Shown here: positions 1 through 64,000 of the stretch, in pieces
Position numbering within the stretch: the first letter of the stretch is position 1
Layout: every line of letters starts with the position of its first letter
Assembly (NCBI GenBank): GCA_903876795.1
Contig: CAIRBK010000050.1
Location: forward strand, 51,051-115,050
Direction of reading: 5' to 3'
DNA length: 64,000 bases
DNA from: an uncultured Verrucomicrobiota bacterium
Lineage (GTDB): Bacteria > Verrucomicrobiota > Verrucomicrobiia > Opitutales > Opitutaceae
Position numbers and translations under genes: made by a program
The notes under the pieces: model-generated
What the model was told of the DNA's origin: nothing
What the model saw: only the letters and a program-made list of their open reading frames with translations
Database searches by the model: none

Positions 1-1
1 G

Positions 2-3000
2 CCCGAAATTCTCGCGGCTTTCATTTTGCCCAACGACGTCGGCGTGATGACGATTCTTGACCGAGCTTCGGAACTGCTCCGCGAACACACGGGGCGCGGC
101 GCTTTCAACGCCTATCAGGACAAAAGCCGTAAACGTGCCTGGGAGCAGATCGCCGCCATCTACAAAGCCGTCGGGGAGCTCGACCTTCGCTACATGGTCG
201 CCCCGGCCAGCTTCGAGACCACCGGGCAGAAAGTCCGCTCGCCGTCCGACATTCTCACCCAACGTTTCGGCAACTGCCTCGACCTCTCGCTTCTGTTCGC
301 GGCCTGCTGCGAACAGGTCGGGCTCCATCCGGTCGTTTTGATACACGAAGGCCACGCCTATGCAGGCTGTTGGTTGGGCGAGACTAGAATGGCAGAGCCA
401 ACCAAGGACGACCTACAGGATATTCGTAAGGGCGTCGATAATTCAGAGCTAACCGTCTTTGAAAGCACCGCCGTCGCCGACGAGCGTCCTGGCACGTTAG
501 CCGATGCCGAACTCTTGGCCCGTCCGCACCTCGAAACCGAAAAGCCCTTCCGCCTCGCATTGGACGTGCGCCGGTCGCGCATCGCGCGCATTCACCCGCT
601 CCCGATTCCTGGTCAGGTGGCCGCAACCTCCACCGGTTCGGGCGGGCTGGTATCAAGCGAAACGGGTCTGGGCGTGCGTGACTTCATCGACTCCGTCGAA
701 GTTGACGTCGCGCCTACAGTCAAAGCCGCCACGCGCATCGACCAATGGAAAAGCCGTCTGCTCGACCTCAGCCTTCGGAACCGACTGCTCAACTTTAAGG
801 AGACCAAGTGCACCATCCGCATCCTCTCCTCCGCGCCCGAGCATGTGGAGGATGAGTTGGCCGCCGAGCGCGAACTTTCGCTCCAGCCAAAGCCGAAGTT
901 GATGAGCGAGGACGATCCTCGTCACGCCGCCACCTACACCAAGCAGCAGCGCACCGACGCGCTCAACGACCACCTGTGCGACGAACTCGCCCGCGGTCGC
1001 CTTTGCACCGGTCTCGACGAATCCGAAAACGCCCGCCGCCTCACCGAACTCTACCGAGCCGCGCGCGGCGCTCTAGACGAGAACGGCACCAACACCCTCT
1101 TCGCCGCCGTCGGTTTCCTCGAATGGCGCGAGACCGAGCACAGCGACCGCGTCCTGCGCGCGCCGCTCCTGCTCGTGCCTGTGGAGTTGAAGCGCAAATC
1201 CGTGCTCGAAGGTTTTACCCTGCGCCGTATCGACGAGGAAACACGCCTCAACGTCACCCTCATGGAAATGCTCCGGCAAAATTTCCAAAAGGAGATTCCC
1301 GGTCTCGACCCGCTCCCCGAAGAAGACAATGGCGTGAACGTCACCCGCGTTTTTCAACTTTTCCGCGACGCCGTTCGCGATCTCGCAGGCTGGGAAGTAA
1401 AGACCGAAATCTGGCTCGGTCAGTTTTCCTTCACCAAATTTCTCCTTTGGAAAGACCTCGCCGACCGGCTCGAAGACCTCACGCGCAACCGCATCGTAAA
1501 CCACCTCGTCCACGACGCCGGGGCGCAGTATCCCAATCCCCCCGAAGACATCACGCCTCGTCAGCTCGACGATTTGTTTCACCCGCGCGACATCTTTTGC
1601 CCACGCAGTGCCGACTCTTCGCAGCTAGCCGCCGTCATGGCCGCCGCCGCCGGTCACGACTTTGTGCTCGAAGGCCCGCCCGGCACCGGAAAATCGCAGA
1701 CTATCACCAACATCATCGCGCACTGCCTCTCTCGGGGAAAACGTGTGCTCTTCGTCGCCGAAAAACGCGCCGCACTCGATGTCGTTCACCGCCGTCTGCG
1801 CGAAGATGGTCTGGAGCCCTTCTGCCTGGAGCTGCACTCGAACAAAACCGGCAAGGCCGACGTGCTGGCGCAGTTCGACCGCACCCTGAAATTCATCGAC
1901 CAGTCCTCGCCGTCCGATTGGGATCATCGCACGGCGGAGTTGGAGAAACTCCGCGCTTCGCTTAACGCTTACACCCGCGCTCTGCACCGGCGAAACCCCT
2001 CCGGTCTGAGCGCCCACTATTGCCTCGATTACCTCCTCCCGCGCAAAGACGAGTCCGTGGTGCGCCTCGACCGCTGGCCGTCGATTCTCGAAACCTCGGC
2101 CGAAACTCTGGATGGCGCACGCCTGCTCTGCCGTTTGCTGCAAGAGCGCTCACGTCCGCTCGTGCCACTGACCGATCACGCCCTCGCGCCGCTGGCCCGC
2201 GAAGAGTGGTCACCCTCTTGGGCGGAACGGACGCTCGACCGCATGCGTGAACTGGGTGGTCTCGCCACAACTGCCCTCGACGCCACACGCGAACTCCGCA
2301 CGTGGTTGCGGCGCGCAGGCAGCACGGCCACACGCCAGGAACTCGCCCACCTCGGTGCACTTGTTGAAAGCCTGCTGGCCCCTGAGCCAGTCGGTGCCGC
2401 CTTCGCCACCACGCCGTGGAATCAACTCGCCGCCGACCTCGACGGTTGGATCGCGCTCGCGCGGGAACGCCCCGAACTGCGGACCAAGTTGATGCCGATT
2501 CATATCCCGGTGCCCGCAAATACCGTCACGATGCCGTGTGAGACATGGACGGACGGTGCGGCGGAGCGGATTTTCGAGCACGGTCGCGAACTCGTCGGTT
2601 TCACCAAGGCGGCCATCGAATCGTCTCGCGATCTACGCATGTGGCTGCAAGCGCCAGGTGCCCATACTTCGCGCGCGGAACTTGCTCAATTTGTCGCCTT
2701 GGTGGACAGCCTGCTTAGCCCGGCTCCGGTGGCCGAGGCGTTCGCGACCACACCGTGGAACCAGTGGGTGCGTGACTTCGACGGATGGATTGCGCTCGTA
2801 AAGGAACGCGTGGAACTCCGTGCGAAGCTCGTTGGCTACGATGAAACCAAACTCCTCGCGCTCGAACTCGATCCACTGAATCAGAAATGGCAGTCGGCGC
2901 AGTCCGCATGGTTTCTGATGAAGTGGCTGCGCATCGGCAGCGTACGTCGACGACTCCGCACGGCGCGTCTCGATAAAATGAAACCCGATCTCGCCACGCT

Positions 3001-5593
3001 CGGCGATGTATTGACTGCGGCCTTGCGCCTCCGTGCGGTCAACGCCGCGCTGGCTGCCGCGTCGCTCCAAGCCGAAAAACTTCTCGGCGATGCCTGGGAG
3101 CACGGTGAACCCCAAACCGACATGCTCGACTATGTGCGCAGTTGGGGCGGCACGCTCCATGACCGCCTCGTTGCCTGCGCTCCGGATGGCACCGACTGGC
3201 AGGCGCAACTTCGCGTGCTCATCAGCGGTCTCTTCCGGGACGGACCGGCTACTTACGCCATCGGCACAACAGTCGGGAACCGGCTCGCTCGTTTTCGCGA
3301 TACGATTGGTAAATTCGACGAGGCCTTTGGCTCCTTCGCGTCCGAGGCCGCACTCACGCGCGATCCCTTGGACGAAGCCCGTGATCACCTCGCGGCCGTC
3401 GCGACGGCACTGGGTCAGTTCCTGGCCTCTGCCCAACGTCTCCGCGCCAGCAACGCCCAACTAGCCGCCACCGCGCCAACCGCGCAGGCGTGTCTTGGCG
3501 TGCTCTGGGCGAAGGGCGAGCCCTCGGCTGACGCCCTCGTGCGCGCCCGTGCGTGGGGCGAGGTTCTCCACCCACGCATACTTGCTTGCGCCGGCGATGA
3601 CCTCGGTTGGCTCGGTCAGCTGCGGCAATTGCTCGCAGGTCTCTTCGGCGAAGGTCCGACGGTATATGCACTGGGCACCAGTATCGGCGGACGCCTGGTG
3701 CGGTATCACGAGGCGTTAACGCGTTTCTCAGAAGTCTACGAGGCCTTTGCCACCGACGTTCGTCTGCGACGCGAGGTGTTCGACACAGCGACGGATCATC
3801 TCGTCGCGGTGCAGGCACTGACCGAACGCTTGCCGACCGCGTGGGGCAGGATTCGCGATTGGTGCTCGTGGCAAAAAGTCCGTCACCAAGGCCTCGCACT
3901 CGGTCTCGCTCCGGTGATCGAAAAGCTGGAGTCTCCCGAAGGTCACTCGCTCAACCTGCCGGCTTTGTTTGAACGTAGCTTCCGCCGTGCGATGTTGTTC
4001 GCCTCCATTGAATGCTCGCAGGCCTTGCGCGAATTCTTCGGACGCGAGCACTCGGAACGCATCGAGCGTTTCCGCGAGGTGGATGAAAGGCTCGCCAGCC
4101 TCACTCGCGATCTCATCCGCGCCAATCTCGCCGGAGGCATTCCGCGCGACCAACTCCAGAGCGATATTCCCAAGTCCGAAATCGGCCTGCTCCGAAAAGA
4201 GATCGGTAAAAAGACCCGCCACATACCGGTGCGCCAGTTGCTCAGTCGCATCCCGAAGCTGCTCCCCAAGCTCAAGCCCTGCGTGCTCATGAGTCCCCTA
4301 TCCGTCGCACAATACTTGGAAGCATCGCATGAGAGCTTCGATGTGGTGATCTTCGACGAGGCGTCACAAATCCCCGTGTGGGACGCCATCGGAGCCATCG
4401 CACGCGGCAAACAACTCATCGTGGTGGGCGACCCGAAACAGCTCCCGCCGACCAACTTCTTCAACAGCAGCGGTGACGACGAGGACGACCTCACGCCCGA
4501 GGAACACAAAGACCTCGAAAGCATCCTCGACGAACTCATGACCAACGGCCTGCGCCACAAGCGCCTCCAATGGCACTACCGCAGCCGTCACGAAGGCCTC
4601 ATCACCTTCAGCAACCGCCAGTATTACGAGAACGATCTGCTCACGTTTCCATCTCCCGAGGCCGGTCACGGTGGGGTGCGTTTCAAGCACCTGCCGGAGG
4701 CACGCTACGACAAGGGCAAGTCGCGCACAAACCGCGGCGAGGCCGTCGCTCTAGTCGATGATCTGGTCGCTCGCCTGCGCAAGACCGACGGCCCGCGCCG
4801 TTCCTTCGGCGTCGTCACCTTCAGCCAGGCCCAGCAAAAACTCGTCGAAGACTTGCTCGACCAGAAGCGACGTGAACATCCGGAAATCGAACTCCACTTT
4901 GGCGATGAACCGCCGGTGGAGGGCGAGCCGGTCTTTGTGAAAAACCTGGAGAGTGTGCAGGGTGACGAGCGCGACGTGATCCTGTTCTCAATCTGCTATG
5001 GCCCTGACGAATCCGGCAAAGTCTCGATGAACTTCGGTCCGCTCAACCGCGACGGTGGTGAGCGTCGGCTCAACGTCGCCGTGACCCGCGCCAAGCACGA
5101 GGTGCTCGTTTATAGTGGCCTGCGCGCCGACCAGATCGACCTCACCCGCACGCGCGCGAAGGGCGTGCGCGACCTAAAATACTTCCTCGACTACGCTGAC
5201 CGTGGGCCGAAGGCACTCGCCGCCGTGACCATGGCATCCGATGAGGCCGAAGCGGATTCCGAATTCGAGAGGATGATCGCCGACCGTATCCGCAAAGCCG
5301 GTTACGATGTGCATCACCAAGTCGGCTGTTCCGGCTACCGCATCGACCTCGCGGTTGTCGATCCGTCCGCACCGGGGCGTTATCTGCTGGGCATCGAATG
5401 CGACGGCGCGACCTACCACCGCGCCGCCACCGCACGCGACCGAGACAAGCTCCGCCAGCTCATTCTCGAAGGCCTTGGCTGGAAGCTACACCGCATTTGG
5501 TCAACTGACTGGTGGCACGACTCCGACAAGGAAATCGAAAAACTACTCAGTAAGATCAACTCGACGTTGCCCAAACCTGCATTCAACAACTGA
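2..5593 (+). CDS. DUF4011-type superfamily 1 helicase with C-terminal nuclease-like domain (5' end outside window)
   Basis: The reading frame is open to the left edge, so the N-terminus is missing; a TTG at 26 is internal. Domains in order, numbered from that TTG: a transglutaminase-like segment (about 60-125), a DUF4011-type region (about 235-480), SF1 helicase motifs with Walker A GPPGTGKS at about 550 and Walker B DEAS at about 1444, GDPKQLPP just after, a C-terminal helicase lobe with the NVAVTRAKHEV motif, and a restriction-endonuclease-like domain (about 1735-1840, GIECDGATYH). Proteins of this build are often found in defence or mobile regions, but their substrate is not settled. Two tandem internal duplications lie between the helicase lobes: about 740-825 with 850-940, and about 990-1130 with 1135-1275. 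No partner defence gene is visible in the window. Confidence 0.85.
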   Translation, partial: PEILAAFILPNDVGVMTILDRASELLREHTGRGAFNAYQDKSRKRAWEQIAAIYKAVGELDLRYMVAPASFETTGQKVRSPSDILTQRFGNCLDLSLLFAACCEQVGLHPVVLIHEGHAYAGCWLGETRMAEPTKDDLQDIRKGVDNSELTVFESTAVADERPGTLADAELLARPHLETEKPFRLALDVRRSRIARIHPLPIPGQVAATSTGSGGLVSSETGLGVRDFIDSVEVDVAPTVKAATRIDQWKSRLLDLSLRNRLLNFKETKCTIRILSSAPEHVEDELAAERELSLQPKPKLMSEDDPRHAATYTKQQRTDALNDHLCDELARGRLCTGLDESENARRLTELYRAARGALDENGTNTLFAAVGFLEWRETEHSDRVLRAPLLLVPVELKRKSVLEGFTLRRIDEETRLNVTLMEMLRQNFQKEIPGLDPLPEEDNGVNVTRVFQLFRDAVRDLAGWEVKTEIWLGQFSFTKFLLWKDLADRLEDLTRNRIVNHLVHDAGAQYPNPPEDITPRQLDDLFHPRDIFCPRSADSSQLAAVMAAAAGHDFVLEGPPGTGKSQTITNIIAHCLSRGKRVLFVAEKRAALDVVHRRLREDGLEPFCLELHSNKTGKADVLAQFDRTLKFIDQSSPSDWDHRTAELEKLRASLNAYTRALHRRNPSGLSAHYCLDYLLPRKDESVVRLDRWPSILETSAETLDGARLLCRLLQERSRPLVPLTDHALAPLAREEWSPSWAERTLDRMRELGGLATTALDATRELRTWLRRAGSTATRQELAHLGALVESLLAPEPVGAAFATTPWNQLAADLDGWIALARERPELRTKLMPIHIPVPANTVTMPCETWTDGAAERIFEHGRELVGFTKAAIESSRDLRMWLQAPGAHTSRAELAQFVALVDSLLSPAPVAEAFATTPWNQWVRDFDGWIALVKERVELRAKLVGYDETKLLALELDPLNQKWQSAQSAWFLMKWLRIGSVRRRLRTARLDKMKPDLATLGDVLTAALRLRAVNAALAAASLQAEKLLGDAWEHGEPQTDMLDYVRSWGGTLHDRLVACAPDGTDWQAQLRVLISGLFRDGPATYAIGTTVGNRLARFRDTIGKFDEAFGSFASEAALTRDPLDEARDHLAAVATALGQFLASAQRLRASNAQLAATAPTAQACLGVLWAKGEPSADALVRARAWGEVLHPRILACAGDDLGWLGQLRQLLAGLFGEGPTVYALGTSIGGRLVRYHEALTRFSEVYEAFATDVRLRREVFDTATDHLVAVQALTERLPTAWGRIRDWCSWQKVRHQGLALGLAPVIEKLESPEGHSLNLPALFERSFRRAMLFASIECSQALREFFGREHSERIERFREVDERLASLTRDLIRANLAGGIPRDQLQSDIPKSEIGLLRKEIGKKTRHIPVRQLLSRIPKLLPKLKPCVLMSPLSVAQYLEASHESFDVVIFDEASQIPVWDAIGAIARGKQLIVVGDPKQLPPTNFFNSSGDDEDDLTPEEHKDLESILDELMTNGLRHKRLQWHYRSRHEGLITFSNRQYYENDLLTFPSPEAGHGGVRFKHLPEARYDKGKSRTNRGEAVALVDDLVARLRKTDGPRRSFGVVTFSQAQQKLVEDLLDQKRREHPEIELHFGDEPPVEGEPVFVKNLESVQGDERDVILFSICYGPDESGKVSMNFGPLNRDGGERRLNVAVTRAKHEVLVYSGLRADQIDLTRTRAKGVRDLKYFLDYADRGPKALAAVTMASDEAEADSEFERMIADRIRKAGYDVHHQVGCSGYRIDLAVVDPSAPGRYLLGIECDGATYHRAATARDRDKLRQLILEGLGWKLHRIWSTDWWHDSDKEIEKLLSKINSTLPKPAFNN

Positions 5594-5653
5594 TTTTCGT
5601 GCCAATCCGTGGCTGGAAAAACCGAGATTTGGGCCATTTTGGTGCCTGTAGAT

Positions 5654-6193
5654 ATGACTTTATTTAACATCAAAAAGAGGCGACTAAAACCCTCCCGTTT
5701 CCCCCTCTACGTCTGGCTCGGCGCCCTGCCGTTTTTCACCGCGCACATCTGGCTCACCTCCCTCGAACTGCCGGCCCGGGTCGCCACGCACTTCAATGCG
5801 GCGGGCGAACCCGACGGCTGGATGACCCGCGATAACCATGTCGCCAGCCTGATCGCGCTCGGCCTCGGCATGTCGGCCTTCATCGTCGGCCTGTGCTACG
5901 CAATGCGCTGGTTCCCCAAAGCCCGACTGAGCGTGCCCAACCAGGCGCTTTGGCAAAAACCCGCCCACCGCCCCGCCGCCCTGGCCTTCATTTTCTATCA
6001 CGCCTTCTGGCTCGGCACCTGGGCACTGGTGTTCATCGCGGCGGTCAACCACTTCATCGTCGCCGCCAACCGCCCTGAGGCCGCCACCCTGGCCAATCGC
6101 GGCCTGCTGATCACCGCCGGCCTCTTCACGGCCGGCATTCTCGCCTGGATTTTTATCCTCGTGCGTTTTTTCCAGAAGGCGCCGCCGCGCTGA
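5654..6193 (+). CDS. DUF1648 membrane protein
   Basis: This 179-residue integral membrane protein has four predicted hydrophobic helices. The segment after the first helix reads LPARVATHFNAAGEPDGW, the hallmark of DUF1648 proteins (compare SdpI-like immunity/signalling proteins, which carry this domain at their N-terminus). I chose the ATG at 5654 because it directly precedes the basic, then hydrophobic N-terminus; an in-frame start at 5609 is possible but adds an unlikely leader. It lies 60 bp after the helicase gene on the same strand. Its function is unknown. Confidence 0.7.
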   Translation: MTLFNIKKRRLKPSRFPLYVWLGALPFFTAHIWLTSLELPARVATHFNAAGEPDGWMTRDNHVASLIALGLGMSAFIVGLCYAMRWFPKARLSVPNQALWQKPAHRPAALAFIFYHAFWLGTWALVFIAAVNHFIVAANRPEAATLANRGLLITAGLFTAGILAWIFILVRFFQKAPPR

Positions 6194-6404
6194 CCGCACG
6201 CGCCTGCCGCCCCCGCCGGATGTGCACGAACAGCACGACCGGCAAGGCCAGACCGAACCCGAGGTGCGCCAGGCTCGCCGCCGCGCGAAATCCTTCCGAT
6301 CCCGAGTAATAAAGCGCGTAGCCGGTGGCCGCCAGCACGCCGCAAAACGCCACCATGCCCGCGCCGCTCGCGCGGTTGCCGCGTCCGTTCCGGGACGCGC
6401 TGCC
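6153..6404 (-). pseudogene. Remnant of a small two-helix membrane protein (cytochrome b-like C-terminal half)
   Basis: The frame encodes about 83 residues with two hydrophobic helices: VLAATGYALYY, then SLAHLGFGLALPVVLFVHI followed by RRGR. This resembles the last two helices of small heme-b/DUF4405-like membrane proteins. An in-frame stop lies just upstream (6405-6407), so the N-terminal half expected of such proteins is absent; the first ATG is at 6356. It is convergent with, and overlaps by 41 bp, the DUF1648 gene. It could be a decayed gene or a very small real one; the family match is by eye. Confidence 0.35.
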
Positions 6405-6412
6405 TCAACCCA

Positions 6413-6432
6413 AACGCCCGGGGACGGGCGTT
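6413..6432. repeat. Perfect 8-bp inverted repeat in GC-rich intergenic DNA
   Basis: AACGCCCG, a GGGA loop and CGGGCGTT form a perfect hairpin within the 240-bp gap between the gene remnant and the phytochrome operon end. It is not followed by a T-run on either strand. It could be an extragenic palindrome. Apart from this and the AT-rich terminator nearby I see nothing in 6405-6646. Confidence 0.4.
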
Positions 6433-6550
6433 GCCATACGCAAACGGCAGGTGGCGCGCCCGCTCGCCACGGCCGGCCCGCCGGCCGACTTAAGGACCGT
6501 CGGAGCCCTTTTGGTTAAGCCGTAGCCTGCATTACCCTCATTAAATCATT

Positions 6551-6591
6551 CAAAAAATCATAAATCACAGAAGAATCTATTGTTGTGATTT
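6551..6591 (-). terminator. Likely intrinsic terminator of the bilin/phytochrome operon
   Basis: On the minus strand AAATCACA pairs perfectly with TGTGATTT (6584-6591 with 6562-6569) around a 14-nt loop, followed by ATGATTTTTT. It lies 56 bp past the phytochrome stop codon, in an AT-rich island, as expected for the end of the 22-kb operon. The stem is AT-rich and of modest strength. Confidence 0.6.
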
Positions 6592-6646
6592 TTGAGCTTT
6601 TTTTGGCGATTCGGCACCAGACGGTGGTTGTGACTGTAGTTTAACT

Positions 6647-9600
6647 TCAACTGCTCTCGGCGAAGCCAGGAGGGGGGTGGGCAAGGATCATTTTTCCGAG
6701 GTCGGCAAGGGTGTAGGGCTTGGCGATGAAGCCGACGCCAAAGGGCGTCATGCTGCCGCCTCGGTCCTGCCAGGCCTCGGAGTAGCCGCTCATGAGGAAG
6801 ATGCGGGCCTCGGGGAGGAGCTGGCGCAGGGCGGGGGTGATTTCGAGGCCGCCCTCGCCGTCCTTGATGGTGATGTCGAGGAGGCACACGAGTTTGTTGC
6901 CCTGGTCGCGGTGGCCCGGGGCGGCGGCGAGGAGGGCGGCGCCGGTCTTGAAGCTGAGTATTTCCATGCCGATGCGGCTGAAAAATTCGTTGAGGAGGCG
7001 AGTTTGCACGGTGTCGTCCTCCAGGAGCAGGATGCGGGTGATGGCGCGACCGGTTTCGTGAGGGGCGTCGATATTCTGAGGATGTTTAATGGAAGAGACG
7101 CCGCCTAGCTTCTTGGGCAGGGTGATGACAAAGACGGCCCCCGTGTTGGAGTTGGTCTCCAGCTTGATATGGCCGTTGAGCCGCTCGACGAGGCTGTGGA
7201 CGACGTGGAGGCCGAGGCCGGAGCCGGCGGCCTTGGTGGTGACGTAGGGCTCGAAGATGCGCTCGCCGAGATTTTTGGGGATGCCCGGGCCGGTGTCGCG
7301 CAGGCGCAGCTGGATCTGGTCGGGGCGCGGGCTGGACGCGTCGAGGAAAATGGAGCCTTTTTCCTTCATGGCCTGGCGCGCATTGATGAGGAGATTGAAC
7401 AGGATCTGCTTGAGGAGGTTGGGGTCCGACGAGATGGTGAGCCCGTGGTCCTGCACATCGATCACGGCGCTGACGGCGGAGCCGCGCAGGGCGAAGGTGG
7501 TGGTCTCGCGCAGGAAGGTGACCAGGAGAATGGGCTCGTTGTGCAGGGGCTGGTCCTTGGTGAAAGCGAGCAACTGGCGGGCGACGTGGGTAGCGGCCTT
7601 GATCTCGCCGACGAGGTTGTTGGTAAGGTCCAGGACGTTGGCGGGGACGTCCGGGAGGCTTTGGATGAGCTCGGCGGAGAGGCTGATGGAGGCGAGGTAG
7701 TTGTTGAAATCGTGGGCGACGCCGCCGGCGAGGCGCTCGATGGCGTCGCGCTTGCCCTGCCGGAGGGTTTCGTCCTCGCCGAGCTTGCGGTCGGTGATGT
7801 CAAAAAAGTAGCCGTCCCAGACGTAGTTGCCGTCGTCGAGGACGCGGGGGCTGGAGGAGCCGTGGACCCAGCGGATGCCGCGCTCGGGGTGGACGATGCG
7901 GAAATCGGCCTCGAAGTCCCTGTGGCCGAGGAAGGCCGTGCTGATGCAGTCATCCAGGCGTGAGCGATCATCGGGGTGGACACGGGCAAAGAAGGGGGAG
8001 GCGTCGGTGCGTACATCATCCGGCGAGAGGGCGAAAATCGAGCGGATGCCCTCGGAGGCGTAGGAGAAGCAACTGCCGCCGCCGTAGGAGCGCCTGAACT
8101 CGTAGAGCATGCCCGGCACGTGCATGGAAATGGCGGCGACCTGTGCGTCGCGCTGGCGCAGGTCGTCCTGGGCCTGCTTGAGCTTGGTCTGGTCGAAGAG
8201 GTAGCTGCGGATGTTGACGCAGGTGCCGTCGGGGGCGTACTCGGGCAGGGTGAACTCATAGAACCAGCGGTAGCTGCCGTCGTGATGGCGGAGGCGATAG
8301 GAAGACTCGAAGAAGAGCATTTTTCGGAAGAGGCGTTCACGGGTGTCGGCGATGAGCTCGGCGAGGTCGGCGGGGTGGATGAGGCTTTCGTAGAGGAAGC
8401 CGGGCGCGGTGAGTTCTTCCGAAGAGTAGCCGATGAGGGAGCGGATGTTGGCGGAGACGTATTCGATGGGCCAGCCGCAGTCCGGACCGGTGATGAGCAC
8501 GGCGACGGGGCCGACGGCGAAGAGGCGGCGTTCGCGTTCGACGAGGTCGGCGGCCCGCTTTTTTTCGGTGATGTCCGCCTGCACGCTGATGAAGCCGATG
8601 TGTTTGCCGTCGGGGGAAAAGTGGGGGACGATATCGAGCTGATTCCAGTAGGGGGTGCCATCCCTGGCATAGTTCAATAGCTCGCCTTGGTAACGTTGCT
8701 TCGTCTCGAGCGCGGCATGAATGGCTGCCAGGGTGGCGGGATCGCTGCCGGGTCCCTGGAGGAAAACGGGCGTGCGTCCGACAACCTCCGCCGAGGCATA
8801 GCCTGTGATGCGGGTGAACGAGTCGTTGACCCAGGTGATGCGCCGTTCGATGTCGGTGAAAACGACGGAGTCGCCGGTGTGCTGGGTGACCAGGGCGAGG
8901 CGGGAGTTGGCTTCCTGGGTCTCGATCAGCGAGGTGACGTCTATTTTGCAGCCGACGACGCGCAACGGTTCGCCTTCGGGTCCCCAGGAGATGACCCGGC
9001 CGGAGTTGAGGTGGTAGCGCGTGGAACCGTCCTTGTGACGGAAGCGCATGCGCTCCTTGAAGGAGGTTTCGCCGCGGCTGGCGACGTGCCGGGCGAAGGA
9101 GCGGTCCGCCTTGGCCAAGTCTTCGGGGAAGGCGAAGGTGCGCCAGGCGTCGGGATGGTTTGGAAATTCGTCTTCGCCGTAGCCGAGCATGGCCTTGTAG
9201 GCGGGACTGTAGAACGCGACGCCCAGCTCGAGGTCGAAGTCCCAATAGCCGGCGAACGCATCGTCCAAAATGGTGCGGAGGATGGTGCGTTCTTCCTCGA
9301 GGGCGATTTCGCCGAGGTGGCGCTCGGTGATGTCGCGGGCGATGCAGAGGAACTGGCCGGGCGAGCTGGGCACTATCCGGGTCTCGTAGTGACATTGGCC
9401 GGTGTCGGGCAGGGCAAGGGTGTAGTGGATTTTCACCTCGGCTTTAGCCCCCGATTGCAGGAGGGCGATCGACTTGAAAAACTCGTCGGCGACTCCGGCG
9501 GGCAGGACCGTGCGGATGGATTTTCCGAGCAGCTCGGCCTTGGGCAGTGCGGCGGCGGCCCCGGCAGGGATATGGGCGTCCAGATGGATGCCGTCCTCAT

Positions 9601-11200
9601 CAAGAACGAAGAGCACGTCGGGCATGGCGGCGAGCATGGCGACGCGGCGCTGTTCGCTGTAGCGGAACTTGGTCTCGGCGCGAAGGCGCTCCTGGATGAG
9701 CTGGCCGTTGCGCAGGGTGAGGGCGAGGTTGTGGACGTAATCCACCTCGGGTTCGGACCAGGGCTGGGAGCATCCGCGTTTGATTTCCGTCCACGCGGCA
9801 AACGAAGAGCGGGGGGTGAGCCGTCCATCGTCGCCCAAGGAAACGGTTTGGCGGGGATCGCCGCCCCAGCGCAATTCACGGGCAGATTCGGGGCGGAAAA
9901 ACACCAGCCAGACTCTGGAGTTCGAGCCAAGGTTGGCCGCCAGGATGCCGGAAGCCGTGTTCGGCCACGGGAAATCGAGCTGGCGGGGCGCGTCCGGCAG
10001 GGCGACGTTGGATTTGTTTCCATGCCGGGTCTGCAACCAGGAAAACAGGAGGCGACAGCTTTCCCGGGACGGGCATTGGCCGATGAGGTCGGCGTCGTCC
10101 GGCCCAAGGAGAGCGGCCCCGTTGGCGGCAATGGGAGCGAGTATCGTCTCGGCCAGCGTGAGAAAAGTTTCCGCGGCGGTGTGCTGGCCGTTGAGTTGGA
10201 GCCCGGCGTGCACCACGTGGTTGCGGAGCGTGGCCTGCTGTAAGGAATGCTGCCGGCTGGTGATCGCGTCGATATGCACGCATGCGATCTCGGCGAGGGA
10301 GAGGGCGGTGTCGCGGTGCAGGGGCGGTATCCAGCGGGGGGTGTCGTGATGGCAGGCGACCAGGCCCCAAAGTTTCCCGTCAACGACCAGACTGATGACA
10401 AGGGTGGCCCGCACATCCATGTTGCGCAGGTATTGGAGATGGACAGGAGAGACGGACCTGGCGGAGCAGCCCGTGAGGTTGAGGGCGGCGGCCGAGGTGC
10501 CACCACTGGCACTCAAGAGCGGAACGGGGGTGTAATCGACGTCGGGAATCAGGCGTATCCGGTCGGAAAGATACAGTTCGCGCGCCTGCGCGGGGATGTC
10601 GGTCGCGGGATAATGCAGGCCGAGGTAGCGGATGCGGTTGCCCTGCCGCGATTCCGCGACGACCTCGCCATGCCAGTCCTCGTGGAACTTGTAGAGCATC
10701 ACGCGGTGGTAACCCAGCATACTCCGGAAGAGGGCGGCGGTGGTGCCAAGAAGCGTCTCGATCGTGGTGCTGCGGGAAAGCTGCAGCAGATCGGCGGGCG
10801 TGATCACGGGCGCGAGGTTGGCGGAATCGCGCTGCCCGCATGATTCGATCTGCACGCACCAGTTTTCGGACTGTTGATGACTGCTGGCGACCAGTTCGAT
10901 TTCCGGCTTGCCGGGAGGACGGAAAACGAGGGTGCGGCTCAGGCCGAGACCGCTGTGCGCATAGGTTTCGGAGTCGAGGCCGGGAATCAGGTCCTGGACG
11001 GGGATGCCCAGGGCGGCACCGGGTGTGATGCCAAGAATGTCCGCAAGGTTGGCGCTGGCGTAAACGACCTCGGGATGGCCGCGCCGGCCCGCGAGCAGGG
11101 CGGCGTAGGGCTGGATTTTCCCTGGATAGCGGATGGGCTCATCAGCGCACCGGGCGTGGAGTTCATCGAGACTGGGTTGGCGGGTGGGCTCTTCGGACAT
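6647..11200 (-). CDS. Bacteriophytochrome-type hybrid histidine kinase with five PAS domains and a receiver
   Basis: This is a light-sensing hybrid kinase of 1,517 residues. The N-terminal PAS/GAF/PHY photosensory core carries Cys18 in the position where bacteriophytochromes attach biliverdin (RCADEPIRYPGKIQP), the GAF motif PATDIPAQAR (198-207), SPVHLQYLRNM (251-261) and HH at 284-285, and the PHY tongue motif PRSSF (463-467). About five PAS domains follow (515-630, 640-760, 767-880, 890-1008, 1020-1140). Then come the phosphoacceptor box GGVAHDFNNYLASI (His1163), an HATPase with intact G-boxes (DTGPGIP, GSGLGLHVV) and a C-terminal receiver (LLLEDD, LLDITIKDGEGG). The usual IQPHG is IQPYA here. 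The ATG at 11200 is chosen because the preceding gene ends at 11214 and the sequence begins just before the conserved Cys. It is the last gene of the operon whose heme oxygenase would supply its chromophore. Confidence 0.93.
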   Translation of the reverse strand: MSEEPTRQPSLDELHARCADEPIRYPGKIQPYAALLAGRRGHPEVVYASANLADILGITPGAALGIPVQDLIPGLDSETYAHSGLGLSRTLVFRPPGKPEIELVASSHQQSENWCVQIESCGQRDSANLAPVITPADLLQLSRSTTIETLLGTTAALFRSMLGYHRVMLYKFHEDWHGEVVAESRQGNRIRYLGLHYPATDIPAQARELYLSDRIRLIPDVDYTPVPLLSASGGTSAAALNLTGCSARSVSPVHLQYLRNMDVRATLVISLVVDGKLWGLVACHHDTPRWIPPLHRDTALSLAEIACVHIDAITSRQHSLQQATLRNHVVHAGLQLNGQHTAAETFLTLAETILAPIAANGAALLGPDDADLIGQCPSRESCRLLFSWLQTRHGNKSNVALPDAPRQLDFPWPNTASGILAANLGSNSRVWLVFFRPESARELRWGGDPRQTVSLGDDGRLTPRSSFAAWTEIKRGCSQPWSEPEVDYVHNLALTLRNGQLIQERLRAETKFRYSEQRRVAMLAAMPDVLFVLDEDGIHLDAHIPAGAAAALPKAELLGKSIRTVLPAGVADEFFKSIALLQSGAKAEVKIHYTLALPDTGQCHYETRIVPSSPGQFLCIARDITERHLGEIALEEERTILRTILDDAFAGYWDFDLELGVAFYSPAYKAMLGYGEDEFPNHPDAWRTFAFPEDLAKADRSFARHVASRGETSFKERMRFRHKDGSTRYHLNSGRVISWGPEGEPLRVVGCKIDVTSLIETQEANSRLALVTQHTGDSVVFTDIERRITWVNDSFTRITGYASAEVVGRTPVFLQGPGSDPATLAAIHAALETKQRYQGELLNYARDGTPYWNQLDIVPHFSPDGKHIGFISVQADITEKKRAADLVERERRLFAVGPVAVLITGPDCGWPIEYVSANIRSLIGYSSEELTAPGFLYESLIHPADLAELIADTRERLFRKMLFFESSYRLRHHDGSYRWFYEFTLPEYAPDGTCVNIRSYLFDQTKLKQAQDDLRQRDAQVAAISMHVPGMLYEFRRSYGGGSCFSYASEGIRSIFALSPDDVRTDASPFFARVHPDDRSRLDDCISTAFLGHRDFEADFRIVHPERGIRWVHGSSSPRVLDDGNYVWDGYFFDITDRKLGEDETLRQGKRDAIERLAGGVAHDFNNYLASISLSAELIQSLPDVPANVLDLTNNLVGEIKAATHVARQLLAFTKDQPLHNEPILLVTFLRETTTFALRGSAVSAVIDVQDHGLTISSDPNLLKQILFNLLINARQAMKEKGSIFLDASSPRPDQIQLRLRDTGPGIPKNLGERIFEPYVTTKAAGSGLGLHVVHSLVERLNGHIKLETNSNTGAVFVITLPKKLGGVSSIKHPQNIDAPHETGRAITRILLLEDDTVQTRLLNEFFSRIGMEILSFKTGAALLAAAPGHRDQGNKLVCLLDITIKDGEGGLEITPALRQLLPEARIFLMSGYSEAWQDRGGSMTPFGVGFIAKPYTLADLGKMILAHPPPGFAESS

Positions 11201-11213
11201 GGTAACCGTGCGG

Positions 11214-11958
11214 TCAGGCCGAAGGCGGAATCGCTTCGGAAAAAAAGTCGATGACGATGGCCGTGGCATTGTCTCGGCCGCCGCGGACATTCGCAACATG
11301 GATGAGGGCCTGCGCGAAGCCGAGCGGGCTGGGCTGGGCGACGCTCAGGGCGGCGAGGTCGGTGGTGTCGAGGGCGCAGGTGACGCCGTCGCTGCAAAGG
11401 ATGATGCGGTCGCCCGGCGACACGGCGACGCGATGGGTTTCGCAGGAGAGAGGGGCCGACTGGCCGAGGTAGCGGTCGAGCGTGGCCGGCGGTAGAAAAC
11501 CGGCGGCGGGCGCGAGACCGACGACCACGACGGGGGGCGGGGCTGGTGTGCTCCGTGGTGAGGCGCACGACTTCGCCGGCGCGGCCGCGTTGAATGAAGG
11601 CGGCGCTGTCGCCGACGTGGGCGATTTCGCAGCATCCGGGGCCGATGCGCAGGAGCGTGAGCGTGGTGCCGATGCCCATGTGCCGGTGGATCACGCGGCC
11701 GAGCTGGCCGACGGCGTCGTGGCAGGCGGCGACGAGTTCGGCGAGCGGGCGGCCGGGATCGGCGGGCGGCGTGGCCTGCCGGATAAGACTGCGGATGGCG
11801 CATTCGCTGGCGCGTTCGCCGTAGGGCAGGCCGCCGATGCCGTCGGCGATGGCGAACAGGCCGCGGGGGACGTCGAGGAGGTAGCGGTCCTCGTTGGTTG
11901 CGCGCATGCGGCCCACGGTGGTGGCGGCCCCGGCGGAGGTTTGAACGGCGGAGTTCAA
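11214..11958 (-). CDS. PP2C-family Ser/Thr phosphatase, interrupted by an apparent +1 frameshift
   Basis: The encoded protein, about 247 residues, has the PP2C motifs in order: RMRATNEDRYLLD, LFAIADGIGG, GIGTTLTLLRI, HVGDSAAF, then, in a different frame, SPGDRIILCSDGVT and GGRDNATAIVI. The frame changes at a run of six G (11532-11537 on the plus strand); removing one base restores a continuous protein, so this is either a sequencing/assembly error or a real inactivation that would remove the C-terminal metal-binding Asp. The proposed start is a TTG (11958-11956) overlapping the stop of the upstream gene as TTGA, suggesting translational coupling. It is the natural antagonist of the Ser/Thr kinase at 16259-17998 in the same operon. 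Confidence 0.75.
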
Positions 11959-13085
11959 GGTTGGACGGCCCCCAAAAGGTTCCAGGCCTGGCGCAGGTCG
12001 CGGGTGTATTCGTCGAAGAAATCGGCGTAGCGCTGGATCTGGCTGAAGTCGGAGCCGAGGCTGACGGCGAGGGCGGCGTGCTGGAGGCGGAGGGCGTCGA
12101 TGGACTGGCCGGGGGTTTGACGGAGGGCCTGTTTGAGAATCGCGACCAGGGTGTGCCAGTCGAAGTTCTGGAGTTGGCTGGAGAGCCAGTCGGCGCCCTC
12201 GTCGGTGAGGGTGGCGGGGGCGGGCAGCGAGGAGAGCCACCAGGTGCAGAGCAACAGGGTGTCGGCCGGATTCACGCCCGGGGCGGGCAGTTGGAAGATC
12301 GCCTGGTTGAGCCGCAGGTAGAGCGTTTCGGTAATTTCGTGGCGGTCGATCAATTCATCGGGGGTGGCGTTGGCGGCGATCAGCCAGGGCTTCCCGCGCC
12401 GCGCCGCACGGGTCGTATGGCCGATGGCGTTTTGCTCGGCCGGGGGGATGGTTTGGAGCGACTGGGTGTAATAGACGGCGTCCTCGGGGGGGGGCACGTC
12501 GGGCGGGGCCGGATAATCGCGGAGGGAGGGCGCGAGCAGTGAGAGAAGTTCGGAGGGGAAGCGTCCGTCGGGCGTGACCAGGAAGAGCGGGCTGGCCCCG
12601 TCCTTGAGATGGTCGTCGAGAGACTGGAGGGTTTTGCCAAGGGCCTCCTGCCAGGCGAGGGTGTGCAAGACGCCTTTGCCCGCCGTCGAGGGGGAGTTCG
12701 CCTCGGGAGCGACGACGATGGACGAGCACAGGTCGATGATGGATTTTATGGAAAGAGGTTTCTCCAGAACGTGGCGGCAGCCGGTGTTGATGGCGGCGGT
12801 CCAGCGCTCGACGGTGAGGTTTCCCGAAAAGAGAATGCAGACGACGTCGGGGCGGCGGGCCTTGATGCGACTGATGAGCTCGACGCCGTTCATGCCGTCC
12901 ATCTGGTAATCGGTGAGGACTATTTTCACGCTGGGGATATCGGAGAGGGCGAGGGCTTCGGCGGGGGAGACGGTGGAGTGGACCTTGAAGAGGCCGGACA
13001 GGCCGAAGCAGAAGAGAGAGGCCAGCCTGGCCTCGTCATCCACGATGATGATCGCCGGCGTGAGGGTTGGGGATGGATCACTCAT
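11955..13085 (-). CDS. Response regulator with degenerate NtrC/AAA+-like output domain
   Basis: The N-terminal receiver is intact by eye: acidic pair in IIIVDDEAR, phospho-Asp in VLTDYQMDGMNG, LFSGN and the EKPLS lysine. The remaining 250 residues resemble a sigma54-activator AAA+ domain that has lost its key motifs: RRGKPWLIAANATPDELI matches the sensor-like region usually reading as xRIIAATN, and ETLYLRLNQAIFQLPAP matches the family's DLYYRLNVxxIxLPPL. No Walker A, GAFTGA loop or DNA-binding helix-turn-helix is seen. It therefore probably does not activate sigma54 transcription and may act as a protein-binding scaffold or phosphate sink. It overlaps the next upstream gene by 8 bp and the PP2C gene by 4 bp. 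Confidence 0.75.
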   Translation of the reverse strand: MSDPSPTLTPAIIIVDDEARLASLFCFGLSGLFKVHSTVSPAEALALSDIPSVKIVLTDYQMDGMNGVELISRIKARRPDVVCILFSGNLTVERWTAAINTGCRHVLEKPLSIKSIIDLCSSIVVAPEANSPSTAGKGVLHTLAWQEALGKTLQSLDDHLKDGASPLFLVTPDGRFPSELLSLLAPSLRDYPAPPDVPPPEDAVYYTQSLQTIPPAEQNAIGHTTRAARRGKPWLIAANATPDELIDRHEITETLYLRLNQAIFQLPAPGVNPADTLLLCTWWLSSLPAPATLTDEGADWLSSQLQNFDWHTLVAILKQALRQTPGQSIDALRLQHAALAVSLGSDFSQIQRYADFFDEYTRDLRQAWNLLGAVQP

Positions 13086-14244
13086 GGGTAGCGGCGGGGC
13101 AGCCTAAAGCGGAGAGCACGGTGGGGAGGAGAGCGGGAGGGACGCGGAGGGCGATTTTCTCGCGAAAGGCGCGGGCGGCGGTACGCTGGACAAATTCGTC
13201 GAAGCTGGCGGAGGCGCCGGCGGCTCTGAGGTTTCCGGGCACAGAACCGGAGCCGGCGGTGAGCGCGATCTGCTCAAGGGTGCGCCACAATTCGGAAAAC
13301 TGGCCGGGCCAGGAATGGGTGAGCAGGTGGTTGCGCACATCGTCCGGAAGCGGAAGGGGGGGCGCAGGCTGCAGGCTCGCGGTCGCCAGGACGGGCAGCC
13401 AGCGGGCGGTGTAGTGAGCGACGTCCGAGAGGCGCTGGCCGAGCGGGAGCAGGCTGAGAACGACGGCGCCGTCATCCTGCGCGGCGAGAGTTTCGCCGGC
13501 GTGGCAGTGAAGGATGGTTTGGTGCGGGGCGCAGGCCGGGGGGAGTTCCAACGAGCGGACCACGACGAGGCGCGCCGAGGCCGGAGGCGCCCCGGGGCCG
13601 AAGTGGATGTCGGCCTCCCGCCAGCCTCTCCTTGAGGCGATTTCCAGGGCGAGCAGGGTGAATTCGGAGCCGGCGGGGCCGTGGGCGATGAAGCGGGCGG
13701 CCTTCGGGCGGGCGTCGATTGTGCCGAGGATAATCTGGTTGGCGGAAGAGGCGGGTGACAGGTGCGCGGCCTTGAGCAGGGTCTGGGGCGGCGCGAAAGG
13801 CGCGGCGGTGGACTGGCCGTTGGTGGCGGTCAAGGCGGCGGCGGTTTTAAACCGGCCGATGAAGGGGGCGAAAAACGCGTCGAGTTGTTCGGGAGAGACG
13901 GGGAGCACAAGCGCCCCGTCCAGGCCGTGGGGAGCGGTCGTGAGCAGTCCGGCCAGATCGCAATACTCGAAGGCCGCGATCAGTGTCATCTCGGGGCGTT
14001 GCCGGCGGAGGAGACCGAGCCAGGCCAGCGCCGACGGCCCGGTGTCCAGATCAAGAACCGCGAACTCCGAAGACGCGAGAACGGGGTTGAGCGCCTCGCC
14101 TGTGGTCGGGGCGGTTTCGGTGAGATCGGCGAGGGCGAAGCCGTGCTTGCTCAAGAGTTCGAGGAGCTGTTCGCGAAGGTCCGACTCTGGCTTGCCGAGG
14201 AAAAGCACGCGATGGCAGGCGGAACGTGAGGAACCCGCAGTCAT
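13078..14244 (-). CDS. Degenerate NtrC-like protein (pseudo-receiver plus decayed AAA+ domain)
   Basis: This 388-residue protein has an N-terminal receiver-like fold (about 10-130) in which the acidic pair is replaced (LFLGKPES) and the conserved Lys is lost (LVLPVSPE), although an Asp remains in VLDLDTG. The central part keeps an echo of the AAA+ P-loop, ARFIAHGPAGSEFTLLALEIA, without the catalytic Gly-Lys, and the C-terminal segment HSWPGQFSELWRTLEQIAL matches the WPGNxRELxNxxE signature of NtrC-family proteins. It is thus a paralogue-like, enzymatically dead NtrC relative. Such pairs could form a hetero-oligomeric scaffold. It starts 10 bp after the preceding gene. Confidence 0.7.
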   Translation of the reverse strand: MTAGSSRSACHRVLFLGKPESDLREQLLELLSKHGFALADLTETAPTTGEALNPVLASSEFAVLDLDTGPSALAWLGLLRRQRPEMTLIAAFEYCDLAGLLTTAPHGLDGALVLPVSPEQLDAFFAPFIGRFKTAAALTATNGQSTAAPFAPPQTLLKAAHLSPASSANQIILGTIDARPKAARFIAHGPAGSEFTLLALEIASRRGWREADIHFGPGAPPASARLVVVRSLELPPACAPHQTILHCHAGETLAAQDDGAVVLSLLPLGQRLSDVAHYTARWLPVLATASLQPAPPLPLPDDVRNHLLTHSWPGQFSELWRTLEQIALTAGSGSVPGNLRAAGASASFDEFVQRTAARAFREKIALRVPPALLPTVLSALGCPAATHE

Positions 14245-14254
14245 TGTTATCGGG

Positions 14255-14923
14255 TCAGGCGGTGCTGATGAGCAGGGAATCGACGAGGGCGGCGGCGGGC
14301 GCGACGGATGCCGTGTCGTCCAGATGCAGGTAGCCGAAGACCTTGGAGGGCGTGCGCCACAGGAGGGCGGCGTGGCTGCCGGCAGCGAGGACCATGCGGC
14401 CGACCGGCAGATTTTGAGCCGTCAGGATCCGCGACAGGGGCGTGACCATCGAGATGAACCGGTTGAAACGCGCGGGATCGGGCGGCGGCACGATGGGTTT
14501 CCAAAGGCCGGTCACCGGATGGCGCAGGGCGCAGCCGCCGAATCCGCGGAGGGCCTTGATGCCGTGTTGCAGGGAAACAAAAGAGAGCGGCGGCTCGAAA
14601 TGCGACGGGGCGCGAGAGACAGGGAAATGCTTTTCGAGCGCGCCGGAAACGGCGCGGGTCTTCCCGTCGGCCAGCCAGCCGCAGGAATGGGGCTGGCGGA
14701 TAAACTCCAGTTCGTCGGGCCCGAGCGGGCGCAGCCAGAAGCCGCCGCCGGCGTCGAACCCGCCGAGGCCGGTCCACTCGTGCGGGGCGGCCCACATGCG
14801 GGCGGCGGCGGCGGCGGCGCGCGCGGTGTCGGCGCAGAGCGAGCGATCAAGATCGGCTGAAATGGGGCCGATGGCCTCCTTTGGATCGATGAAGAGGGAG
14901 TGGGCGGAACCGGGCGCGTACAT
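14255..14923 (-). CDS. Unknown 222-residue protein downstream of the bilin reductase
   Basis: I do not recognise this family. The protein is soluble, rich in Trp and Pro, with a conserved-looking core around GIKALRGFGGCALRHP and LWKPIVPPPDPARF. No signal peptide or membrane helix is seen. Its ATG shares one base with the stop codon of the bilin reductase gene (TGATG), so the two are translationally coupled and probably act together. Bilin delivery, such as a lyase or chaperone, is a guess from context only; it shows no CpcS, CpcT or CpcE motif that I can see. Confidence 0.7.
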   Translation of the reverse strand: MYAPGSAHSLFIDPKEAIGPISADLDRSLCADTARAAAAAARMWAAPHEWTGLGGFDAGGGFWLRPLGPDELEFIRQPHSCGWLADGKTRAVSGALEKHFPVSRAPSHFEPPLSFVSLQHGIKALRGFGGCALRHPVTGLWKPIVPPPDPARFNRFISMVTPLSRILTAQNLPVGRMVLAAGSHAALLWRTPSKVFGYLHLDDTASVAPAAALVDSLLISTA

Positions 14924-15630
14924 CAGGCAAAAAGGGCTTGGCTGAGAAAACGGTCGGTCCAGTCGGCACCGAAGGTACGGTGGAGAAAAGGGAGGCCGGG
15001 GCTGTTGAGGCGATGGTGGGTCTTGTATTCGGCCAGGGCGAGGGCGTGGGCGGCGCAGGCCGGTTTGTCGAGCCTGGGGGCGAGCGAACCGGCGGAGGAG
15101 AGGTTCCTCCAGACAAACGCGTGGCAGGCCAGCAGCGCCGCCATCCCGTCGGCGGATTCCGGACGGGTGAAAAAATCCAGGCCGGAGCGGCATTCCTCAT
15201 ACCAGCCCGGCGGATCGTCGGCGCGGGTGAGCCGGGGGAAAAAGGTGCGGGCGGACTCCATCGTCCTGCGCCAGAGGGTGGTGGCGTAGGGGTGCGGGGC
15301 CAGGGCCTTGGCGTCGATCACGCCGACGACGGGGCGGCGGCCAAACATCACGAACTCCATCGCATAGATTGGCAGCGCGCGGTCGGGCGCGGGGAAATGG
15401 AACAGGTTGATGATCTCGATGCGCGGGCCGTGGATATGCACGGAGCGGAGTTCCCCGCCTTCCGGGAGCCGGGCGAACAGGGCGGTGAAGCGCGTGTCGC
15501 CGCGGTGGTTGGAGGCGAACTCGTCGGGCAGGGCGATGGGTGCCCCGGCCGCCATGCGGACGGCATCTCGCGGCAGGCTGGTAAAGAGCGCGGCGGGAGG
15601 AACAAAAGCGTTGGCGGCAAGCGTGGTCAT
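14923..15630 (-). CDS. Ferredoxin-dependent bilin reductase homologue (PcyA/HY2 family, divergent active site)
   Basis: The family is recognised from the core IEIINLFHFPAPDRALPIY, colinear with the PcyA segment around its catalytic His88-Asp105, and from the C-terminal pattern YKTHHRLN...LHRTFGADWTDRFLSQALF, which matches the end of PcyA-type reductases. The length, 235 residues, fits the family. By ungapped alignment to Synechocystis PcyA from memory, His88 is Asn75, Asp105 is Glu92 and Glu76 is Ser63, so the catalytic set is altered. These enzymes reduce biliverdin to phycobilins with electrons from ferredoxin; heme oxygenase and a ferredoxin are in the same operon. The product cannot be predicted from sequence. 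It overlaps the upstream gene as ATGA and the downstream gene by one base. Confidence 0.85.
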   Translation of the reverse strand: MTTLAANAFVPPAALFTSLPRDAVRMAAGAPIALPDEFASNHRGDTRFTALFARLPEGGELRSVHIHGPRIEIINLFHFPAPDRALPIYAMEFVMFGRRPVVGVIDAKALAPHPYATTLWRRTMESARTFFPRLTRADDPPGWYEECRSGLDFFTRPESADGMAALLACHAFVWRNLSSAGSLAPRLDKPACAAHALALAEYKTHHRLNSPGLPFLHRTFGADWTDRFLSQALFA

Positions 15631-16262
15631 ACCAAGGGTGCGAGCGCGGGCAGCAGGCGGCCACCGGGCAAGGCGGCCAGGGTGGTCTGGGCCGACGACA
15701 ATTCATCGGCGGCGGGCACGTGGTCCGCGCTGAAATAGGCGGCGATGCCCGCCCAGGTTTCCGGCCGCAGAATCCCATCCTGGGCGAGGACCTGCATCAA
15801 GGCCTGCAACGGCGCTCCGGGGGGCGTGCTCAAGTCCCAAGCCAGGCCGATGCGATCGGCCAGCGTGAGCACGGGGGCGAGCGAGGCGGCCAGCGTGGCG
15901 TCAACGAGCACGATGCGGGGACCGGTGATGCGGGGATCATGGGCGAGGCGGCGCAGGGCGGCGAGCCAGACCGAGGCGTTCAGGGACTGGGCGGGAGCCA
16001 GGATGGCCGGTATCTGGAGCCTGGGCAGGCGCACGGCGAGATCGGCGGGGGCGGTCGACGGTCCGAGCAGGCCGGCGATGCCGGGGTAGGCGGCGGGGGT
16101 TTCCAAATCGAGGGAGTAGGCGAGAGCCGGCCGGTCGGAAACCTCGGCGATGATCGCGGGCTTGAAGCCGGGCCAGAGCGGCGAGTCGGGCTGAAGCAGG
16201 CTCGCAATGGAGGCATCGTTGAAAATCCAGATGTGGAGTGGCTGCCGGGCGTGGGTGTTCAT
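15627..16262 (-). CDS. Unknown 211-residue protein upstream of the bilin reductase
   Basis: I do not recognise this protein. It looks like a soluble alpha/beta protein with no signal peptide, membrane helix or cysteine cluster. The segment ITGPRIVLVDATLAAS is strand-like, followed by helices. ATGA overlaps link it both to the kinase gene upstream and to the bilin reductase downstream, so its product is probably made in step with them. Degenerate receiver-like folding is possible given the many decayed regulators in this operon, but there is no clear motif. Confidence 0.7.
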   Translation of the reverse strand: MNTHARQPLHIWIFNDASIASLLQPDSPLWPGFKPAIIAEVSDRPALAYSLDLETPAAYPGIAGLLGPSTAPADLAVRLPRLQIPAILAPAQSLNASVWLAALRRLAHDPRITGPRIVLVDATLAASLAPVLTLADRIGLAWDLSTPPGAPLQALMQVLAQDGILRPETWAGIAAYFSADHVPAADELSSAQTTLAALPGGRLLPALAPLV

Positions 16263-17998
16263 GGAAGGCGGTAGAGTTGGAAACGGCGGCGGTGGCCGGT
16301 TTCGTTGAGGGTGAAGTAGAATTCGCGGCGCGGCGAAAAAAGCAGCGTGCAGCCGTCATCGTCGATGCGCCCCAGGGGCCGGCGCCGTCCCTCTTGGGAA
16401 ACGCAGGTGACGCAGCCGTCGGCGGTGCCGAGCACGACGCCGTCTTCGCAGAAGCAGTGGAAGCGCGGCATCTCGTCGAAGGGGATGAGCGTGATCTCCC
16501 CGGGGGACCCGAAGATCACGAGCGTGAGGCCGGTCGAACCCAGATCGGACGGCGTGGCGCAGAACACCGAGGGGAAGAGGGTGTGCGAGCTGTCCACGAC
16601 GGGGCCGGGCAGCGGACGCTTGGCCAGAACGCGGCCTTCGGCGTCGAGCCAGACGGCGTCCGGCCGTGCCGTGCCGGGGATGAGGACGACCTGAAGCGAA
16701 ACCGCGGAGGCCAGCAGATGCGGGCGGAGGCCGGAGGTGGGGCAGTCCACAGGGTGGGACGGGGAGTGCGCGGCCAGCAGCCGGACGAAGGCGCGGTCTT
16801 GCTCGACCCAGGCGAGCAAACGGCCGCTTGTATCCAAAGTGGCGGCACGGGGGTGGCCGTCGATGTCGATGAGGCCGCCGGGCATCCTGAAGTCATTTTC
16901 CCAAAGCACCAGGCGGCGCGGCTCGGCGGAGAACAGCGAGCCGTCGGGGCGGATCTGCAGGATGCCGGCGGCTTGCGGGAGGAAACGGTTGAGCGGGCGG
17001 CCGCTGACGGCGTCGAACAATTCGAGGTGGCTGTCGTAAACGGCCGCGAGCGCGGGCCTGCCGTGCAGCGCGAGCGGCAGGTGGTGGCGCGAAAGCGAGT
17101 TGAGGGAGAACTCCTGGTCGAATTCGTAGGCCTCGAGCGGATGAAACGCGGGCAGCGCCGTAACCCGTTTCTGGGCCTTGCCGGTGTCGGCCGGATCGGG
17201 GGCGAGCCCGGCGAGGCGTTGCAGCGCGGCGGCGGCGGAGGGCGGCCGGGCGGCGGGGGTCTTGTGGAGGAGCCAGCGGATCAGCTCGGCTTGCGCGGGG
17301 ACCTTGACGAGTTCAAGGGGCGGTTGGGTTTGCAGGTGGCTGCGGGCGATGGCGCGGATGTCGCCATCGAAGGGCCGGCGGCCGGTGGCGAGTTCGAAGA
17401 GGATAACGCCGAGGCTGTAGAGATCGCTGGCGGCGGAGAACTGCTGGTAGAAACTTTCGGGCGCCATGTAGCCCGGAGCACCGGCGGGGGTGGCGGCGTA
17501 TTCGACGGTCGCGCGGCGGCCGAGGAAACGCGCGACGCCGAGGTCGGAGACCCTGAAGCGCCAGCGTCCGTCGGGCAGCGCCTCGCAGAGGATGTTCTCG
17601 GGCTTGAGGTCGCAGTGCAGCAGCTGGTTTTGGTGAAGGTGGTCGAGCGCCGCGAGCAGGTCGCGGGCGCAGGCTTGCCATAGCTCGGGGGCGACCGGCT
17701 GGTCCTCGGTCATGAGGCCGCGGAGGGTGCCGCCGGCCACGTATTCGTAAACGAGGCAGGTGTCCCCGGTGCCGAGGTAGTGGAAGTCCAGGCAGCGCAC
17801 GATGCCGGGGTGCCGGACGGCGAGGATGGCGGCGAACTCGTTGAGCCCGGTGGCGGAGCCGGTGACGGTGCGGCGGATGTGCTTGAGGGCGACGTGTTCC
17901 CCGGTGTGCCGGTCCACGGCCTGGAAGACCTGCCCGTGCGTGCCTGCACCAATGGGTCGCACGATCTCGTAGCGATCACTGGAGATGCCGGGGGTCAT
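16259..17998 (-). CDS. Ser/Thr protein kinase with C-terminal propeller-like domain
   Basis: Residues about 10-275 form a Hanks-type kinase: glycine loop IGAGTHGQVFQAV, Lys39 in VALKHI, catalytic HCDLKPEN (128-135) with Cys in place of the usual Arg of HRD, SDLGVAR (151-157) in place of DFG, and GYMAPES. The C-terminal 300 residues contain repeated short beta-strand units (ALAAVYDSHLELFDAVSGR, GVVLGTADGCVTCVSQEG) like a WD40/quinoprotein propeller. No membrane helix is present, so it is cytosolic. HCD kinases usually retain activity. It is tied by 4-bp overlaps to both neighbours and shares the operon with a PP2C phosphatase. Confidence 0.9.
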   Translation of the reverse strand: MTPGISSDRYEIVRPIGAGTHGQVFQAVDRHTGEHVALKHIRRTVTGSATGLNEFAAILAVRHPGIVRCLDFHYLGTGDTCLVYEYVAGGTLRGLMTEDQPVAPELWQACARDLLAALDHLHQNQLLHCDLKPENILCEALPDGRWRFRVSDLGVARFLGRRATVEYAATPAGAPGYMAPESFYQQFSAASDLYSLGVILFELATGRRPFDGDIRAIARSHLQTQPPLELVKVPAQAELIRWLLHKTPAARPPSAAAALQRLAGLAPDPADTGKAQKRVTALPAFHPLEAYEFDQEFSLNSLSRHHLPLALHGRPALAAVYDSHLELFDAVSGRPLNRFLPQAAGILQIRPDGSLFSAEPRRLVLWENDFRMPGGLIDIDGHPRAATLDTSGRLLAWVEQDRAFVRLLAAHSPSHPVDCPTSGLRPHLLASAVSLQVVLIPGTARPDAVWLDAEGRVLAKRPLPGPVVDSSHTLFPSVFCATPSDLGSTGLTLVIFGSPGEITLIPFDEMPRFHCFCEDGVVLGTADGCVTCVSQEGRRRPLGRIDDDGCTLLFSPRREFYFTLNETGHRRRFQLYRLP

Positions 17999-18654
17999 GC
18001 GACTTGGCAGAGCGAGGCCAGCAGGGTGTGGGCCGGCTCGCCTTTTTCGATGCGCGATTCGAGGGCGTCGAGCCGGGCCGTGGCGGTGATGGCAAAGATG
18101 CCGCGGGGCGCGCCGCCGCGGGTGCTGGCGATTTCCTGGCAGTCGAGGTCCTGCCCGGCGATGTGGGTGAAGAGGGAGCGCAACACGCCGGCGATCAGGA
18201 AGTCCACGCGGGAGGTTTCCTGGTCGAGGACTTCGGAGAAAAGGGAGTTTTCCAGGGTGGCGGTGATGACGCCGTGGCTTTCGGCCTTCGAGAGGTCGAG
18301 CGTAAGGAGGCCCCAGCCATGGGCGGAGAAGTAGCCTTCGACGAGCTTGAGGTATTCGGCGACGGGGAGGTCGGCGGGGTTGGCGTTGAACATGAGGCCG
18401 AGCTCATGGTCCAGGTGCCTGGCGACGCGGCGGCCCCAGAGTGTGCCGCAGTTTTTGAGGATGAGGCGCCAGGCCGGGCCCGCCTCGTCGACGAGGGCCT
18501 GATGGATGCCCTTCACCACATCGGTGGAGAGATAGATGACGCGGCTGCCGGCGGCGTTGCAGGCGGTGCCGGCGGCGAGGTCGTAGCGGTTGGAGTCGTG
18601 ACTGAAAAAGCGCTCCAGGTCGAGGGTGGCGATGAGATCGTTTGGGTTGGTCAT
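17995..18654 (-). CDS. V4R-like (4-vinyl reductase fold) domain protein, copy 2
   Basis: The 219-residue product ends with a V4R-like pattern: LFTHIAGQDLDCQEIASTRGGAP then GIFAITA, comparable to the small-molecule-binding V4R domains seen in bacteriochlorophyll 4-vinyl reductase (BchJ) and in regulators. Of the Cys residues usual near the end of that fold, only the one in LDCQE is kept. The first half (about 1-110) is divergent. The ATG at 18654 follows the globin gene. V4R domains bind hydrophobic ligands or tetrapyrrole precursors, so a bilin- or heme-related role is plausible but inferred. Its stop overlaps the kinase start as ATGA. Confidence 0.65.
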   Translation of the reverse strand: MTNPNDLIATLDLERFFSHDSNRYDLAAGTACNAAGSRVIYLSTDVVKGIHQALVDEAGPAWRLILKNCGTLWGRRVARHLDHELGLMFNANPADLPVAEYLKLVEGYFSAHGWGLLTLDLSKAESHGVITATLENSLFSEVLDQETSRVDFLIAGVLRSLFTHIAGQDLDCQEIASTRGGAPRGIFAITATARLDALESRIEKGEPAHTLLASLCQVA

Positions 18655-18665
18655 GGTGGCCGGGC

Positions 18666-18752
18666 TTAGTCGTGGGCGAGGTGGGTGACCGCGAGCTGGA
18701 GATAGGATTCGATCTCGGCAAAGGCGGCGGGCGAAAGGTTGGCGCGCATTTC
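18666..18752 (-). other. In-frame continuation of the globin gene beyond a TAG codon
   Basis: After the TAG (18755-18753) the same frame stays open for 28 more codons to TAA (18668-18666), reading EMRANLSPAAFAEIESYLQL then AVTHLAHD. This looks like the last helix of phycobiliproteins (compare their ...AGSYFDYxI ends). If TAG is a mutated or misread GAG, the whole globin would be 190 residues and the gap to the next gene would shrink from 98 to 11 bp, like other junctions of this operon. Confidence 0.55.
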
Positions 18753-19238
18753 CTAGATGATGCCGCGATAGGTCTCGTAGATGGAGCGCTGGTGGGGCCG
18801 GAGCTTCGCGATGTGCGCGAGGATTTCCGGATCGGAGAAGTAGCGCCCGGTGGTGCCGGCCGCGATGTCCGGGTAGCCGAAGGACTGGATGATGGTCTTC
18901 ATCCAGAGGAGGAGCTTGTCGCGGAACCAGTCGGGGTCGCCCATGAGCATGCAGCCGGTGGCGTAGGCGGTCACGTAACGGACGTCGCGGATGCACTTGG
19001 CGAGGGCGAGCTGGTGCTTCTGCTCGAAAGGATAAATCTCGTAGATGCGGGTGATGACTTTTTTGACGATCTGGCCGTCGACGGCCTTGATCTCGCGGGC
19101 GGCGGCGACGCGGGAAGCGCCCTCGGGATAAAGCGAGAGGTAGAGGTCGAATTCCGCGTCGGTGAGGTGGCGGGATTCGGCGTCCTTGAACAGCGTCTTG
19201 AGCTGAGGGTGGGAGCGGAGCGATTCGGTCTGGTTCAT
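18753..19238 (-). CDS. Phycobiliprotein-superfamily globin (BBAG-like), apparently truncated by TAG
   Basis: This 161-residue helical protein matches the phycobiliprotein fold. ALAKCIRDVRYVTAYATGC corresponds to the alpha-84/beta-82 chromophore site, with Cys82 for thioether attachment and Arg84/Asp85 that contact the bilin, followed by DPDWFRDKLLLWMKTIIQSF and GYPD as in helices E-F. N-terminal helices (AAREIKAVDGQIVKKVITRI) also fit. Globins of this type beside PcyA-like genes outside cyanobacteria are known as bilin biosynthesis-associated globins. It likely binds a bilin made by this operon; whether covalently is unknown, as no lyase is recognised. A TAG codon cuts off the final helix (see 18666-18752). 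Its ATG overlaps the stop of the FFxxLPW gene by 4 bp. Confidence 0.85.
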   Translation of the reverse strand: MNQTESLRSHPQLKTLFKDAESRHLTDAEFDLYLSLYPEGASRVAAAREIKAVDGQIVKKVITRIYEIYPFEQKHQLALAKCIRDVRYVTAYATGCMLMGDPDWFRDKLLLWMKTIIQSFGYPDIAAGTTGRYFSDPEILAHIAKLRPHQRSIYETYRGII

Positions 19239-19960
19239 GGGAGCAGTTGGTCGGGTTGGCGGGACCAGGGCAGGTCGTGAAAAAAGGCGCCGGCGAGGGC
19301 GTTGCGGCCGGCCTGGCGGGCGGCGCGGTCGGAGGTGCGGGCGGCGCTGAGCATGCCGGTGAGGAGAAGGTTGTCGGCCGGCAGGCTGGCCGTGCGCGGA
19401 TCAAGGCGGTCGTCCTCGCGGGAGGCGGTGACGCGGATGGAAGTGATGGCGTCTCCGGGCGCGCGGCGTCCGTCCCAAGGCAGGGTGCGGAAAAAAGGTC
19501 CGGCCTCGGATTGGCGTCCGGCGGGGGCAAACTGCGGAGGCGTTTCGCAGGGGGTGGTGGAGGGGCCGCGGGCGGGGGGCACCGGCGCGTCGGGCAGCGC
19601 GGCCGGGAAATTGGCGGCGCCGCCGCCCCAGCCGAGCGCGGAGAAAAAGGCGCGGGCGGTGGAGGGACGCCGGACCGGTTGGCCGTATGAAGGCGGGAGT
19701 GGCTCCGGGTCCCGGATGGAGGCATCCGCGACGGCGGTTTCGACGAGCGGCAAAACGGTTTCCGGCGCAGGCGGCGTGAAGGCGGGTTCGGGCGCGGCGA
19801 CGACCGGAGGCGGGGGGAACACCGCGGGGGCGACCAACACCGCAGGCGGAGCGACAACGGGCGGCGGGACCGGCGCGGGGCGTTCGCCGCGCAGGAAAGC
19901 GGCGAGGCTTTCGACGAAGCCGCGCCAGCGTTCGTGGTGGATGGGTTGCCAGTGGCGCAT
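19235..19960 (-). CDS. Proline-rich, probably disordered protein with three FFxxLPW-like motifs
   Basis: This 241-residue protein has a short N-terminal amphipathic segment (GFVESLAAFL), a long Pro/Ala/Val-rich stretch (28-100) and three spaced copies of one short motif: RAFFSALGW (103-111), GPFFRTLPW (154-162) and GAFFHDLPW (224-232), joined by low-complexity linkers. Such spacing suggests a linker or scaffold that docks three copies of a partner. A related string, FFRNLPLPG, sits at the C-terminus of heme oxygenase in the same operon. It lies between a V4R gene and the globin gene, overlapping the latter by 4 bp. I know no described family for it. Confidence 0.75.
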   Translation of the reverse strand: MRHWQPIHHERWRGFVESLAAFLRGERPAPVPPPVVAPPAVLVAPAVFPPPPVVAAPEPAFTPPAPETVLPLVETAVADASIRDPEPLPPSYGQPVRRPSTARAFFSALGWGGGAANFPAALPDAPVPPARGPSTTPCETPPQFAPAGRQSEAGPFFRTLPWDGRRAPGDAITSIRVTASREDDRLDPRTASLPADNLLLTGMLSAARTSDRAARQAGRNALAGAFFHDLPWSRQPDQLLP

Positions 19961-19972
19961 GGTGGGGCGGAA

Positions 19973-20581
19973 TCAGCCGACCTTGTTGCGGATTTCCTCG
20001 GCGGTGGCGCCTTCCTGGCGCCAGAACTCGGCGGCGTTGACCTGTTTTTCGGGGCCGATCATGAATTTGCAGCAGTCGTTGCCCATCGAGTAGCACTGCA
20101 CCTCGATCGCCTCGCGCTGGGTGCGCTCGAAGTAGCTCATGACGCCCGCGAACATGCCGGCGTAGAGGTGGCAGACGGGTTTGCCGACGCGCTGCATGGA
20201 GTAGGCCACGGCGCTGTTGCGGATCTCGGCGAAGACGATGCCGCGCTGGTGGAAACTGACGTCGAGAGTCCAGGCGCCCCAGCCCTGGATGGTGAGCGGC
20301 CACCACCAGGTCTCGAAGACGAACTGCGGGTTCATCTGCCAGATGTCGAGTTTGCCGCCGCCGAACTCGTGGCGCATGCGGTCGTTGAAGCGCTTCATGT
20401 CGCGCAGGCCCCATTCGCGGCCGCATTTGTACATGATGAGGTTGGCGGCGTCGCCGACATCCTCCTCGAGGCCGGAGTGCATGCCGACGATGAAGTCCTC
20501 GGAGACCTTGGCGGCGCGCTGGCCGTCGCGCAGGTAGAGCATGCCCTTGGAGGGGTCGTTGCGGAAAAAGTCATCGGCCAC
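19973..20581 (-). CDS. V4R (4-vinyl reductase fold) domain protein, copy 1
   Basis: The C-terminal half is a clear V4R domain: VCHLYAGMFAGVMSYFERTQ followed by EVQCYSMGNDCCKFMIGP, with the Cys pattern typical of the fold. The middle contains an aromatic stretch FVFETWWWPLTIQGWGAW. The only standard start in the frame is a GTG at 20581, but coding-like sequence continues upstream in the same frame (see 20582-20652), so the real protein is probably about 24 residues longer. It lies between the ferredoxin and FFxxLPW genes. A role in binding a tetrapyrrole intermediate is inference from fold and context. Confidence 0.8.
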   Translation of the reverse strand: MADDFFRNDPSKGMLYLRDGQRAAKVSEDFIVGMHSGLEEDVGDAANLIMYKCGREWGLRDMKRFNDRMRHEFGGGKLDIWQMNPQFVFETWWWPLTIQGWGAWTLDVSFHQRGIVFAEIRNSAVAYSMQRVGKPVCHLYAGMFAGVMSYFERTQREAIEVQCYSMGNDCCKFMIGPEKQVNAAEFWRQEGATAEEIRNKVG

Positions 20582-20652
20582 GTAGTAGTTGTGGTAGCCC
20601 TTGTAGCCGCCGTCGGCCGGGGAGATGGGGGGACGTTGGTCGGAGTATTCAT
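20582..20652 (-). other. Probable frameshifted 5' end of the V4R gene
   Basis: In the V4R frame the upstream codons read ISPADGGYKGYHNYYVADDF, which looks like real protein, but the frame has no start codon. An ATG at 20652 in the next frame would join it if the six-G run (20627-20632, plus strand) had one more base, giving MNTPTNVPPISPADGG. This would also cut the gap to the ferredoxin gene from 101 to 30 bp. The GTG at 20581 remains the conservative start. Confidence 0.5.
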
Positions 20653-20682
20653 GATTTTTGGATAAAGCGGGCCGAGGGCGGA

Positions 20683-21156
20683 TTACTTGTTGGAGACGTC
20701 CAGGCTGCCCAAGTTGAAGTCCACGTCCTGGAGCTGCATGATGTAAGTGCGGGTGATGATCTTGTCTTTTTGAATGAGAATGCGCCCGTCCTTGGGATGG
20801 AGGATGGGCACCTTGGTGCGTTTGCCGATGAGAGCCTCGAGGTCGTTGAACGACTGGACGTAGAGGCCTTCGGGCAGGAGAATCTCAACGCCCTCGCCGA
20901 TCACGCGGCACTGGCAGGAGAGGCGGCTGTTGGGCTGGGCGCCGGTGATGAGGGCAAGGGTGCGTTTTTCGCGGTCACCCATCGGGGTGAGGCTGTCCGG
21001 GCCGCCGGCGACGTAGACGTGGCAGGTGGCGCAGATGCCCTGGCCGCCGCAAGCCATCATGACGGGACATTGCTGGGCGAGCAGGGTGTCCAGGACACGG
21101 GTGTTGGTGGCGATGGCGACCCGCTGGTTGATGGGCTGGAGGAGGACTTCTTTCAT
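20683..21156 (-). CDS. [2Fe-2S] ferredoxin with C-terminal extension
   Basis: Cluster ligands are Cys36, Cys42, Cys45 and Cys81 in MMACGGQGICATCH and LSCQCRV, the C-x5-C-x2-C...C spacing of plant/adrenodoxin-type ferredoxins. The ferredoxin fold takes about 100 residues; about 55 more follow, ending in ITRTYIMQLQDVDFNLG, which is unusual. The obvious role is electron donor to heme oxygenase and to the bilin reductase, both ferredoxin-dependent in cyanobacteria. Its start overlaps the stop of the HhH gene as ATGA. Confidence 0.92.
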   Translation of the reverse strand: MKEVLLQPINQRVAIATNTRVLDTLLAQQCPVMMACGGQGICATCHVYVAGGPDSLTPMGDREKRTLALITGAQPNSRLSCQCRVIGEGVEILLPEGLYVQSFNDLEALIGKRTKVPILHPKDGRILIQKDKIITRTYIMQLQDVDFNLGSLDVSNK

Positions 21157-21830
21157 GAAAGGAGGGGGCGGAGCACGCCGGGCAGGTTTTGGTGGAGGAA
21201 GGCAGCCCGTCCGCCGGTGGGCGGTTCGGTGCAGACAAAATGGAGGTGGAATTTTTTCACGCGGACCGTGAGCAGAAGCTGTTCTGGGCCGATCGCGGGG
21301 GCGGCCTCAGCGGCGGGAGCGACATGGATCGCGGCGATGCCGGGCGCGGGTTTCGACCAGGGCTGCAAATCCGTCAGGCAAACGGCCTCCTGCCGCGAGC
21401 GCCTCATGAGGTCGTGGAGGCGGAAGCGGTGCGCCTCGGGCGGGCGGCCGGCAAGGCGGGTGAAGCGCTTGGGGCCGATCAGGGGCACCAGCGCCAGTTC
21501 GTCGAGGCTGGCGAAATACTGGGCCTTGGCGCGCTGGGCGATGATGTTGGCGGAGAGGGTGGGCCCGATGCCTTCAAAGGCGAGCAGCGCCTCCTGGTCG
21601 AGATAGTTGAAGGAGGCGAGCAACTCGGTCTCGGTGAGACCGGCGGGGGTGCGGCGAGCGACGCGGCGCACCTCGTCGTGGAAGGGGTCGCCCGCCGCGA
21701 GGATGACCTTGCCGGGGGCGCGCCCCTGCCAGCGCCAGCGACCGGGGCCGCTGCGGTGATGCGGGCGGGAAAGCGGTCCGGTGCGGCGGGGACCGGGCAG
21801 GCTGTCGGCGGCGTTTAGGGCGGTGAGCAT
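21153..21830 (-). CDS. Helix-hairpin-helix domain protein
   Basis: Residues about 65-130 contain two helix-hairpin-helix units (LLAFEGIGPTLSANIIAQR and ALVPLIGPKRFTRLAG), a ComEA/DNA-binding-like fold that also serves in protein contacts. The N-terminus (PGPRRTGPLSRPHHRSGPG) is basic and disordered and the C-terminal 80 residues are unrecognised. The ATG at 21830 lies 11 bp after the giant globin-like gene and the stop overlaps the ferredoxin start. Its presence in a bilin operon is unexplained; a DNA-linked output or a purely structural adaptor are both possible. Confidence 0.75.
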   Translation of the reverse strand: MLTALNAADSLPGPRRTGPLSRPHHRSGPGRWRWQGRAPGKVILAAGDPFHDEVRRVARRTPAGLTETELLASFNYLDQEALLAFEGIGPTLSANIIAQRAKAQYFASLDELALVPLIGPKRFTRLAGRPPEAHRFRLHDLMRRSRQEAVCLTDLQPWSKPAPGIAAIHVAPAAEAAPAIGPEQLLLTVRVKKFHLHFVCTEPPTGGRAAFLHQNLPGVLRPLLS

Positions 21831-21841
21831 GGTGGCGGCAA

Positions 21842-24800
21842 TCAGGCGACAGTCCGGGTGAACTCGGCGTGGGCGCGCTGGACGAGGGCGGCCTGTTCTT
21901 CGGTCAGAGGCCTGCCTTGTTGCCGGGCGTGGTGGGCGAGTTTGGCCGAGGCGTCGCCGGCAAGCGGGCCGAGGTGGGTGTAGGCGGGGACGTCGGCGGA
22001 GACGCGGATGCCGAGGAGGTAGAGCGGGATGGGGCCCGGGGCGGCGGTGGCGGGCAGGGCGAGCTTCAGGCCGGCGAAGCGCGAGGAGAGGTCCTGCGCG
22101 AATTTCGCGAGGGCGAGGGCGCCCGGGTGCTGCGCGCCGATTTTTTCGGCGGCCGAAGAGGCGAGGGCCTGATAGAACTGAAGGGCGCCCTCCTCCTTGT
22201 CGGCGTGCACGGCGGCGATCGTGCGGGGGCAGCTCCAATACCAGGCGTGCGAGGGGTCGGCCTGGCCGATGACGGCGTTGAGCGTGAGGATTTCGAGGAC
22301 GTAGAGGCCCTCGTTGCGCAGGTCGGGGCTGTTGATCCAGTCGACCGATTTTTTGCCGAAGCCGAGCTTGCTGAGAAGGCCGGCGGTCTTGACCGGTGCC
22401 AGAGGCAGGGTGAGACCGGCGCCGAGCGAGGCTTGCACGGTGGTGAAGCGCGCGAGCACCGCCTCGTCGGGATCGAGGGCGATTCCGAAGGCCTGAGCGG
22501 CCGAGGCGTCGGCGGGATCGGACTCGACAAGGCGTTCGTCGGGTCGGACGCGGGCGAGAAGCGAGGCCTGCCAAAGCGGCCGGGCGAGCGGGTGCGAGGC
22601 CTGGGCGGCGCAGGCTCGGACGAGGCGGGAGCCTTTGCCCGCTAAGAGGGCCTGGAGGCGCTGGATCAGCGCGGGCAGGGCGAGCAGGCGCCGCCTGAGG
22701 GAGTTGGGCACGCGGCCGGGGAGCAGCGTTTCGCATTCCCGGCCGATGTCCTCGGCGAGAGCAACCCAGGCGGCGGGGCCGTGGACGCGCCCCAACGGGG
22801 TGGAGAGCATGAGTTTTTCCACGAGGGCGAGACCGGGGGCCGGACCTTCGTCGGGCGTGACGGCGGCAGCGGCGAGAGCGGCGAGGAAACGGCGCCAGTC
22901 GGCGAGGGTGTTGCCGTGGCGGGTCGCCAGGATTTCAGCGAGGGCGGGGACGGCGGTCGCGATGAACGGCCGGATGGCGGGCAGGTTGCGAGCCATGCGC
23001 TGCAAGGCTCCGAACCAAGTCCAGGCTGCGGAGCGCAGGCCGGGATCGATGCCGGCGGCGACCGCCTCCTCGTGGCGGCACCAGGCGGCGGAAAGTTCCA
23101 ACGCGCCGTGGTTCAGATGGGGCAGCGTGATCTCGGCGAGGTGGCTGGAGAGATTGAGCCACGCGCGCACCGGAGCCTGCGTGGAGAGCAGGTGGCCGAG
23201 GGTGGAGAGCAGGTGTTCCTGATCGCGCGCGCATTTCTGGCGGAGGGCGTCGTCGGGCGTCACGGCGGCTGCATAATCCCGGGCGAGCGCGGCGGAGTGG
23301 CGGAGCAGATGATGGCCGAGCGCGGCTTGGCGGACGACCTCGAGAGTCGCCAGGAAAAAGACGCGCCAGAACATGGCGGGGCCGGCGGCGAGGTGTTTGG
23401 AGAGATCGCGCGTGAGGCCGTAGAAGGCCGAGACCAGTTCGCGGGCGGGGCGGTCGGCGAGGTCGGGGGTGAGGCGGACGAGCAGGAGTTCCCACGCGGC
23501 CTCGAAGTCGCCACTTTCCTCCAGCCCGCAGACGATCGCCTCGAGGTGGTAGCAGAGGCGGTCGGCCAGGGCGGCGCGGAGGGCGGCGTCGCCAGGCACG
23601 GCGTAGTCGGCGGCTTGGTCAGCGATGGGGCGGATGGCGGCGAACAGGGCGCCGACGTAGTCCGGCGAGGCGGCTTGCGGGCCGAGCGCGAGTTCGCGCC
23701 AGAGGGGGCCGGTAGCGGTGAAGAGCGGGGCCTCGATGTCGAGGATGGCGTCGCCGGCGAGGGCGACGCCAGGCGGGAGCACGGCGCGGAGGGCCGCGTT
23801 GACGCGGGCGTGGGCGTTTGAGGCGACGACCCGGTCGAGCAGGAGGTGGTTGTCGGCGGCGAAGCCGAAGAAAAGGCGAGGCGATTCCGCGGCGTGATCC
23901 CATATCGCGGCGGCGGTCTGGCGAAACGCGTAGCCAAAGGAGAGGTTGTTGGTGGCGCGGTCGCACTTCGCGGTGGTGCCGTTGGCATAGGGCACGTCGC
24001 GGCCCCCTTCGAGGAGGGCGACGAGTTCGTCGGCGTGGCGGCCGGCGTTGGCGGCGACGGCGAGCGCGGCGCGCAGGGCGGGCCACTCGAGGGCGAGCGT
24101 CGCGAAGTGCGAGCGGAGGGCGTTGGGATTGGCGGCGTGCGCGATGAGCGCGTCGCCCAGTTCGAGCCAGGCCTTGGGCGTCGTGTCTCTTTCGATACAG
24201 GCGGCGACGAGTCCGGCGCGGGCGCGCGCGGCGGCGGGGAAGCCGGAGGCGAGGGCACGGGGCTGGTCGCCGCTGAGCGGGTGAAGCAGGTGGGCGCGGA
24301 GCGCGGCCTGGGCCAGGGCGGGCGCGTGGCCGGCGAAGTTCCGGGAGCGCATGTGGCCCCAGGACTTGAGGATCTCGCCGCCGGGGAGAACGAGGTCGAG
24401 CGTCCTGGCGGCTTCACGGGCTGAGGGAAGACCGGTGGCGCGCGCGTAGCGTTCGGCGGGATTAGTCCCTTCGGCGGCGGCGAGCGCGGCGAGGAGTTCG
24501 GGGGTGCGCGCCAGCCAGCGGGAAACTCCGGAGGGAACGGCGGAGCCGGCGACTTCGGTCAGGTTTTTCAACAGCGACGCGATCTCGGCGGACGAGCGGG
24601 TGGAGGCGGGCCAGGAGAGCAGGAAGCGGTTGAAAAGCGCGGGGCCGGACCAGGGGCCTTCGGCGGGGGAGTACTGCGCGGTGAAGGCGGCGGCGAGAAG
24701 ATCGCGCTGGAGACGGTCCTCGTCGGCGCGGGCGGAGAAGCTGTAGTCGGTCGGCGTGAAAACTTTCCTGGCGAGGGGATGGCTCACGGCCCAGCCGTTG

Positions 24801-27601
24801 GCGATGTGCTCAAACTGGGAGACCCAGCGGGCGAGGAAGATGTTTTCGAGCGGGTCGAGCTTGGGGCCGAGGTGCTTGGCGACGGTGCGGGCGGAGAGCG
24901 CCCAGATGTGCGCGGGGTAGCCGACGAACGGGGAGAGCAGCTCCAGGAACCAGCGGGTGGCGTCCACCCAGAACAGGCCGGGGGCGGTGCGCGCGAGGCG
25001 TTCGCCGAGGTTGACGAGGAGGTGGAGCTGGTCGCGGGTGCAGCGGGCGGCGGCCTCGGCGCGGCCGAGGTTTTTGAAGTGGCCGGGGGCGTAGGCGACC
25101 ATGGCGTCGCTGTATTCGCGGGCGATGACGGCGGCGTGTTCCACCAGGGCGGCGGCGACGCCGGACTGGGCGAGGGCGAGCGCGAAACCGTCGGCGCTTT
25201 CGGTGAGGAGGAAGGCCTGGGCGGACGGCCCCGAGGAGGGATCGGCGAGGGTCTCGAACAGGGCGGCCGCGCAGGCGGCCCGTTGTTGCGCGAGGGAGGG
25301 CTGGGACAGCTGTGGCAGGATGCGGGCGGCGGCGGTGTCGGCGTCGCCGGTGGTCCAGCGTTCGCGGTGGTAGGCGACGAAGGTGTTGAGGAGGGCGTCG
25401 GCGGTCTTGGGATTGACGACGGAGAGATCGGCGAGCTTGGAGCGAAGCACGACGAGCAGGGGCTCACGGTCGGCCTCGGGCGCGGGGTAGCCGGCGACAA
25501 GACGTCGGGCGAGAGGGCCGGTGATGGCGGTGGGCGGGCCGGTGAGGGTTTCAAGACATTCGATGCCGAGGTTCTCGCGGTAAACGAGCTGGATGGGGGT
25601 GAAGGCGGCGGCGACCTCCGCGGGGTCGAGGTGGCGGGTGAGGGAGTGGTAGATGGCGGCGAGATTGCACTCGAAGAGTTTCGCCGGGCGCGTGGCGACG
25701 TAGTTGCCGACGGCGCTGTTCCACCATTCGCCGAGAACTTCGTGTGGGGCGGGGGTGTCCGCGAGCAACAGGCTGGAGACCTGGCGCAGGGTGAGGGCGT
25801 TGTCGCGGGCGCAGGAGACGCGGCCGTCGGGGCCGACCTTGGCGGCGTAGTCGGGCAGGGAGAGCATGACCTCGTCGGAAATCGCGGTGGAGATGGCCTC
25901 GATCTTGAGCTCGATTTTCCAGGCTGCGGTGAGGCGCGCCAGGTTTTTGCCGAAAAGGCGGGCGGAGACGTTGAGCGTGGCATGTTCGGGCTGGGGGCTG
26001 AAACCGGTTTCGGCGAAGATGTCCCAGCGTTCGCGGAAGTTTTCGTCGGGCAGGTGGACCAGGCGGGGGAGGACCTGCATGGCATACCAGCGGGAGACTT
26101 CGATGTTGCCGCGCTGGGCGCCGTGGATGCGTTGCTCGACGGAGATGCGCGAGAGGATGTGGCCGATGTCGCGGGAGCAGCGTTCGGGGCCGTCGACGGA
26201 GGCGAAGGGAAGCCCCGCGAAGGCGGAGGGGGGAACCGGTTTGCTCCAGCGGATCGGGAGGGTTTTGATTTCGGTGGCGCGGGCCTCGAGGGCCTTGAAG
26301 AGGGCGGGGAGCCGTGACCAGGGGAGGGATGCGGGCTGGCCGGCGGCGAGTTGCTGGAGGGCCGACGAGAATCGGCTGAGTTTTTTCCAAACACCGGCGG
26401 CGGAATCGAGGCCGAGCTCGCGGACGGCGGGCTGGAGGAAGAACTCACGGGCCTCGGCGGGGTTGGGGGTGAGCGTCGCTATCCAGAGGCTGCGGGCGAG
26501 AAGCTCGTTGCCGAGGGAGACAAACTGCTCGGTGGTGTCCTTGCCGGGCATGCCCTGGGCAAGGTCGTCGGCGATCTTGCGGAGGGCGGCGACATGGCCC
26601 TGGAGAGCGGAGGGGATGGAGGTGACGGCGGAGGAAAGGCGTTTCCAGTGGTCGGCGGCCTCGTGGATCGGTTGGTAGCCGGCGAGTTCGAGGCCCTGAG
26701 TGATGCTGGTGCGCCAGCCCGCCCCGGAATCGCAGAGCGCGGAGGCGGGCGCGGCGCCGACCCATTCCGGAGAGATGGCGGCGCGGAGGGTCGTGGCGGC
26801 GGGGCCGCCGGCGCGGGCCAGCGTGGCGAGGATGGTGATGCGCTCGGCGGCGGCCAAATCGGCGTCGGAGGCGGTCGCGTGGATTTTCCAGAAGGCGAGC
26901 AGCGCCGGCTGGATCGGCACGGCCGACCAGGCCACGCGGAAGACGGGGGGCAGCAACTGGGCGAGGGCGGTGCTTTCGGCCAGGGATGCGATGGCGAGTT
27001 CAAGCTTGAGCAGAAGAATCTCCCAGAAAACAGCCGGCGCGGAAAAGGCCGACAGTACATGCCGGTAGAGATGAGCGAGGAAAAGCAGCCGGGCTTCGCC
27101 GGGTGAGAAGGCGGGGGCGGTGACGGACCATTCGGAAAGAGCGAGGACAAGGCCGGCGGCCAGCCGGTCGATCGGCATGGAGGTATCCGCGCCGGGCATG
27201 AGGCGCATCTCGGCCGCGAGGCTTTTACCCAGTTCGTCCGCCTTGGCGGCGAGGGCGGAGACCGGGGCGAGCAGGGCGATGCTTTGGGCGGCATTTTCGA
27301 GGATTTCCCACGCGGTCAGGTAGTCGGGATCGTCGAAGTCGGCGGCCAGCGCGGTGAGCACGGCATCGCGGGAGGTGAGGGTGAGCGTCTCGGCGGCGCC
27401 GGCGGCGGACTCCGGCATAAATCGTGCGGAAGCTTGCAGGGGCAGGGTGAACCGGCGGCCGAGGCTGAGCTGTTCGTGAAAAAGGCCGGCGAGCTGTTGG
27501 TGTGGGCCCCAGGCATAGGCGGGAGCCTGGGAAAAACGGGCGGCGAGGGATTGGAGACGGCGCTGGCGAAAACCGGCGAAAGCGCGTGCAGAGTCGGACA
27601 T
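21842..27601 (-). CDS. Giant (1,919 aa) multi-globin-like protein with four C-x-R-D bilin-site motifs
   Basis: The protein is almost all alpha-helical, Ala/Leu-rich and cytosolic, with no enzyme motif. It repeats the phycobiliprotein chromophore signature Cys-x-Arg-Asp at residues 475 (ERCSRDIGHIL), 597 (VSCARDNALTL), 854 (ARCTRDQLHLL) and 1457 (QKCARDQEHLL), with a degenerate CDRA at 1213. Around 854 the match to the operon's own small globin extends through helices E-F (LFWVDATRWFLELLSPFVGYP against DWFRDKLLLWMKTIIQSF then GYP). Cys-less echoes of the same helix pair occur at about 172-205 (SAPAVFWEILLL) and 1390-1425 (AGPAMFWRVFFL). I infer a chain of divergent phycobiliprotein-like globins, perhaps 8-10 units of about 190 residues, able to hold several bilins. 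The ATG at 27601 is preferred over 27652 because heme oxygenase ends at 27649. Confidence 0.7.
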   Translation of the reverse strand: MSDSARAFAGFRQRRLQSLAARFSQAPAYAWGPHQQLAGLFHEQLSLGRRFTLPLQASARFMPESAAGAAETLTLTSRDAVLTALAADFDDPDYLTAWEILENAAQSIALLAPVSALAAKADELGKSLAAEMRLMPGADTSMPIDRLAAGLVLALSEWSVTAPAFSPGEARLLFLAHLYRHVLSAFSAPAVFWEILLLKLELAIASLAESTALAQLLPPVFRVAWSAVPIQPALLAFWKIHATASDADLAAAERITILATLARAGGPAATTLRAAISPEWVGAAPASALCDSGAGWRTSITQGLELAGYQPIHEAADHWKRLSSAVTSIPSALQGHVAALRKIADDLAQGMPGKDTTEQFVSLGNELLARSLWIATLTPNPAEAREFFLQPAVRELGLDSAAGVWKKLSRFSSALQQLAAGQPASLPWSRLPALFKALEARATEIKTLPIRWSKPVPPSAFAGLPFASVDGPERCSRDIGHILSRISVEQRIHGAQRGNIEVSRWYAMQVLPRLVHLPDENFRERWDIFAETGFSPQPEHATLNVSARLFGKNLARLTAAWKIELKIEAISTAISDEVMLSLPDYAAKVGPDGRVSCARDNALTLRQVSSLLLADTPAPHEVLGEWWNSAVGNYVATRPAKLFECNLAAIYHSLTRHLDPAEVAAAFTPIQLVYRENLGIECLETLTGPPTAITGPLARRLVAGYPAPEADREPLLVVLRSKLADLSVVNPKTADALLNTFVAYHRERWTTGDADTAAARILPQLSQPSLAQQRAACAAALFETLADPSSGPSAQAFLLTESADGFALALAQSGVAAALVEHAAVIAREYSDAMVAYAPGHFKNLGRAEAAARCTRDQLHLLVNLGERLARTAPGLFWVDATRWFLELLSPFVGYPAHIWALSARTVAKHLGPKLDPLENIFLARWVSQFEHIANGWAVSHPLARKVFTPTDYSFSARADEDRLQRDLLAAAFTAQYSPAEGPWSGPALFNRFLLSWPASTRSSAEIASLLKNLTEVAGSAVPSGVSRWLARTPELLAALAAAEGTNPAERYARATGLPSAREAARTLDLVLPGGEILKSWGHMRSRNFAGHAPALAQAALRAHLLHPLSGDQPRALASGFPAAARARAGLVAACIERDTTPKAWLELGDALIAHAANPNALRSHFATLALEWPALRAALAVAANAGRHADELVALLEGGRDVPYANGTTAKCDRATNNLSFGYAFRQTAAAIWDHAAESPRLFFGFAADNHLLLDRVVASNAHARVNAALRAVLPPGVALAGDAILDIEAPLFTATGPLWRELALGPQAASPDYVGALFAAIRPIADQAADYAVPGDAALRAALADRLCYHLEAIVCGLEESGDFEAAWELLLVRLTPDLADRPARELVSAFYGLTRDLSKHLAAGPAMFWRVFFLATLEVVRQAALGHHLLRHSAALARDYAAAVTPDDALRQKCARDQEHLLSTLGHLLSTQAPVRAWLNLSSHLAEITLPHLNHGALELSAAWCRHEEAVAAGIDPGLRSAAWTWFGALQRMARNLPAIRPFIATAVPALAEILATRHGNTLADWRRFLAALAAAAVTPDEGPAPGLALVEKLMLSTPLGRVHGPAAWVALAEDIGRECETLLPGRVPNSLRRRLLALPALIQRLQALLAGKGSRLVRACAAQASHPLARPLWQASLLARVRPDERLVESDPADASAAQAFGIALDPDEAVLARFTTVQASLGAGLTLPLAPVKTAGLLSKLGFGKKSVDWINSPDLRNEGLYVLEILTLNAVIGQADPSHAWYWSCPRTIAAVHADKEEGALQFYQALASSAAEKIGAQHPGALALAKFAQDLSSRFAGLKLALPATAAPGPIPLYLLGIRVSADVPAYTHLGPLAGDASAKLAHHARQQGRPLTEEQAALVQRAHAEFTRTVA

Positions 27602-27648
27602 GGTGAACGGAGAGAAGAGGCGTTGGGCGGGAGGAGAGGGAACCGGGC

Positions 27649-28401
27649 TCAATTGGCGGGAGCGGCTGAGGCCCAGGAGAGGGCCTCGCGCCGGGGGGCG
27701 CGTACACCGGGCAGGGGCAGGTTGCGGAAGAAGCTGATGAAGCCGTTGCCATCGAGACTCTCGAAAATGGCGATGTTGTGGCAGAAGGAGCGGGAGGCTT
27801 CGTCGATGACGGCATCGGTGGCGGAGGCGGGCAGGCCGTCGAGCTCGTCAAGGCGAGCGCGGAAAAGGGTCTTCATCGCGGCGATGTCGGCCACCTGGGG
27901 AAAATCGTAGAAATCAAGGCCGGCGTGTTTCGAGACGCCGAGCGAACGTTCGGCGATGCGGGCGAGGATCTGTCCTCCGGAAAGGTCTCCGAGGTAGCGG
28001 GTGTAAAGATGGCCCACGAGGCGGACGGGGTCGGTGGCGCCGATCTCCTTGATGCGTTTGACGTAAGCCTGGGCGGCGGACATCGGGGCGATGGTGCCGG
28101 CCCAATGAGGCCCGGCGAGAAACACGAGATCACGTTCGATGGCTTCGGTGCGGAACAGTTCGCGAAAATGAAAGCGCGCGATGACCGGATCGGTCGCGGC
28201 CAGACGGCAGGTTTCCTCTTCCATGGTCATATAGACGGGGTGGAGGGCGGCGAGCAGGCGGACGTAGGAAGAAGGTGTGGCGGTGCCGCGCAGGAAGCCG
28301 CGGATGAAGGTGGTTTTTTCAGCGCGGGTGTGGACATCGCTGATCGCGAGGCGAAGGCGGGAGGAGAAACCCTGGGGCGCGACTGGAGTGGAGTTTGGCA
28401 T
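27649..28401 (-). CDS. Heme oxygenase (biliverdin-forming)
   Basis: The 250-residue protein matches HO1/HmuO-type heme oxygenases: proximal His24 in SDVHTRAEKTTFIRGFLRG and the distal-helix signature YTRYLGDLSGGQILARIAE (133-151). It opens heme to biliverdin, CO and iron using ferredoxin or other reductant. In this operon it would supply biliverdin both to the phytochrome and to the bilin reductase. The C-terminal tail (220-250) is longer than the catalytic core needs and contains FFRNLPLPG, resembling the FFxxLPW motifs of the protein at 19235-19960. The ATG at 28401 is chosen because it begins shortly before the conserved N-terminal helix and 10 bp after the upstream gene. Confidence 0.95.
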   Translation of the reverse strand: MPNSTPVAPQGFSSRLRLAISDVHTRAEKTTFIRGFLRGTATPSSYVRLLAALHPVYMTMEEETCRLAATDPVIARFHFRELFRTEAIERDLVFLAGPHWAGTIAPMSAAQAYVKRIKEIGATDPVRLVGHLYTRYLGDLSGGQILARIAERSLGVSKHAGLDFYDFPQVADIAAMKTLFRARLDELDGLPASATDAVIDEASRSFCHNIAIFESLDGNGFISFFRNLPLPGVRAPRREALSWASAAPAN

Positions 28402-28411
28402 GGCGGTGCGG

Positions 28412-29065
28412 TTACGAGCGGGGTTGGCGAATATGCAGGTGCCAGAAAATCCGCAGGGCGCGGAAATCCTCGGGTAAAAACAGGGCGGCATGAGCGTTCC
28501 ACACGGCCTGGCCGGAAGGGCCGAAGGAGCGGCCCAGAAGCTTGCGGTGCTGATCACCGGAAAGGGCGACGAAGAACGGGCAGTCCTCGCAGTGGCTGCC
28601 GCTCACCCGGTCCCGACAGTGGTCGACGGACAGGCGGCTGCACTGGCCCGAGGCATCCGCGTGCTGATAACTCTGCCGGCAGGCCTTGAACTCGGGACTC
28701 AGCATGGCAATGAAAACTTGGATACAAAGCGTGCGCAGGACGTCGTCGGCCCGGTGCCTGGGCAGGCGGACCAGGGTTTTTTCGGCGAGCGAGAAAAGGT
28801 AGGAATCCTCCAGCGTGCGGGGTTCGCCAATTTCATTGGCGGCGAGAGGCTGCGGCGTCCCCTCGGCGAGAACGGTGGCCCACAGCCCTTCCCACAGGCT
28901 TGAAATGTAGGCGTCACTGGGATGCTGCACGGATTGCTGCGCGAAATAGCGCCTGGTTAACTCCATGCCGATGCCGACAAACGCGCCGCCGGGACTGCCG
29001 CCGCACGCGCTCACGATGCGCTCATAACTGTCGGCGGAAAACGGAAGCGAAATCACAATGGGCAT
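28412..29065 (-). CDS. Unknown protein with a four-cysteine cluster, first gene of the bilin operon
   Basis: This 217-residue protein is not recognised. Helical segments fill the N-terminal two thirds. Cysteines at 142, 150, 159 and 162 (QCSRLSVDHCRDR, SHCEDCPFF) form a compact set able to bind zinc or an iron-sulfur cluster; Cys21, 114 and 129 lie outside it. As the first gene of the bilin operon, directly upstream of heme oxygenase, it could be a redox or metal sensor, or a globin-like relative; neither is proven. Confidence 0.75.
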   Translation of the reverse strand: MPIVISLPFSADSYERIVSACGGSPGGAFVGIGMELTRRYFAQQSVQHPSDAYISSLWEGLWATVLAEGTPQPLAANEIGEPRTLEDSYLFSLAEKTLVRLPRHRADDVLRTLCIQVFIAMLSPEFKACRQSYQHADASGQCSRLSVDHCRDRVSGSHCEDCPFFVALSGDQHRKLLGRSFGPSGQAVWNAHAALFLPEDFRALRIFWHLHIRQPRS

Positions 29066-29194
29066 TGATTGATGGAATGAGGACTAATCCCTTTTTTAAT
29101 GGGGTTAGATTACCCGATGGAGCGCCCCTGTTACACTTAGTGAAATGCCGTAAAAAAAGTTGCGGAAGATACGTATGCGTTAATACGTAGCTGG
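29066..29194. promoter_or_regulatory. Divergent promoter region between the bilin operon and the LuxR-type regulator
   Basis: This 129-bp AT-rich gap must drive both the 17-gene minus-strand operon and the plus-strand regulator/kinase pair. It contains a direct repeat of ATACGTA (29169-29175 and 29183-29189, 14 bp apart) just before the GTG of the regulator, an imperfect inverted repeat CTAATCCC (29083-29090)/GGGGTTAG (29100-29107), and a small CACTTAGTG palindrome near 29135. I could not fix -35/-10 elements with confidence. Binding by the adjacent regulator is a natural hypothesis. Confidence 0.5.
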
Positions 29195-29875
29195 GTGTCT
29201 TCCGCCAAATCCCCCCTACCTCGCGTCGTCTTCGTCGAGGACGAGGCGTTGCTTCGCGGATTGCTAGTGGAGTTTTTTCACCGCAGCGGCCTTTTTGAAG
29301 TGGTGGGGGCTTACGGGGACGGCACTGAGGCAATTGCGCAAATAGGCCTTTTAAGGCCGGATATTGTGGTTCTGGATCTGCAACTGCCGGGAATGCATGG
29401 ACGATCGGTGGTTGAGTCCGTCAATCGTCTCTCAAGGCCGCCCAAAGTGCTGGTGTTGAGCAGCAGCACGAACCCCCTGCTTGTTCGCGAACTTCTGAAA
29501 ATGGGGGTTAGTGGAATTTTGCAGAAAGGCATTTCCGCCGGATATGTTTTAGCGGCCGCCGAACGCGTGTTGAGCGGTGGCATATGTCTTGAATTGCCGG
29601 AGGGTGATCTGCGTGATCTCGCGCTGGCGCCTTTTTCGGCAAGAAATCCCGGCCTCACGTCGCGCGAGGTTGAAATTCTGGATCTCGTGGCGCGCGGAAA
29701 ACGATCCAAGGAGATCGCCAGCCTGCTTGGATTGAGCGTGCGCACCGTCGAGAAGCATCGCGAAAACCTGATGCGAAAACTCGGGGTCAAAGACATGGGC
29801 GGGCTCATGAGATACGCCGCCCAAAACGGACTGATTCCTTTTGTCGCCGCAAAACCCGCTGTTTCCCCGCATTGA
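29195..29875 (+). CDS. NarL/FixJ-family response regulator
   Basis: The receiver domain has the acidic pair in VVFVEDEALLRG, the phospho-Asp in IVVLDLQLPGMHG, and LVLSSS plus the Lys in LQKGIS. The C-terminal LuxR-type helix-turn-helix reads LTSREVEILDLVARGKRSKE then LGLSVRTVEKHRENLMRKLG. It starts with GTG. It is divergent from the bilin operon and may control it; a partner hybrid kinase follows with a 4-bp TTGA overlap. Confidence 0.92.
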   Translation: MSSAKSPLPRVVFVEDEALLRGLLVEFFHRSGLFEVVGAYGDGTEAIAQIGLLRPDIVVLDLQLPGMHGRSVVESVNRLSRPPKVLVLSSSTNPLLVRELLKMGVSGILQKGISAGYVLAAAERVLSGGICLELPEGDLRDLALAPFSARNPGLTSREVEILDLVARGKRSKEIASLLGLSVRTVEKHRENLMRKLGVKDMGGLMRYAAQNGLIPFVAAKPAVSPH

Positions 29876-31142
29876 CCGACGAAGCACCGGCTGTCTCCTC
29901 TTTAACCGACGTCATGCACGATCCCAGTGGTTTTATCGCCAGGCCCGAATCTTCAATACGCGTGAAAGTCACGGGAAACACCGGGGCTGGGCAAGGGACC
30001 GACGAGCGGAGACATCTGGAAGCACTGGCGATGATTGCGGGCGGGCTTGCCCACGATCTGAACAATCACCTCACCATGATCGCGCATACCGCGGAGTTGG
30101 AACAAATGCTCAACGACCCGGCGCGACACGACGATGCGTGGAAGCAGATCATGCTCTTGTGCAACCAGGCCCGGGAAACGGTGCGCAAAATCCAGGCTTT
30201 CGGACGCAAGGCGCCCTTGCTGCACAAACCGGTAAACCTGACGGTTTTGACCAACTCCACGATGAAACTGCTGCGCGGGGCCTGCTCTCCGCGCCTGCGG
30301 CTGGATTTGAAGGTGGAGTCGCCCGAAGCCTGGGTGAGCGGAATCGAAACCCAACTGGAGACAGTCTTGATCCACCTGGTGATGATTTCGGCGGATTCCT
30401 TGGTCGGCGCAGCCGGAAGTGTGTGTGTGCGCCTGGCGAAAACACCGCCGGTCCCGATCGTTTGCGGTGGTTCAGGCGCCAAACCCTCCGGGACGGACGC
30501 GGTCTATTTGTCCGTATACACCGAAACCGCGCCAGGGGCCATGTGGCGGGCGGCGACGTTAATGGATCCCCCGGCTGCGGATAACTCTTCCCCGGAGGAG
30601 CATTCCCAGGCCTTGTTGAGGGAGATCATTTGTGCGCATGGAGGGACCAGCGAAGTGATCACCGATCAGAAAGGCGCCGCCTGCGGTCTGATGATCGGTC
30701 TGCCGACCTTGAAGCCGGTGACGGATGAGCGGAATCTGCGCAAACTTGGCCCGACCATTCGCGGTCCGCGCCTGAGCGGATTAAGGGTAGCCTTGGTCGA
30801 AGACGAAGTGAAGGAGGGCGACATGCTTCGCAACGCGCTGATTCAAGAGGGAGCCCGGGTTTGCGCCTTCAACTCCGCAGCCGATTTCACCCGCTGGCAA
30901 AGGGAGGGGATGGCCCGGACGTATTGATTGCGGACTGGGTCCTCGCCGACGGCGCGGGGGACGAACTTGTGCGGCAAGTGCGTGCCAGCGATCCGGATGC
31001 CCCGGTGATTTTGATGAGCGGACGCCTGCAGGAGAATGAACTTGCGGACGGTGTCCTGACCGGCCGGTCCCGTTTCCTCGGCAAGCCGTTTACGATGGAG
31101 GCCTTGATCCTGCTTTTGGAGGGATGGAAGGAGCCCCGATGA
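29872..31142 (+). CDS. Hybrid histidine kinase-like protein (degenerate ATPase, C-terminal receiver), apparent frameshift
   Basis: The TTG start overlaps the regulator's stop (TTGA), the same coupling seen at the PP2C gene. Residues about 50-110 hold an H-box, MIAGGLAHDLNNHLTMIAHT, very like that of the phytochrome kinase. The following ATPase-like region lacks recognisable N and G boxes, so ATP binding is doubtful. A C-terminal receiver (VALVEDE, then VLIADWVLADGAGDE with the phospho-Asp, LMSGR, GKPF) is split: the first frame stops at 30927 and the rest runs to 31142 in another frame. Adding one base to the GGGG run at 30906-30909 restores one 423-residue protein. It may receive or remove phosphate rather than act as a kinase. 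Confidence 0.75.
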
Positions 31143-31217
31143 TTTTTGCGGCCAGCTGCCCCCGCTTGGCTGAAAAATCGACAATATCGCGAATATCAAG
31201 GTAAGGGCTGCCCTTGG

Positions 31218-31415
31218 TTACAACGCGCGGCGGCACCAAGCGATGTGCGCGCAGGCTTGAAGGCACGGGCAAACGGTCTCGTCGGGGTGGGAAATGGCCT
31301 TCAGGATGTGCAGGCGGTGCCGGACGGAACGGGCGACGCAATCTTTGAGGTAAAAACGGATTCCGTGATAAGATCCAATCGTGGTTTTCGGGTTTAAACG
31401 CCCTCCAATCCTCGC
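31218..31415 (-). pseudogene. Possible small gene or gene remnant in the 330-bp gap
   Basis: A 66-codon open stretch with coding-like codon use reads GSYHGIRFYLKDCVARSVRH, ...HILKAISHPDETVCPCLQAC and ends AHIAWCRRAL. It has no ATG, GTG or TTG in frame, so it is either a remnant or starts in another frame. I do not recognise it. The rest of 31143-31472 shows no gene and no convincing regulatory site. Confidence 0.25.
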
Positions 31416-31472
31416 TCAACAGCCTTCCGCCCAAAGACAAAAACACCCAGCCAAACTACCCATAAAGAATGA

Positions 31473-32216
31473 CTAACGATTTAGCAGAAGGGCGTGAAGC
31501 AGGACGGCTCCGGCCACCGAAACATTGAGGGACTCGACCCGACCGCTCCCCGCGATGGTCACCAAGCGGGTGCAGGCGCGCTCCACGTCGGGGGCAAGCC
31601 CGTGCTCCTCGTTGCCGAGCACCAAGGCCAGCGGCTTGGCGGGTCCGGCAGCCGCGACCGGGCGGCCCCCGCGGGCCGCCGCTCCAGCCACATCATAGCC
31701 GGTGGCGGCGAGTTCGCGCATGAGCCTGGGCAAGTCCGGCGTGCGCCAGACCTCGACTTGCTCGAGTCCGCCTTCAGAGACGCGAAACGCCGCCTCGCCC
31801 GGCAGCGCGGCCTGCGGGTGCGCCGGGATGATGATGTTTTCCACCCCGAAAAACGCCGCCGTGCGCGCGAGCGCGCCGAGGTTGTGGGAATTGCCGATGC
31901 GGTCGAGCAGCAGCAGCGGCGTGCGCTTGGCCGCCCAGCCGGCCACCACGCGCGCATCGGGCGCCTTGAGCTTGGGCGCATCGATCACCGCCACGATGCC
32001 GCCGTGGTGGATGCTGCCGGCGATCTTTTCCAGTTCGGCCGGGGGCACGCAGCGGTAAACCTTCCGCGCGGCGGCGAGGGCCTTGCAGATCACGCCGACT
32101 TTACGGCTGGTCGGCTCGTCAAAAAACAGGCGCTTGATCGACGCCGGATCACGCTCGTAGCGAGCCTGCACCGCGACGAGTCCGCACAGGTTCAGTTCTT
32201 TCGGGTTGCCGCTCAT
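31473..32216 (-). CDS. TrmH/SpoU-family RNA 2'-O-methyltransferase
   Basis: The three SpoU motifs are present: LLDRIGNSHNLGALARTAAF, LALVLGNEEHGL and GRVESLNVSVAGAVLLHALL. An N-terminal substrate-binding domain (about 1-90, including IHHGGIVAVI) precedes the knotted SAM-binding domain. The exact RNA target (23S rRNA Gm2251-like or tRNA) cannot be told from sequence. It overlaps the RlmM-like gene upstream by 4 bp (ATGA), suggesting a two-gene RNA-modification operon. Confidence 0.88.
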   Translation of the reverse strand: MSGNPKELNLCGLVAVQARYERDPASIKRLFFDEPTSRKVGVICKALAAARKVYRCVPPAELEKIAGSIHHGGIVAVIDAPKLKAPDARVVAGWAAKRTPLLLLDRIGNSHNLGALARTAAFFGVENIIIPAHPQAALPGEAAFRVSEGGLEQVEVWRTPDLPRLMRELAATGYDVAGAAARGGRPVAAAGPAKPLALVLGNEEHGLAPDVERACTRLVTIAGSGRVESLNVSVAGAVLLHALLLNR

Positions 32217-33217
32217 GTGCGCGCATCACCGACGATCGTGAACTCCTCGCGGTCGTGATACAGGTGGCGCACGCGGACGTTGGTTGCGCAGCGCGAGAAC
32301 ACCGACTCGGGCGCGCGCACCTGCCGGAGCAACGCAAGCGGATCCACCCGGCCAAACTTGAGGATGACCACGAAGCGGCGGCACCACTGGTTCTCCAGCC
32401 ACGGCGCGATGAGATTTTCCACCACATGATGCGGCTCCTCGACGAGATCGCAGAACATCCAGTCAAACACCTGCCCCGGCGCCGGACGGAACGTAAACGC
32501 GTCCTCCATGCGGTGTTCGATCTTGTAGTTGTTATAGGCGCCGCCCTTGAGCGGGCCGTTGTCGACCGCGACGACCTTGGCGCCCCGCTTGGATGCGCTG
32601 TAGCTCCAGCCACCCGGCGCGGCACCGAGATCGGCGACGGTCTCCTCAAAGGCCGGTTCGCGTCCGAGGACGATATAGGCCTCCTCGATTTTCAGATAGG
32701 AGCGCGACGGGGCCTGCTCGTCATCGGCCATGCGGCGCTGTCCGCCGAAGATCGCCTCGCGGGAGACAAAGGCGCGCTTGAAATGGACGAAAAACACGTA
32801 CAACCCACGCAACCGGGCGACGCCGCGGGGCTTGTCGGCAACGGCGAGCCTGGCCACGCGGCCCATGCGTTTTTTGAGGTTTTCGTGGACCATCTTCTCG
32901 ACGCCCTTGACGCGCCGGCCGAGACCGTCGAGCTCGGCGGCCTCCTCAAACAAACACGGCCACTCGCCCTCGAAACGCTCGGTTTTCGCGGTGTTGAGAA
33001 AATGCTCGGTGATCCGGGCCGCGAGCGCGTTCACCGAATCCCCGGTGATCTCGACCGGATCGAGCAGCGTCATCTGCGGAAAGCACAGGTCGGCCAACGC
33101 CACGTTGACGTCGGAGGCGCGCACCCAGCCCGGACCACGCTCGACAGGAGTGCAGCCGCTGGCGCTCAGCTCGCCGGCGAGCAGGTCAACAAAACCGGAC
33201 TGGCAGGTAAAAATCAT
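32213..33217 (-). CDS. rlmM: RlmM-like 23S rRNA 2'-O-ribose methyltransferase
   Basis: The C-terminal half is an FtsJ/RrmJ-type methyltransferase: TVADLGAAPGGWSYSASKRG (SAM motif), VVAVDN, FDWMFCDLVEEP and VVILKFG, supplying the catalytic K-D-K triad. The N-terminal half (FTCQSGFVDLLAGELSASGC) matches the THUMP-like domain of RlmM, which modifies C2498 of 23S rRNA. I place the ATG at 33217 because RlmM proteins begin at this point; a longer frame exists to 33316 but is unlike the family. Its length of 334 residues is near the usual 350-360. Confidence 0.85.
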   Translation of the reverse strand: MIFTCQSGFVDLLAGELSASGCTPVERGPGWVRASDVNVALADLCFPQMTLLDPVEITGDSVNALAARITEHFLNTAKTERFEGEWPCLFEEAAELDGLGRRVKGVEKMVHENLKKRMGRVARLAVADKPRGVARLRGLYVFFVHFKRAFVSREAIFGGQRRMADDEQAPSRSYLKIEEAYIVLGREPAFEETVADLGAAPGGWSYSASKRGAKVVAVDNGPLKGGAYNNYKIEHRMEDAFTFRPAPGQVFDWMFCDLVEEPHHVVENLIAPWLENQWCRRFVVILKFGRVDPLALLRQVRAPESVFSRCATNVRVRHLYHDREEFTIVGDART

Positions 33218-33474
33218 TGGCCGCTCAGCGTGCCGCCAGGGCTGGGACTCGGCGAGGCATTTTCCGCCCGGGCGACCAGCGTGCGGAAACACAGGCCCGG
33301 AGACCGTCTCACACATATGTAACGATCATAAGCTTGTCTGCACGCCCACCCCCTGAATGGATGGCCTTACAATAATTTTACAAAGCACCCGGGCCGCATC
33401 GCCACCCTCGATCATCACGTTTACTCACCTTTGGCAGTATACTCCATGGCCTCCTCCCGCCGCCCTTCCCGCCG

Positions 33475-34020
33475 ATGAGCCAGCCACGCTCCTTAGCCTT
33501 TCTGGCCAAGATATGCATCAGCGCCACCATCCTGCTCGGCGGCGCCTATGTGACGATTAACAACATCATGCCTGTTGTGAAGGAGATGCGGAACCCCACG
33601 CCGGCCAACGCCCCGATAAAAAAGGATGCGCCGGCCACCGTGCAGATGCTCCAGAAGACCCGTCAGGTGGTCGCCAAAAACGACGCCAATGTCGGCTACC
33701 TCAACACCCTGATCAACGAAGCCGAAGGCAAAACACCCCCGGCGATCCCGCCTTTGCCACCTAAGCCCGAGCCGGTCTACGACAAGCCCCGCATGGAGCC
33801 ACTGACCGATCTCCATACCTTGCGCGCGTCCATCAACGAACTCCACATCAGCGGCGTGGTGGGCGGACCATCACCACGCATCATCATGGGAGGCATGCTC
33901 ATCAAACCGGGCGGCGTGCTCGACTCGAAAAGGGGCCTGAAATTCGTCCGCGTGGACGAGGCCAACCGCCTGATCCTTTTCGCGAACAAGGATAACGTTA
34001 TAATCCCGCGCCCCTACTGA
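33475..34020 (+). CDS. Membrane-anchored protein with PilP/GspC-like C-terminal domain
   Basis: This 181-residue protein has one N-terminal membrane helix (AFLAKICISATILLGGAYV), a Pro-rich periplasmic linker (TPPAIPPLPPKPEPVYDKP) and a small beta domain beginning LHISGVVGGPSPRIIMGGML and ending IIPRPY. The IxGVxxG...RxxxGG pattern resembles the domains by which PilP and GspC/GspB touch secretin complexes. The family match is by eye and no other secretion gene is nearby. The 257-bp gap before it (33218-33474) shows no gene. Confidence 0.6.
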   Translation: MSQPRSLAFLAKICISATILLGGAYVTINNIMPVVKEMRNPTPANAPIKKDAPATVQMLQKTRQVVAKNDANVGYLNTLINEAEGKTPPAIPPLPPKPEPVYDKPRMEPLTDLHTLRASINELHISGVVGGPSPRIIMGGMLIKPGGVLDSKRGLKFVRVDEANRLILFANKDNVIIPRPY

Positions 34021-34035
34021 ACGGCCCGCCAAGGG

Positions 34036-34094
34036 TGTGTTGCGGAAACAAATCGGGTCGGCGTAAGAGGAGTAACGGACTCACCAAGGCGGCC
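34036..34094. repeat. Short segment resembling the flank of the IS630 remnant at 60837-60895
   Basis: By eye this 59-bp stretch (TGTGTTGCGGAAACAAATCG, then GGTCGGCGTAAGAGGAG) aligns at about 70% identity with 60837-60895, which lies at the start of an IS630-type transposase remnant. No transposase coding is seen here, so it may be a solo end or a decayed copy. Confidence 0.35.
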
Positions 34095-34155
34095 TAGCTG
34101 GAGGCGACCCGGCGGGTCGTGTCGTCGAGGTCAGCGCCGGCCCAGTCGGCTTCTG

Positions 34156-34210
34156 CTCTCATTCGCAGAGTTCGACGACCTGACTTGTTTCAGAAAAACG
34201 GTCTAGGCTC
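34156..34210 (+). repeat. Dispersed repeat, copy A
   Basis: CTCTCATTCGCAGAGTT begins a 55-bp block matching 38728-38784 at about 36 of the first 44 positions, including GACCTG and TTTC-GAAAAAC. Both copies lie downstream of a plus-strand gene and just before a convergent minus-strand gene end. It could be a conserved 3' element or a small mobile repeat. Confidence 0.5.
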
Positions 34211-34258
34211 CTCTCGCCGCCTCGGCTGGAAAACCCGTTTGGACAAGCGACCTGGCCC

Positions 34259-34297
34259 CAGACCCAACTGTCACCTAATGGGTGACAAATGGGTCTG
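34259..34297 (-). terminator. Strong stem-loop downstream of nrdJ
   Basis: CAGACCCA pairs with TGGGTCTG and, inside it, GTCACC pairs with GGTGAC around a 5-nt loop, separated by a 3-nt internal loop. It lies 28 bp past the nrdJ stop. There is no T-run on either strand, so it may act as an mRNA-stabilising hairpin or a factor-assisted terminator. Confidence 0.5.
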
Positions 34298-34324
34298 CGC
34301 GTGGGTCGCGATGTGTCCGGTTTT

Positions 34325-36838
34325 TCAGTGCAGATCGCAGGCCCCGCCGGCGCAGGCGACGATGTCCTTGAGACTGGTCTCGTCGGTGCGTTCGTGCAGC
34401 AGCGTGTAATCCACAGGGCGGGGCTTCAGGGCGTTCCAGCGGGCGATGTCGGAGTCGGTCAGCACCTCCTCGCGGGGGGCCTGGGCGTAGGCCTTGTCGC
34501 CGGCCTCCTGGAGCAGCGAGACGCCGGTGAAGAGCGCCCGGTTCGACCAGATGAAGTCGGCCACCGCGTCCCACTCGTCGGCCCGCACCGTGCAGGTGTT
34601 GGAGACGTTGTGGTGCAGTGCGGGGCTGCGCGACTCGGGGTCGCCGCCGGGAATCACCCACGATTGCTGCACGAGCATGACGAGCTGGAGAAATTGGATC
34701 GCGTTGAGATCCTTGCGCAGAATCGCCCCGGCCGGGGCGGACACGGGGAACGCGATCACGTCGTCGGTGTGCGGGCTGTAGACCGAGGGTTCGGTCATCT
34801 GCGGGTTGATCGACTTGAAGAACGCGTAGATCGGTTCCTTGCGGTTGGCCTGCACGCGGCGGAAGTAGTGGCGGGCGTGGTGGGGGTGGATGCCGGAGGC
34901 GGCGTCGAGCAGGAGCGAGGCGGTGCCCTCGGGCTTGCAAGTGGTGATCTTGGCGGCGGGACGGATGCCGATGGCCTCGGCGACGAAGCGGTTGGCCGCG
35001 CGGCAGAGGTGGGCGCCCTTGCGCAGGATCTCGGGGTCGAAGAGCACGCCGGGATTGTCCATGAACCCGCAAATGGAGACGCCGAGGAGCGCGTCGTGCT
35101 CGTTGATAAGGCGCGTCACCGGGCCCAGGTAGGGCATGTCGGTGTAGGCGGCCTGGAGGGTGCCGATGGTCGCGGCCGCGATGCAGGCCTCGTAAAACCG
35201 CTCGGGGGTGGTCGCGGCGCGACCGTTGATAGTGGTGAGGTTGCAATGCTGGAAACCCGAGAGCCGGGAAGTGCCGGGCAGGTCGCCCTTGTAGCCCCAT
35301 GAGAACAGTTTCGAGAGTTCCTCGCCGGAGAGTTCCCAGTCGATGACGGGCAAGAGGTTGATCTCGGCGCATGGGTTGCAGCCCGCCTCGGGATGGTCGG
35401 AGAAGAAAAAGCCGGGCTCGCCAAACTCCTTCTGCGCCTTGAAGAGCCGGTGGAAATGCACCGCGTTGCCGGCATCGCGGGCGAGCACGGCTGAGTTGTT
35501 GGACGCGGATCGCTGCGGGTTGGTCTCGAACCAGTTTCCGGTCTTGGCGTCCATCATCTCCTCGTCGTCGGGCGAGAACAGGCAGATCGTCGCCGACCGG
35601 CGGATACCGCCGGCGAGTACGGCCTTGGCCGTGAACATGTTGATGTCGTAGACCTCGATCGGCCGCAGCGAGCGCCCGGTCGCCCCCTCAAGGATCGCCT
35701 CGATGCGGTTGAGCGCCTGCTTGAGCGGGAGGTGGCCGGGGGCCTTGCCTCCCGAGGTGCGCAGGGCGGAACCGCGCGGGCGGATGGCGGAGTAGTTGAA
35801 CTCGATTTTTTTGCCCTCGTAGAACGACTGGAAAAGCGCGTGGAGGGCGTCGGCCCAGCCCTCGATCGTGTCCTCGACGTGATAGTGCCACACCGGCAGG
35901 TCGTGGGCCGGCATCCGCGTGGGCAGCGACGGGAGTCGGGCGATATGGTGCCTCTGCACCGAAAAACCCACCCCGCAGCCGCTCAAGAGAAGAAAGAAAT
36001 ACTCGCGGAAAAACTCCACCCGATCGACGTTGGAGAAGCTGCAATTGAACATGCGGCTGTGGTTCTTGAGGATGGCCTCCCCGCCAAACTGCATCGACCG
36101 CATGCTCGGCAGCACGCGCTTGGCGGTCACGGCGGCAAACACGTCCTCGATGATGTCGCCAAGCTCGCGCCCGCAGAGCGCCTTGGCCAGCAGCGGAGCG
36201 GTGTCCCCGGCCAGGCCGAGGAGCGAATCGGGCAGAGCCGACGGGAGGCGGTGCTCGAGCTTTGACCGGAAAAACGACCGGTGCATTTCCAGCACACGTT
36301 CCACCCCTTCGGCAAACGTCTCGCGGCGACCGATCTCCGGCCGGTAGCGGGAATACTTCGCCATCGCGATGTAGTCGGCCAGGCCGCTGTCGGCATACGT
36401 CGCCAGGCGGGTGAGCGCGCGACGCTCGCGGTAGAGCATGTAGGCGCGGGCGACCTCCCAGTGACCGGCAGCGGCGATGGATTTCTCGACGGCATCCTGC
36501 ACCTGCTCGATGGTGGGATGGGCACCCTGCCGGTAATAAAGCTCGAGCATCTGGGAAACAGCCTCGGCGATCTTGGCCGCCTCGATGAAGCGGTCGCTGT
36601 CCAGGCCAAAGCAGGCCAGCATGTCGTCGCGATAGGGATTGACCGTGTCGGCGGCATACACCTCGCGGAAGGCCAGCGAGATCGCACGCGTGACCTTGTT
36701 CTGGTCATACCGCACGCGGGAACCGTGGCGCTTGATGACTTGGCGTTCGGCAAACGGAATGTGGCGCTGAAGGACCTTGGCTCCATGCACAGGCTTGGTG
36801 GAAGCAAGGGAGGAAGACTGGGAAGATGAATGATTCAT
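34325..36838 (-). CDS. nrdJ: Adenosylcobalamin-dependent (class II) ribonucleotide reductase
   Basis: The 837-residue enzyme makes deoxyribonucleotides. An N-terminal ATP-cone (HGSRVRYDQNKVTRAI, about 38-130) would give allosteric control. Catalytic features are FNCSFSNVD with the first redox Cys, the finger-loop NPCAEI with the radical Cys/Glu, CNLTTIN, and a C-terminal ACAGGACDLH Cys pair for reduction by thioredoxin. The presence of a B12-dependent enzyme with no nrdAB in view suggests oxygen-independent dNTP synthesis. No B12 riboswitch was recognised upstream; an NrdR-like box is (36970-36985). Confidence 0.95.
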   Translation of the reverse strand: MNHSSSQSSSLASTKPVHGAKVLQRHIPFAERQVIKRHGSRVRYDQNKVTRAISLAFREVYAADTVNPYRDDMLACFGLDSDRFIEAAKIAEAVSQMLELYYRQGAHPTIEQVQDAVEKSIAAAGHWEVARAYMLYRERRALTRLATYADSGLADYIAMAKYSRYRPEIGRRETFAEGVERVLEMHRSFFRSKLEHRLPSALPDSLLGLAGDTAPLLAKALCGRELGDIIEDVFAAVTAKRVLPSMRSMQFGGEAILKNHSRMFNCSFSNVDRVEFFREYFFLLLSGCGVGFSVQRHHIARLPSLPTRMPAHDLPVWHYHVEDTIEGWADALHALFQSFYEGKKIEFNYSAIRPRGSALRTSGGKAPGHLPLKQALNRIEAILEGATGRSLRPIEVYDINMFTAKAVLAGGIRRSATICLFSPDDEEMMDAKTGNWFETNPQRSASNNSAVLARDAGNAVHFHRLFKAQKEFGEPGFFFSDHPEAGCNPCAEINLLPVIDWELSGEELSKLFSWGYKGDLPGTSRLSGFQHCNLTTINGRAATTPERFYEACIAAATIGTLQAAYTDMPYLGPVTRLINEHDALLGVSICGFMDNPGVLFDPEILRKGAHLCRAANRFVAEAIGIRPAAKITTCKPEGTASLLLDAASGIHPHHARHYFRRVQANRKEPIYAFFKSINPQMTEPSVYSPHTDDVIAFPVSAPAGAILRKDLNAIQFLQLVMLVQQSWVIPGGDPESRSPALHHNVSNTCTVRADEWDAVADFIWSNRALFTGVSLLQEAGDKAYAQAPREEVLTDSDIARWNALKPRPVDYTLLHERTDETSLKDIVACAGGACDLH

Positions 36839-36969
36839 GGGGAAACCGGTTGGAAAAGGTATTAAACGGGCACAGGAAACACGGAGACGCGCCTACGGGA
36901 TAAGTCGGCACCTCCCGGGCGCAGGCCTTGGTTTCACCAAGATAACACGTCTGCGCCGGGAACGAGTAA

Positions 36970-36985
36970 CCACAGGATATTGGGC
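36970..36985 (-). promoter_or_regulatory. NrdR-like box in the nrdJ upstream region
   Basis: On the minus strand GCCCAATATCCTGTGG resembles the NrdR consensus acaCaatATatTGtgt. It sits about 130 bp upstream of the nrdJ ATG and overlaps a possible promoter (TTGACG at 37000-36995 and TATCCT at 36979-36974, spacing only 15). A weaker box-like CACCAAGATAACACGT lies at 36935-36950, though the 35-bp spacing is not the usual 31-32. The rest of the 354-bp gap (36839-37192) shows no gene; a small ACCAC/GTGGT hairpin lies near 37012. Confidence 0.35.
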
Positions 36986-37192
36986 TTTCGACCCCGTCAA
37001 TCCACCACGGGTTGTGGTTGAGGCATTATTAAGACTCTTGCTGATCGACTTCAGGCTTCGCTTAAAATCCGGCCATGCGGCCGATACCGCTTGTCACGCC
37101 GCACGGGCAGCCACGGCCCACCGGTTAGACTGAGGGAGTGAGCCTCACCCGGAGCCCGGGGGGTGTACCTCGAAATACCTGACAGAGCGGAG

Positions 37193-37975
37193 TCAGAGCC
37201 GCTGCAGGTGGAAGCCACCGTCCACGTCGAACACTGCCCCGGTGGAGAACGGGAAACGGTCGGCGGCGATGGCCTCGACCGCCCGGCCGATGTCCTCCGG
37301 CCGACCCCAGCGGCGAATCGGGGTGATGCCGCGTTCGTCCTGGAGGATGAGCTTGTCGTATTTTTCCTTCACCCCGCCGGTCATGTCGGTCGCGATCACG
37401 CCGGGCCGGATCTCGTAGACATTGATGCCGTCGTTGGCGAGTCGGTCGGCAAAGAGCTTGGTCATCATGGCGAGACCGGCCTTCACCATGCAGTAGTCGC
37501 CGCGGTTGATCGAGGCGGTGTAGACGGAAATCGAGGTGATGTTGACGATGCGGCCGCGAAAGCCCTCCGCATCCGGGCCCTGGGCGAGCATCTGCTTCGC
37601 GACGAGTTGCGTGAGGAAATACGGGCCCTTGAGGTTGATGCTGAAGAGACGGTCAAAGCTCTCCTCGCCCGCGTCGAGCAGATCGGCGCGCACCTTGGGG
37701 GCGACACCGGCGTTGTTGACCAGCAAATCAATGCGGCCAAAGCGCTTCACGGTCTCGGCCACCATGCGCTCGCGATCCGCAGCCACCGCGACGTCGCCCT
37801 GCACGATGAAACCATCGCCGCCGGCCTCCTTGACGAGCGCGAGGGCCTCGGCCGCCGCCTCGACGTTGCCGGCGTAGTTGATGGCCACACGGTGGCCGGA
37901 CTTGGCGAGTTCGAGGGCGATGCCGCGGCCGATGCCGCGCGACGCGCCGGTGACGAGAACGGATTTCTTGGACAT
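37193..37975 (-). CDS. Short-chain dehydrogenase/reductase (3-ketoacyl-ACP reductase-like)
   Basis: This classical SDR of 260 residues has the cofactor motif [12 protein letters not shown] (Gly-rich, with a basic neighbour suggesting NADPH), NNAG at about 90, and the catalytic Ser in ITSIS with YCMVK as Tyr-x-x-x-Lys. The long insertion before GDYCMVKAG and [10 protein letters not shown] are typical of sugar/polyol-type 3-ketoacyl reductases, so the substrate is uncertain. Start at the ATG at 37975, one residue before the [10 protein letters not shown] strand. It appears to be a single gene. Confidence 0.88.
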
Positions 37976-38171
37976 GCGGTCATCAAATCCGTCGCCTCCG
38001 GCGTCGGCAAAAGCAAAACTCCCCCGCCCCAGCACAGTCCCGACCACCGCTAGCACGATTCCGGTAAAGCCGGCTACTCACGGATCACGGCGTGAACCAA
38101 AGTGTGGCATACCTGTCCATCAAACCGCCAGTGCCTGTGTGAACCCTCCCTGCCGGCCTGAAATCATCTTT

Positions 38172-38672
38172 ATGAAAACTCCCCTGCTCGTGTGTCTTTC
38201 CCTGTTCTCGGTCGCCTCCTTCGGTTGCTCGAAGAAGGAGTCCTCGCCCGAAAAAACCGCCACCGCGTCGCCCACCCTTTCGGAGCGCGCCGAGAAAGCC
38301 GCCGAAACAACCAAGGGCGCGGTCGCCGATGCCAAGGTCGCCATCGCCGACAAGTTGACCGAGTGGAAACTCTCGCCCGCCGACATCAAATCGGATCTGG
38401 AAAAATCCGGTCGCGTGGTGCGCGAGAAAACCCTCGCCGCCGGAGAGAAAATCGGCGGCGCGCTCGACAACGCCCGGCTAGTCACCCTGATCAACGGGAA
38501 ACTCGTCGCCGACAAAGATCTCTCCGCCCTCAAGATCAACGTCGCTGCCGACAATGGTGTCGTCACGCTCACGGGCACCGTCGCCTCGCCCGAGCTGGTC
38601 GGTCGCGTCATCGCCATCGCCCTCGGCACAGAGGGCGTCGGCCAGGTCGTGAGTCTGCTGAAGGTGGAGTAA
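38172..38672 (+). CDS. BON-domain lipoprotein
   Basis: The 166-residue precursor starts with a signal peptide ending SVASFGC, a lipobox, so the mature protein is probably lipid-anchored. Residues about 30-95 are helical and Ala/Lys-rich (AEKAAETTKGAVADAKVAIA), and the C-terminal BON domain reads ALKINVAADNGVVTLTGTVA ... IALGTEGVGQVVSLLKV. BON proteins bind membranes or envelope polymers and are often stress-induced. It has no partner gene nearby. Confidence 0.85.
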   Translation: MKTPLLVCLSLFSVASFGCSKKESSPEKTATASPTLSERAEKAAETTKGAVADAKVAIADKLTEWKLSPADIKSDLEKSGRVVREKTLAAGEKIGGALDNARLVTLINGKLVADKDLSALKINVAADNGVVTLTGTVASPELVGRVIAIALGTEGVGQVVSLLKVE

Positions 38673-38727
38673 TCGCCAGTCGGTCCGCGCACGTTCTCCG
38701 CCAGGAAGCCGGCAAGGCCCGCTTAAC

Positions 38728-38784
38728 CTCTCACTCGCAGAGTTAGTTGACCTGGTTTTTTTCGGAAAAACATCCCCAAGGCTC
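38728..38784 (+). repeat. Dispersed repeat, copy B
   Basis: CTCTCACTCGCAGAGTT starts the second copy of the block at 34156-34210. Here the middle is GGTTTTTTTCGG, which gives it a T-run, so this copy could help end transcription of the BON gene 55 bp upstream. It overlaps the last codon of the convergent AraC gene by two bases. Confidence 0.5.
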
Positions 38785-39664
38785 AGACTTGCCGGCTATG
38801 CTTGAGCAACTCGCTCGGCGGCACGCCGTGCACCGCCTTGAAGCAACGCGAAAAATGATAGGGGTCGGCAAAGCCCACCCCTTGCGCGGCTTCCTTCACG
38901 CGGCCGCGCCCCTCGACCAGAAACGCGGCCGCGATGTTCATCTTTCGGCGCAAAAGATACTGGTAGGGACTGGTATCCTGATAACGCCGGAACAGGCGGC
39001 ACACGCTCGACTCCTCCAGGCCCGCCGCAGCCGCGATCTCCCGCAAGGTCGTGAGTCGCTCCGCCTCGGCGTCGATCAGCGCTTTGCAACGAAGAAAATT
39101 GGCCTCCGCCGGGTCTCCGGGAGCCAAGGCGAGGGCCGCATCCTCGATCTTTAGCAACAACAACTCGAACAGCTGTGCGCAGATCGACTTCGCCAGGCCC
39201 CCCGTGCGCTGGCCCTCCCGCACCAGATCCTCGACCACGCTCCGTATCTCGGCGTGCGACGCCAGCAGCCGCGCCGCCCCCGGCCCCACCCCCGCCTTGC
39301 GCAGCCGCCGCCCCGCGTCCGTCCCGGAGACCGACACGAAATATTTCAACATCGGCCGCTCCGCGTCCGTGCGCATCACGCACCGCGTCGTCGGCGCGTA
39401 GGCAAACACGCACCCGGGTCGCAGGTCGTGGGCCACCCCGTCCAATTCCAGGCTCCCCGCCCCTTCCGCGACATACTCCAGTCCGTAATAAGAGTAACCG
39501 CCCCGCCTGATCTCGTAGTCGGGATTGCACCGCTCCCGGCCGCCCAAGGCCACCGCCACCCGTCTGGCACCCGCCTCGGATGCGAGATTGAGGAAGAAAT
39601 ATCGCGTTCCCGTCACCTGCTTCGACAGCAGTGCCTCAGCAGACTTTGGGCCGATTTTATCCAT
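38783..39664 (-). CDS. AraC-family transcriptional regulator
   Basis: This protein of 293 residues has an N-terminal cupin-like effector domain ([20 protein letters not shown] ... GCVFAYAP) and a C-terminal pair of helix-turn-helix units ([20 protein letters not shown] and [20 protein letters not shown]). The ATG at 39664 is favoured over 39685 because GGAGG sits about 8 bases before it. A direct repeat TTTATCCATT (39656-39665, 39677-39686; 21 bp apart, two helical turns) spans the start region and could be autoregulatory half-sites. It is divergent from the sugar isomerase, which it likely controls. Confidence 0.9.
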
Positions 39665-39786
39665 TGTTGTCCTCCGTTTATCCATTTTCGACCCGGATAA
39701 TCGAATCTATAATCCGGCACCCTTGGAAAACAGGCTTCACGCCGATTATTTCTAGGGCCTTCCCCAAAAGCTTCAATTCTTCAACC

Positions 39787-41415
39787 ATGCCCAAAGCTCC
39801 CAAGAAAACCGTCACACTGATCGCCAACGGCGACCTGCGCCACTCCGCCAACGCCGTCTGCTGGGCCGCCCAGCAGGAGATGGAAAAGACCCTCACCCAG
39901 GCCGTCGCCAACCTCGGCTACAAACTCGTCCGCGCCCACGGCTACAAGGCCGACGTCAAGCACGGCTTCATCTCCTCCCAGAAAGAGGGCATGGAGGTCT
40001 TCTCCAAGATCGACCCCGAGGCCCCCATCATCATCGCCGAGGCCGTCTGGCAGTATTCCCACCACATCCTCCACGGCCTGATCTCCCACAAGGGCCCCAT
40101 CCTCACTGTGGCCAACTGGTCCGGCACCTGGCCCGGCCTCGTCGGCATGCTCAACCTCAACGGCGGTCTCACCAAGGCCGGCGTGAAATACTCCACCCTC
40201 TGGAGCGACAACTTCGACGACGCCTACTTCCTCGGGAAACTCTCCGAGTGGCTCAAGACCGGCGCCACCAAGCACAAGGTCTCCCACGTCAAACCCCTCG
40301 CCAAAACCACCGTCCCCGCCAAGGCCAAGGCTCTCGCCAAGAAGCTCGCCGAAGAGCTCCGCGTGAAGAAGTCCATCATGGGCGTTTTTGACGAAGGCTG
40401 CATGGGCATGTATAACGCCATCATCCCCGACGAGCTCCTCTTCCAGACCGGCGTTTACAAGGAGCGCCTCTCCCAGTCCGCCCTCTACTACGGCGCGACC
40501 CAAGTCTCCGACGAGGACGCCCAAGCCGTGTTCAACTGGTATAAGCAGAAGGGCCTCAAATTCCACTTCGGCAAGGACGAGGCCACCGAACTCACCGAGG
40601 CCCAGGTCCTCTGGCAGTGCAAAACCTACATCGCCGCCGTGCGCATCGCCGACGAGTTCGGCTGCGAAACCATCGGCATCCAGTACCAGCAGGGCCTCAA
40701 GGACCTCCTGCCCGCCTCCGACCTGGTCGAGGGCACCCTCAACAACTCCGACCGCCCCCCCGTCAAGGGTGCGGACGGCAAGGTCATCCGCGACGGCGAG
40801 CCCATCCCTCACTTCAACGAGGTGGACGAGTGCGCCGGCCTCGACGGCCTGTTCACCTACCGCGTGCACAAGGCCCTCGGCCAACCCGTCGAAAACACCC
40901 TTCACGACCTGCGTTGGGGCGCGTTCGACGAGAGCGGCACCACCGACGAATACGTGTGGGTGTTCCTCATCTCCGGCAGCGCTCCTCCCGCGCACCACAT
41001 CGGCGGCTGGGCGGGCTCCGACTCGCTCCGCCAGCCCGGCATGTATTTCCGCCTCGGCGGCGGCACCCTCCGCGGCATCGCCAAGAAGGGCGAAATCGTC
41101 TGGAGCCGCGTCTTCGTCGAAAAAGGCAAACTCAAGATGGACCTCGGCCGCGCCAAGGTCATCGAGTTGCCGCAAGCCGAGACCGAGCGCCGCTGGAAAG
41201 AGACCACCGTGCAGTGGCCGATCATGCACGCCGTCACCTACGGCATCGACCGCGAAGCCATGATGGCCCGCCACAAGAGCAACCACATCCAGGTCGTCTA
41301 CGCCAACAGCTCCAAGGAGGCCGACCTCGCCCTCTACACCAAGGCCCAGCTCGCCGCCAACCTCGGCATCGAAGTCGCCCTCTGCGGCACCAAGGCCGAC
41401 GGTTCAGCGTTCTAA
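39787..41415 (+). CDS. L-fucose/L-arabinose isomerase-family protein
   Basis: This 542-residue protein has the FucI/AraA-type fold: an N-terminal Rossmann-like domain ([20 protein letters not shown]), a middle domain with [20 protein letters not shown] supplying an acidic metal ligand, [20 protein letters not shown], and a C-terminal domain with HHIGGW. It probably interconverts an aldose and a ketose in fucose, rhamnose or arabinose breakdown; the exact sugar is unclear. The start is the ATG at 39787; a longer in-frame start at 39631 would overlap the AraC gene. The divergent AraC regulator supports inducible sugar use. Confidence 0.8.
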
Positions 41416-41464
41416 GCGTCCCCCGCTTGCAGGAGCGGCTTAAAGCCGCGATTGTTAACCCCGA

Positions 41465-41495
41465 GGCGCGAAGACTACTGTCTTCGCGCCTTTTC
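41465..41495 (+). terminator. Intrinsic terminator after the isomerase gene
   Basis: GGCGCGAAGAC and GTCTTCGCGCC form a perfect 11-bp stem with a TACT loop, followed by TTTTCGTTT. It lies 50 bp past the isomerase stop and ends that transcript. A smaller GCGGCTT/AGCCGC hairpin sits just upstream. Confidence 0.9.
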
Positions 41496-41568
41496 GTTTG
41501 TAGACGTCCATTTTTTTCGGGTTTGATATTGCGCAGACTTTCTCCGCATAAGTGCATACGAGTCACTT

Positions 41569-42099
41569 ATGTCAACCGCCACCCCCGCCGACTCCCTCCC
41601 GCAGGAGCCCCACCATCCCGGCCGGCGCTGGCCCTTGCTCGCCAGTTCGTCGGTGCTCGTGGCCATCGACTTTATGCTCGGCCCGGTCTTCGCCCTGCCG
41701 GCGTTTTATGTTCTGCCGGTGATCTGGGCGGCCTGGAGTATTGGACTGCGCTTCGCTTGCGCGCTCGCGTGTGCCTTGTGCCTCTTTAGATTCACTTCCC
41801 ACTGGATTTACGGCTTTCCGTTCGATTTCAGTGCCGCGTTCGTGAACAATCTGTTCAGGAGCGCAACCTTCATCGCGGTCGCCTGCCTGACCGCGCATGT
41901 GGCCCAGAAACTCCGCTCGCAACGCGCGCGCATCGCCCACTTGGAGAGAAACCTGCCCGTCTGCACGTCCTGCAGCCTGATCCGCGACACCGACGGACGC
42001 TGGTTGCCTGTTGAAAACTTCGGATCGGCCGCCCGCCCCCGGGAGCACCTTTGCCCCGACTGCGAACGCCGGCGCTACGGTTTCACCAATCTGGAGTGA
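41569..42099 (+). CDS. Membrane protein with C-terminal Cys-x2-Cys pairs
   Basis: The 176-residue protein has about three membrane helices (ASSSVLVAIDFMLGPVFALP, VIWAAWSIGLRFACALACAL, FIAVACLTAHVAQ) like small DUF4118/MASE-type sensor modules, then a coiled segment and a cytosolic tail with VCTSCSLIRDTDGRW and LCPDCERRRYG. The two Cys-x2-Cys pairs form a rubredoxin/zinc-ribbon-like site. Such tails are found on orphan sensors that lost their output domain. The function is unknown. Confidence 0.65.
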   Translation: MSTATPADSLPQEPHHPGRRWPLLASSSVLVAIDFMLGPVFALPAFYVLPVIWAAWSIGLRFACALACALCLFRFTSHWIYGFPFDFSAAFVNNLFRSATFIAVACLTAHVAQKLRSQRARIAHLERNLPVCTSCSLIRDTDGRWLPVENFGSAARPREHLCPDCERRRYGFTNLE

Positions 42100-42119
42100 G
42101 TTGCTCGCGCCCATACGTC

Positions 42120-42371
42120 ATGTCCTCCATCGTCCCTCCCATCTCCGCCCACCCCGACGGCCCGCGCCCCGGCCGCTACCGCCACTACAAGGGCAAGGAC
42201 TACCTCGTCGTGGGCGTGTCCCGTCATTCCGAAACCGAGGAGGAATTGGTTGTTTACCGCCAACTCTACGGCGACCACGGCCTGTGGGTGCGACCCCGCG
42301 CGATGTTTTTGGAAACCATCGAACTCAACGGTCGCCTGCAACCGCGCTTCGCCTACATCGGCCCGGAATAA
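42120..42371 (+). CDS. DUF1653 protein
   Basis: This small 83-residue protein matches DUF1653: GRYRHYKGKDYLVVGVSRHS, TEEELVVYRQLYGDHGLWVR and PRAMFLETIE. The function of the family is not known. It starts at the ATG at 42120, 20 bp after the preceding gene. Confidence 0.9.
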   Translation: MSSIVPPISAHPDGPRPGRYRHYKGKDYLVVGVSRHSETEEELVVYRQLYGDHGLWVRPRAMFLETIELNGRLQPRFAYIGPE

Positions 42372-42432
42372 CACACCCCGCGGGGATTCCGCCTCGACGC
42401 CTGGGGGCCTGCTCGCAAAGTCGCTTACGCGC

Positions 42433-43815
42433 ATGTCCGGCCCTCCACGCCTCTCCTCTCTTTTCCTGGTCCTCGTCTACCTAGCCGGACTGTCCGCTCT
42501 CGTCGGTTGCCACTACCAACCACTCCCCGCCAAATCTCCCACCGCGCGCAAACCCGCGGTAGTGGCCACCGCGCCGAAACCCGCCGCCCGGCCCGCCGCC
42601 GCCCCCACGGTCAACCGTCCGGCGACCGAGTTCCCCGTCATGCTCGGCGTGGACACGCTTGAGGCCACCGGCTTCCGCGCAGTCTCGGGCAAACGCATCG
42701 GCCTTCTCACCCATCCCGCCGGCGTCAATCGCCGGGGCGAAAGCACCATCAACGTCCTCCGCCGCGCACCCAACGCCAAACTCGTCGCCCTCTTCGCCCC
42801 CGAACACAGCCTCAGCGGCGACATCAAGGCCTCCGTCAACTTCGAGGACTCCATCGACCCGCGCACCAAGCTGCCCGTTTACTCGCTGCACGGCAAAAAC
42901 CGCAAGCCCACCCCCGCCCAACTCAAGGGCCTCGACGCCCTCGTGATCGACCTGCAGGACATCGGCGTGCGTTCCTACACTTACAATGTGGTGATGCGCT
43001 ACGCGATGGACTCCTGCTTCGAAAATGGCGTCGAGGTCATCGTCCTCGACCGGCCCAATCCCCTCGGCGGCTACAAGGTCGACGGCCCCATCCTTGACCG
43101 CGAATGGTTCAGCGGCGTCGGCGCGTTTCAAATCCCCTACGTCCACGGCCTCACCATGGGCGAGCTCGCCAGGATGGCCGCCGGCGAACCCGGCGTCCTC
43201 GCCGTGACCGAGGCTGTCCGCAAAAAAGGCCGCCTCACCATCGTGCCCATGCGCGGCTGGAAACGCTCCATGCTCTGGCCCGACACCGGCCTGCGCTTCG
43301 TGCCGACCTCGCCGCTGGTCCGCGATTTCCCCGCCGTCATCGGCTACGCCATGGTCGGCCTCGGCTGCGAATACAGCGGTTTCAAACACGGCATCGGCCA
43401 GCAGTATCCGTTTCGCGGCATCACCTTCAAGGGCGTCACCGCCGACCGCCTCATGAGCGACCTCAGGGCGCTCACCATCCCAGGCCTCGGCTACCGCAAA
43501 GTCGTCGTCACCGGCGACGAGGGCAAACCAAAGGAGGGCGTCTATGTCGAGGTCGTCGACTGGCAGGCATGGCGCCCCACCGAACTCAGCTTCGAACTGA
43601 TGCGCCTCGCCTGCCGCTACGATCCGCCCAACCCCTTCGCCAAACTCGCCGCCAAAGACGTCCGCAGTTTCAACATCCACGTCGGCTCCACCGCCTGGTG
43701 GGAGGCGCTCAAGCGCGACGGCGCCCGCGTGGACGTCGAGGGCAACATCGCCGCCTGGCGGGCCAGGGCGCTGGCCTATCAGCAGCGCACCCGCGACTAC
43801 TGGCTTTACAACTGA
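42433..43815 (+). CDS. DUF1343 (NamZ-like exo-beta-N-acetylmuramidase) lipoprotein
   Basis: The 460-residue precursor has a lipoprotein signal (VYLAGLSALVGC). After a Pro/Ala-rich linker comes the DUF1343 domain: VMLGVDTL, GKRIGLLTHPAGVNRRGEST, LFAPEHSLSGD, DIQ-like VIDLQDIGVRSYTYNVVM and VLDRPNPLGG. NamZ of this family cleaves MurNAc from the non-reducing end of peptidoglycan fragments, so a role in wall recycling is likely. Anchoring to a membrane fits an envelope enzyme. Confidence 0.88.
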   Translation: MSGPPRLSSLFLVLVYLAGLSALVGCHYQPLPAKSPTARKPAVVATAPKPAARPAAAPTVNRPATEFPVMLGVDTLEATGFRAVSGKRIGLLTHPAGVNRRGESTINVLRRAPNAKLVALFAPEHSLSGDIKASVNFEDSIDPRTKLPVYSLHGKNRKPTPAQLKGLDALVIDLQDIGVRSYTYNVVMRYAMDSCFENGVEVIVLDRPNPLGGYKVDGPILDREWFSGVGAFQIPYVHGLTMGELARMAAGEPGVLAVTEAVRKKGRLTIVPMRGWKRSMLWPDTGLRFVPTSPLVRDFPAVIGYAMVGLGCEYSGFKHGIGQQYPFRGITFKGVTADRLMSDLRALTIPGLGYRKVVVTGDEGKPKEGVYVEVVDWQAWRPTELSFELMRLACRYDPPNPFAKLAAKDVRSFNIHVGSTAWWEALKRDGARVDVEGNIAAWRARALAYQQRTRDYWLYN

Positions 43816-43848
43816 TCCGGCCGCCGACCGCGCCTTCGGCCCGCCCGG

Positions 43849-45141
43849 TCACTCCGCCTTCACCGGAAGCGTTCCGTCGGCAAACTCCGCCGCCAGCACC
43901 TGCCCGCTCCGCACTGCGCTGCTCCGCTGGACGGGCCGCCCTTCCGCGTCGCGCATGATCACGAACCCGCGATTCATCACCGACGCCGGACTCGCCGCCT
44001 GCAGTCGCTTCCACAAGGCCAGCAACCGCTGCGACTCCGCCTCCACCCGCCGCTGGGGTGAACGCTCGCGCAGCAACGAACGCACCTCGCCCAACCGCTG
44101 ACGCCGCGCCTGCACCGTCGCGCCCAGCGCCGCTCCCAGCCGATTGGACAAATCATCCAGCCGCAAAAAACCGCGCTCCACCCGCGCCGACGGCGCGAGC
44201 AGGCGCAGCCGCGACCGCGCATGATCCAGCCGCCCGGCCGCCGTCTCCAGCGCCGCGCCGACATGGTGCTCCAAATCCTCGGCCAGCCGCCCCGTCCGCT
44301 CCATCGCCGCCACGAAGCCGCTCGAGATCAACTCCGCCGCCGCGCTCGGCGTCTCCGCGCGCACGTCGGCCGCGAAATCACACAACGTAAAATCAATCTC
44401 ATGCCCGACCGCCGAGATGATCGGCAACCCGCACGCCGAGACCGCGCGCACCAGCGGCTCCTCGTTGAACGCCCACAAATCCTCCAGGGAACCGCCCCCG
44501 CGACCGATCACCAGCAGATCAAATTCCACGCCGCAGGCCTTCGCGTCCTGCGCGGCCGCAAGCATCTCCATCATCTCGGCGGCGGCACCGTCGCCTTGCA
44601 CCTTTGCCGGCAGCACGACCACCCGCCCGCGCCACCCGCGCCGGATCAGTATCCGCAAGAAATCCTGCACCGCCGCTCCCGCGGGCGACGTGATGAATCC
44701 CACCGTCCTCGGCATCGCCGGAATCTTCTTTTTGCGTTCCGCGGCAAACAGCCCTTCGTCCGCCAGCCGGCGTTTGAGCGCTTCAAATTCCTTTTGCAGC
44801 CGCCCCGCACCGTCGTCGATCACCGCGCGCACGATCAGCTGGTAGCTGCCCCGCGCCTCATAGACCGAGATCTCGCCGTAAACGAGAACCTGCAACCCGT
44901 CGCGCAACTTGACCTCCTGCCTCGCCGCGTCGCCTCGAAACAGCACCGCCGAGAGCTGCGCCCCCGCGTCCTTGATGGAAAAATACAGGTGTCCGCTGGC
45001 CTGCGCCCGCAGGTTCGACACCTCGCCGCGCACCCAGCCGGGCCGCACCTGCGTCTCCAGCACGGTCTTCACCCGCCGCGTGAATTCGGTCACGCTTTCC
45101 ACGCGCGCGCCGCCTCCCTCCGCCTCCGGGTCGTTCTTCAT
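43849..45141 (-). CDS. xseA: Exodeoxyribonuclease VII large subunit
   Basis: The 430-residue protein has the N-terminal OB domain (GWVRGEVSNLRAQASGHLYF) and the catalytic core with TVGFITSPAGAAVQDFLRIL, LVIGRGGGSLEDLWAFNEE and PIISAVGHEIDFTLCDFAAD, the XseA signatures, followed by a coiled-coil. With XseB it degrades single-stranded DNA. The ATG at 45141 is chosen because it starts about 15 residues before the OB fold. No xseB is adjacent within the window. Confidence 0.95.
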   Translation of the reverse strand: MKNDPEAEGGGARVESVTEFTRRVKTVLETQVRPGWVRGEVSNLRAQASGHLYFSIKDAGAQLSAVLFRGDAARQEVKLRDGLQVLVYGEISVYEARGSYQLIVRAVIDDGAGRLQKEFEALKRRLADEGLFAAERKKKIPAMPRTVGFITSPAGAAVQDFLRILIRRGWRGRVVVLPAKVQGDGAAAEMMEMLAAAQDAKACGVEFDLLVIGRGGGSLEDLWAFNEEPLVRAVSACGLPIISAVGHEIDFTLCDFAADVRAETPSAAAELISSGFVAAMERTGRLAEDLEHHVGAALETAAGRLDHARSRLRLLAPSARVERGFLRLDDLSNRLGAALGATVQARRQRLGEVRSLLRERSPQRRVEAESQRLLALWKRLQAASPASVMNRGFVIMRDAEGRPVQRSSAVRSGQVLAAEFADGTLPVKAE

Positions 45142-45354
45142 GCCGCGCCCTCCCCCGCAGTCGGCCGGCAAGGCCCGCGCTCGAACCGCACGGTCTTCTT
45201 GGTCAGGTTCATCCCCGCAGCCTGAAAACTCCCCCGGAAGACCGTCAAGCGCCGCCGTACGCAAAAAATCGTGAACTTGCCCCGCCCCGAGCCTTCGGCG
45301 CGTTTAAAAGCTTTCGCCCCGCACTCCCCGGGCTAGTTTGCACCCTCTACCTAG

Positions 45355-46047
45355 ATGAAGCTTTCCGTCGTTATCCCCTGCTACAACGAAGTGCGCACCA
45401 TTCGCGACATCGTGAACCGGGTCCGCGCCGCTTCGCCGGCGCACAAGGAGATCATCATTGTGGACGATTGCTCCATTGACGGCACCCGCGACACCCTGCG
45501 CCTCGAAATCGCCCCTCTGGTTGACCGCATTCTCTATCACGAGGTCAACCAGGGCAAGGGCGCGGCCCTGCGCACCGGCTTCTCCGCCGCCACCGGCGAT
45601 GTCGTCGTGGTGCAGGACGCCGACCTGGAGTATGACCCCGCCGAATACTCGAAACTGCTCCAGCCCATCGTGGACGGGAAGGCCGACGTGGTCTTCGGCT
45701 CCCGTTTCTCCGGAGGCGAGGCGCACCGCGTCGTCTATTTCTGGCACATGGTCGGCAACAAACTGCTCACCCTGCTCTCCAACATGCTCACCAACCTCAA
45801 CCTCACCGACATGGAGACCTGCTACAAGGTCTTCAAACGGGAGGTGCTCCGGCAAATCACGATCGAAGAAAACCGGTTCGGCTTCGAGCCAGAGATCACC
45901 GCCAAGGTCGCCCGGCTCGACGTGGTCATCTACGAGGTCGGCATCAGCTACTACGGGCGCACCTACAAGGAGGGCAAAAAGATCGGCTGGCGCGACGGCG
46001 TCAGCGCGCTTCGCGCCATCTTGAAATACAACCTTCTTCGCCGATGA
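45355..46047 (+). CDS. Family 2 glycosyltransferase (dolichol-phosphate mannosyltransferase-like)
   Basis: This 230-residue GT-A enzyme carries [14 protein letters not shown], the DD in [21 protein letters not shown] (metal-binding DxD) and [11 protein letters not shown]. It lacks membrane helices and would transfer a sugar to a lipid phosphate carrier at the cytosolic face. It is the first gene of the glycan cluster and overlaps the next gene by 4 bp. Confidence 0.9.
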
Positions 46048-46985
46048 ATCCACCTCGCGTCACGCTCGTGCTTCCCGTTTTCAACGAACGCGCCGTCCTG
46101 CCGGAGTTGTGGCGGCGGCTGGCGGCGGTGTTCGCCGCGCGCGGCGACTGCCGCTGGTCGGCGGTGTTTGTCGATGACGGCAGCTCCGACGGCAGCGCGG
46201 ATTGGCTGCGAACGCTCGGCGCGGCCGATCCGAGGGTGCGGGTGGTCGAGCTTTCACGCAACTTCGGCCACCAGCCGGCGCTCACGGCGGGTCTGCACGC
46301 GGCGACGGGCTGCGACGCCGTGGTAACCTTGGATGCCGACCTGCAGGACCCGCCCGAACTCATTCCCGAGATGATCGACGCCTGGCGGGCCGGTGCCGGC
46401 GTGGTGCTGGCGGTGCGCAGATCCCGGCGGGAGCACGGTCTGCGCCGGCTGGGTTTCGACAGTTTCCACCGGGTTTTCGCCTCGCTCACCAACCTGCCCG
46501 TCACAGCCAACACGGGCACCTTTGGTTTGATGGATGCCCAAGCCCTGGTGGCTTTCAACGCCCTGCCCGAACGACATCGGTTTTTCCCCGGCTTGCGCGC
46601 CTGGGTCGGGTTCCGCTGCGCCGAGGTTTTTTACGACCGAAACGACCGTTTCGCCGGCACTCCCGGCCAGACGCTGCGACGGCTTGTCCGCTACGCCCTC
46701 GACGGCATCTTCAGTTTTTCCCACATCCCCCTTCGCATCGTGACCTACATGGGGCTGCTGGTGGCCGGAGGCGGCTTTGCCATCGGTCTGTTCTTCGTTT
46801 TCCGCCGCCTGCTTGGGCAGGAGATCGCCTTCACCGGCTTCACGACATTGGTGACGTTGATGATGTTGATCGGCGGCGTTCAGCTCGTGGCCATCGGCGT
46901 GCTCGGAGAATATCTCGGGCGCGTCTACGAGGAGGTGAAACGCCGCCCGCTCTATGTTCTCAAAGAAGACGCGCGCCGACCATGA
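46044..46985 (+). CDS. Membrane-bound GT2 polyprenyl-phosphate glycosyltransferase (GtrB/ArnC-like)
   Basis: The 313-residue protein has the GT2 catalytic domain ([43 protein letters not shown]) and two C-terminal membrane helices ([39 protein letters not shown]), the build of GtrB/ArnC enzymes that load sugar onto undecaprenyl phosphate. It supplies lipid-linked sugar donors, which the GT39-like membrane transferases of this cluster could use. Confidence 0.9.
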
Positions 46986-47019
46986 CCCGCGCCTGGCAGA
47001 CGCCCCCGCTCCTCCATCC

Positions 47020-48435
47020 ATGAACCCGCTGGGACACCTTTCGGCAGAACACATCGCGCACGTCCGGGGCCACTACGATTCGGCGCCGGCGCTCACCCGC
47101 GCCAGCCTCAGTTATCGCCGGCTCCTCGCGGGCTATTACAACCGCCTCATCCCTCCGTCGGCCTCGGTCCTGGAAATCGGCTGCGGCGACGGCGAGCTGC
47201 TCTCCCAGCTCCGCGCCCGGCGCAAAACCGGCGTGGACGTGTCCGCAGCCCAGCTGGCCCGCGCCCGGGCGCGACTCCCCGAGGCCGCCTTCTTCGCCCA
47301 GGCCGGCGAGCTTCTCGATCTGCCCGAGACATTCGACGTCATCATCCTGTCCGAGACGCTCGATCTCTCCGCCGACGTGCAGCGCCTGCTGGACCGGCTC
47401 ACGAACGTATCGACGCCTTCGACACGGCTGCTGGTCAACTTCCACAACAATCTCTGGCGCCCGGTCTTCGCGGCGGGCGAATGGCTTGGCCTGCGCGCCC
47501 CCGTGCCCTCGGCCAACTGGCTTTCGTCCCACGACGTGGAAAACTTCCTGGAGCTCTCCGACTGGGAGTCCGTCAAGCGCCAGCCCCGCATCCTCTGGCC
47601 GCTGGCCACCCCGATCCTCGCGCCTTTCCTTAATCGCTGGATCGCGCCCTTCCTGCCCTTTGCCTGCCTGGCGATTTTCACCGTCGCCCGCCCCCGGCCC
47701 GCGCGGACGAGCCGGCCGCTTTCGGTCTCGGTGGTCATCCCCGCCCGCAACGAGGCGGGCAACATCGAGGCCGCCGTCCTGCGCACGCCCGACATGGGCG
47801 CGTGGACCGAGCTGATCTTCGTCGAGGGCCATTCCAAGGACAACACCTGGGAGGAAATCGAGCGCGTGCGGGCCGCCCATCCAGACCGCCGCATCACGTC
47901 GCTCCGCCAGACCGGCAAAGGCAAGGGCAACGCCGTGCGCGAGGGCTTCGCCGTCGCCACCGGCGAAGTCCTCATGATCCTCGACGCCGACCTCACCATG
48001 CCGCCCGAGGAGCTGCCCAAATTCCACGAGGCCATCGCCAGCGGGAAAGCCGAGTTCGCGAACGGCTCGCGCATGGTCTACCCCATGGAAAAAAAGGCCA
48101 TGCAGTTCCTCAACATGGTCGCCAATAAATTCTTCGGCCTGGCCTTCTCCTGGCTGCTGGGCCAGCGCGTGAAGGACACCCTCTGCGGCACCAAGGTCCT
48201 CCGGCGCGAGCACTACCTGAAGATCGCGGACAATCGCGCCTACTTCGGCGACTTCGATCCCTTCGGCGACTTCGACCTGCTGTTCGGCGCCGACAAGCAA
48301 AACCTCAAGATCCGCGACATCCCCATCCGCTATCGGGAACGCACCTATGGCACCACCAACATCCAGCGCTGGCGGCACGGTCTGCTGCTGTTCCGCATGC
48401 TGGGCGTGGCGGCGCGCAAGTTGAAGTTTGTCTGA
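47020..48435 (+). CDS. Fused SAM-dependent methyltransferase and GT2 glycosyltransferase
   Basis: Residues about 1-215 are a class I methyltransferase (SVLEIGCGDGELLSQLRARR, GVDVSAAQLARA), then a hydrophobic linker, and residues about 235-471 are a GT2 domain (VSVVIPARNEAGNIEAAV, FVEGHSKDNTWEE, LDADLTMPPEEL). Both catalytic halves look intact. The ATG at 47020 is chosen because it precedes the methyltransferase fold and follows the previous gene by 34 bp. The fusion would couple sugar or lipid methylation with glycosyl transfer. Confidence 0.85.
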   Translation: MNPLGHLSAEHIAHVRGHYDSAPALTRASLSYRRLLAGYYNRLIPPSASVLEIGCGDGELLSQLRARRKTGVDVSAAQLARARARLPEAAFFAQAGELLDLPETFDVIILSETLDLSADVQRLLDRLTNVSTPSTRLLVNFHNNLWRPVFAAGEWLGLRAPVPSANWLSSHDVENFLELSDWESVKRQPRILWPLATPILAPFLNRWIAPFLPFACLAIFTVARPRPARTSRPLSVSVVIPARNEAGNIEAAVLRTPDMGAWTELIFVEGHSKDNTWEEIERVRAAHPDRRITSLRQTGKGKGNAVREGFAVATGEVLMILDADLTMPPEELPKFHEAIASGKAEFANGSRMVYPMEKKAMQFLNMVANKFFGLAFSWLLGQRVKDTLCGTKVLRREHYLKIADNRAYFGDFDPFGDFDLLFGADKQNLKIRDIPIRYRERTYGTTNIQRWRHGLLLFRMLGVAARKLKFV

Positions 48436-48447
48436 GATCCCGCCGCG

Positions 48448-50637
48448 ATGCGTCGATCCCCGCTTCCATTTCGCGCAAGCGAGACCGCCGCCTGGGTCCT
48501 CGTCCTGGCCGCCGTCGGCGCCGTCGCCTGGATGCTGCTCGCGACCACGTTCATGGTGTATGACGACGAGGGCTATGTGCTCTCGTCGCTGCGGGACGTC
48601 GCCGCCGGCCACCCGCTTTACACCGAGGTTTACAGCCAATACGGCCCGCTGCCCTACGTCCTCTACCGCATACTCGGTGTGCTGGGCTATCCGTTCACCT
48701 CGGATTCCGCGCGCATGTTTACCTGGGCCTGCTGGTTGGGTTCCGCCTTGTTCTGCGGACTGATCACCCGGCGGCTGACCGGCAGCGCCCGCCTCGGCCT
48801 GGCCGGCCTGGTGCTCACCGCCATGGCCCTCACGCAAAACCGCGCCGAGCCAGGACATCCCGGAGGTTTGCTCGCCTTGGCAACCGCGTTCGCCGCCTGG
48901 CTGGGCGCGCGGCAGATCGCCGGGGGCCGCTGGAGCGCCTTCGGAGCCTGGCAGGCCGGGCTGGGCGCCGCCATGCTCCTGACCAAGATCAATGTCGGGG
49001 CGTTCCACCTCGTCGCCAGTCTGGCCTGGTGGCCGTTCCGCGAGCCGTCTGTAGTGAGACCTCCCCTACGGCAACTCGCGCTGGTCGTCTTTTCAGCCGC
49101 GCTCGCCTGCGCGTTGATGGGGGGGCTGCTCAAGACTACCGCCGTGCAACTCCAGCTCGTCGTGTTTTTCTGCATGATGACGCCGCTCATCCTGAGCCAG
49201 CCCGGGGATCAGGCGGAAGCGGGGCCGCGCGGCCCCGTCCTGGCCGGGGCACTGGCTGCGGCCGCCGTGCTGGGCATCGTGCTGGCGGCCACGCTGGCGG
49301 GCGGCACCACCTGGGCCGATCTCGTGTGGCACGGCCTGCTCTCTCCGTTGCGCCATCCGTCCGTCTATCATCACCTCGTGAATTGGTTGCAGGCCACCCC
49401 GCCCCTGGCGCTGGTATCGCTCGGGAGCGTCGTGGCTTGGCGGCTGGGCGGCGCGGTGGTTCGCAGGAATATCCTCATGGGTCTCAAGCTCGTCGCCCTG
49501 GGCTCGCTCCTCGTCGGCGCGAGCGGGGCGGAATTGGGCCTGCTCGAAAAATGTCTTTTTCAAATTATCGCCCCGCTGGGCTGGGCCTTGGCGGCTCCGT
49601 TGCGCGAGGTTCCGGCCGGCGAACGCCAGGCCCGCTGGTGGCTGGCCTGGCTGCTGGGCTGGCACTGGCTGCAGGCGTACCCCGTCGCCGGCACGCAGAT
49701 CGCCTGGGGTGGTTTTCTCGCCATCCCCCTCGTATTGATCGCCCTCAACGACTTGACCGGTCCCGGTCGGGCCCGCGGTTGGTCCCGGATTTTCGCGGTA
49801 TGCCTGTCGTTACTCGTCCTCGGTAAAATCGGGGATTACGCCCTCCGCTTTTGGCGCGATTCCGAACCGCTCGATTTGCCGGGCGCGCGCACCCTGAGGC
49901 CAAGTCCGCCTTTAAGCTCCACCTTGCGCACCCTCATCCGCAATGCCTCCGGCAACGCGAACGTCCTTTTCACCTACCCCGGAATGCTGAGCCTCAACCA
50001 GTGGTCGGAAATCCCCCCGCCGACTTTGGCCAACACCACCCACTGGTTTTCCTTGCTGAGCGAGCGGCAGCAAATCGCCGTCCGCGACCGGCTCGAAGCC
50101 GAGCCGCGCGCACTGGTGGTGGTGCAACGCGACCACCTGCGCTACCTGATCGAAAACGGCCTCGGCCCTCAGGGTCCGCTCAAGGACTACCTCCACGGCG
50201 CTTTCCGTCCGGTGCTGCGTCTCGAAGGCTATGACATCTGGAGCCGCCGGCCCGAGCTGTTCACGCCGGTCTCGGTGGTGCACGCCCTCGAGATCGACGG
50301 CCGGCTTTCGTTGGTCGCCTGGACGACGGCCCAACCGGCCGACATCGCCTTCGTCGAGGCGACGGGCCTGATTGATCGACGCCGCTTTGATCGCATCCGG
50401 GTTGATGCCACGACCTGGCGCGAAATTCCCCGGCCGGGCGCGGATACAACGCGGCCCGACCCGCAGCCCCGGCGCTTTGTCTGGTCACCGCCCGACAACG
50501 CGGAATGGCTGCGTTGGAAAAATGTGGAGCTCCGCCTGCTCGACGACGGGGGCCGCGTGCTGGATCGCCTGCGTTTTAACCAGAGCCCGCTGGTCGCCCC
50601 CGCCTTCACCGACGGATTGCCACCACCAGCAAACTGA
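48448..50637 (+). CDS. Large membrane glycosyltransferase (GT39/PMT-like)
   Basis: The 729-residue protein has a dozen or so membrane helices and an acidic first periplasmic loop, TFMVYDDEGYVLSSLRDVAA, the DDEGY motif of GT-C enzymes that use lipid-phosphate sugars. The C-terminal 200 residues are soluble and periplasmic. It is 12 bp after the fused gene and probably glycosylates a surface polymer. It overlaps the convergent methyltransferase gene by 32 bp. Confidence 0.8.
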   Translation: MRRSPLPFRASETAAWVLVLAAVGAVAWMLLATTFMVYDDEGYVLSSLRDVAAGHPLYTEVYSQYGPLPYVLYRILGVLGYPFTSDSARMFTWACWLGSALFCGLITRRLTGSARLGLAGLVLTAMALTQNRAEPGHPGGLLALATAFAAWLGARQIAGGRWSAFGAWQAGLGAAMLLTKINVGAFHLVASLAWWPFREPSVVRPPLRQLALVVFSAALACALMGGLLKTTAVQLQLVVFFCMMTPLILSQPGDQAEAGPRGPVLAGALAAAAVLGIVLAATLAGGTTWADLVWHGLLSPLRHPSVYHHLVNWLQATPPLALVSLGSVVAWRLGGAVVRRNILMGLKLVALGSLLVGASGAELGLLEKCLFQIIAPLGWALAAPLREVPAGERQARWWLAWLLGWHWLQAYPVAGTQIAWGGFLAIPLVLIALNDLTGPGRARGWSRIFAVCLSLLVLGKIGDYALRFWRDSEPLDLPGARTLRPSPPLSSTLRTLIRNASGNANVLFTYPGMLSLNQWSEIPPPTLANTTHWFSLLSERQQIAVRDRLEAEPRALVVVQRDHLRYLIENGLGPQGPLKDYLHGAFRPVLRLEGYDIWSRRPELFTPVSVVHALEIDGRLSLVAWTTAQPADIAFVEATGLIDRRRFDRIRVDATTWREIPRPGADTTRPDPQPRRFVWSPPDNAEWLRWKNVELRLLDDGGRVLDRLRFNQSPLVAPAFTDGLPPPAN

Positions 50638-51337
50638 CGCCCCGGGGAAACGGCAGCCGCCACAAACCGGTAACGACAAAAAGCCGTCGCAGGGCGAGAT
50701 TGAGCCAGGGCGGCGGCAGGCGGTCCTCGGCCCGCGCACTTGCCCGGCGCGGAAAACGTTTTTGCCAGCGCCGGATGCTCCATACGGCGGGCCATACCGC
50801 GACGTTGGTGTAGTTGAGATGAAAAATCGTCCACTCGCCCGGCCCGAACAACTCGCGCAACGAATCTCGCGAGTAGCGCCGGCAATGGTGCAGCGCCGTG
50901 TCCCAGTCGCTCCATAACTCCATGCCGGCGGGCACCGTCGCCACCAGCACGCCGCCGGGCTTGAGCACACGCCCCATGCCGGCCAGCGCGCCCGCGTCGT
51001 CCGGGATGTGCTCCAACACGTCCAGCGCCGTCACCAGGTCCACCGACTCATCCGGCAGCGGAATGCCCGACTCACCCAGGGAAATAACACGGTCGGCCCC
51101 GAGCCGGCGGCGCAACAACTCCAGTGACTCGGCATGGTCGTCGAGCGCCAGCACGCGGCAATGCGCCGACATCTCCTCGGCGAACCGGCCGGTGCCCGCG
51201 CCGCAGTCGAGCAGGACATCGTCCGGGGCGGGCCGGCCCGCCCGCCGCAGCCAGCGCCGCACCAGCTCGCGCTTGCCCGCGTAATACCAGTGGTCGGCTT
51301 CGACTCGTTCCAGGTTCGCGTATTCGTCGGGGTTCAT
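50606..51337 (-). CDS. SAM-dependent methyltransferase
   Basis: The 243-residue class I methyltransferase has LLDCGAGTGRFAEEM (SAM loop), LALDDHAESLELL, VTALDVLEHIPDD and LKPGGVLVATVPAG. The N-terminus (ADHWYYAGKRELVRRWLR) is like methyltransferases found beside glycan or polyketide clusters. A hydrophobic C-terminus may touch the membrane. Its substrate is unknown. It starts 42 bp from the divergent gene at 51380. Confidence 0.85.
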   Translation of the reverse strand: MNPDEYANLERVEADHWYYAGKRELVRRWLRRAGRPAPDDVLLDCGAGTGRFAEEMSAHCRVLALDDHAESLELLRRRLGADRVISLGESGIPLPDESVDLVTALDVLEHIPDDAGALAGMGRVLKPGGVLVATVPAGMELWSDWDTALHHCRRYSRDSLRELFGPGEWTIFHLNYTNVAVWPAVWSIRRWQKRFPRRASARAEDRLPPPWLNLALRRLFVVTGLWRLPFPRGVSLLVVAIRR

Positions 51338-51379
51338 GCTTGCCCTGTGACTTAAAGGCCCCGAACTCCAGCCTAGTCC

Positions 51380-53407
51380 ATGCTAAAAGGTCTCACGGTT
51401 TACGGGGCGCTTCTCATCGGTCTGGCCGCGCATGTCTGGCTCGCCGTCGCCGGCTCCGACCGGATCGGCACGACCGCCGACGAACCCGTCCACATCGTCT
51501 CCGGGCTCTACTACAACCTCGCGGCGGACTATCGTTTCCAACCGGAAAACGGCCTGCTGCCCCAGCGTCTTGAAGCCCTGCCCTGGGTTCTCGCGGGCGT
51601 GGATCCGCCCGCCCGCTCCGGCACCGCCTGGGAACAGGCCGACATCTGGGCGCTCGGCGAAACCCTCTTCCAAAACCAGGACCAGCGCGTCGCCACCCTG
51701 CTGGCCCGCAGCCGCCTGGTCTCCGCCCTCGCCGGCGCGGCCCTTCTCCTGCTGATTTACCGGTGGAGCCGGTCCCTTTGCGGGCGGCCGGGTGCCCTCG
51801 TCGTGTTAGCCCTGGCCGCCTTTTGCCCCAATCTACTCGCGCACGCCGGCCTGGCCACCTCGGATGTGCTGGGCACGCTCGGCCTGGTCGCGGCCACCCT
51901 CGCCTGGTGGCGGCTCTGCCACCGCGTGAACCCGGTGAACACGTTGCTCGCCGGGGGCGCGGCCGGCTTGCTCGCACTGTGCAAATTCACCTGCGTGCTG
52001 CTCGCGCCCGTCGCCGCCTTGCTTCTCTTGCTGCGCCTTCTGCGGTCCTCTCCGCTGCCTTGGAGTTGCGGTCTCTGGAGCGGCCGCCTGACCGGCTTTA
52101 AACGCCTGGCCGCGCTGCTGCCCGCGACCGCCGCAGTTCTAGGCATCGCGGTCGTCGTGATCTGGACCGGCTACGGCTTCCGCTACCAGGCCGCTTCCGA
52201 TTCTACGGGGCGTTTCATGAAATCCTGGGATACGATCCTGATGGTGGAACCACAGGACATCGGGCTGCCGCAACTGGGCGAGCCGGAAAGCGCCCAAATC
52301 CACCGGGTCGAGGCCGGCCCGGTGCAAAAGGCAATCGGCCTGGCGCGTGACCACCGGCTGTTGCCGGAGGCCTGGCTCTACGGTTTCGGCTTCGTGGCCT
52401 ACCACTCGCACCACCGGCTGGCGTATTTCGCGGGCGACTACCGGACCTCCGGCTGGTGGTCTTTTTTTCCCGCCGCGCTGCTGTTGAAAACCACCCTCCC
52501 CGGCCTGGCCGCCATCGCCCTGGGCGCGGGAACTCTGCTCGCCGCCCGTCGGCGCACCCGGCTGCTTTACCGGCTCGGGCCCTGCGTGGTCCTCGGTGCG
52601 ATCATCCTCGGTTTCTCGATGGCCGGAGGGATCAATATCGGTCTGCGCCATGTGCTGCCCGTCATCGTCTGCCTGTGGGTTTTTGCGGGAGCGGCGGCGC
52701 TGGCGACAAACGGACCAGGCCGCCGTCTCCGGCTGGCGGCGCTGGGCCTCTGCGCAGCCGCCCAGGCAGGAATCACCCTGCACGCGGCCCCTCATTTTCT
52801 GGCTTATTTCAACCCCCTGGGGGGCAACCGGCCCGACCGTTGGCTGGTGGACAGCAACCTCGACTGGGGCCAGGGCCTGCCCGAACTGCGCCGTTGGCAA
52901 CAAGCCCGGCCGGACCAACCCGCCGTTTTTCTCAGCTACTTCGGCTCCGACCTTACCTCGCGCCACCATCTCAACGTCGTGCGGTTTGCCGATCATCACT
53001 TTGATCGCAGCCCCCGCCAACTGCCCGCGCCGCTCACCGGCGGCTGGTATGCGCTGGGCGCCACCCAATACCGCCGCGCCTACAGCCAGACGCGCGGCCC
53101 GTGGACGCCGCAACGCGAACTGCTCTACCAGGATCTTTTGCGACGCATCCACGCCGAAGACTGGCCGCCGGCTCCGGGTGCCCGCGAGGCCATGCTGCTC
53201 GATTTCGACTGCCTGCGCTTGGCCCGCCTGACGCATTTCCTCGAAGGCCGGCCGGCCGACGAAACGCTTGCCGGCGGGGCGATGCTGTTGTTCCGACTGG
53301 GCGACGCGGAGGCCGCCACCGCGTTCTACGCGCCGCTGCGCGAGGTCAACGCCGCCGTCATTCGCCGGCTCGAAGCCGGCGCCACATCCGCCACGACCAG
53401 CCCGTGA
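51380..53407 (+). CDS. Large membrane glycosyltransferase (GT39-like)
   Basis: The 675-residue protein has an N-terminal membrane helix and the acidic loop TTADEPVHIVSGLYYNLAAD, then many helices, and a soluble C-terminal domain (VDSNLDWGQGLPELRRWQQA) seen in related membrane transferases. The DEP loop is the expected catalytic base site of GT-C enzymes. It overlaps the convergent gene by 50 bp. Confidence 0.8.
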   Translation: MLKGLTVYGALLIGLAAHVWLAVAGSDRIGTTADEPVHIVSGLYYNLAADYRFQPENGLLPQRLEALPWVLAGVDPPARSGTAWEQADIWALGETLFQNQDQRVATLLARSRLVSALAGAALLLLIYRWSRSLCGRPGALVVLALAAFCPNLLAHAGLATSDVLGTLGLVAATLAWWRLCHRVNPVNTLLAGGAAGLLALCKFTCVLLAPVAALLLLLRLLRSSPLPWSCGLWSGRLTGFKRLAALLPATAAVLGIAVVVIWTGYGFRYQAASDSTGRFMKSWDTILMVEPQDIGLPQLGEPESAQIHRVEAGPVQKAIGLARDHRLLPEAWLYGFGFVAYHSHHRLAYFAGDYRTSGWWSFFPAALLLKTTLPGLAAIALGAGTLLAARRRTRLLYRLGPCVVLGAIILGFSMAGGINIGLRHVLPVIVCLWVFAGAAALATNGPGRRLRLAALGLCAAAQAGITLHAAPHFLAYFNPLGGNRPDRWLVDSNLDWGQGLPELRRWQQARPDQPAVFLSYFGSDLTSRHHLNVVRFADHHFDRSPRQLPAPLTGGWYALGATQYRRAYSQTRGPWTPQRELLYQDLLRRIHAEDWPPAPGAREAMLLDFDCLRLARLTHFLEGRPADETLAGGAMLLFRLGDAEAATAFYAPLREVNAAVIRRLEAGATSATTSP

Positions 53408-54614
53408 GCAGCCAAAGCGCGAGGCCGAGGGAGACCAAGACCAGGCACTGGGCAAACCCGATGCTCGCCGCCCACCAGACGGTTTGCTCCTCCGGCCCGA
53501 TAGCCCAGACCCGCCACTGCAGATAACCCATCGGCAAACCCGACCAGAGAAAAACGACCAGCAACACCGCCAGCCTGCGCCCCGCACGCACGTCGGGCGC
53601 AGCCCTCCAGGCCAGCGCGACGAGGGGCAATAACCACACGGCCCGATACGGGTAGTTGGACGCCACCAGCAGCGAAAAACTCCAGATGCAGGCCGAGCCG
53701 GCCCCGATAAACGCCCACGGCCCGCGCAACGGGATCAACTCCCACCAGGCGCGTGCGCAACCCCGCGCGCACCGAGCCAACAGGAGCAGGCCCGACAGCG
53801 TGCCCACCCAGGTGGCGACCTCCAACGTGCGCACGCCGCCCAGCGCCAGCTCAGCCGCGTAACCGGCCGCGTAGGCGTAGATGGTTTTGTCGGCCGGCAC
53901 CTGGGAGAGCGCGGCGGCATAGACCGGCCATTGCCACAGGGCGAATGCCCCCGCGACGGCCAGCGGCGCCAGCATCCGCGCCCACCGCCAGCCGCGCCCC
54001 GGCAACGCCCACAACGCCGGCCAGGCCGCCAGCGGATAAATCTTCAACAAGGCCGCCGCCCCGAGCAGCACCGAAGCCGCTGCGGGCGCCGTACGCTCCC
54101 GCCGACCGGCAAGCCAGGCCGCCCCGAGCAGCATGACCACCATGATCAGGTCATTGTTGGCCCGGTTCAGCCCGAGCAGGACCGGCGGCGAACACAACGC
54201 CAGCAACGCAAAAACCGCGCCCCCCGGCGAACGCGGGCAGAACACCGCCGCGACCGCCGCAAAAAACACGCCCGAAACCAGCGCCCCCAGCCAGGGCGTG
54301 TCGTCCACCGTCAGCCCCAGATCGCCCAGCACCAGCCAGCCCGGGCCGTAGATGTGCGCGCGCCATCCGGGATCAAAGTAGTTGGGCGCCCGATACGGAT
54401 CGATCCCCGCCGAGTGCGCCTCGCCGGCCGCCAGCAACGCGGCCGTGTCGGCAAACAGCAGATTCATCGCAGGCACGCCCAGGAGCCGCCAGCGGCCGGC
54501 GTCGTTGCCGAGCCAAACAGCGAGCGCGAGCCCGGCCGCAACCACCAGCGCGGTCCAGCGCCAGCGGACCAGGCCCCCGCCCGCCGTGTCTACCGGTTTG
54601 CCGGCGTCACTCAT
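53358..54614 (-). CDS. GT87-like (DUF2029) membrane glycosyltransferase
   Basis: The 418-residue multi-helix protein contains AHSAGIDPYRAPNYFDPG, like the first loop of DUF2029/GT87 mannosyltransferases (PimE-like), and RANNDLIMVVMLLGAAWLAG, matching the conserved loop of that family. The start at 54614 overlaps the stop of the next gene by 8 bp. It is the last gene of a three-gene minus-strand run of membrane transferases. Confidence 0.75.
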   Translation of the reverse strand: MSDAGKPVDTAGGGLVRWRWTALVVAAGLALAVWLGNDAGRWRLLGVPAMNLLFADTAALLAAGEAHSAGIDPYRAPNYFDPGWRAHIYGPGWLVLGDLGLTVDDTPWLGALVSGVFFAAVAAVFCPRSPGGAVFALLALCSPPVLLGLNRANNDLIMVVMLLGAAWLAGRRERTAPAAASVLLGAAALLKIYPLAAWPALWALPGRGWRWARMLAPLAVAGAFALWQWPVYAAALSQVPADKTIYAYAAGYAAELALGGVRTLEVATWVGTLSGLLLLARCARGCARAWWELIPLRGPWAFIGAGSACIWSFSLLVASNYPYRAVWLLPLVALAWRAAPDVRAGRRLAVLLVVFLWSGLPMGYLQWRVWAIGPEEQTVWWAASIGFAQCLVLVSLGLALWLLTGWSWRMWRRLRAGE

Positions 54615-56427
54615 GCGAAGGGGATTGGTCGTCGGCGGGCGGTGCCGGTTCCCAGCGGACATCCCGCACCAAGCTGACACGTTGCAACTTCCCTCCCACC
54701 CGCCTTTCCGCGATGGTTTCCAAGATCACGCCTTCGGGCAACTGGGAGTCGGGCTCGACGCCCATGCCGCCCCCGGCGGTCGCGGGCGCGAGCCGCTGCA
54801 TGACCAGGACCTCGTCGAAGGACCGTTGCTTCCAATGATAGGCCAGCGTCTCGGGCAACTGACGCACGCGCCGCGTGGAGGTGGCGCTCACCTCTCGGCA
54901 AAACCAGAACAACGGGCTCTTTTCGGTGATAATCAGCCGGTTGAGCGGCGGACGCCGGGCAACCACGCTCTCCTCCCAATCCTGGGCGGATCCGATAAGA
55001 TTGAGCCCTGGAATGTGTGCGTTGGCGGGCAGGCCCCAAGCCATGTAACCGAGCAAGGCGGCCGCCACGGCCGCGCCCGGCCCCCAGCGCACGCCGCGAG
55101 TCACCAGCCACGCAACCGCCGCCCCGATGGCCAGCGCCAGCAAGGCATGCAGCGGCAACGAAAGCCGGGAAACAATCGGGTCGCTCAAGTCGCCCCAGTA
55201 ATAGGCCAGCAGCAACGCCAGGTTCCCGGCCACGCCCAGGCCAACCGCGACGACGCTCCATTCGGCCGCCGGCACGTCGGCCCCGCGACGACGCCACCGC
55301 AATCGGTGCGCCGCCCAGCCGAGCACCGAAGCCAGTCCGGCCCACGTCAACCAGGGCGAATTGGCGATGGCCGGTCCGGTGTTGCCGAAAAACGTCTTCG
55401 CAAACCCCAGGTTGGCGGCCAGGTATTCAAACGAAAACCGGTGCGCCTGCCCGTCGCGCAGCTCCCACAAAACCGGCGTGCCCGAGAGATAGGTGTTGTG
55501 CACCGCGTAGGGGATGAGCAGCAGCGGCGAAATCAGCGCCAGCGGCGAGAGCCAGACCCGCCTGGCCCGCCGCCAGCCCTCCAGCACGATCAGGGCGGCG
55601 CAGAGCACATACATGCTGGATTCGTAACGCGTGTTGGCCAGCAGCACGGCCGTGAGCACCAGTACGTCCAGCCTCCGTTCGCCGGGCTGCTCCAGATACC
55701 ATGCGCCCGCCAGCACCACGCCGAGCACCAGCGCCAGATTGAGCAGTTCCATGCCGGCACCGGTGGCGTTGATCGCCATGAGCGGAAAGGCCCCCAGCGA
55801 GACCAGCGCCACCCAACCGGCAGCCGGCCCGGCCAGCCGGCGTCCGGCGGCGGCGACCATCAGCAGGATCACCGGCATGAGCAGAAAGTTCAGCACGAAG
55901 GCATTGGCCTCCCGATACCCCGTCGCCTGGTGCAGCACCGACACCACGAAGGGGAAAAACACTGGCCGCTTGTCGAGGTAGTCCTGCACGATCCGCAGCT
56001 GGTCGTCCATGACGTAGGCGCGGCCAATAGCACCCACTCTCTGCTCCCTGGCCATGCTCATCGCGGTGCCCTGCAACACCACCTCGTCGTAAAGTACCTT
56101 GTAACCCCACTTCGTCGTCACCCCAGCCACCACCGAAAGGGCGAGCGCGACCGATAGCGTCAAAACCCCGCTCCGCGTGCGCAGCCACGCAAGCCAGAGG
56201 GCTGGGGCGCCCGCCCGGGCCAGCGCAACCGCCCAGAGCAGGAACGTCACCGCGATCGCCGCATAACCCCAGCGCTGCACCCACTGGCCGGCGGCGGCCG
56301 GGGCGAGCAGCTTGAAACCCGCCAGCACCGCTACCAACCCGGAGGCGGCCAGAATCGCCAGCCTGATGACGGCGGCCTTCCGCTCGGCCGGCCACCGCAA
56401 GGGGTTGAATACGCCTCGGTCCGTCAT
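54607..56427 (-). CDS. Membrane glycosyltransferase (GT39-like), tandem paralogue 1
   Basis: The 606-residue protein shares its architecture and motifs with the adjacent 56431-58290 gene: VLYDEVVLQGTAMSMAREQR (acidic loop), DYLDKRPVFFPFVVSVLHQA, NTRYESSMYVLC, and a soluble C-terminal domain with a stress on FWFCREVSAT. About eleven membrane helices are predicted. The two genes look like an old tandem duplication. The gap to its paralogue is 3 bp. Confidence 0.8.
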   Translation of the reverse strand: MTDRGVFNPLRWPAERKAAVIRLAILAASGLVAVLAGFKLLAPAAAGQWVQRWGYAAIAVTFLLWAVALARAGAPALWLAWLRTRSGVLTLSVALALSVVAGVTTKWGYKVLYDEVVLQGTAMSMAREQRVGAIGRAYVMDDQLRIVQDYLDKRPVFFPFVVSVLHQATGYREANAFVLNFLLMPVILLMVAAAGRRLAGPAAGWVALVSLGAFPLMAINATGAGMELLNLALVLGVVLAGAWYLEQPGERRLDVLVLTAVLLANTRYESSMYVLCAALIVLEGWRRARRVWLSPLALISPLLLIPYAVHNTYLSGTPVLWELRDGQAHRFSFEYLAANLGFAKTFFGNTGPAIANSPWLTWAGLASVLGWAAHRLRWRRRGADVPAAEWSVVAVGLGVAGNLALLLAYYWGDLSDPIVSRLSLPLHALLALAIGAAVAWLVTRGVRWGPGAAVAAALLGYMAWGLPANAHIPGLNLIGSAQDWEESVVARRPPLNRLIITEKSPLFWFCREVSATSTRRVRQLPETLAYHWKQRSFDEVLVMQRLAPATAGGGMGVEPDSQLPEGVILETIAERRVGGKLQRVSLVRDVRWEPAPPADDQSPSHE

Positions 56428-56430
56428 GAC

Positions 56431-58290
56431 TCAGGGCAGATTCTTGATCCAGTTCTCAAGAAACGCCTTTCGCGCCGCCTCCGCCTGCTTGGGATCCGTC
56501 GGCACGGCCGGGACATCGGCGGACGCCGACGGCGCGGCGACCGCCTGAGGGTTGACCGCCGTCACCCGGCTGATGCGCGCCAGATTGGAAATCGCCAGCC
56601 GGTGCTCGGCTACCGTTTCCAAGACATAGCCGGAGCCCAGCTCGTCTTCGGTCGCCACGCGGATCACCCCCGTCTCGGGCTCCACTTTGAGGGCCTGGAA
56701 CACGTAAATGTCGGTGAAGCTGCGGTTGCGGAAATGGAAGGCGATGCCCTCCCGCCGCGCCTGCGCCTGCGCGATCGGCGTCGCGGAGATGCCGCGCGTG
56801 ATCCAGAACTGGCAGTCGCGATCAATCACCAAAATATTCCTGCCGGGCAACCGCTCCAGAAACTCCGCGCGCCAGGCGTAGGCCACCCCAGGTGTGTATC
56901 CGCGGCCGTAAGCGTTGCGAGCCATCACCGGCAGGCTCCACACCACCAGCGAAAGCAGCGCCAGGCCGCCGGTGATGCGCCACAGGACCACCTTGCCCGC
57001 GCAAAGCCGCGCCACCACCAGCAATACCGCGACCAGCATCAACAACTGCGTCGGCAGACTCAACCGGTGGATGACCGGATGGTCGAACTGCCCCCAGAAG
57101 TAGGCCATCATCAACCCCGTTCCCGCAAGCAGTCCGGCCAGTCCCGCCAACAGCCCCGCATCGCCCTCGTCCCGGCTCGCCGGATCTCTCCGGAGCCGCA
57201 ACCCCCAGACCGCCAGGCAAGGCAGCGCCAGCAGGCCCACGACGCCAAAGGCCGGCGAATTGGGCTGGAATCCGTCGGTGGAGAGGAAGTGCGCCAGCGC
57301 GTGGCCGAGGTTGTCCGGCAGGTTTCCCAGCGCGAAGGGCCGGCTCGCCCCGACCGACTGCATCTCCCAAAATCCGGCGTTGGCCGAAAAAGCCTGGTTG
57401 AGCCACAACGTGGGCAGGAGCAGCACCGGCGCCAGCGGCAACAAAGGACTGGCCAACCGCCCCCCCCGCCGCGACCACACCCACAACAGCAGCCCCGCAG
57501 TCGGCACCAGGTACAGCAACGACTCGTAACGCGTCGATGCCACCATCACCGCGACCAGCACCAAGGCGTCCTGCTTTTCCGCAGTGGGCCGCGCCGTATA
57601 CGCGATCGCCAGCCACAGCCAGGCGGCGAGCAACGTGACGTTGAGCAGCTCAAACCCTCCGCCCGAAGCCTGCTGCGCCCACAACGGTATCCCCGCCAGC
57701 CACAGCACCGCGACATGCCCGCCCGCCGGACTGCGCGCGATCCGCGTGGCCAGCCCGTGGACAACCAACAGGCCCGCCAGGCCCAGCACCGCATTCAGGA
57801 TAAAAATGTTCTCCGGCCGGTAACCGGTCCAATCATGCACCGCCGAGACGAGAAACGGAAAAAACAACGGGCGTTTGTCCAAGGTCGTCTGCAACAGCTC
57901 AAACGGCCCGCGCACGTCCGTCGCCCGCACCGCGTAGCCCGCCTGCCGCTGCATATGGAGACTCTGCGAGGTGCCGAGCAACAGCACCTCGTCGGCGAGG
58001 ATTTTGAACCCGGGACGCTCATGCGCGTGCCAGGCCAGGGTCGCCGCCGCGATGACCGCCCATGTGCGCCACAAACGCCAGGAGGCCGGCCATTCGCGTC
58101 CCCCCGCCAGCCAGAGCCGCACCAACGCGGCGCCGCCCGCCAGCGCCAGCGCCAGCATAAACCAGTACCCCGAGCGCACTACCCACAGAAGCGCCCGGTC
58201 GTCGGGCAACGCCAGGCGCCCCAGCGCCAGCGTCGCCAAGGCAAGCGCCGCCAGCAACCAGCACATGCGATCCTTCAAAAGGCTTTTCAT
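56431..58290 (-). CDS. Membrane glycosyltransferase (GT39-like), tandem paralogue 2
   Basis: The 619-residue protein has KILADEVLLLGTSQSLHMQR as the first acidic loop, TTLDKRPLFFPFLVSAVHDW, STRYESLLYLVP and a soluble C-terminal domain with DRDCQFWITRGISATPIAQA. Motif order and spacing match paralogue 1. It is the first gene of the three-gene minus-strand operon and probably transfers sugars to a periplasmic or exported glycan. Confidence 0.8.
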   Translation of the reverse strand: MKSLLKDRMCWLLAALALATLALGRLALPDDRALLWVVRSGYWFMLALALAGGAALVRLWLAGGREWPASWRLWRTWAVIAAATLAWHAHERPGFKILADEVLLLGTSQSLHMQRQAGYAVRATDVRGPFELLQTTLDKRPLFFPFLVSAVHDWTGYRPENIFILNAVLGLAGLLVVHGLATRIARSPAGGHVAVLWLAGIPLWAQQASGGGFELLNVTLLAAWLWLAIAYTARPTAEKQDALVLVAVMVASTRYESLLYLVPTAGLLLWVWSRRGGRLASPLLPLAPVLLLPTLWLNQAFSANAGFWEMQSVGASRPFALGNLPDNLGHALAHFLSTDGFQPNSPAFGVVGLLALPCLAVWGLRLRRDPASRDEGDAGLLAGLAGLLAGTGLMMAYFWGQFDHPVIHRLSLPTQLLMLVAVLLVVARLCAGKVVLWRITGGLALLSLVVWSLPVMARNAYGRGYTPGVAYAWRAEFLERLPGRNILVIDRDCQFWITRGISATPIAQAQARREGIAFHFRNRSFTDIYVFQALKVEPETGVIRVATEDELGSGYVLETVAEHRLAISNLARISRVTAVNPQAVAAPSASADVPAVPTDPKQAEAARKAFLENWIKNLP

Positions 58291-58393
58291 CGTTTAAAAT
58301 CAAACGCCGTCCACCGCCAAAATCCGCCCGCTCCGGGCGGCTCGGCGATCCAGGGTCGCCCTTCGCCCTTCGACCGGCGGCCGCGGGGCGCGA

Positions 58394-58909
58394 TCACGCC
58401 TTTTTCCTGGACGAAGTCGTCTTGACCGGGCGGGGCTTCTTCGCCACCGCCTTCTTCACGGTCTTGGTCGCCTTTTTGACGGCCGTTTTTTTGACCGATT
58501 TCTTTTTCGCCGCCGGTTTCCCGGGCTTGGGCTCGGCAACCAACGCCGCTACCTCGAGCACCTCCGCGTCCTTCCACAACTTCTCCAACGCGTAGTTCTC
58601 GCGCTGCTCCGGCGTAAAAATGTGCGTCATGATCTGGTAGGCGTCCACCACAGTCCACCCGCTGCCGTAAGTGCCCGCCTCCATCCCCGCGATCGGCTGC
58701 TTCGCCGCGTCCAGCACGCGCTCGACCTCGATGCGCAAGGCCCGCAGATGCGGCTCCGACGTGCCCGTGGCCAACACCAGATAATCGGTGATCGTGGACT
58801 TCGCGCCCACCTTGAGCACGCACAGATCGACAGCCTTTTTGTCCTCAAGGGCGCGGGCCAACTGCTGGAGCAACACCAACGTGGAATCGGAAGGAATCGG
58901 GTTCGGCAT
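58394..58909 (-). CDS. rsfS: Ribosomal silencing factor RsfS with lysine-rich tail
   Basis: Residues about 1-115 match RsfS/Iojap: KKAVDLCVLKVGAKSTITDY, LVLATGTSEPHLRAL, GSGWTVVDAYQIMTHIFTPE and YALEKLWKDAE. RsfS binds ribosomal protein uL14 and blocks subunit joining in starvation. The last 50 residues (KPAAKKKSVKKTAVKKATKT) are an Ala/Lys-rich histone-H1-like tail not present in typical RsfS, which could aid rRNA binding. It is 2 bp downstream of nadD, a common pairing. Confidence 0.93.
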   Translation of the reverse strand: MPNPIPSDSTLVLLQQLARALEDKKAVDLCVLKVGAKSTITDYLVLATGTSEPHLRALRIEVERVLDAAKQPIAGMEAGTYGSGWTVVDAYQIMTHIFTPEQRENYALEKLWKDAEVLEVAALVAEPKPGKPAAKKKSVKKTAVKKATKTVKKAVAKKPRPVKTTSSRKKA

Positions 58910-58911
58910 GT

Positions 58912-59496
58912 TTAAGTCCCGCGATACAGGCCGTTTTCCCGCACATACTCAACCGTCTTGTGCGGAATCATATAGTCTACCGGCAAACCCGCCGCCACCC
59001 GCGCGCGGATCTCCGTCGAACTCAGCTCGATCCGATGCCCCTCGCACCACGTCAGCCTCAACGCCGGGATCTCCGGCACCCGCCGACCCTCCCACCCCGG
59101 CCGGCCGAGCACGATGAACTCCACCCGCCCCGCCAACTCGGCGATCTCCCGCCAGCGCTCCAGTTGCGCCACCTGATCCGCACCGATCACCCACGCCAAC
59201 TCGGCTCCGGGAAACTCCGCACCGAAGTGCCGCACCGTATCGATGGTGTAGCTCACCCCGCCCTTGCGCACCTCGTGGTCAGATATCTCGAACCGCGTGT
59301 CGTCACCGAGCGCCGCGCGCAGCATCGCCAGACGCGCCTCGGCCGAAGCCTTCACCGCGCCCGCTTTCAAGGGTGCCTGCGCCGCCGGCACAAACACCAG
59401 CCGGTCCAGGCCCCCGTGCTCGTAGGCGTCCTGGGCCGCCACCAGATGCCCGAAATGCACGGGGTCGAAGCTCCCGCCCATAAAACCAATCTTCAT
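58912..59496 (-). CDS. nadD: Nicotinate-nucleotide adenylyltransferase
   Basis: This 194-residue enzyme has the nucleotidyltransferase motif GGSFDPVHFGHLVAAQDA (HxGH) and the C-terminal SSTEIRARVAAGLPVDYMIP, matching NadD. It forms NaAD from NaMN and ATP in NAD synthesis. The start at 59496 places MKIGFMGGSFDP at the N-terminus, as in the family. It is co-transcribed with rsfS. Confidence 0.95.
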   Translation of the reverse strand: MKIGFMGGSFDPVHFGHLVAAQDAYEHGGLDRLVFVPAAQAPLKAGAVKASAEARLAMLRAALGDDTRFEISDHEVRKGGVSYTIDTVRHFGAEFPGAELAWVIGADQVAQLERWREIAELAGRVEFIVLGRPGWEGRRVPEIPALRLTWCEGHRIELSSTEIRARVAAGLPVDYMIPHKTVEYVRENGLYRGT

Positions 59497-59549
59497 CGCC
59501 CGCCACCCAATCGCCCCTCCGCCCCCCCGCAAGGCCGCGCTTCACCCGT

Positions 59550-59576
59550 AACAACTAACACAATGGGTTAGTTGTT
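59550..59576. promoter_or_regulatory. Perfect 10-bp inverted repeat in the nadD-patB divergent gap
   Basis: AACAACTAAC and GTTAGTTGTT are perfect complements separated by a 7-nt ACAATGG spacer. The site lies between two divergent genes, 54 bp from the nadD start and 88 bp before the aminotransferase start, with no T-run. It looks like a dimer-binding operator; the repressor is unknown. Confidence 0.5.
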
Positions 59577-59663
59577 CCCCCACCTCCTTTGGTGCGGGCT
59601 GAAAACCGTCGCGCTCGCTCCAAGATTTTATCCATGCTCGGCCTTCATTCATTTTCCAATCGC

Positions 59664-60833
59664 ATGAGCTTCGACTTCGACACCGTCCCCCAACTCCTCG
59701 GCACCGACTCCCAAAAGTGGCAGAAATACGCCGGCAAGGACATCCTTCCGCTGTGGGTGGCGGACATGGATTTCCGCTCATCGCCCGCCATCCTCAAGGC
59801 CCTCCATGACCGCGTGGACCACGGCGTCTTCGGTTATGCGCGCCCTACCGCAGCCACCGTCGCGGCCGTCACCGACGCGCTCGCCTCACGCTACGGATGG
59901 ACCATCGACCCGGCGTGGATCGTTTGGCTGCCCGGACTCGTCTGCGGACTCAACGTGACGTCGCAGGCCTTCGCCCAGCCGGGCGAGGAGGTGCTCACAC
60001 TTACGCCCGTGTACCCGCCCTTCATGTCGGCGCCGAAAAACAGCGGCCGCGTCTCCGTCACGGTTCCGTTCGTGCTCGACACCGCTTCCACCCCGGGCCG
60101 CTGGGCAATCGACTGGGATGCGCTGGAACGCGCCGTCACGCCGAAGACGAAACTCTTCTTCTTGTGCAACCCCCACAACCCGCTCGCCCGTGTCTGGCGT
60201 CGTGACGAACTCGCGCGCCTCGGCGAGTTCTGCGCGCGCCACAATCTCGTGCTCTGCTCCGACGAGATCCACTGCGACCTCATCCTGGATCCTTCTTTGA
60301 CGCACATCCCCACCGCCACGCTCTCGCCGGAGATCGCCGCGCGCAGTGTCACGCTCATGGCCCCGAGCAAGACTTACAACGTTCCCGGCCTCGGCACCTC
60401 CTTCGCCGTGATCCCCGACGCCGCCCTGCGTACGCGCTTCGTGCGCGCCACCGCCGGTATCGTCGCCGAGGTGACCACGCTGGGTTTCGCCGCCTGCGAG
60501 GCCGCCTACCGCGACAGCGAGCCGTGGCGCCAAGACCTGCTCGCCTACCTGCGCGGCAACCGCGACCACCTGCTCGATTTCCTCGCCCGCGAGCTGCCCG
60601 GACTGCATGTCGCCGCGCCCATCGAGGCCACCTACCTGGCCTGGATCAACATCGAGTCGCTCAACCTCCCCGACCCGATCGACCACTTCGAGACGCATGG
60701 CGTGGGCCTGAGCGAATGCGCCTTCTTCGGAGCAAAACGCGGCACCCATGTGCGGCTAAACTTCGGCTGCCCCCGCGCCACGCTCACCGAAGCGTTGCGC
60801 CGCATCAAAACCGCCGTCGACGCTCTGCGTTAG
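59664..60833 (+). CDS. MalY/PatB-family PLP aminotransferase (cystathionine beta-lyase-like)
   Basis: The 389-residue PLP enzyme has LPLWVADMDFRSSPAILKAL near the N-terminus, CNPHNPLARVW, VLCSDEIHCDLIL, and the Schiff-base Lys in MAPSKTYNVPG, all typical of MalY/PatB C-S lyases. The start at 59664 gives MSFDFDTV, the family N-terminus; an ATG at 59634 is also possible. It likely cleaves cystathionine or cysteine conjugates. A palindrome upstream may regulate it. Confidence 0.88.
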   Translation: MSFDFDTVPQLLGTDSQKWQKYAGKDILPLWVADMDFRSSPAILKALHDRVDHGVFGYARPTAATVAAVTDALASRYGWTIDPAWIVWLPGLVCGLNVTSQAFAQPGEEVLTLTPVYPPFMSAPKNSGRVSVTVPFVLDTASTPGRWAIDWDALERAVTPKTKLFFLCNPHNPLARVWRRDELARLGEFCARHNLVLCSDEIHCDLILDPSLTHIPTATLSPEIAARSVTLMAPSKTYNVPGLGTSFAVIPDAALRTRFVRATAGIVAEVTTLGFAACEAAYRDSEPWRQDLLAYLRGNRDHLLDFLARELPGLHVAAPIEATYLAWINIESLNLPDPIDHFETHGVGLSECAFFGAKRGTHVRLNFGCPRATLTEALRRIKTAVDALR

Positions 60834-61241
60834 GCTGTGTTTCTGATGTAAATGAGATCGGCGTGAGAGGGGAAAACGGGCTCGGCCAAGGCGACCGTGA
60901 CGGGGCGAGTTGGTCGAAGCGGGTGCCTTCCGGCGCGACTACAAGAGCCTGGTCGGACACAAGGTGGCCGCCTCCACGGTTTACCGGCTGCTCTCCCGGG
61001 CAGGGTGGCGCAAGATCGCACCCAGACCAAGCCACCCGCGCAAAGATCCGGTTGCGGAAGCATCGTTAAAATAAGTTCGCGGACGAGATGAAGGCGCTGC
61101 GAGGCCGCGACGGTCATCCTCCCATTGTGCCGTTTAAGGACGCGGTCAGGTTTGGTCGCATCAGCGGGCGGACGGATGCCGGGCACATGCGATGGCGGAA
61201 GTGGCTGCCAACTACTCCCGGCGGACCGCATGGGGCACGGA
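60834..61241 (+). pseudogene. IS630-type transposase remnant
   Basis: 60907-61074 encodes a helix-turn-helix piece (YKSLVGHKVAASTVYRLLSR, then AGWRKIAPRPSHPRKDPVAE) as in IS630-family transposases. The frame then stops; a second frame (61070-61215) continues with ADEMKALRGRDG and PIVPFKDAVRFGRIS, the segment around the first catalytic Asp. The remaining DDE domain is gone, so it is inactive. It starts right after the aminotransferase stop and ends at the ppk1 3' end. Confidence 0.75.
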
Positions 61242-63449
61242 TCAGGTTTCGGCAAGGGCCCGGGCGCGTTCGGTGGCGCTGGCGATGAAGTAGCTGTGGG
61301 CGGAGAACACCGGAGCTTCGGCGGCCCGGCGGACGGGCACATAGGCGCCGTTGGATCGGAGTTCGCGGGCGTTGTCGTTGTCCTGGAGCTCGATGACAAA
61401 AAGTTCGTCGGTGATCCAGCGGCGCAGGGCGGGATCGCGCACGGGATAGACGACCTCGACGCGACGGAAGAAATTGCGCGGCATCCAGTCGGCGCTGCCG
61501 GCCAGGACCAGCGGCTCGCCGCCGGAATTTTCAAAGTAAAAGGCGCGGGCATGCTCCAGGTAGCGGCCGACGAGGCTGCGCACGCGGATGTTGTCGCTGA
61601 GGCCCTTGACACCGGGGACCAGGCAGCAGACGCCGCGCACGATGATGTCGATCTTCACCCCGGCGCCGGAGGCGGCGTAGAGGCTGTCGATGGTGGCCTT
61701 GTCCACGAGCGAGTTCATCTTGACGATGATTCGGGCGGGGCGGCCGGCGGCGGCGTTCTCGGCCTCGCGCCGGATCAGTTCCTGAAGGCGGCGATGGAGG
61801 TTGTAGGGGGCGACCAGCAGGTGCTCGAAAACGGGCTCGCGGCTGAAGCCGGTGAGGGTGTTGAACAGGTTGGCGACGTCCGCGGTGATTTCCTCGCGGG
61901 CGGTGAAATAGCTGAGGTCGGTGTAGAGCCGGGCGGTCTTCGGGTTGTAGTTGCCGGTGCCCAGGTGGACGTAGCGGCGGAGGAGCTTGCCCTCGCGGCG
62001 AACGACGAGGGAGCACTTGCAGTGGGTCTTGTGGCCGATGAGGCCGTAGACGACATGGACGCCGGCCTCCTCGAGCTGCTTGGCCCATTGGATGTTGTTG
62101 GCCTCGTCAAAGCGGGCCTTGAGTTCGACCAGGGCGGTGACCTGCTTGCCATTCCGGGAGGCCTCGATGAGCGCACGCACGACGGGTGAATCGCCGCTGG
62201 TGCGGTAGAGGGTCTGTTTGATGGCGAACACATGCGGATCGGCGGCGGCCTGCTCGACAAAATCAACGACCGGCTGGAACGAGTCGTAGGGGTGGTGCAG
62301 GAGCACGTCCTGCTCACGGAGCGTCTCGAAAATACGGGCTACATCACGCAGTGGGGAGACATTGACCGGGGTGAAGGGGGTATACTTGAGGTCGGGCCGG
62401 TCGATGTCGGCCAGGCTCATCAGACGAAGCAGGTTGAGCGGGCCGTTCAGCCGGAAAACGTATTCGTGGGACAGGTCGAGGTTTTCACAGAGGACCTTGA
62501 AGATGCGGTCGTCCACGCCCTCTTCAATCTCCAGGCGCACGGCGGCCCCGCGGCGGAGATTACGCAGCTCCTCCTCGATTTTCTTGAGGAGGTTTTCGGC
62601 TTCTTCGTCGTCGATGTAGAGGTCGCTGTTGCGCGTCACCCGGAAGGCGTGGGCGCCGTTGATGCGGTAGCCGGGGAAAAACACTCCGGCACAGAGTTTG
62701 ATGACCTCGGAGAGGAAAATGAAACGTTGCTGCGAGCCGCCGCTTGCGGGATCAATCGGCACAAGACGAGGCAGGATGCGGGGTACGGGAAGGATGGCGG
62801 CCAGCTGCTCAACCTCGGGAGTCGCCGGGTTGTCGAGGGAGACGACGACATTGAGCGTCTTGTTGCCGAGCTGCGGGAAAGGGTGCGACTGGTCGAGGGC
62901 CAGCGGCGTGAGCACCGGGTAAACCTGCTCCTGGAAATACGCCGTGACCCAGGTGAGTTCGGCGGCGGTGAGCTCGGCGGCGGTCTTGAAGACGATGCCT
63001 TCGGCGGCGAGCGCGGGCAGCAACTCCCGGTGCCAGCAATCGTATTGATCCTCGACGAGCGAGCCAACGACCGAGTGGATGCGTCGCAGGGACTCCTTCG
63101 GTCCGAGGCCGTCCACGCTGGGCTCGGTCAGGCCGCTGTCCACCTGCTGGATGATGCCGGAGACGCGGATCTCGAAAAATTCGTCGAGATTGGAGGAGAC
63201 GATGGCCAGAAACTTCACGCGCTCGAGCAGCGGGTGTTTCTCGTTTCGAGCCTGCTCCAGGACGCGGCGGTTGAAGGCCAGCCAGCTCAGCTCTCGATTG
63301 AAATAGGCCGCCTTGGCGGGCTTGGCCGACGGGGTGACGGCACGAGGCCGCTTCTTGGGGATGACGACCCGCTCGACCGCCTGGTCGGATGCTTCGCTGA
63401 CAGGCGCGGCTTTTGTGGAGGATCGGGTCGGGGTGCGCTTGGAGGCCAT
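61242..63449 (-). CDS. ppk1: Polyphosphate kinase 1
   Basis: The 735-residue enzyme builds polyphosphate from ATP. Conserved parts are [20 protein letters not shown] (N-terminal domain), [20 protein letters not shown], the phosphohistidine region [20 protein letters not shown], and the C-terminal [17 protein letters not shown] with the second conserved His and [16 protein letters not shown] basic, disordered N-terminal extension of about 45 residues precedes the fold. The ATG at 63449 is used since it starts that extension. Confidence 0.95.
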
Positions 63450-63587
63450 TGGTAAAAGGCTCAACAGGGTAAGGCAGGGGGCATGCAAAACCAGTTTTTA
63501 ATGACGCGTCTCCCAAATGTAACCGCTCCAGGCGGCGTAAAAGAATGCGGAACCAGATAGAACCTAGGCCGTGTTTCCCGATAAAAC

Positions 63588-63866
63588 CTAAAGCCAACCC
63601 AGCCACCAGGCCCAGCCAACGGCGTGCGCGACGGCGGACAGCATCGTGACAAAAACAAACGCCGGATGGCGCGTCTTGTGCCGCAGCCAGGCCTGCCCGA
63701 GCCACGCACCCGCGAATCCACCCGCCAGCGCCCACCCGTGGAGCGTCCGCTCGCGGATGCGCCGCGCGCCCGGCCGCTTCGAGGCGCGCTTGTCCCAGGC
63801 ATAGGTGATCAACGCGATGGTGGAAACCACCGCATAGTAAACCCCGGCCGCTTCTGGCAAAGTCAT
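63588..63866 (-). CDS. DUF1294 small membrane protein
   Basis: This 92-residue protein has three short hydrophobic segments and the DUF1294 motifs YAWDKRASKRPGARRIRERT and GGFAGAWLGQAWLRHKTRH. The family is of unknown function and often follows cold-shock domains. It lies 138 bp upstream of ppk1 on the same strand. Confidence 0.85.
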   Translation of the reverse strand: MTLPEAAGVYYAVVSTIALITYAWDKRASKRPGARRIRERTLHGWALAGGFAGAWLGQAWLRHKTRHPAFVFVTMLSAVAHAVGWAWWLGWL

Positions 63867-63933
63867 GCCGAATCGCTAGTGTTCTGACCTCTTAATGTCT
63901 TTACATATTACAGTTTTCGCACAGGCTCTTGTC

Positions 63934-64000
63934 ATGTCGAGAAGAGCTATTCCCTTGGTCTTGGATGATGAGCAACTTGCGGCCCTGCGAGAGTTGGAGA
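63934..64000 (+). CDS. Start of a gene cut by the window edge (possibly a transposase)
   Basis: The ATG at 63934 opens a frame to the window end reading MSRRAIPLVLDDEQLAALRE. The style resembles the N-terminus of IS630-type or other transposases (short basic start, then DExxxLxxL), but 22 residues cannot prove it. No clear inverted repeat is visible upstream. Confidence 0.4.
   Translation, partial: MSRRAIPLVLDDEQLAALRELE

Follow-up and report, generated by a model that had tools for sequence, protein, structure and literature searches.

The window, a stretch of 64,000 nucleotides, contains a gene for a 1,919-residue protein (the giant protein) with four CxRD motifs, which lie in segments mutually related by profile comparison. 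Judging by predicted fold and profile, residues 551–678 are most likely a relative of the phycobiliproteins. A preliminary description had proposed a chain of phycobiliprotein-type globins. That picture holds for one domain by predicted fold (551–678), for three conserved CxRD segments that profile comparison ties to it, and for the location of the gene within a bilin-synthesis cluster, but it does not extend to a CDRA sequence at residue 1213, which is not supported as a unit.

A predicted globin and its paralogous segments

The giant ORF starts with an ATG in register with the start codons of its homologues, and all 11 rows of alignment A1 share M1. The protein holds 16 cysteines. Four are in CxRD motifs, at 475 (C-S-R-D), 597 (C-A-R-D), 854 (C-T-R-D) and 1457 (C-A-R-D), and one is in CDRA at 1213; all five had been placed exactly where the translated ORF has them. 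The chance expectation of CxRD in this chain is a mean of 0.048 (maximum 2 in 20,000 residue shuffles). We dropped a fixed 120-residue period of the motif because the spacings of 122, 257 and 603 fit it badly. Much of the remaining chain is other predicted helix that could be assigned to no known fold. The related segments are as follows.

27014..27319, minus strand: residues 95–196, Cys-less paralogous segment (hhalign score to the 854 unit 29.7, masked 32.7)
25997..26302, minus strand: residues 434–535, paralogous unit with C475-S-R-D (to the 854 unit 42.1, masked 29.4)
25568..25951, minus strand: residues 551–678, predicted phycobiliprotein-type globin domain with C597-A-R-D (predicted fold)
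24752..25225, minus strand: residues 793–950, paralogous unit with C854-T-R-D (to the 597 unit 45.9, masked 30.4)
22916..23386, minus strand: residues 1406–1562, paralogous unit with C1457-A-R-D (to the 854 unit E 2.3e-20, masked 105.8)

In the predicted structure, residues 551–678 adopt the phycobiliprotein globin fold, and C597-A-R-D sits in a predicted helix (residues 583–613). The profile of unit 597 matches phycobiliproteins with a best E of 0.0012, and Pfam scans of this unit by itself give matches in 3/7 members (best 3e-7). The PF00502 curated cut-off is exceeded in the giant homologue P0011; PF00502 stays below it in P0005, P0010, P0009 and P0125, the window giant does not reach it, and the giant of genome G747 is at the cut-off only when a neighbouring frame is included.

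To compare the segments, we aligned profiles of 200-residue slices by hhalign, with reversed controls over 136 pairs. Slice-versus-slice scores reach 158, and the maximum of the reversed control, which belongs to the unmasked comparison alone, is 20.9. Other unmasked pairs score 125 (854–1457), 37.7 (475–1457) and 26.0 (597–1457), and the N-terminal segment scores 26.1 with 597 and 25.4 with 1457. After masking of the four CxRD columns, the pair 475–1457 retains 23.9 and 597–1457 drops to 16.3. On these scores the units make up one repeated family joined through unit 854. Unit 597 is linked directly to 854, and to 475 and 1457 via 854; its link to the remaining units is moderate (E 3.2e-4 masked). 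Among the Cys-less echoes that had been proposed, residues 95–196 gain support, and we count this segment as paralogous on account of the unmasked and masked profile comparisons only; its 10 PDB rows include no phycobiliprotein.

A helix pattern had also been claimed after each motif. In the predicted models, helices start at +20/+45/+63 after Cys 475, at +22/+43/+63 after Cys 597, and at +20/+43/+63 after both Cys 854 (in both models) and Cys 1457, so one ladder is common to the four CxRD sites. It is seen at 16 of 1,365 helical positions, by a criterion defined post hoc from the four sites and in a count that leaves out 854. The 597 stretch opens with the helix that comes third after Cys 475, so unit 475 either is short or has this helix in common with it. 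CDRA-1213 lacks the ladder, and we rejected it as a fifth unit: its Cys lies outside any predicted helix and its profile scores are at noise, except for a weak 24.1 to unit 597 in an alignment that excludes the CDRA.

The profile links and the ladder point towards a possible globin fold at 475, 854 and 1457 as well, and the phycobiliprotein kinship probably covers these units. No phycobiliprotein is among the matches listed for the predicted model of residues 720–1919, where absence does not exclude them; the first model includes unit 475, and its structure-match list is filled by residues 551–678. When the unit 854 profile is compared with the PDB, the best 6 of 15 rows are phycobiliproteins (E 0.087–0.22), which are gone once CxRD is masked. 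Pfam scans of single units give 0/7 members for 854, 0/7 for 475 and 1/7 for 1457 (0.066); at the place matching unit 1457, the L012 homologue has PF00502 below cut-off (E 0.0049). A profile of bilin biosynthesis-associated globins (BBAGs) scores highest where the four CxRD units lie (26.4, 21.0, 28.2 and 21.4) over a background of up to 17.1 elsewhere on the giant and 16.2 reversed; an earlier profile with fewer rows scored weakly. We set these peaks aside as independent evidence because they sink to background when CxRD is masked.

The gene cluster and its occurrence in other genomes

The giant gene belongs to the following set of genes.

28412..29065, minus strand: conserved 217-aa ORF preceding heme oxygenase; its relatives in L002, L012 and L013 hold the same position
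27649..28452, minus strand: heme oxygenase, start not fixed (PF01126, E 4.3e-56)
21842..27601, minus strand: giant protein gene, 1,919 codons plus stop (homologues 47–96% identical)
21153..21800, minus strand: helix-hairpin-helix (HhH) protein, start not fixed (PF12836, E 7.2e-10)
20683..21156, minus strand: 2Fe-2S ferredoxin-type protein (PF00111, E 2.4e-7)
19973..20581, minus strand: V4R protein A (PF02830, E 2.1e-14)
19235..19960, minus strand: ORF of 241 aa, no Pfam match
18753..19238, minus strand: small phycobiliprotein-type globin (BBAG) with CIRD (PF00502, E 4.6e-13)
17995..18660, minus strand: V4R-like protein B, start not fixed (PF02830, E 0.023, below cut-off)
16259..17998, minus strand: Ser/Thr protein kinase (PF00069, E 2.2e-46)
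14923..15630, minus strand: ferredoxin-dependent bilin reductase (PF05996, E 7.3e-13)
6647..11299, minus strand: phytochrome hybrid histidine kinase of 1,550 aa, PAS_2-GAF-PHY-PAS-HATPase-REC (PF00360, E 1.2e-33, and others)

On this strand the order runs from the 217-aa ORF and heme oxygenase through the giant, HhH, 2Fe-2S, V4R and 241-aa genes to the small globin, V4R-like protein, Ser/Thr kinase, a 211-aa ORF and bilin reductase. A response regulator and the phytochrome hybrid kinase lie below the reductase. Upstream of the cluster stand a divergent LuxR-type response regulator (29195–29875) and an ORF (29872–30927); L002 and L012 have a similar LuxR-type regulator at the same place. An upstream promoter scan found none. 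The window's small globin has an in-frame TAG at 18753–18755 (minus strand), about 28 codons before the end of its homologues, and counts 161 aa versus about 190 aa in them. The frame beyond the TAG still resembles the homologues; an assembly error and a recent nonsense change are alike possible.

The order giant, HhH, V4R, small globin, second V4R is kept in 4/4 other giant-bearing genomes of the order, with the ferredoxin between HhH and V4R in 3/4 (the exception is L014). The 217-aa ORF and heme oxygenase precede the giant in L012, L013 and L002 and not in L014; the G057 contig ends earlier. PF00502 occurs in 6/223 genomes of the order, namely five with the giant plus G094, and in 2/387 sampled genomes of the phylum (G000, G055). 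At the giant's place, the G094 cluster has a 331-aa ORF (L028 1306–2301) with weak sigma-54-activator and AAA-lid matches. Bilin reductase is present in all seven giant-bearing genomes, a separate small globin in six (the match in G747 is the giant itself) and heme oxygenase in five, being not found in G635 nor G747 (68% complete). A second ferredoxin of the same kind adjoins the bilin reductase in L029 2068–2529 (G072) and L030 5553–6020 (G055). Phytochrome was detected in two of the five giant-bearing genomes examined. In L012, a kinase that matches PHY and GAF weakly lies next to the cluster.

We searched about 5.8 billion proteins (7,989 candidates scored) and obtained 11 giant homologues, with query coverage of 99–100% in ten and 79% in P0006. 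A second protein search, started from a distant relative, added two, that relative included. In a 16-row alignment (the window giant, 13 database proteins with P0006 partial, L013 and L014), CxRD is kept at 597 and 854 in 15/16 rows each, at 1457 in 13/16 and at 475 in 11/16. By profile search, 5/223 genomes of the order have a giant, the window's own included; three of these hold open frames of 1,950–2,025 aa matching parts of the model, and another holds a contig-end fragment (G057). In that fragment the 597 unit, which has CKRD, precedes a C-terminal part unmatched by the family profile; whatever came before the unit is cut off. Among named genome contigs, one giant relative was found, in a MAG labelled Opitutaceae.

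Searching 384 genomes of the class with unit 597 gave four matches: the window's genome, G055, G747 and G635. The G747 homologue (L035 1609–5955, 1,448 aa), from a different family of the class, lies directly upstream of bilin reductase and has five CxRD motifs, at 535, 665, 942, 1261 and 1373 (expected 0.06, maximum 2 in 5,000 shuffles). Three align with the 475, 597 and 854 sites of the window. Two stand where the window giant has none: 1261 falls in a second 475-related segment, and 1373 is 112 residues beyond. The G635 homologue (L036 10289–14470, 1,393 aa), a profile-only match with a full-length E of 9e-9, has no CxRD, and no cluster genes were detected around it in 19,901 fetched bases. 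G635 encodes bilin reductase and a CTRD-bearing small globin on other contigs. The L014 (G008) giant likewise has no CxRD. Because such relatives persist, we suggest that the chain does more than hold covalent bilin. The small globin of L014 also lacks the CxRD Cys, and bilin reductase and heme oxygenase are on other contigs there.

Comparison with known bilin-binding proteins

Bilin-synthesis clusters with BBAGs were described by Rockwell et al. 2023 (PMC10151467). According to that paper, BBAGs bind bilins without a lyase, their function is left unsettled, and small bilin-binding globins of non-photosynthetic bacteria are regarded as the ancestors of phycobiliproteins; "Verrucomicrob" and "Opitut" are absent from its main text. 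The giant shares with BBAGs (PF00502) the CxRD bilin motif, the predicted fold of residues 551–678, and a cluster of heme oxygenase, bilin reductase, Fe-S and V4R genes. However, BBAGs are single domains, and the giant has four CxRD motifs, much further predicted helix and a separate BBAG encoded in the same window. The cluster fits the 2023 definition, but we do not file the giant as a BBAG because of its 1,919 aa versus the ~190 aa of a single-domain globin.

The Slr0144–Slr0149 cluster of Synechocystis includes V4R, Fe-S and BBAG genes (PMC10151467), as does the window's, and its products interact with each other (PMC9880817). In contrast to the window, the cyanobacterial clusters as described lack heme oxygenase and bilin reductase (PMC10151467), and the passages on Slr0144–Slr0149 mention no giant protein. 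In searches of open-licence PubMed Central literature, no title or abstract start among the papers listed named a multi-unit single-chain biliprotein.

With allophycocyanin and other phycobiliproteins, the giant shares the predicted fold, the CxRD at residue 597 and the profile match. It differs in being no small alpha or beta subunit, in having repeated units per chain, and in that no reaction centre was found. ApcE, the core-membrane linker, is a large chain with one phycobiliprotein domain and scaffold parts including PF00427 linker repeats. The giant is also a large chain with a predicted phycobiliprotein domain and scaffold parts, but no Pfam family, PF00427 included, matches it at E 0.1, and we rejected an ApcE-type linker.

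Possible roles of the giant protein

Most likely, the giant is the large scaffold of a BBAG–V4R–ferredoxin assembly with several bilins, where we infer attachment, copy number and partners. We lean slightly towards the specific form in which the protein, with its predicted globin at 551–678, carries several covalent bilins and scaffolds the small globin, V4R proteins and ferredoxin. Heme oxygenase and bilin reductase, fed by ferredoxin, would supply the bilin, and the Cys of each CxRD may attach it with no need of a lyase, as demonstrated by others for BBAGs. The giant would serve as bilin carrier and assembly platform for these partners and could transfer bilin, or relay a light signal, to the phytochrome encoded nearby. 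A bolder form, which we put forward tentatively, is a single-chain multi-chromophore biliprotein with four bilin-binding globin units (five in the distant homologue). In bacteria that do not photosynthesise, it would correspond to a phycobilisome core strung into one polypeptide and would act as a store of bilin, a relay or a light sensor in a pathway linked to phytochrome. Being a very large relative of the small globins, encoded in their operon and with CxRD units repeated along it, the protein is a candidate scaffold for the bilin-globin cluster. Its units suggest intrachain duplication of a small bilin-binding globin outside cyanobacteria, and it would provide a ready-made multi-bilin polypeptide for probing what these clusters do.

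Alternatively, bilin may bind only at 551–678, with the other CxRD segments as diverged structural copies in a one-chromophore scaffold in the manner of ApcE. We consider this possible but doubtful. The phycobiliprotein fold and significant family matches were detected for this unit only, it is the sole recognised part of the G057 fragment, and several homologues have lost C475 and C1457. However, C854 is as well conserved as C597, the G747 protein has five CxRD, two of them at positions without the motif in the window giant, and the helix ladder follows all four sites. It is improbable that the giant is a helical solenoid scaffold with inherited CxRD and no bilin, the operon's bilins serving only the phytochrome and the small globin: the motif is conserved and multiplied, its counts exceed shuffles in both the window and G747 giants, and a globin fold is predicted at 597.

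The protein had been proposed as a single-chain light-harvesting or light-sensing antenna, passing excitation between bilins, for instance to phytochrome. This reading has little support and appears very unlikely to us. A light-harvesting role is unsupported because the window's genome (98% complete) has no Photo_RC match and characterised BBAGs fluoresce weakly, with quantum yields of 3–7% in the measurements cited from PMC10151467. Also against an antenna, G008, G055 and G072 have no PHY match at E 0.001, with a weak one (E 0.015) beside the G072 cluster. In its favour are the several putative sites on one chain and the phytochrome kinase, which in the window lies downstream of the giant at a distance of about 10 kb, with a PHY match also on the cluster's contig in G057.
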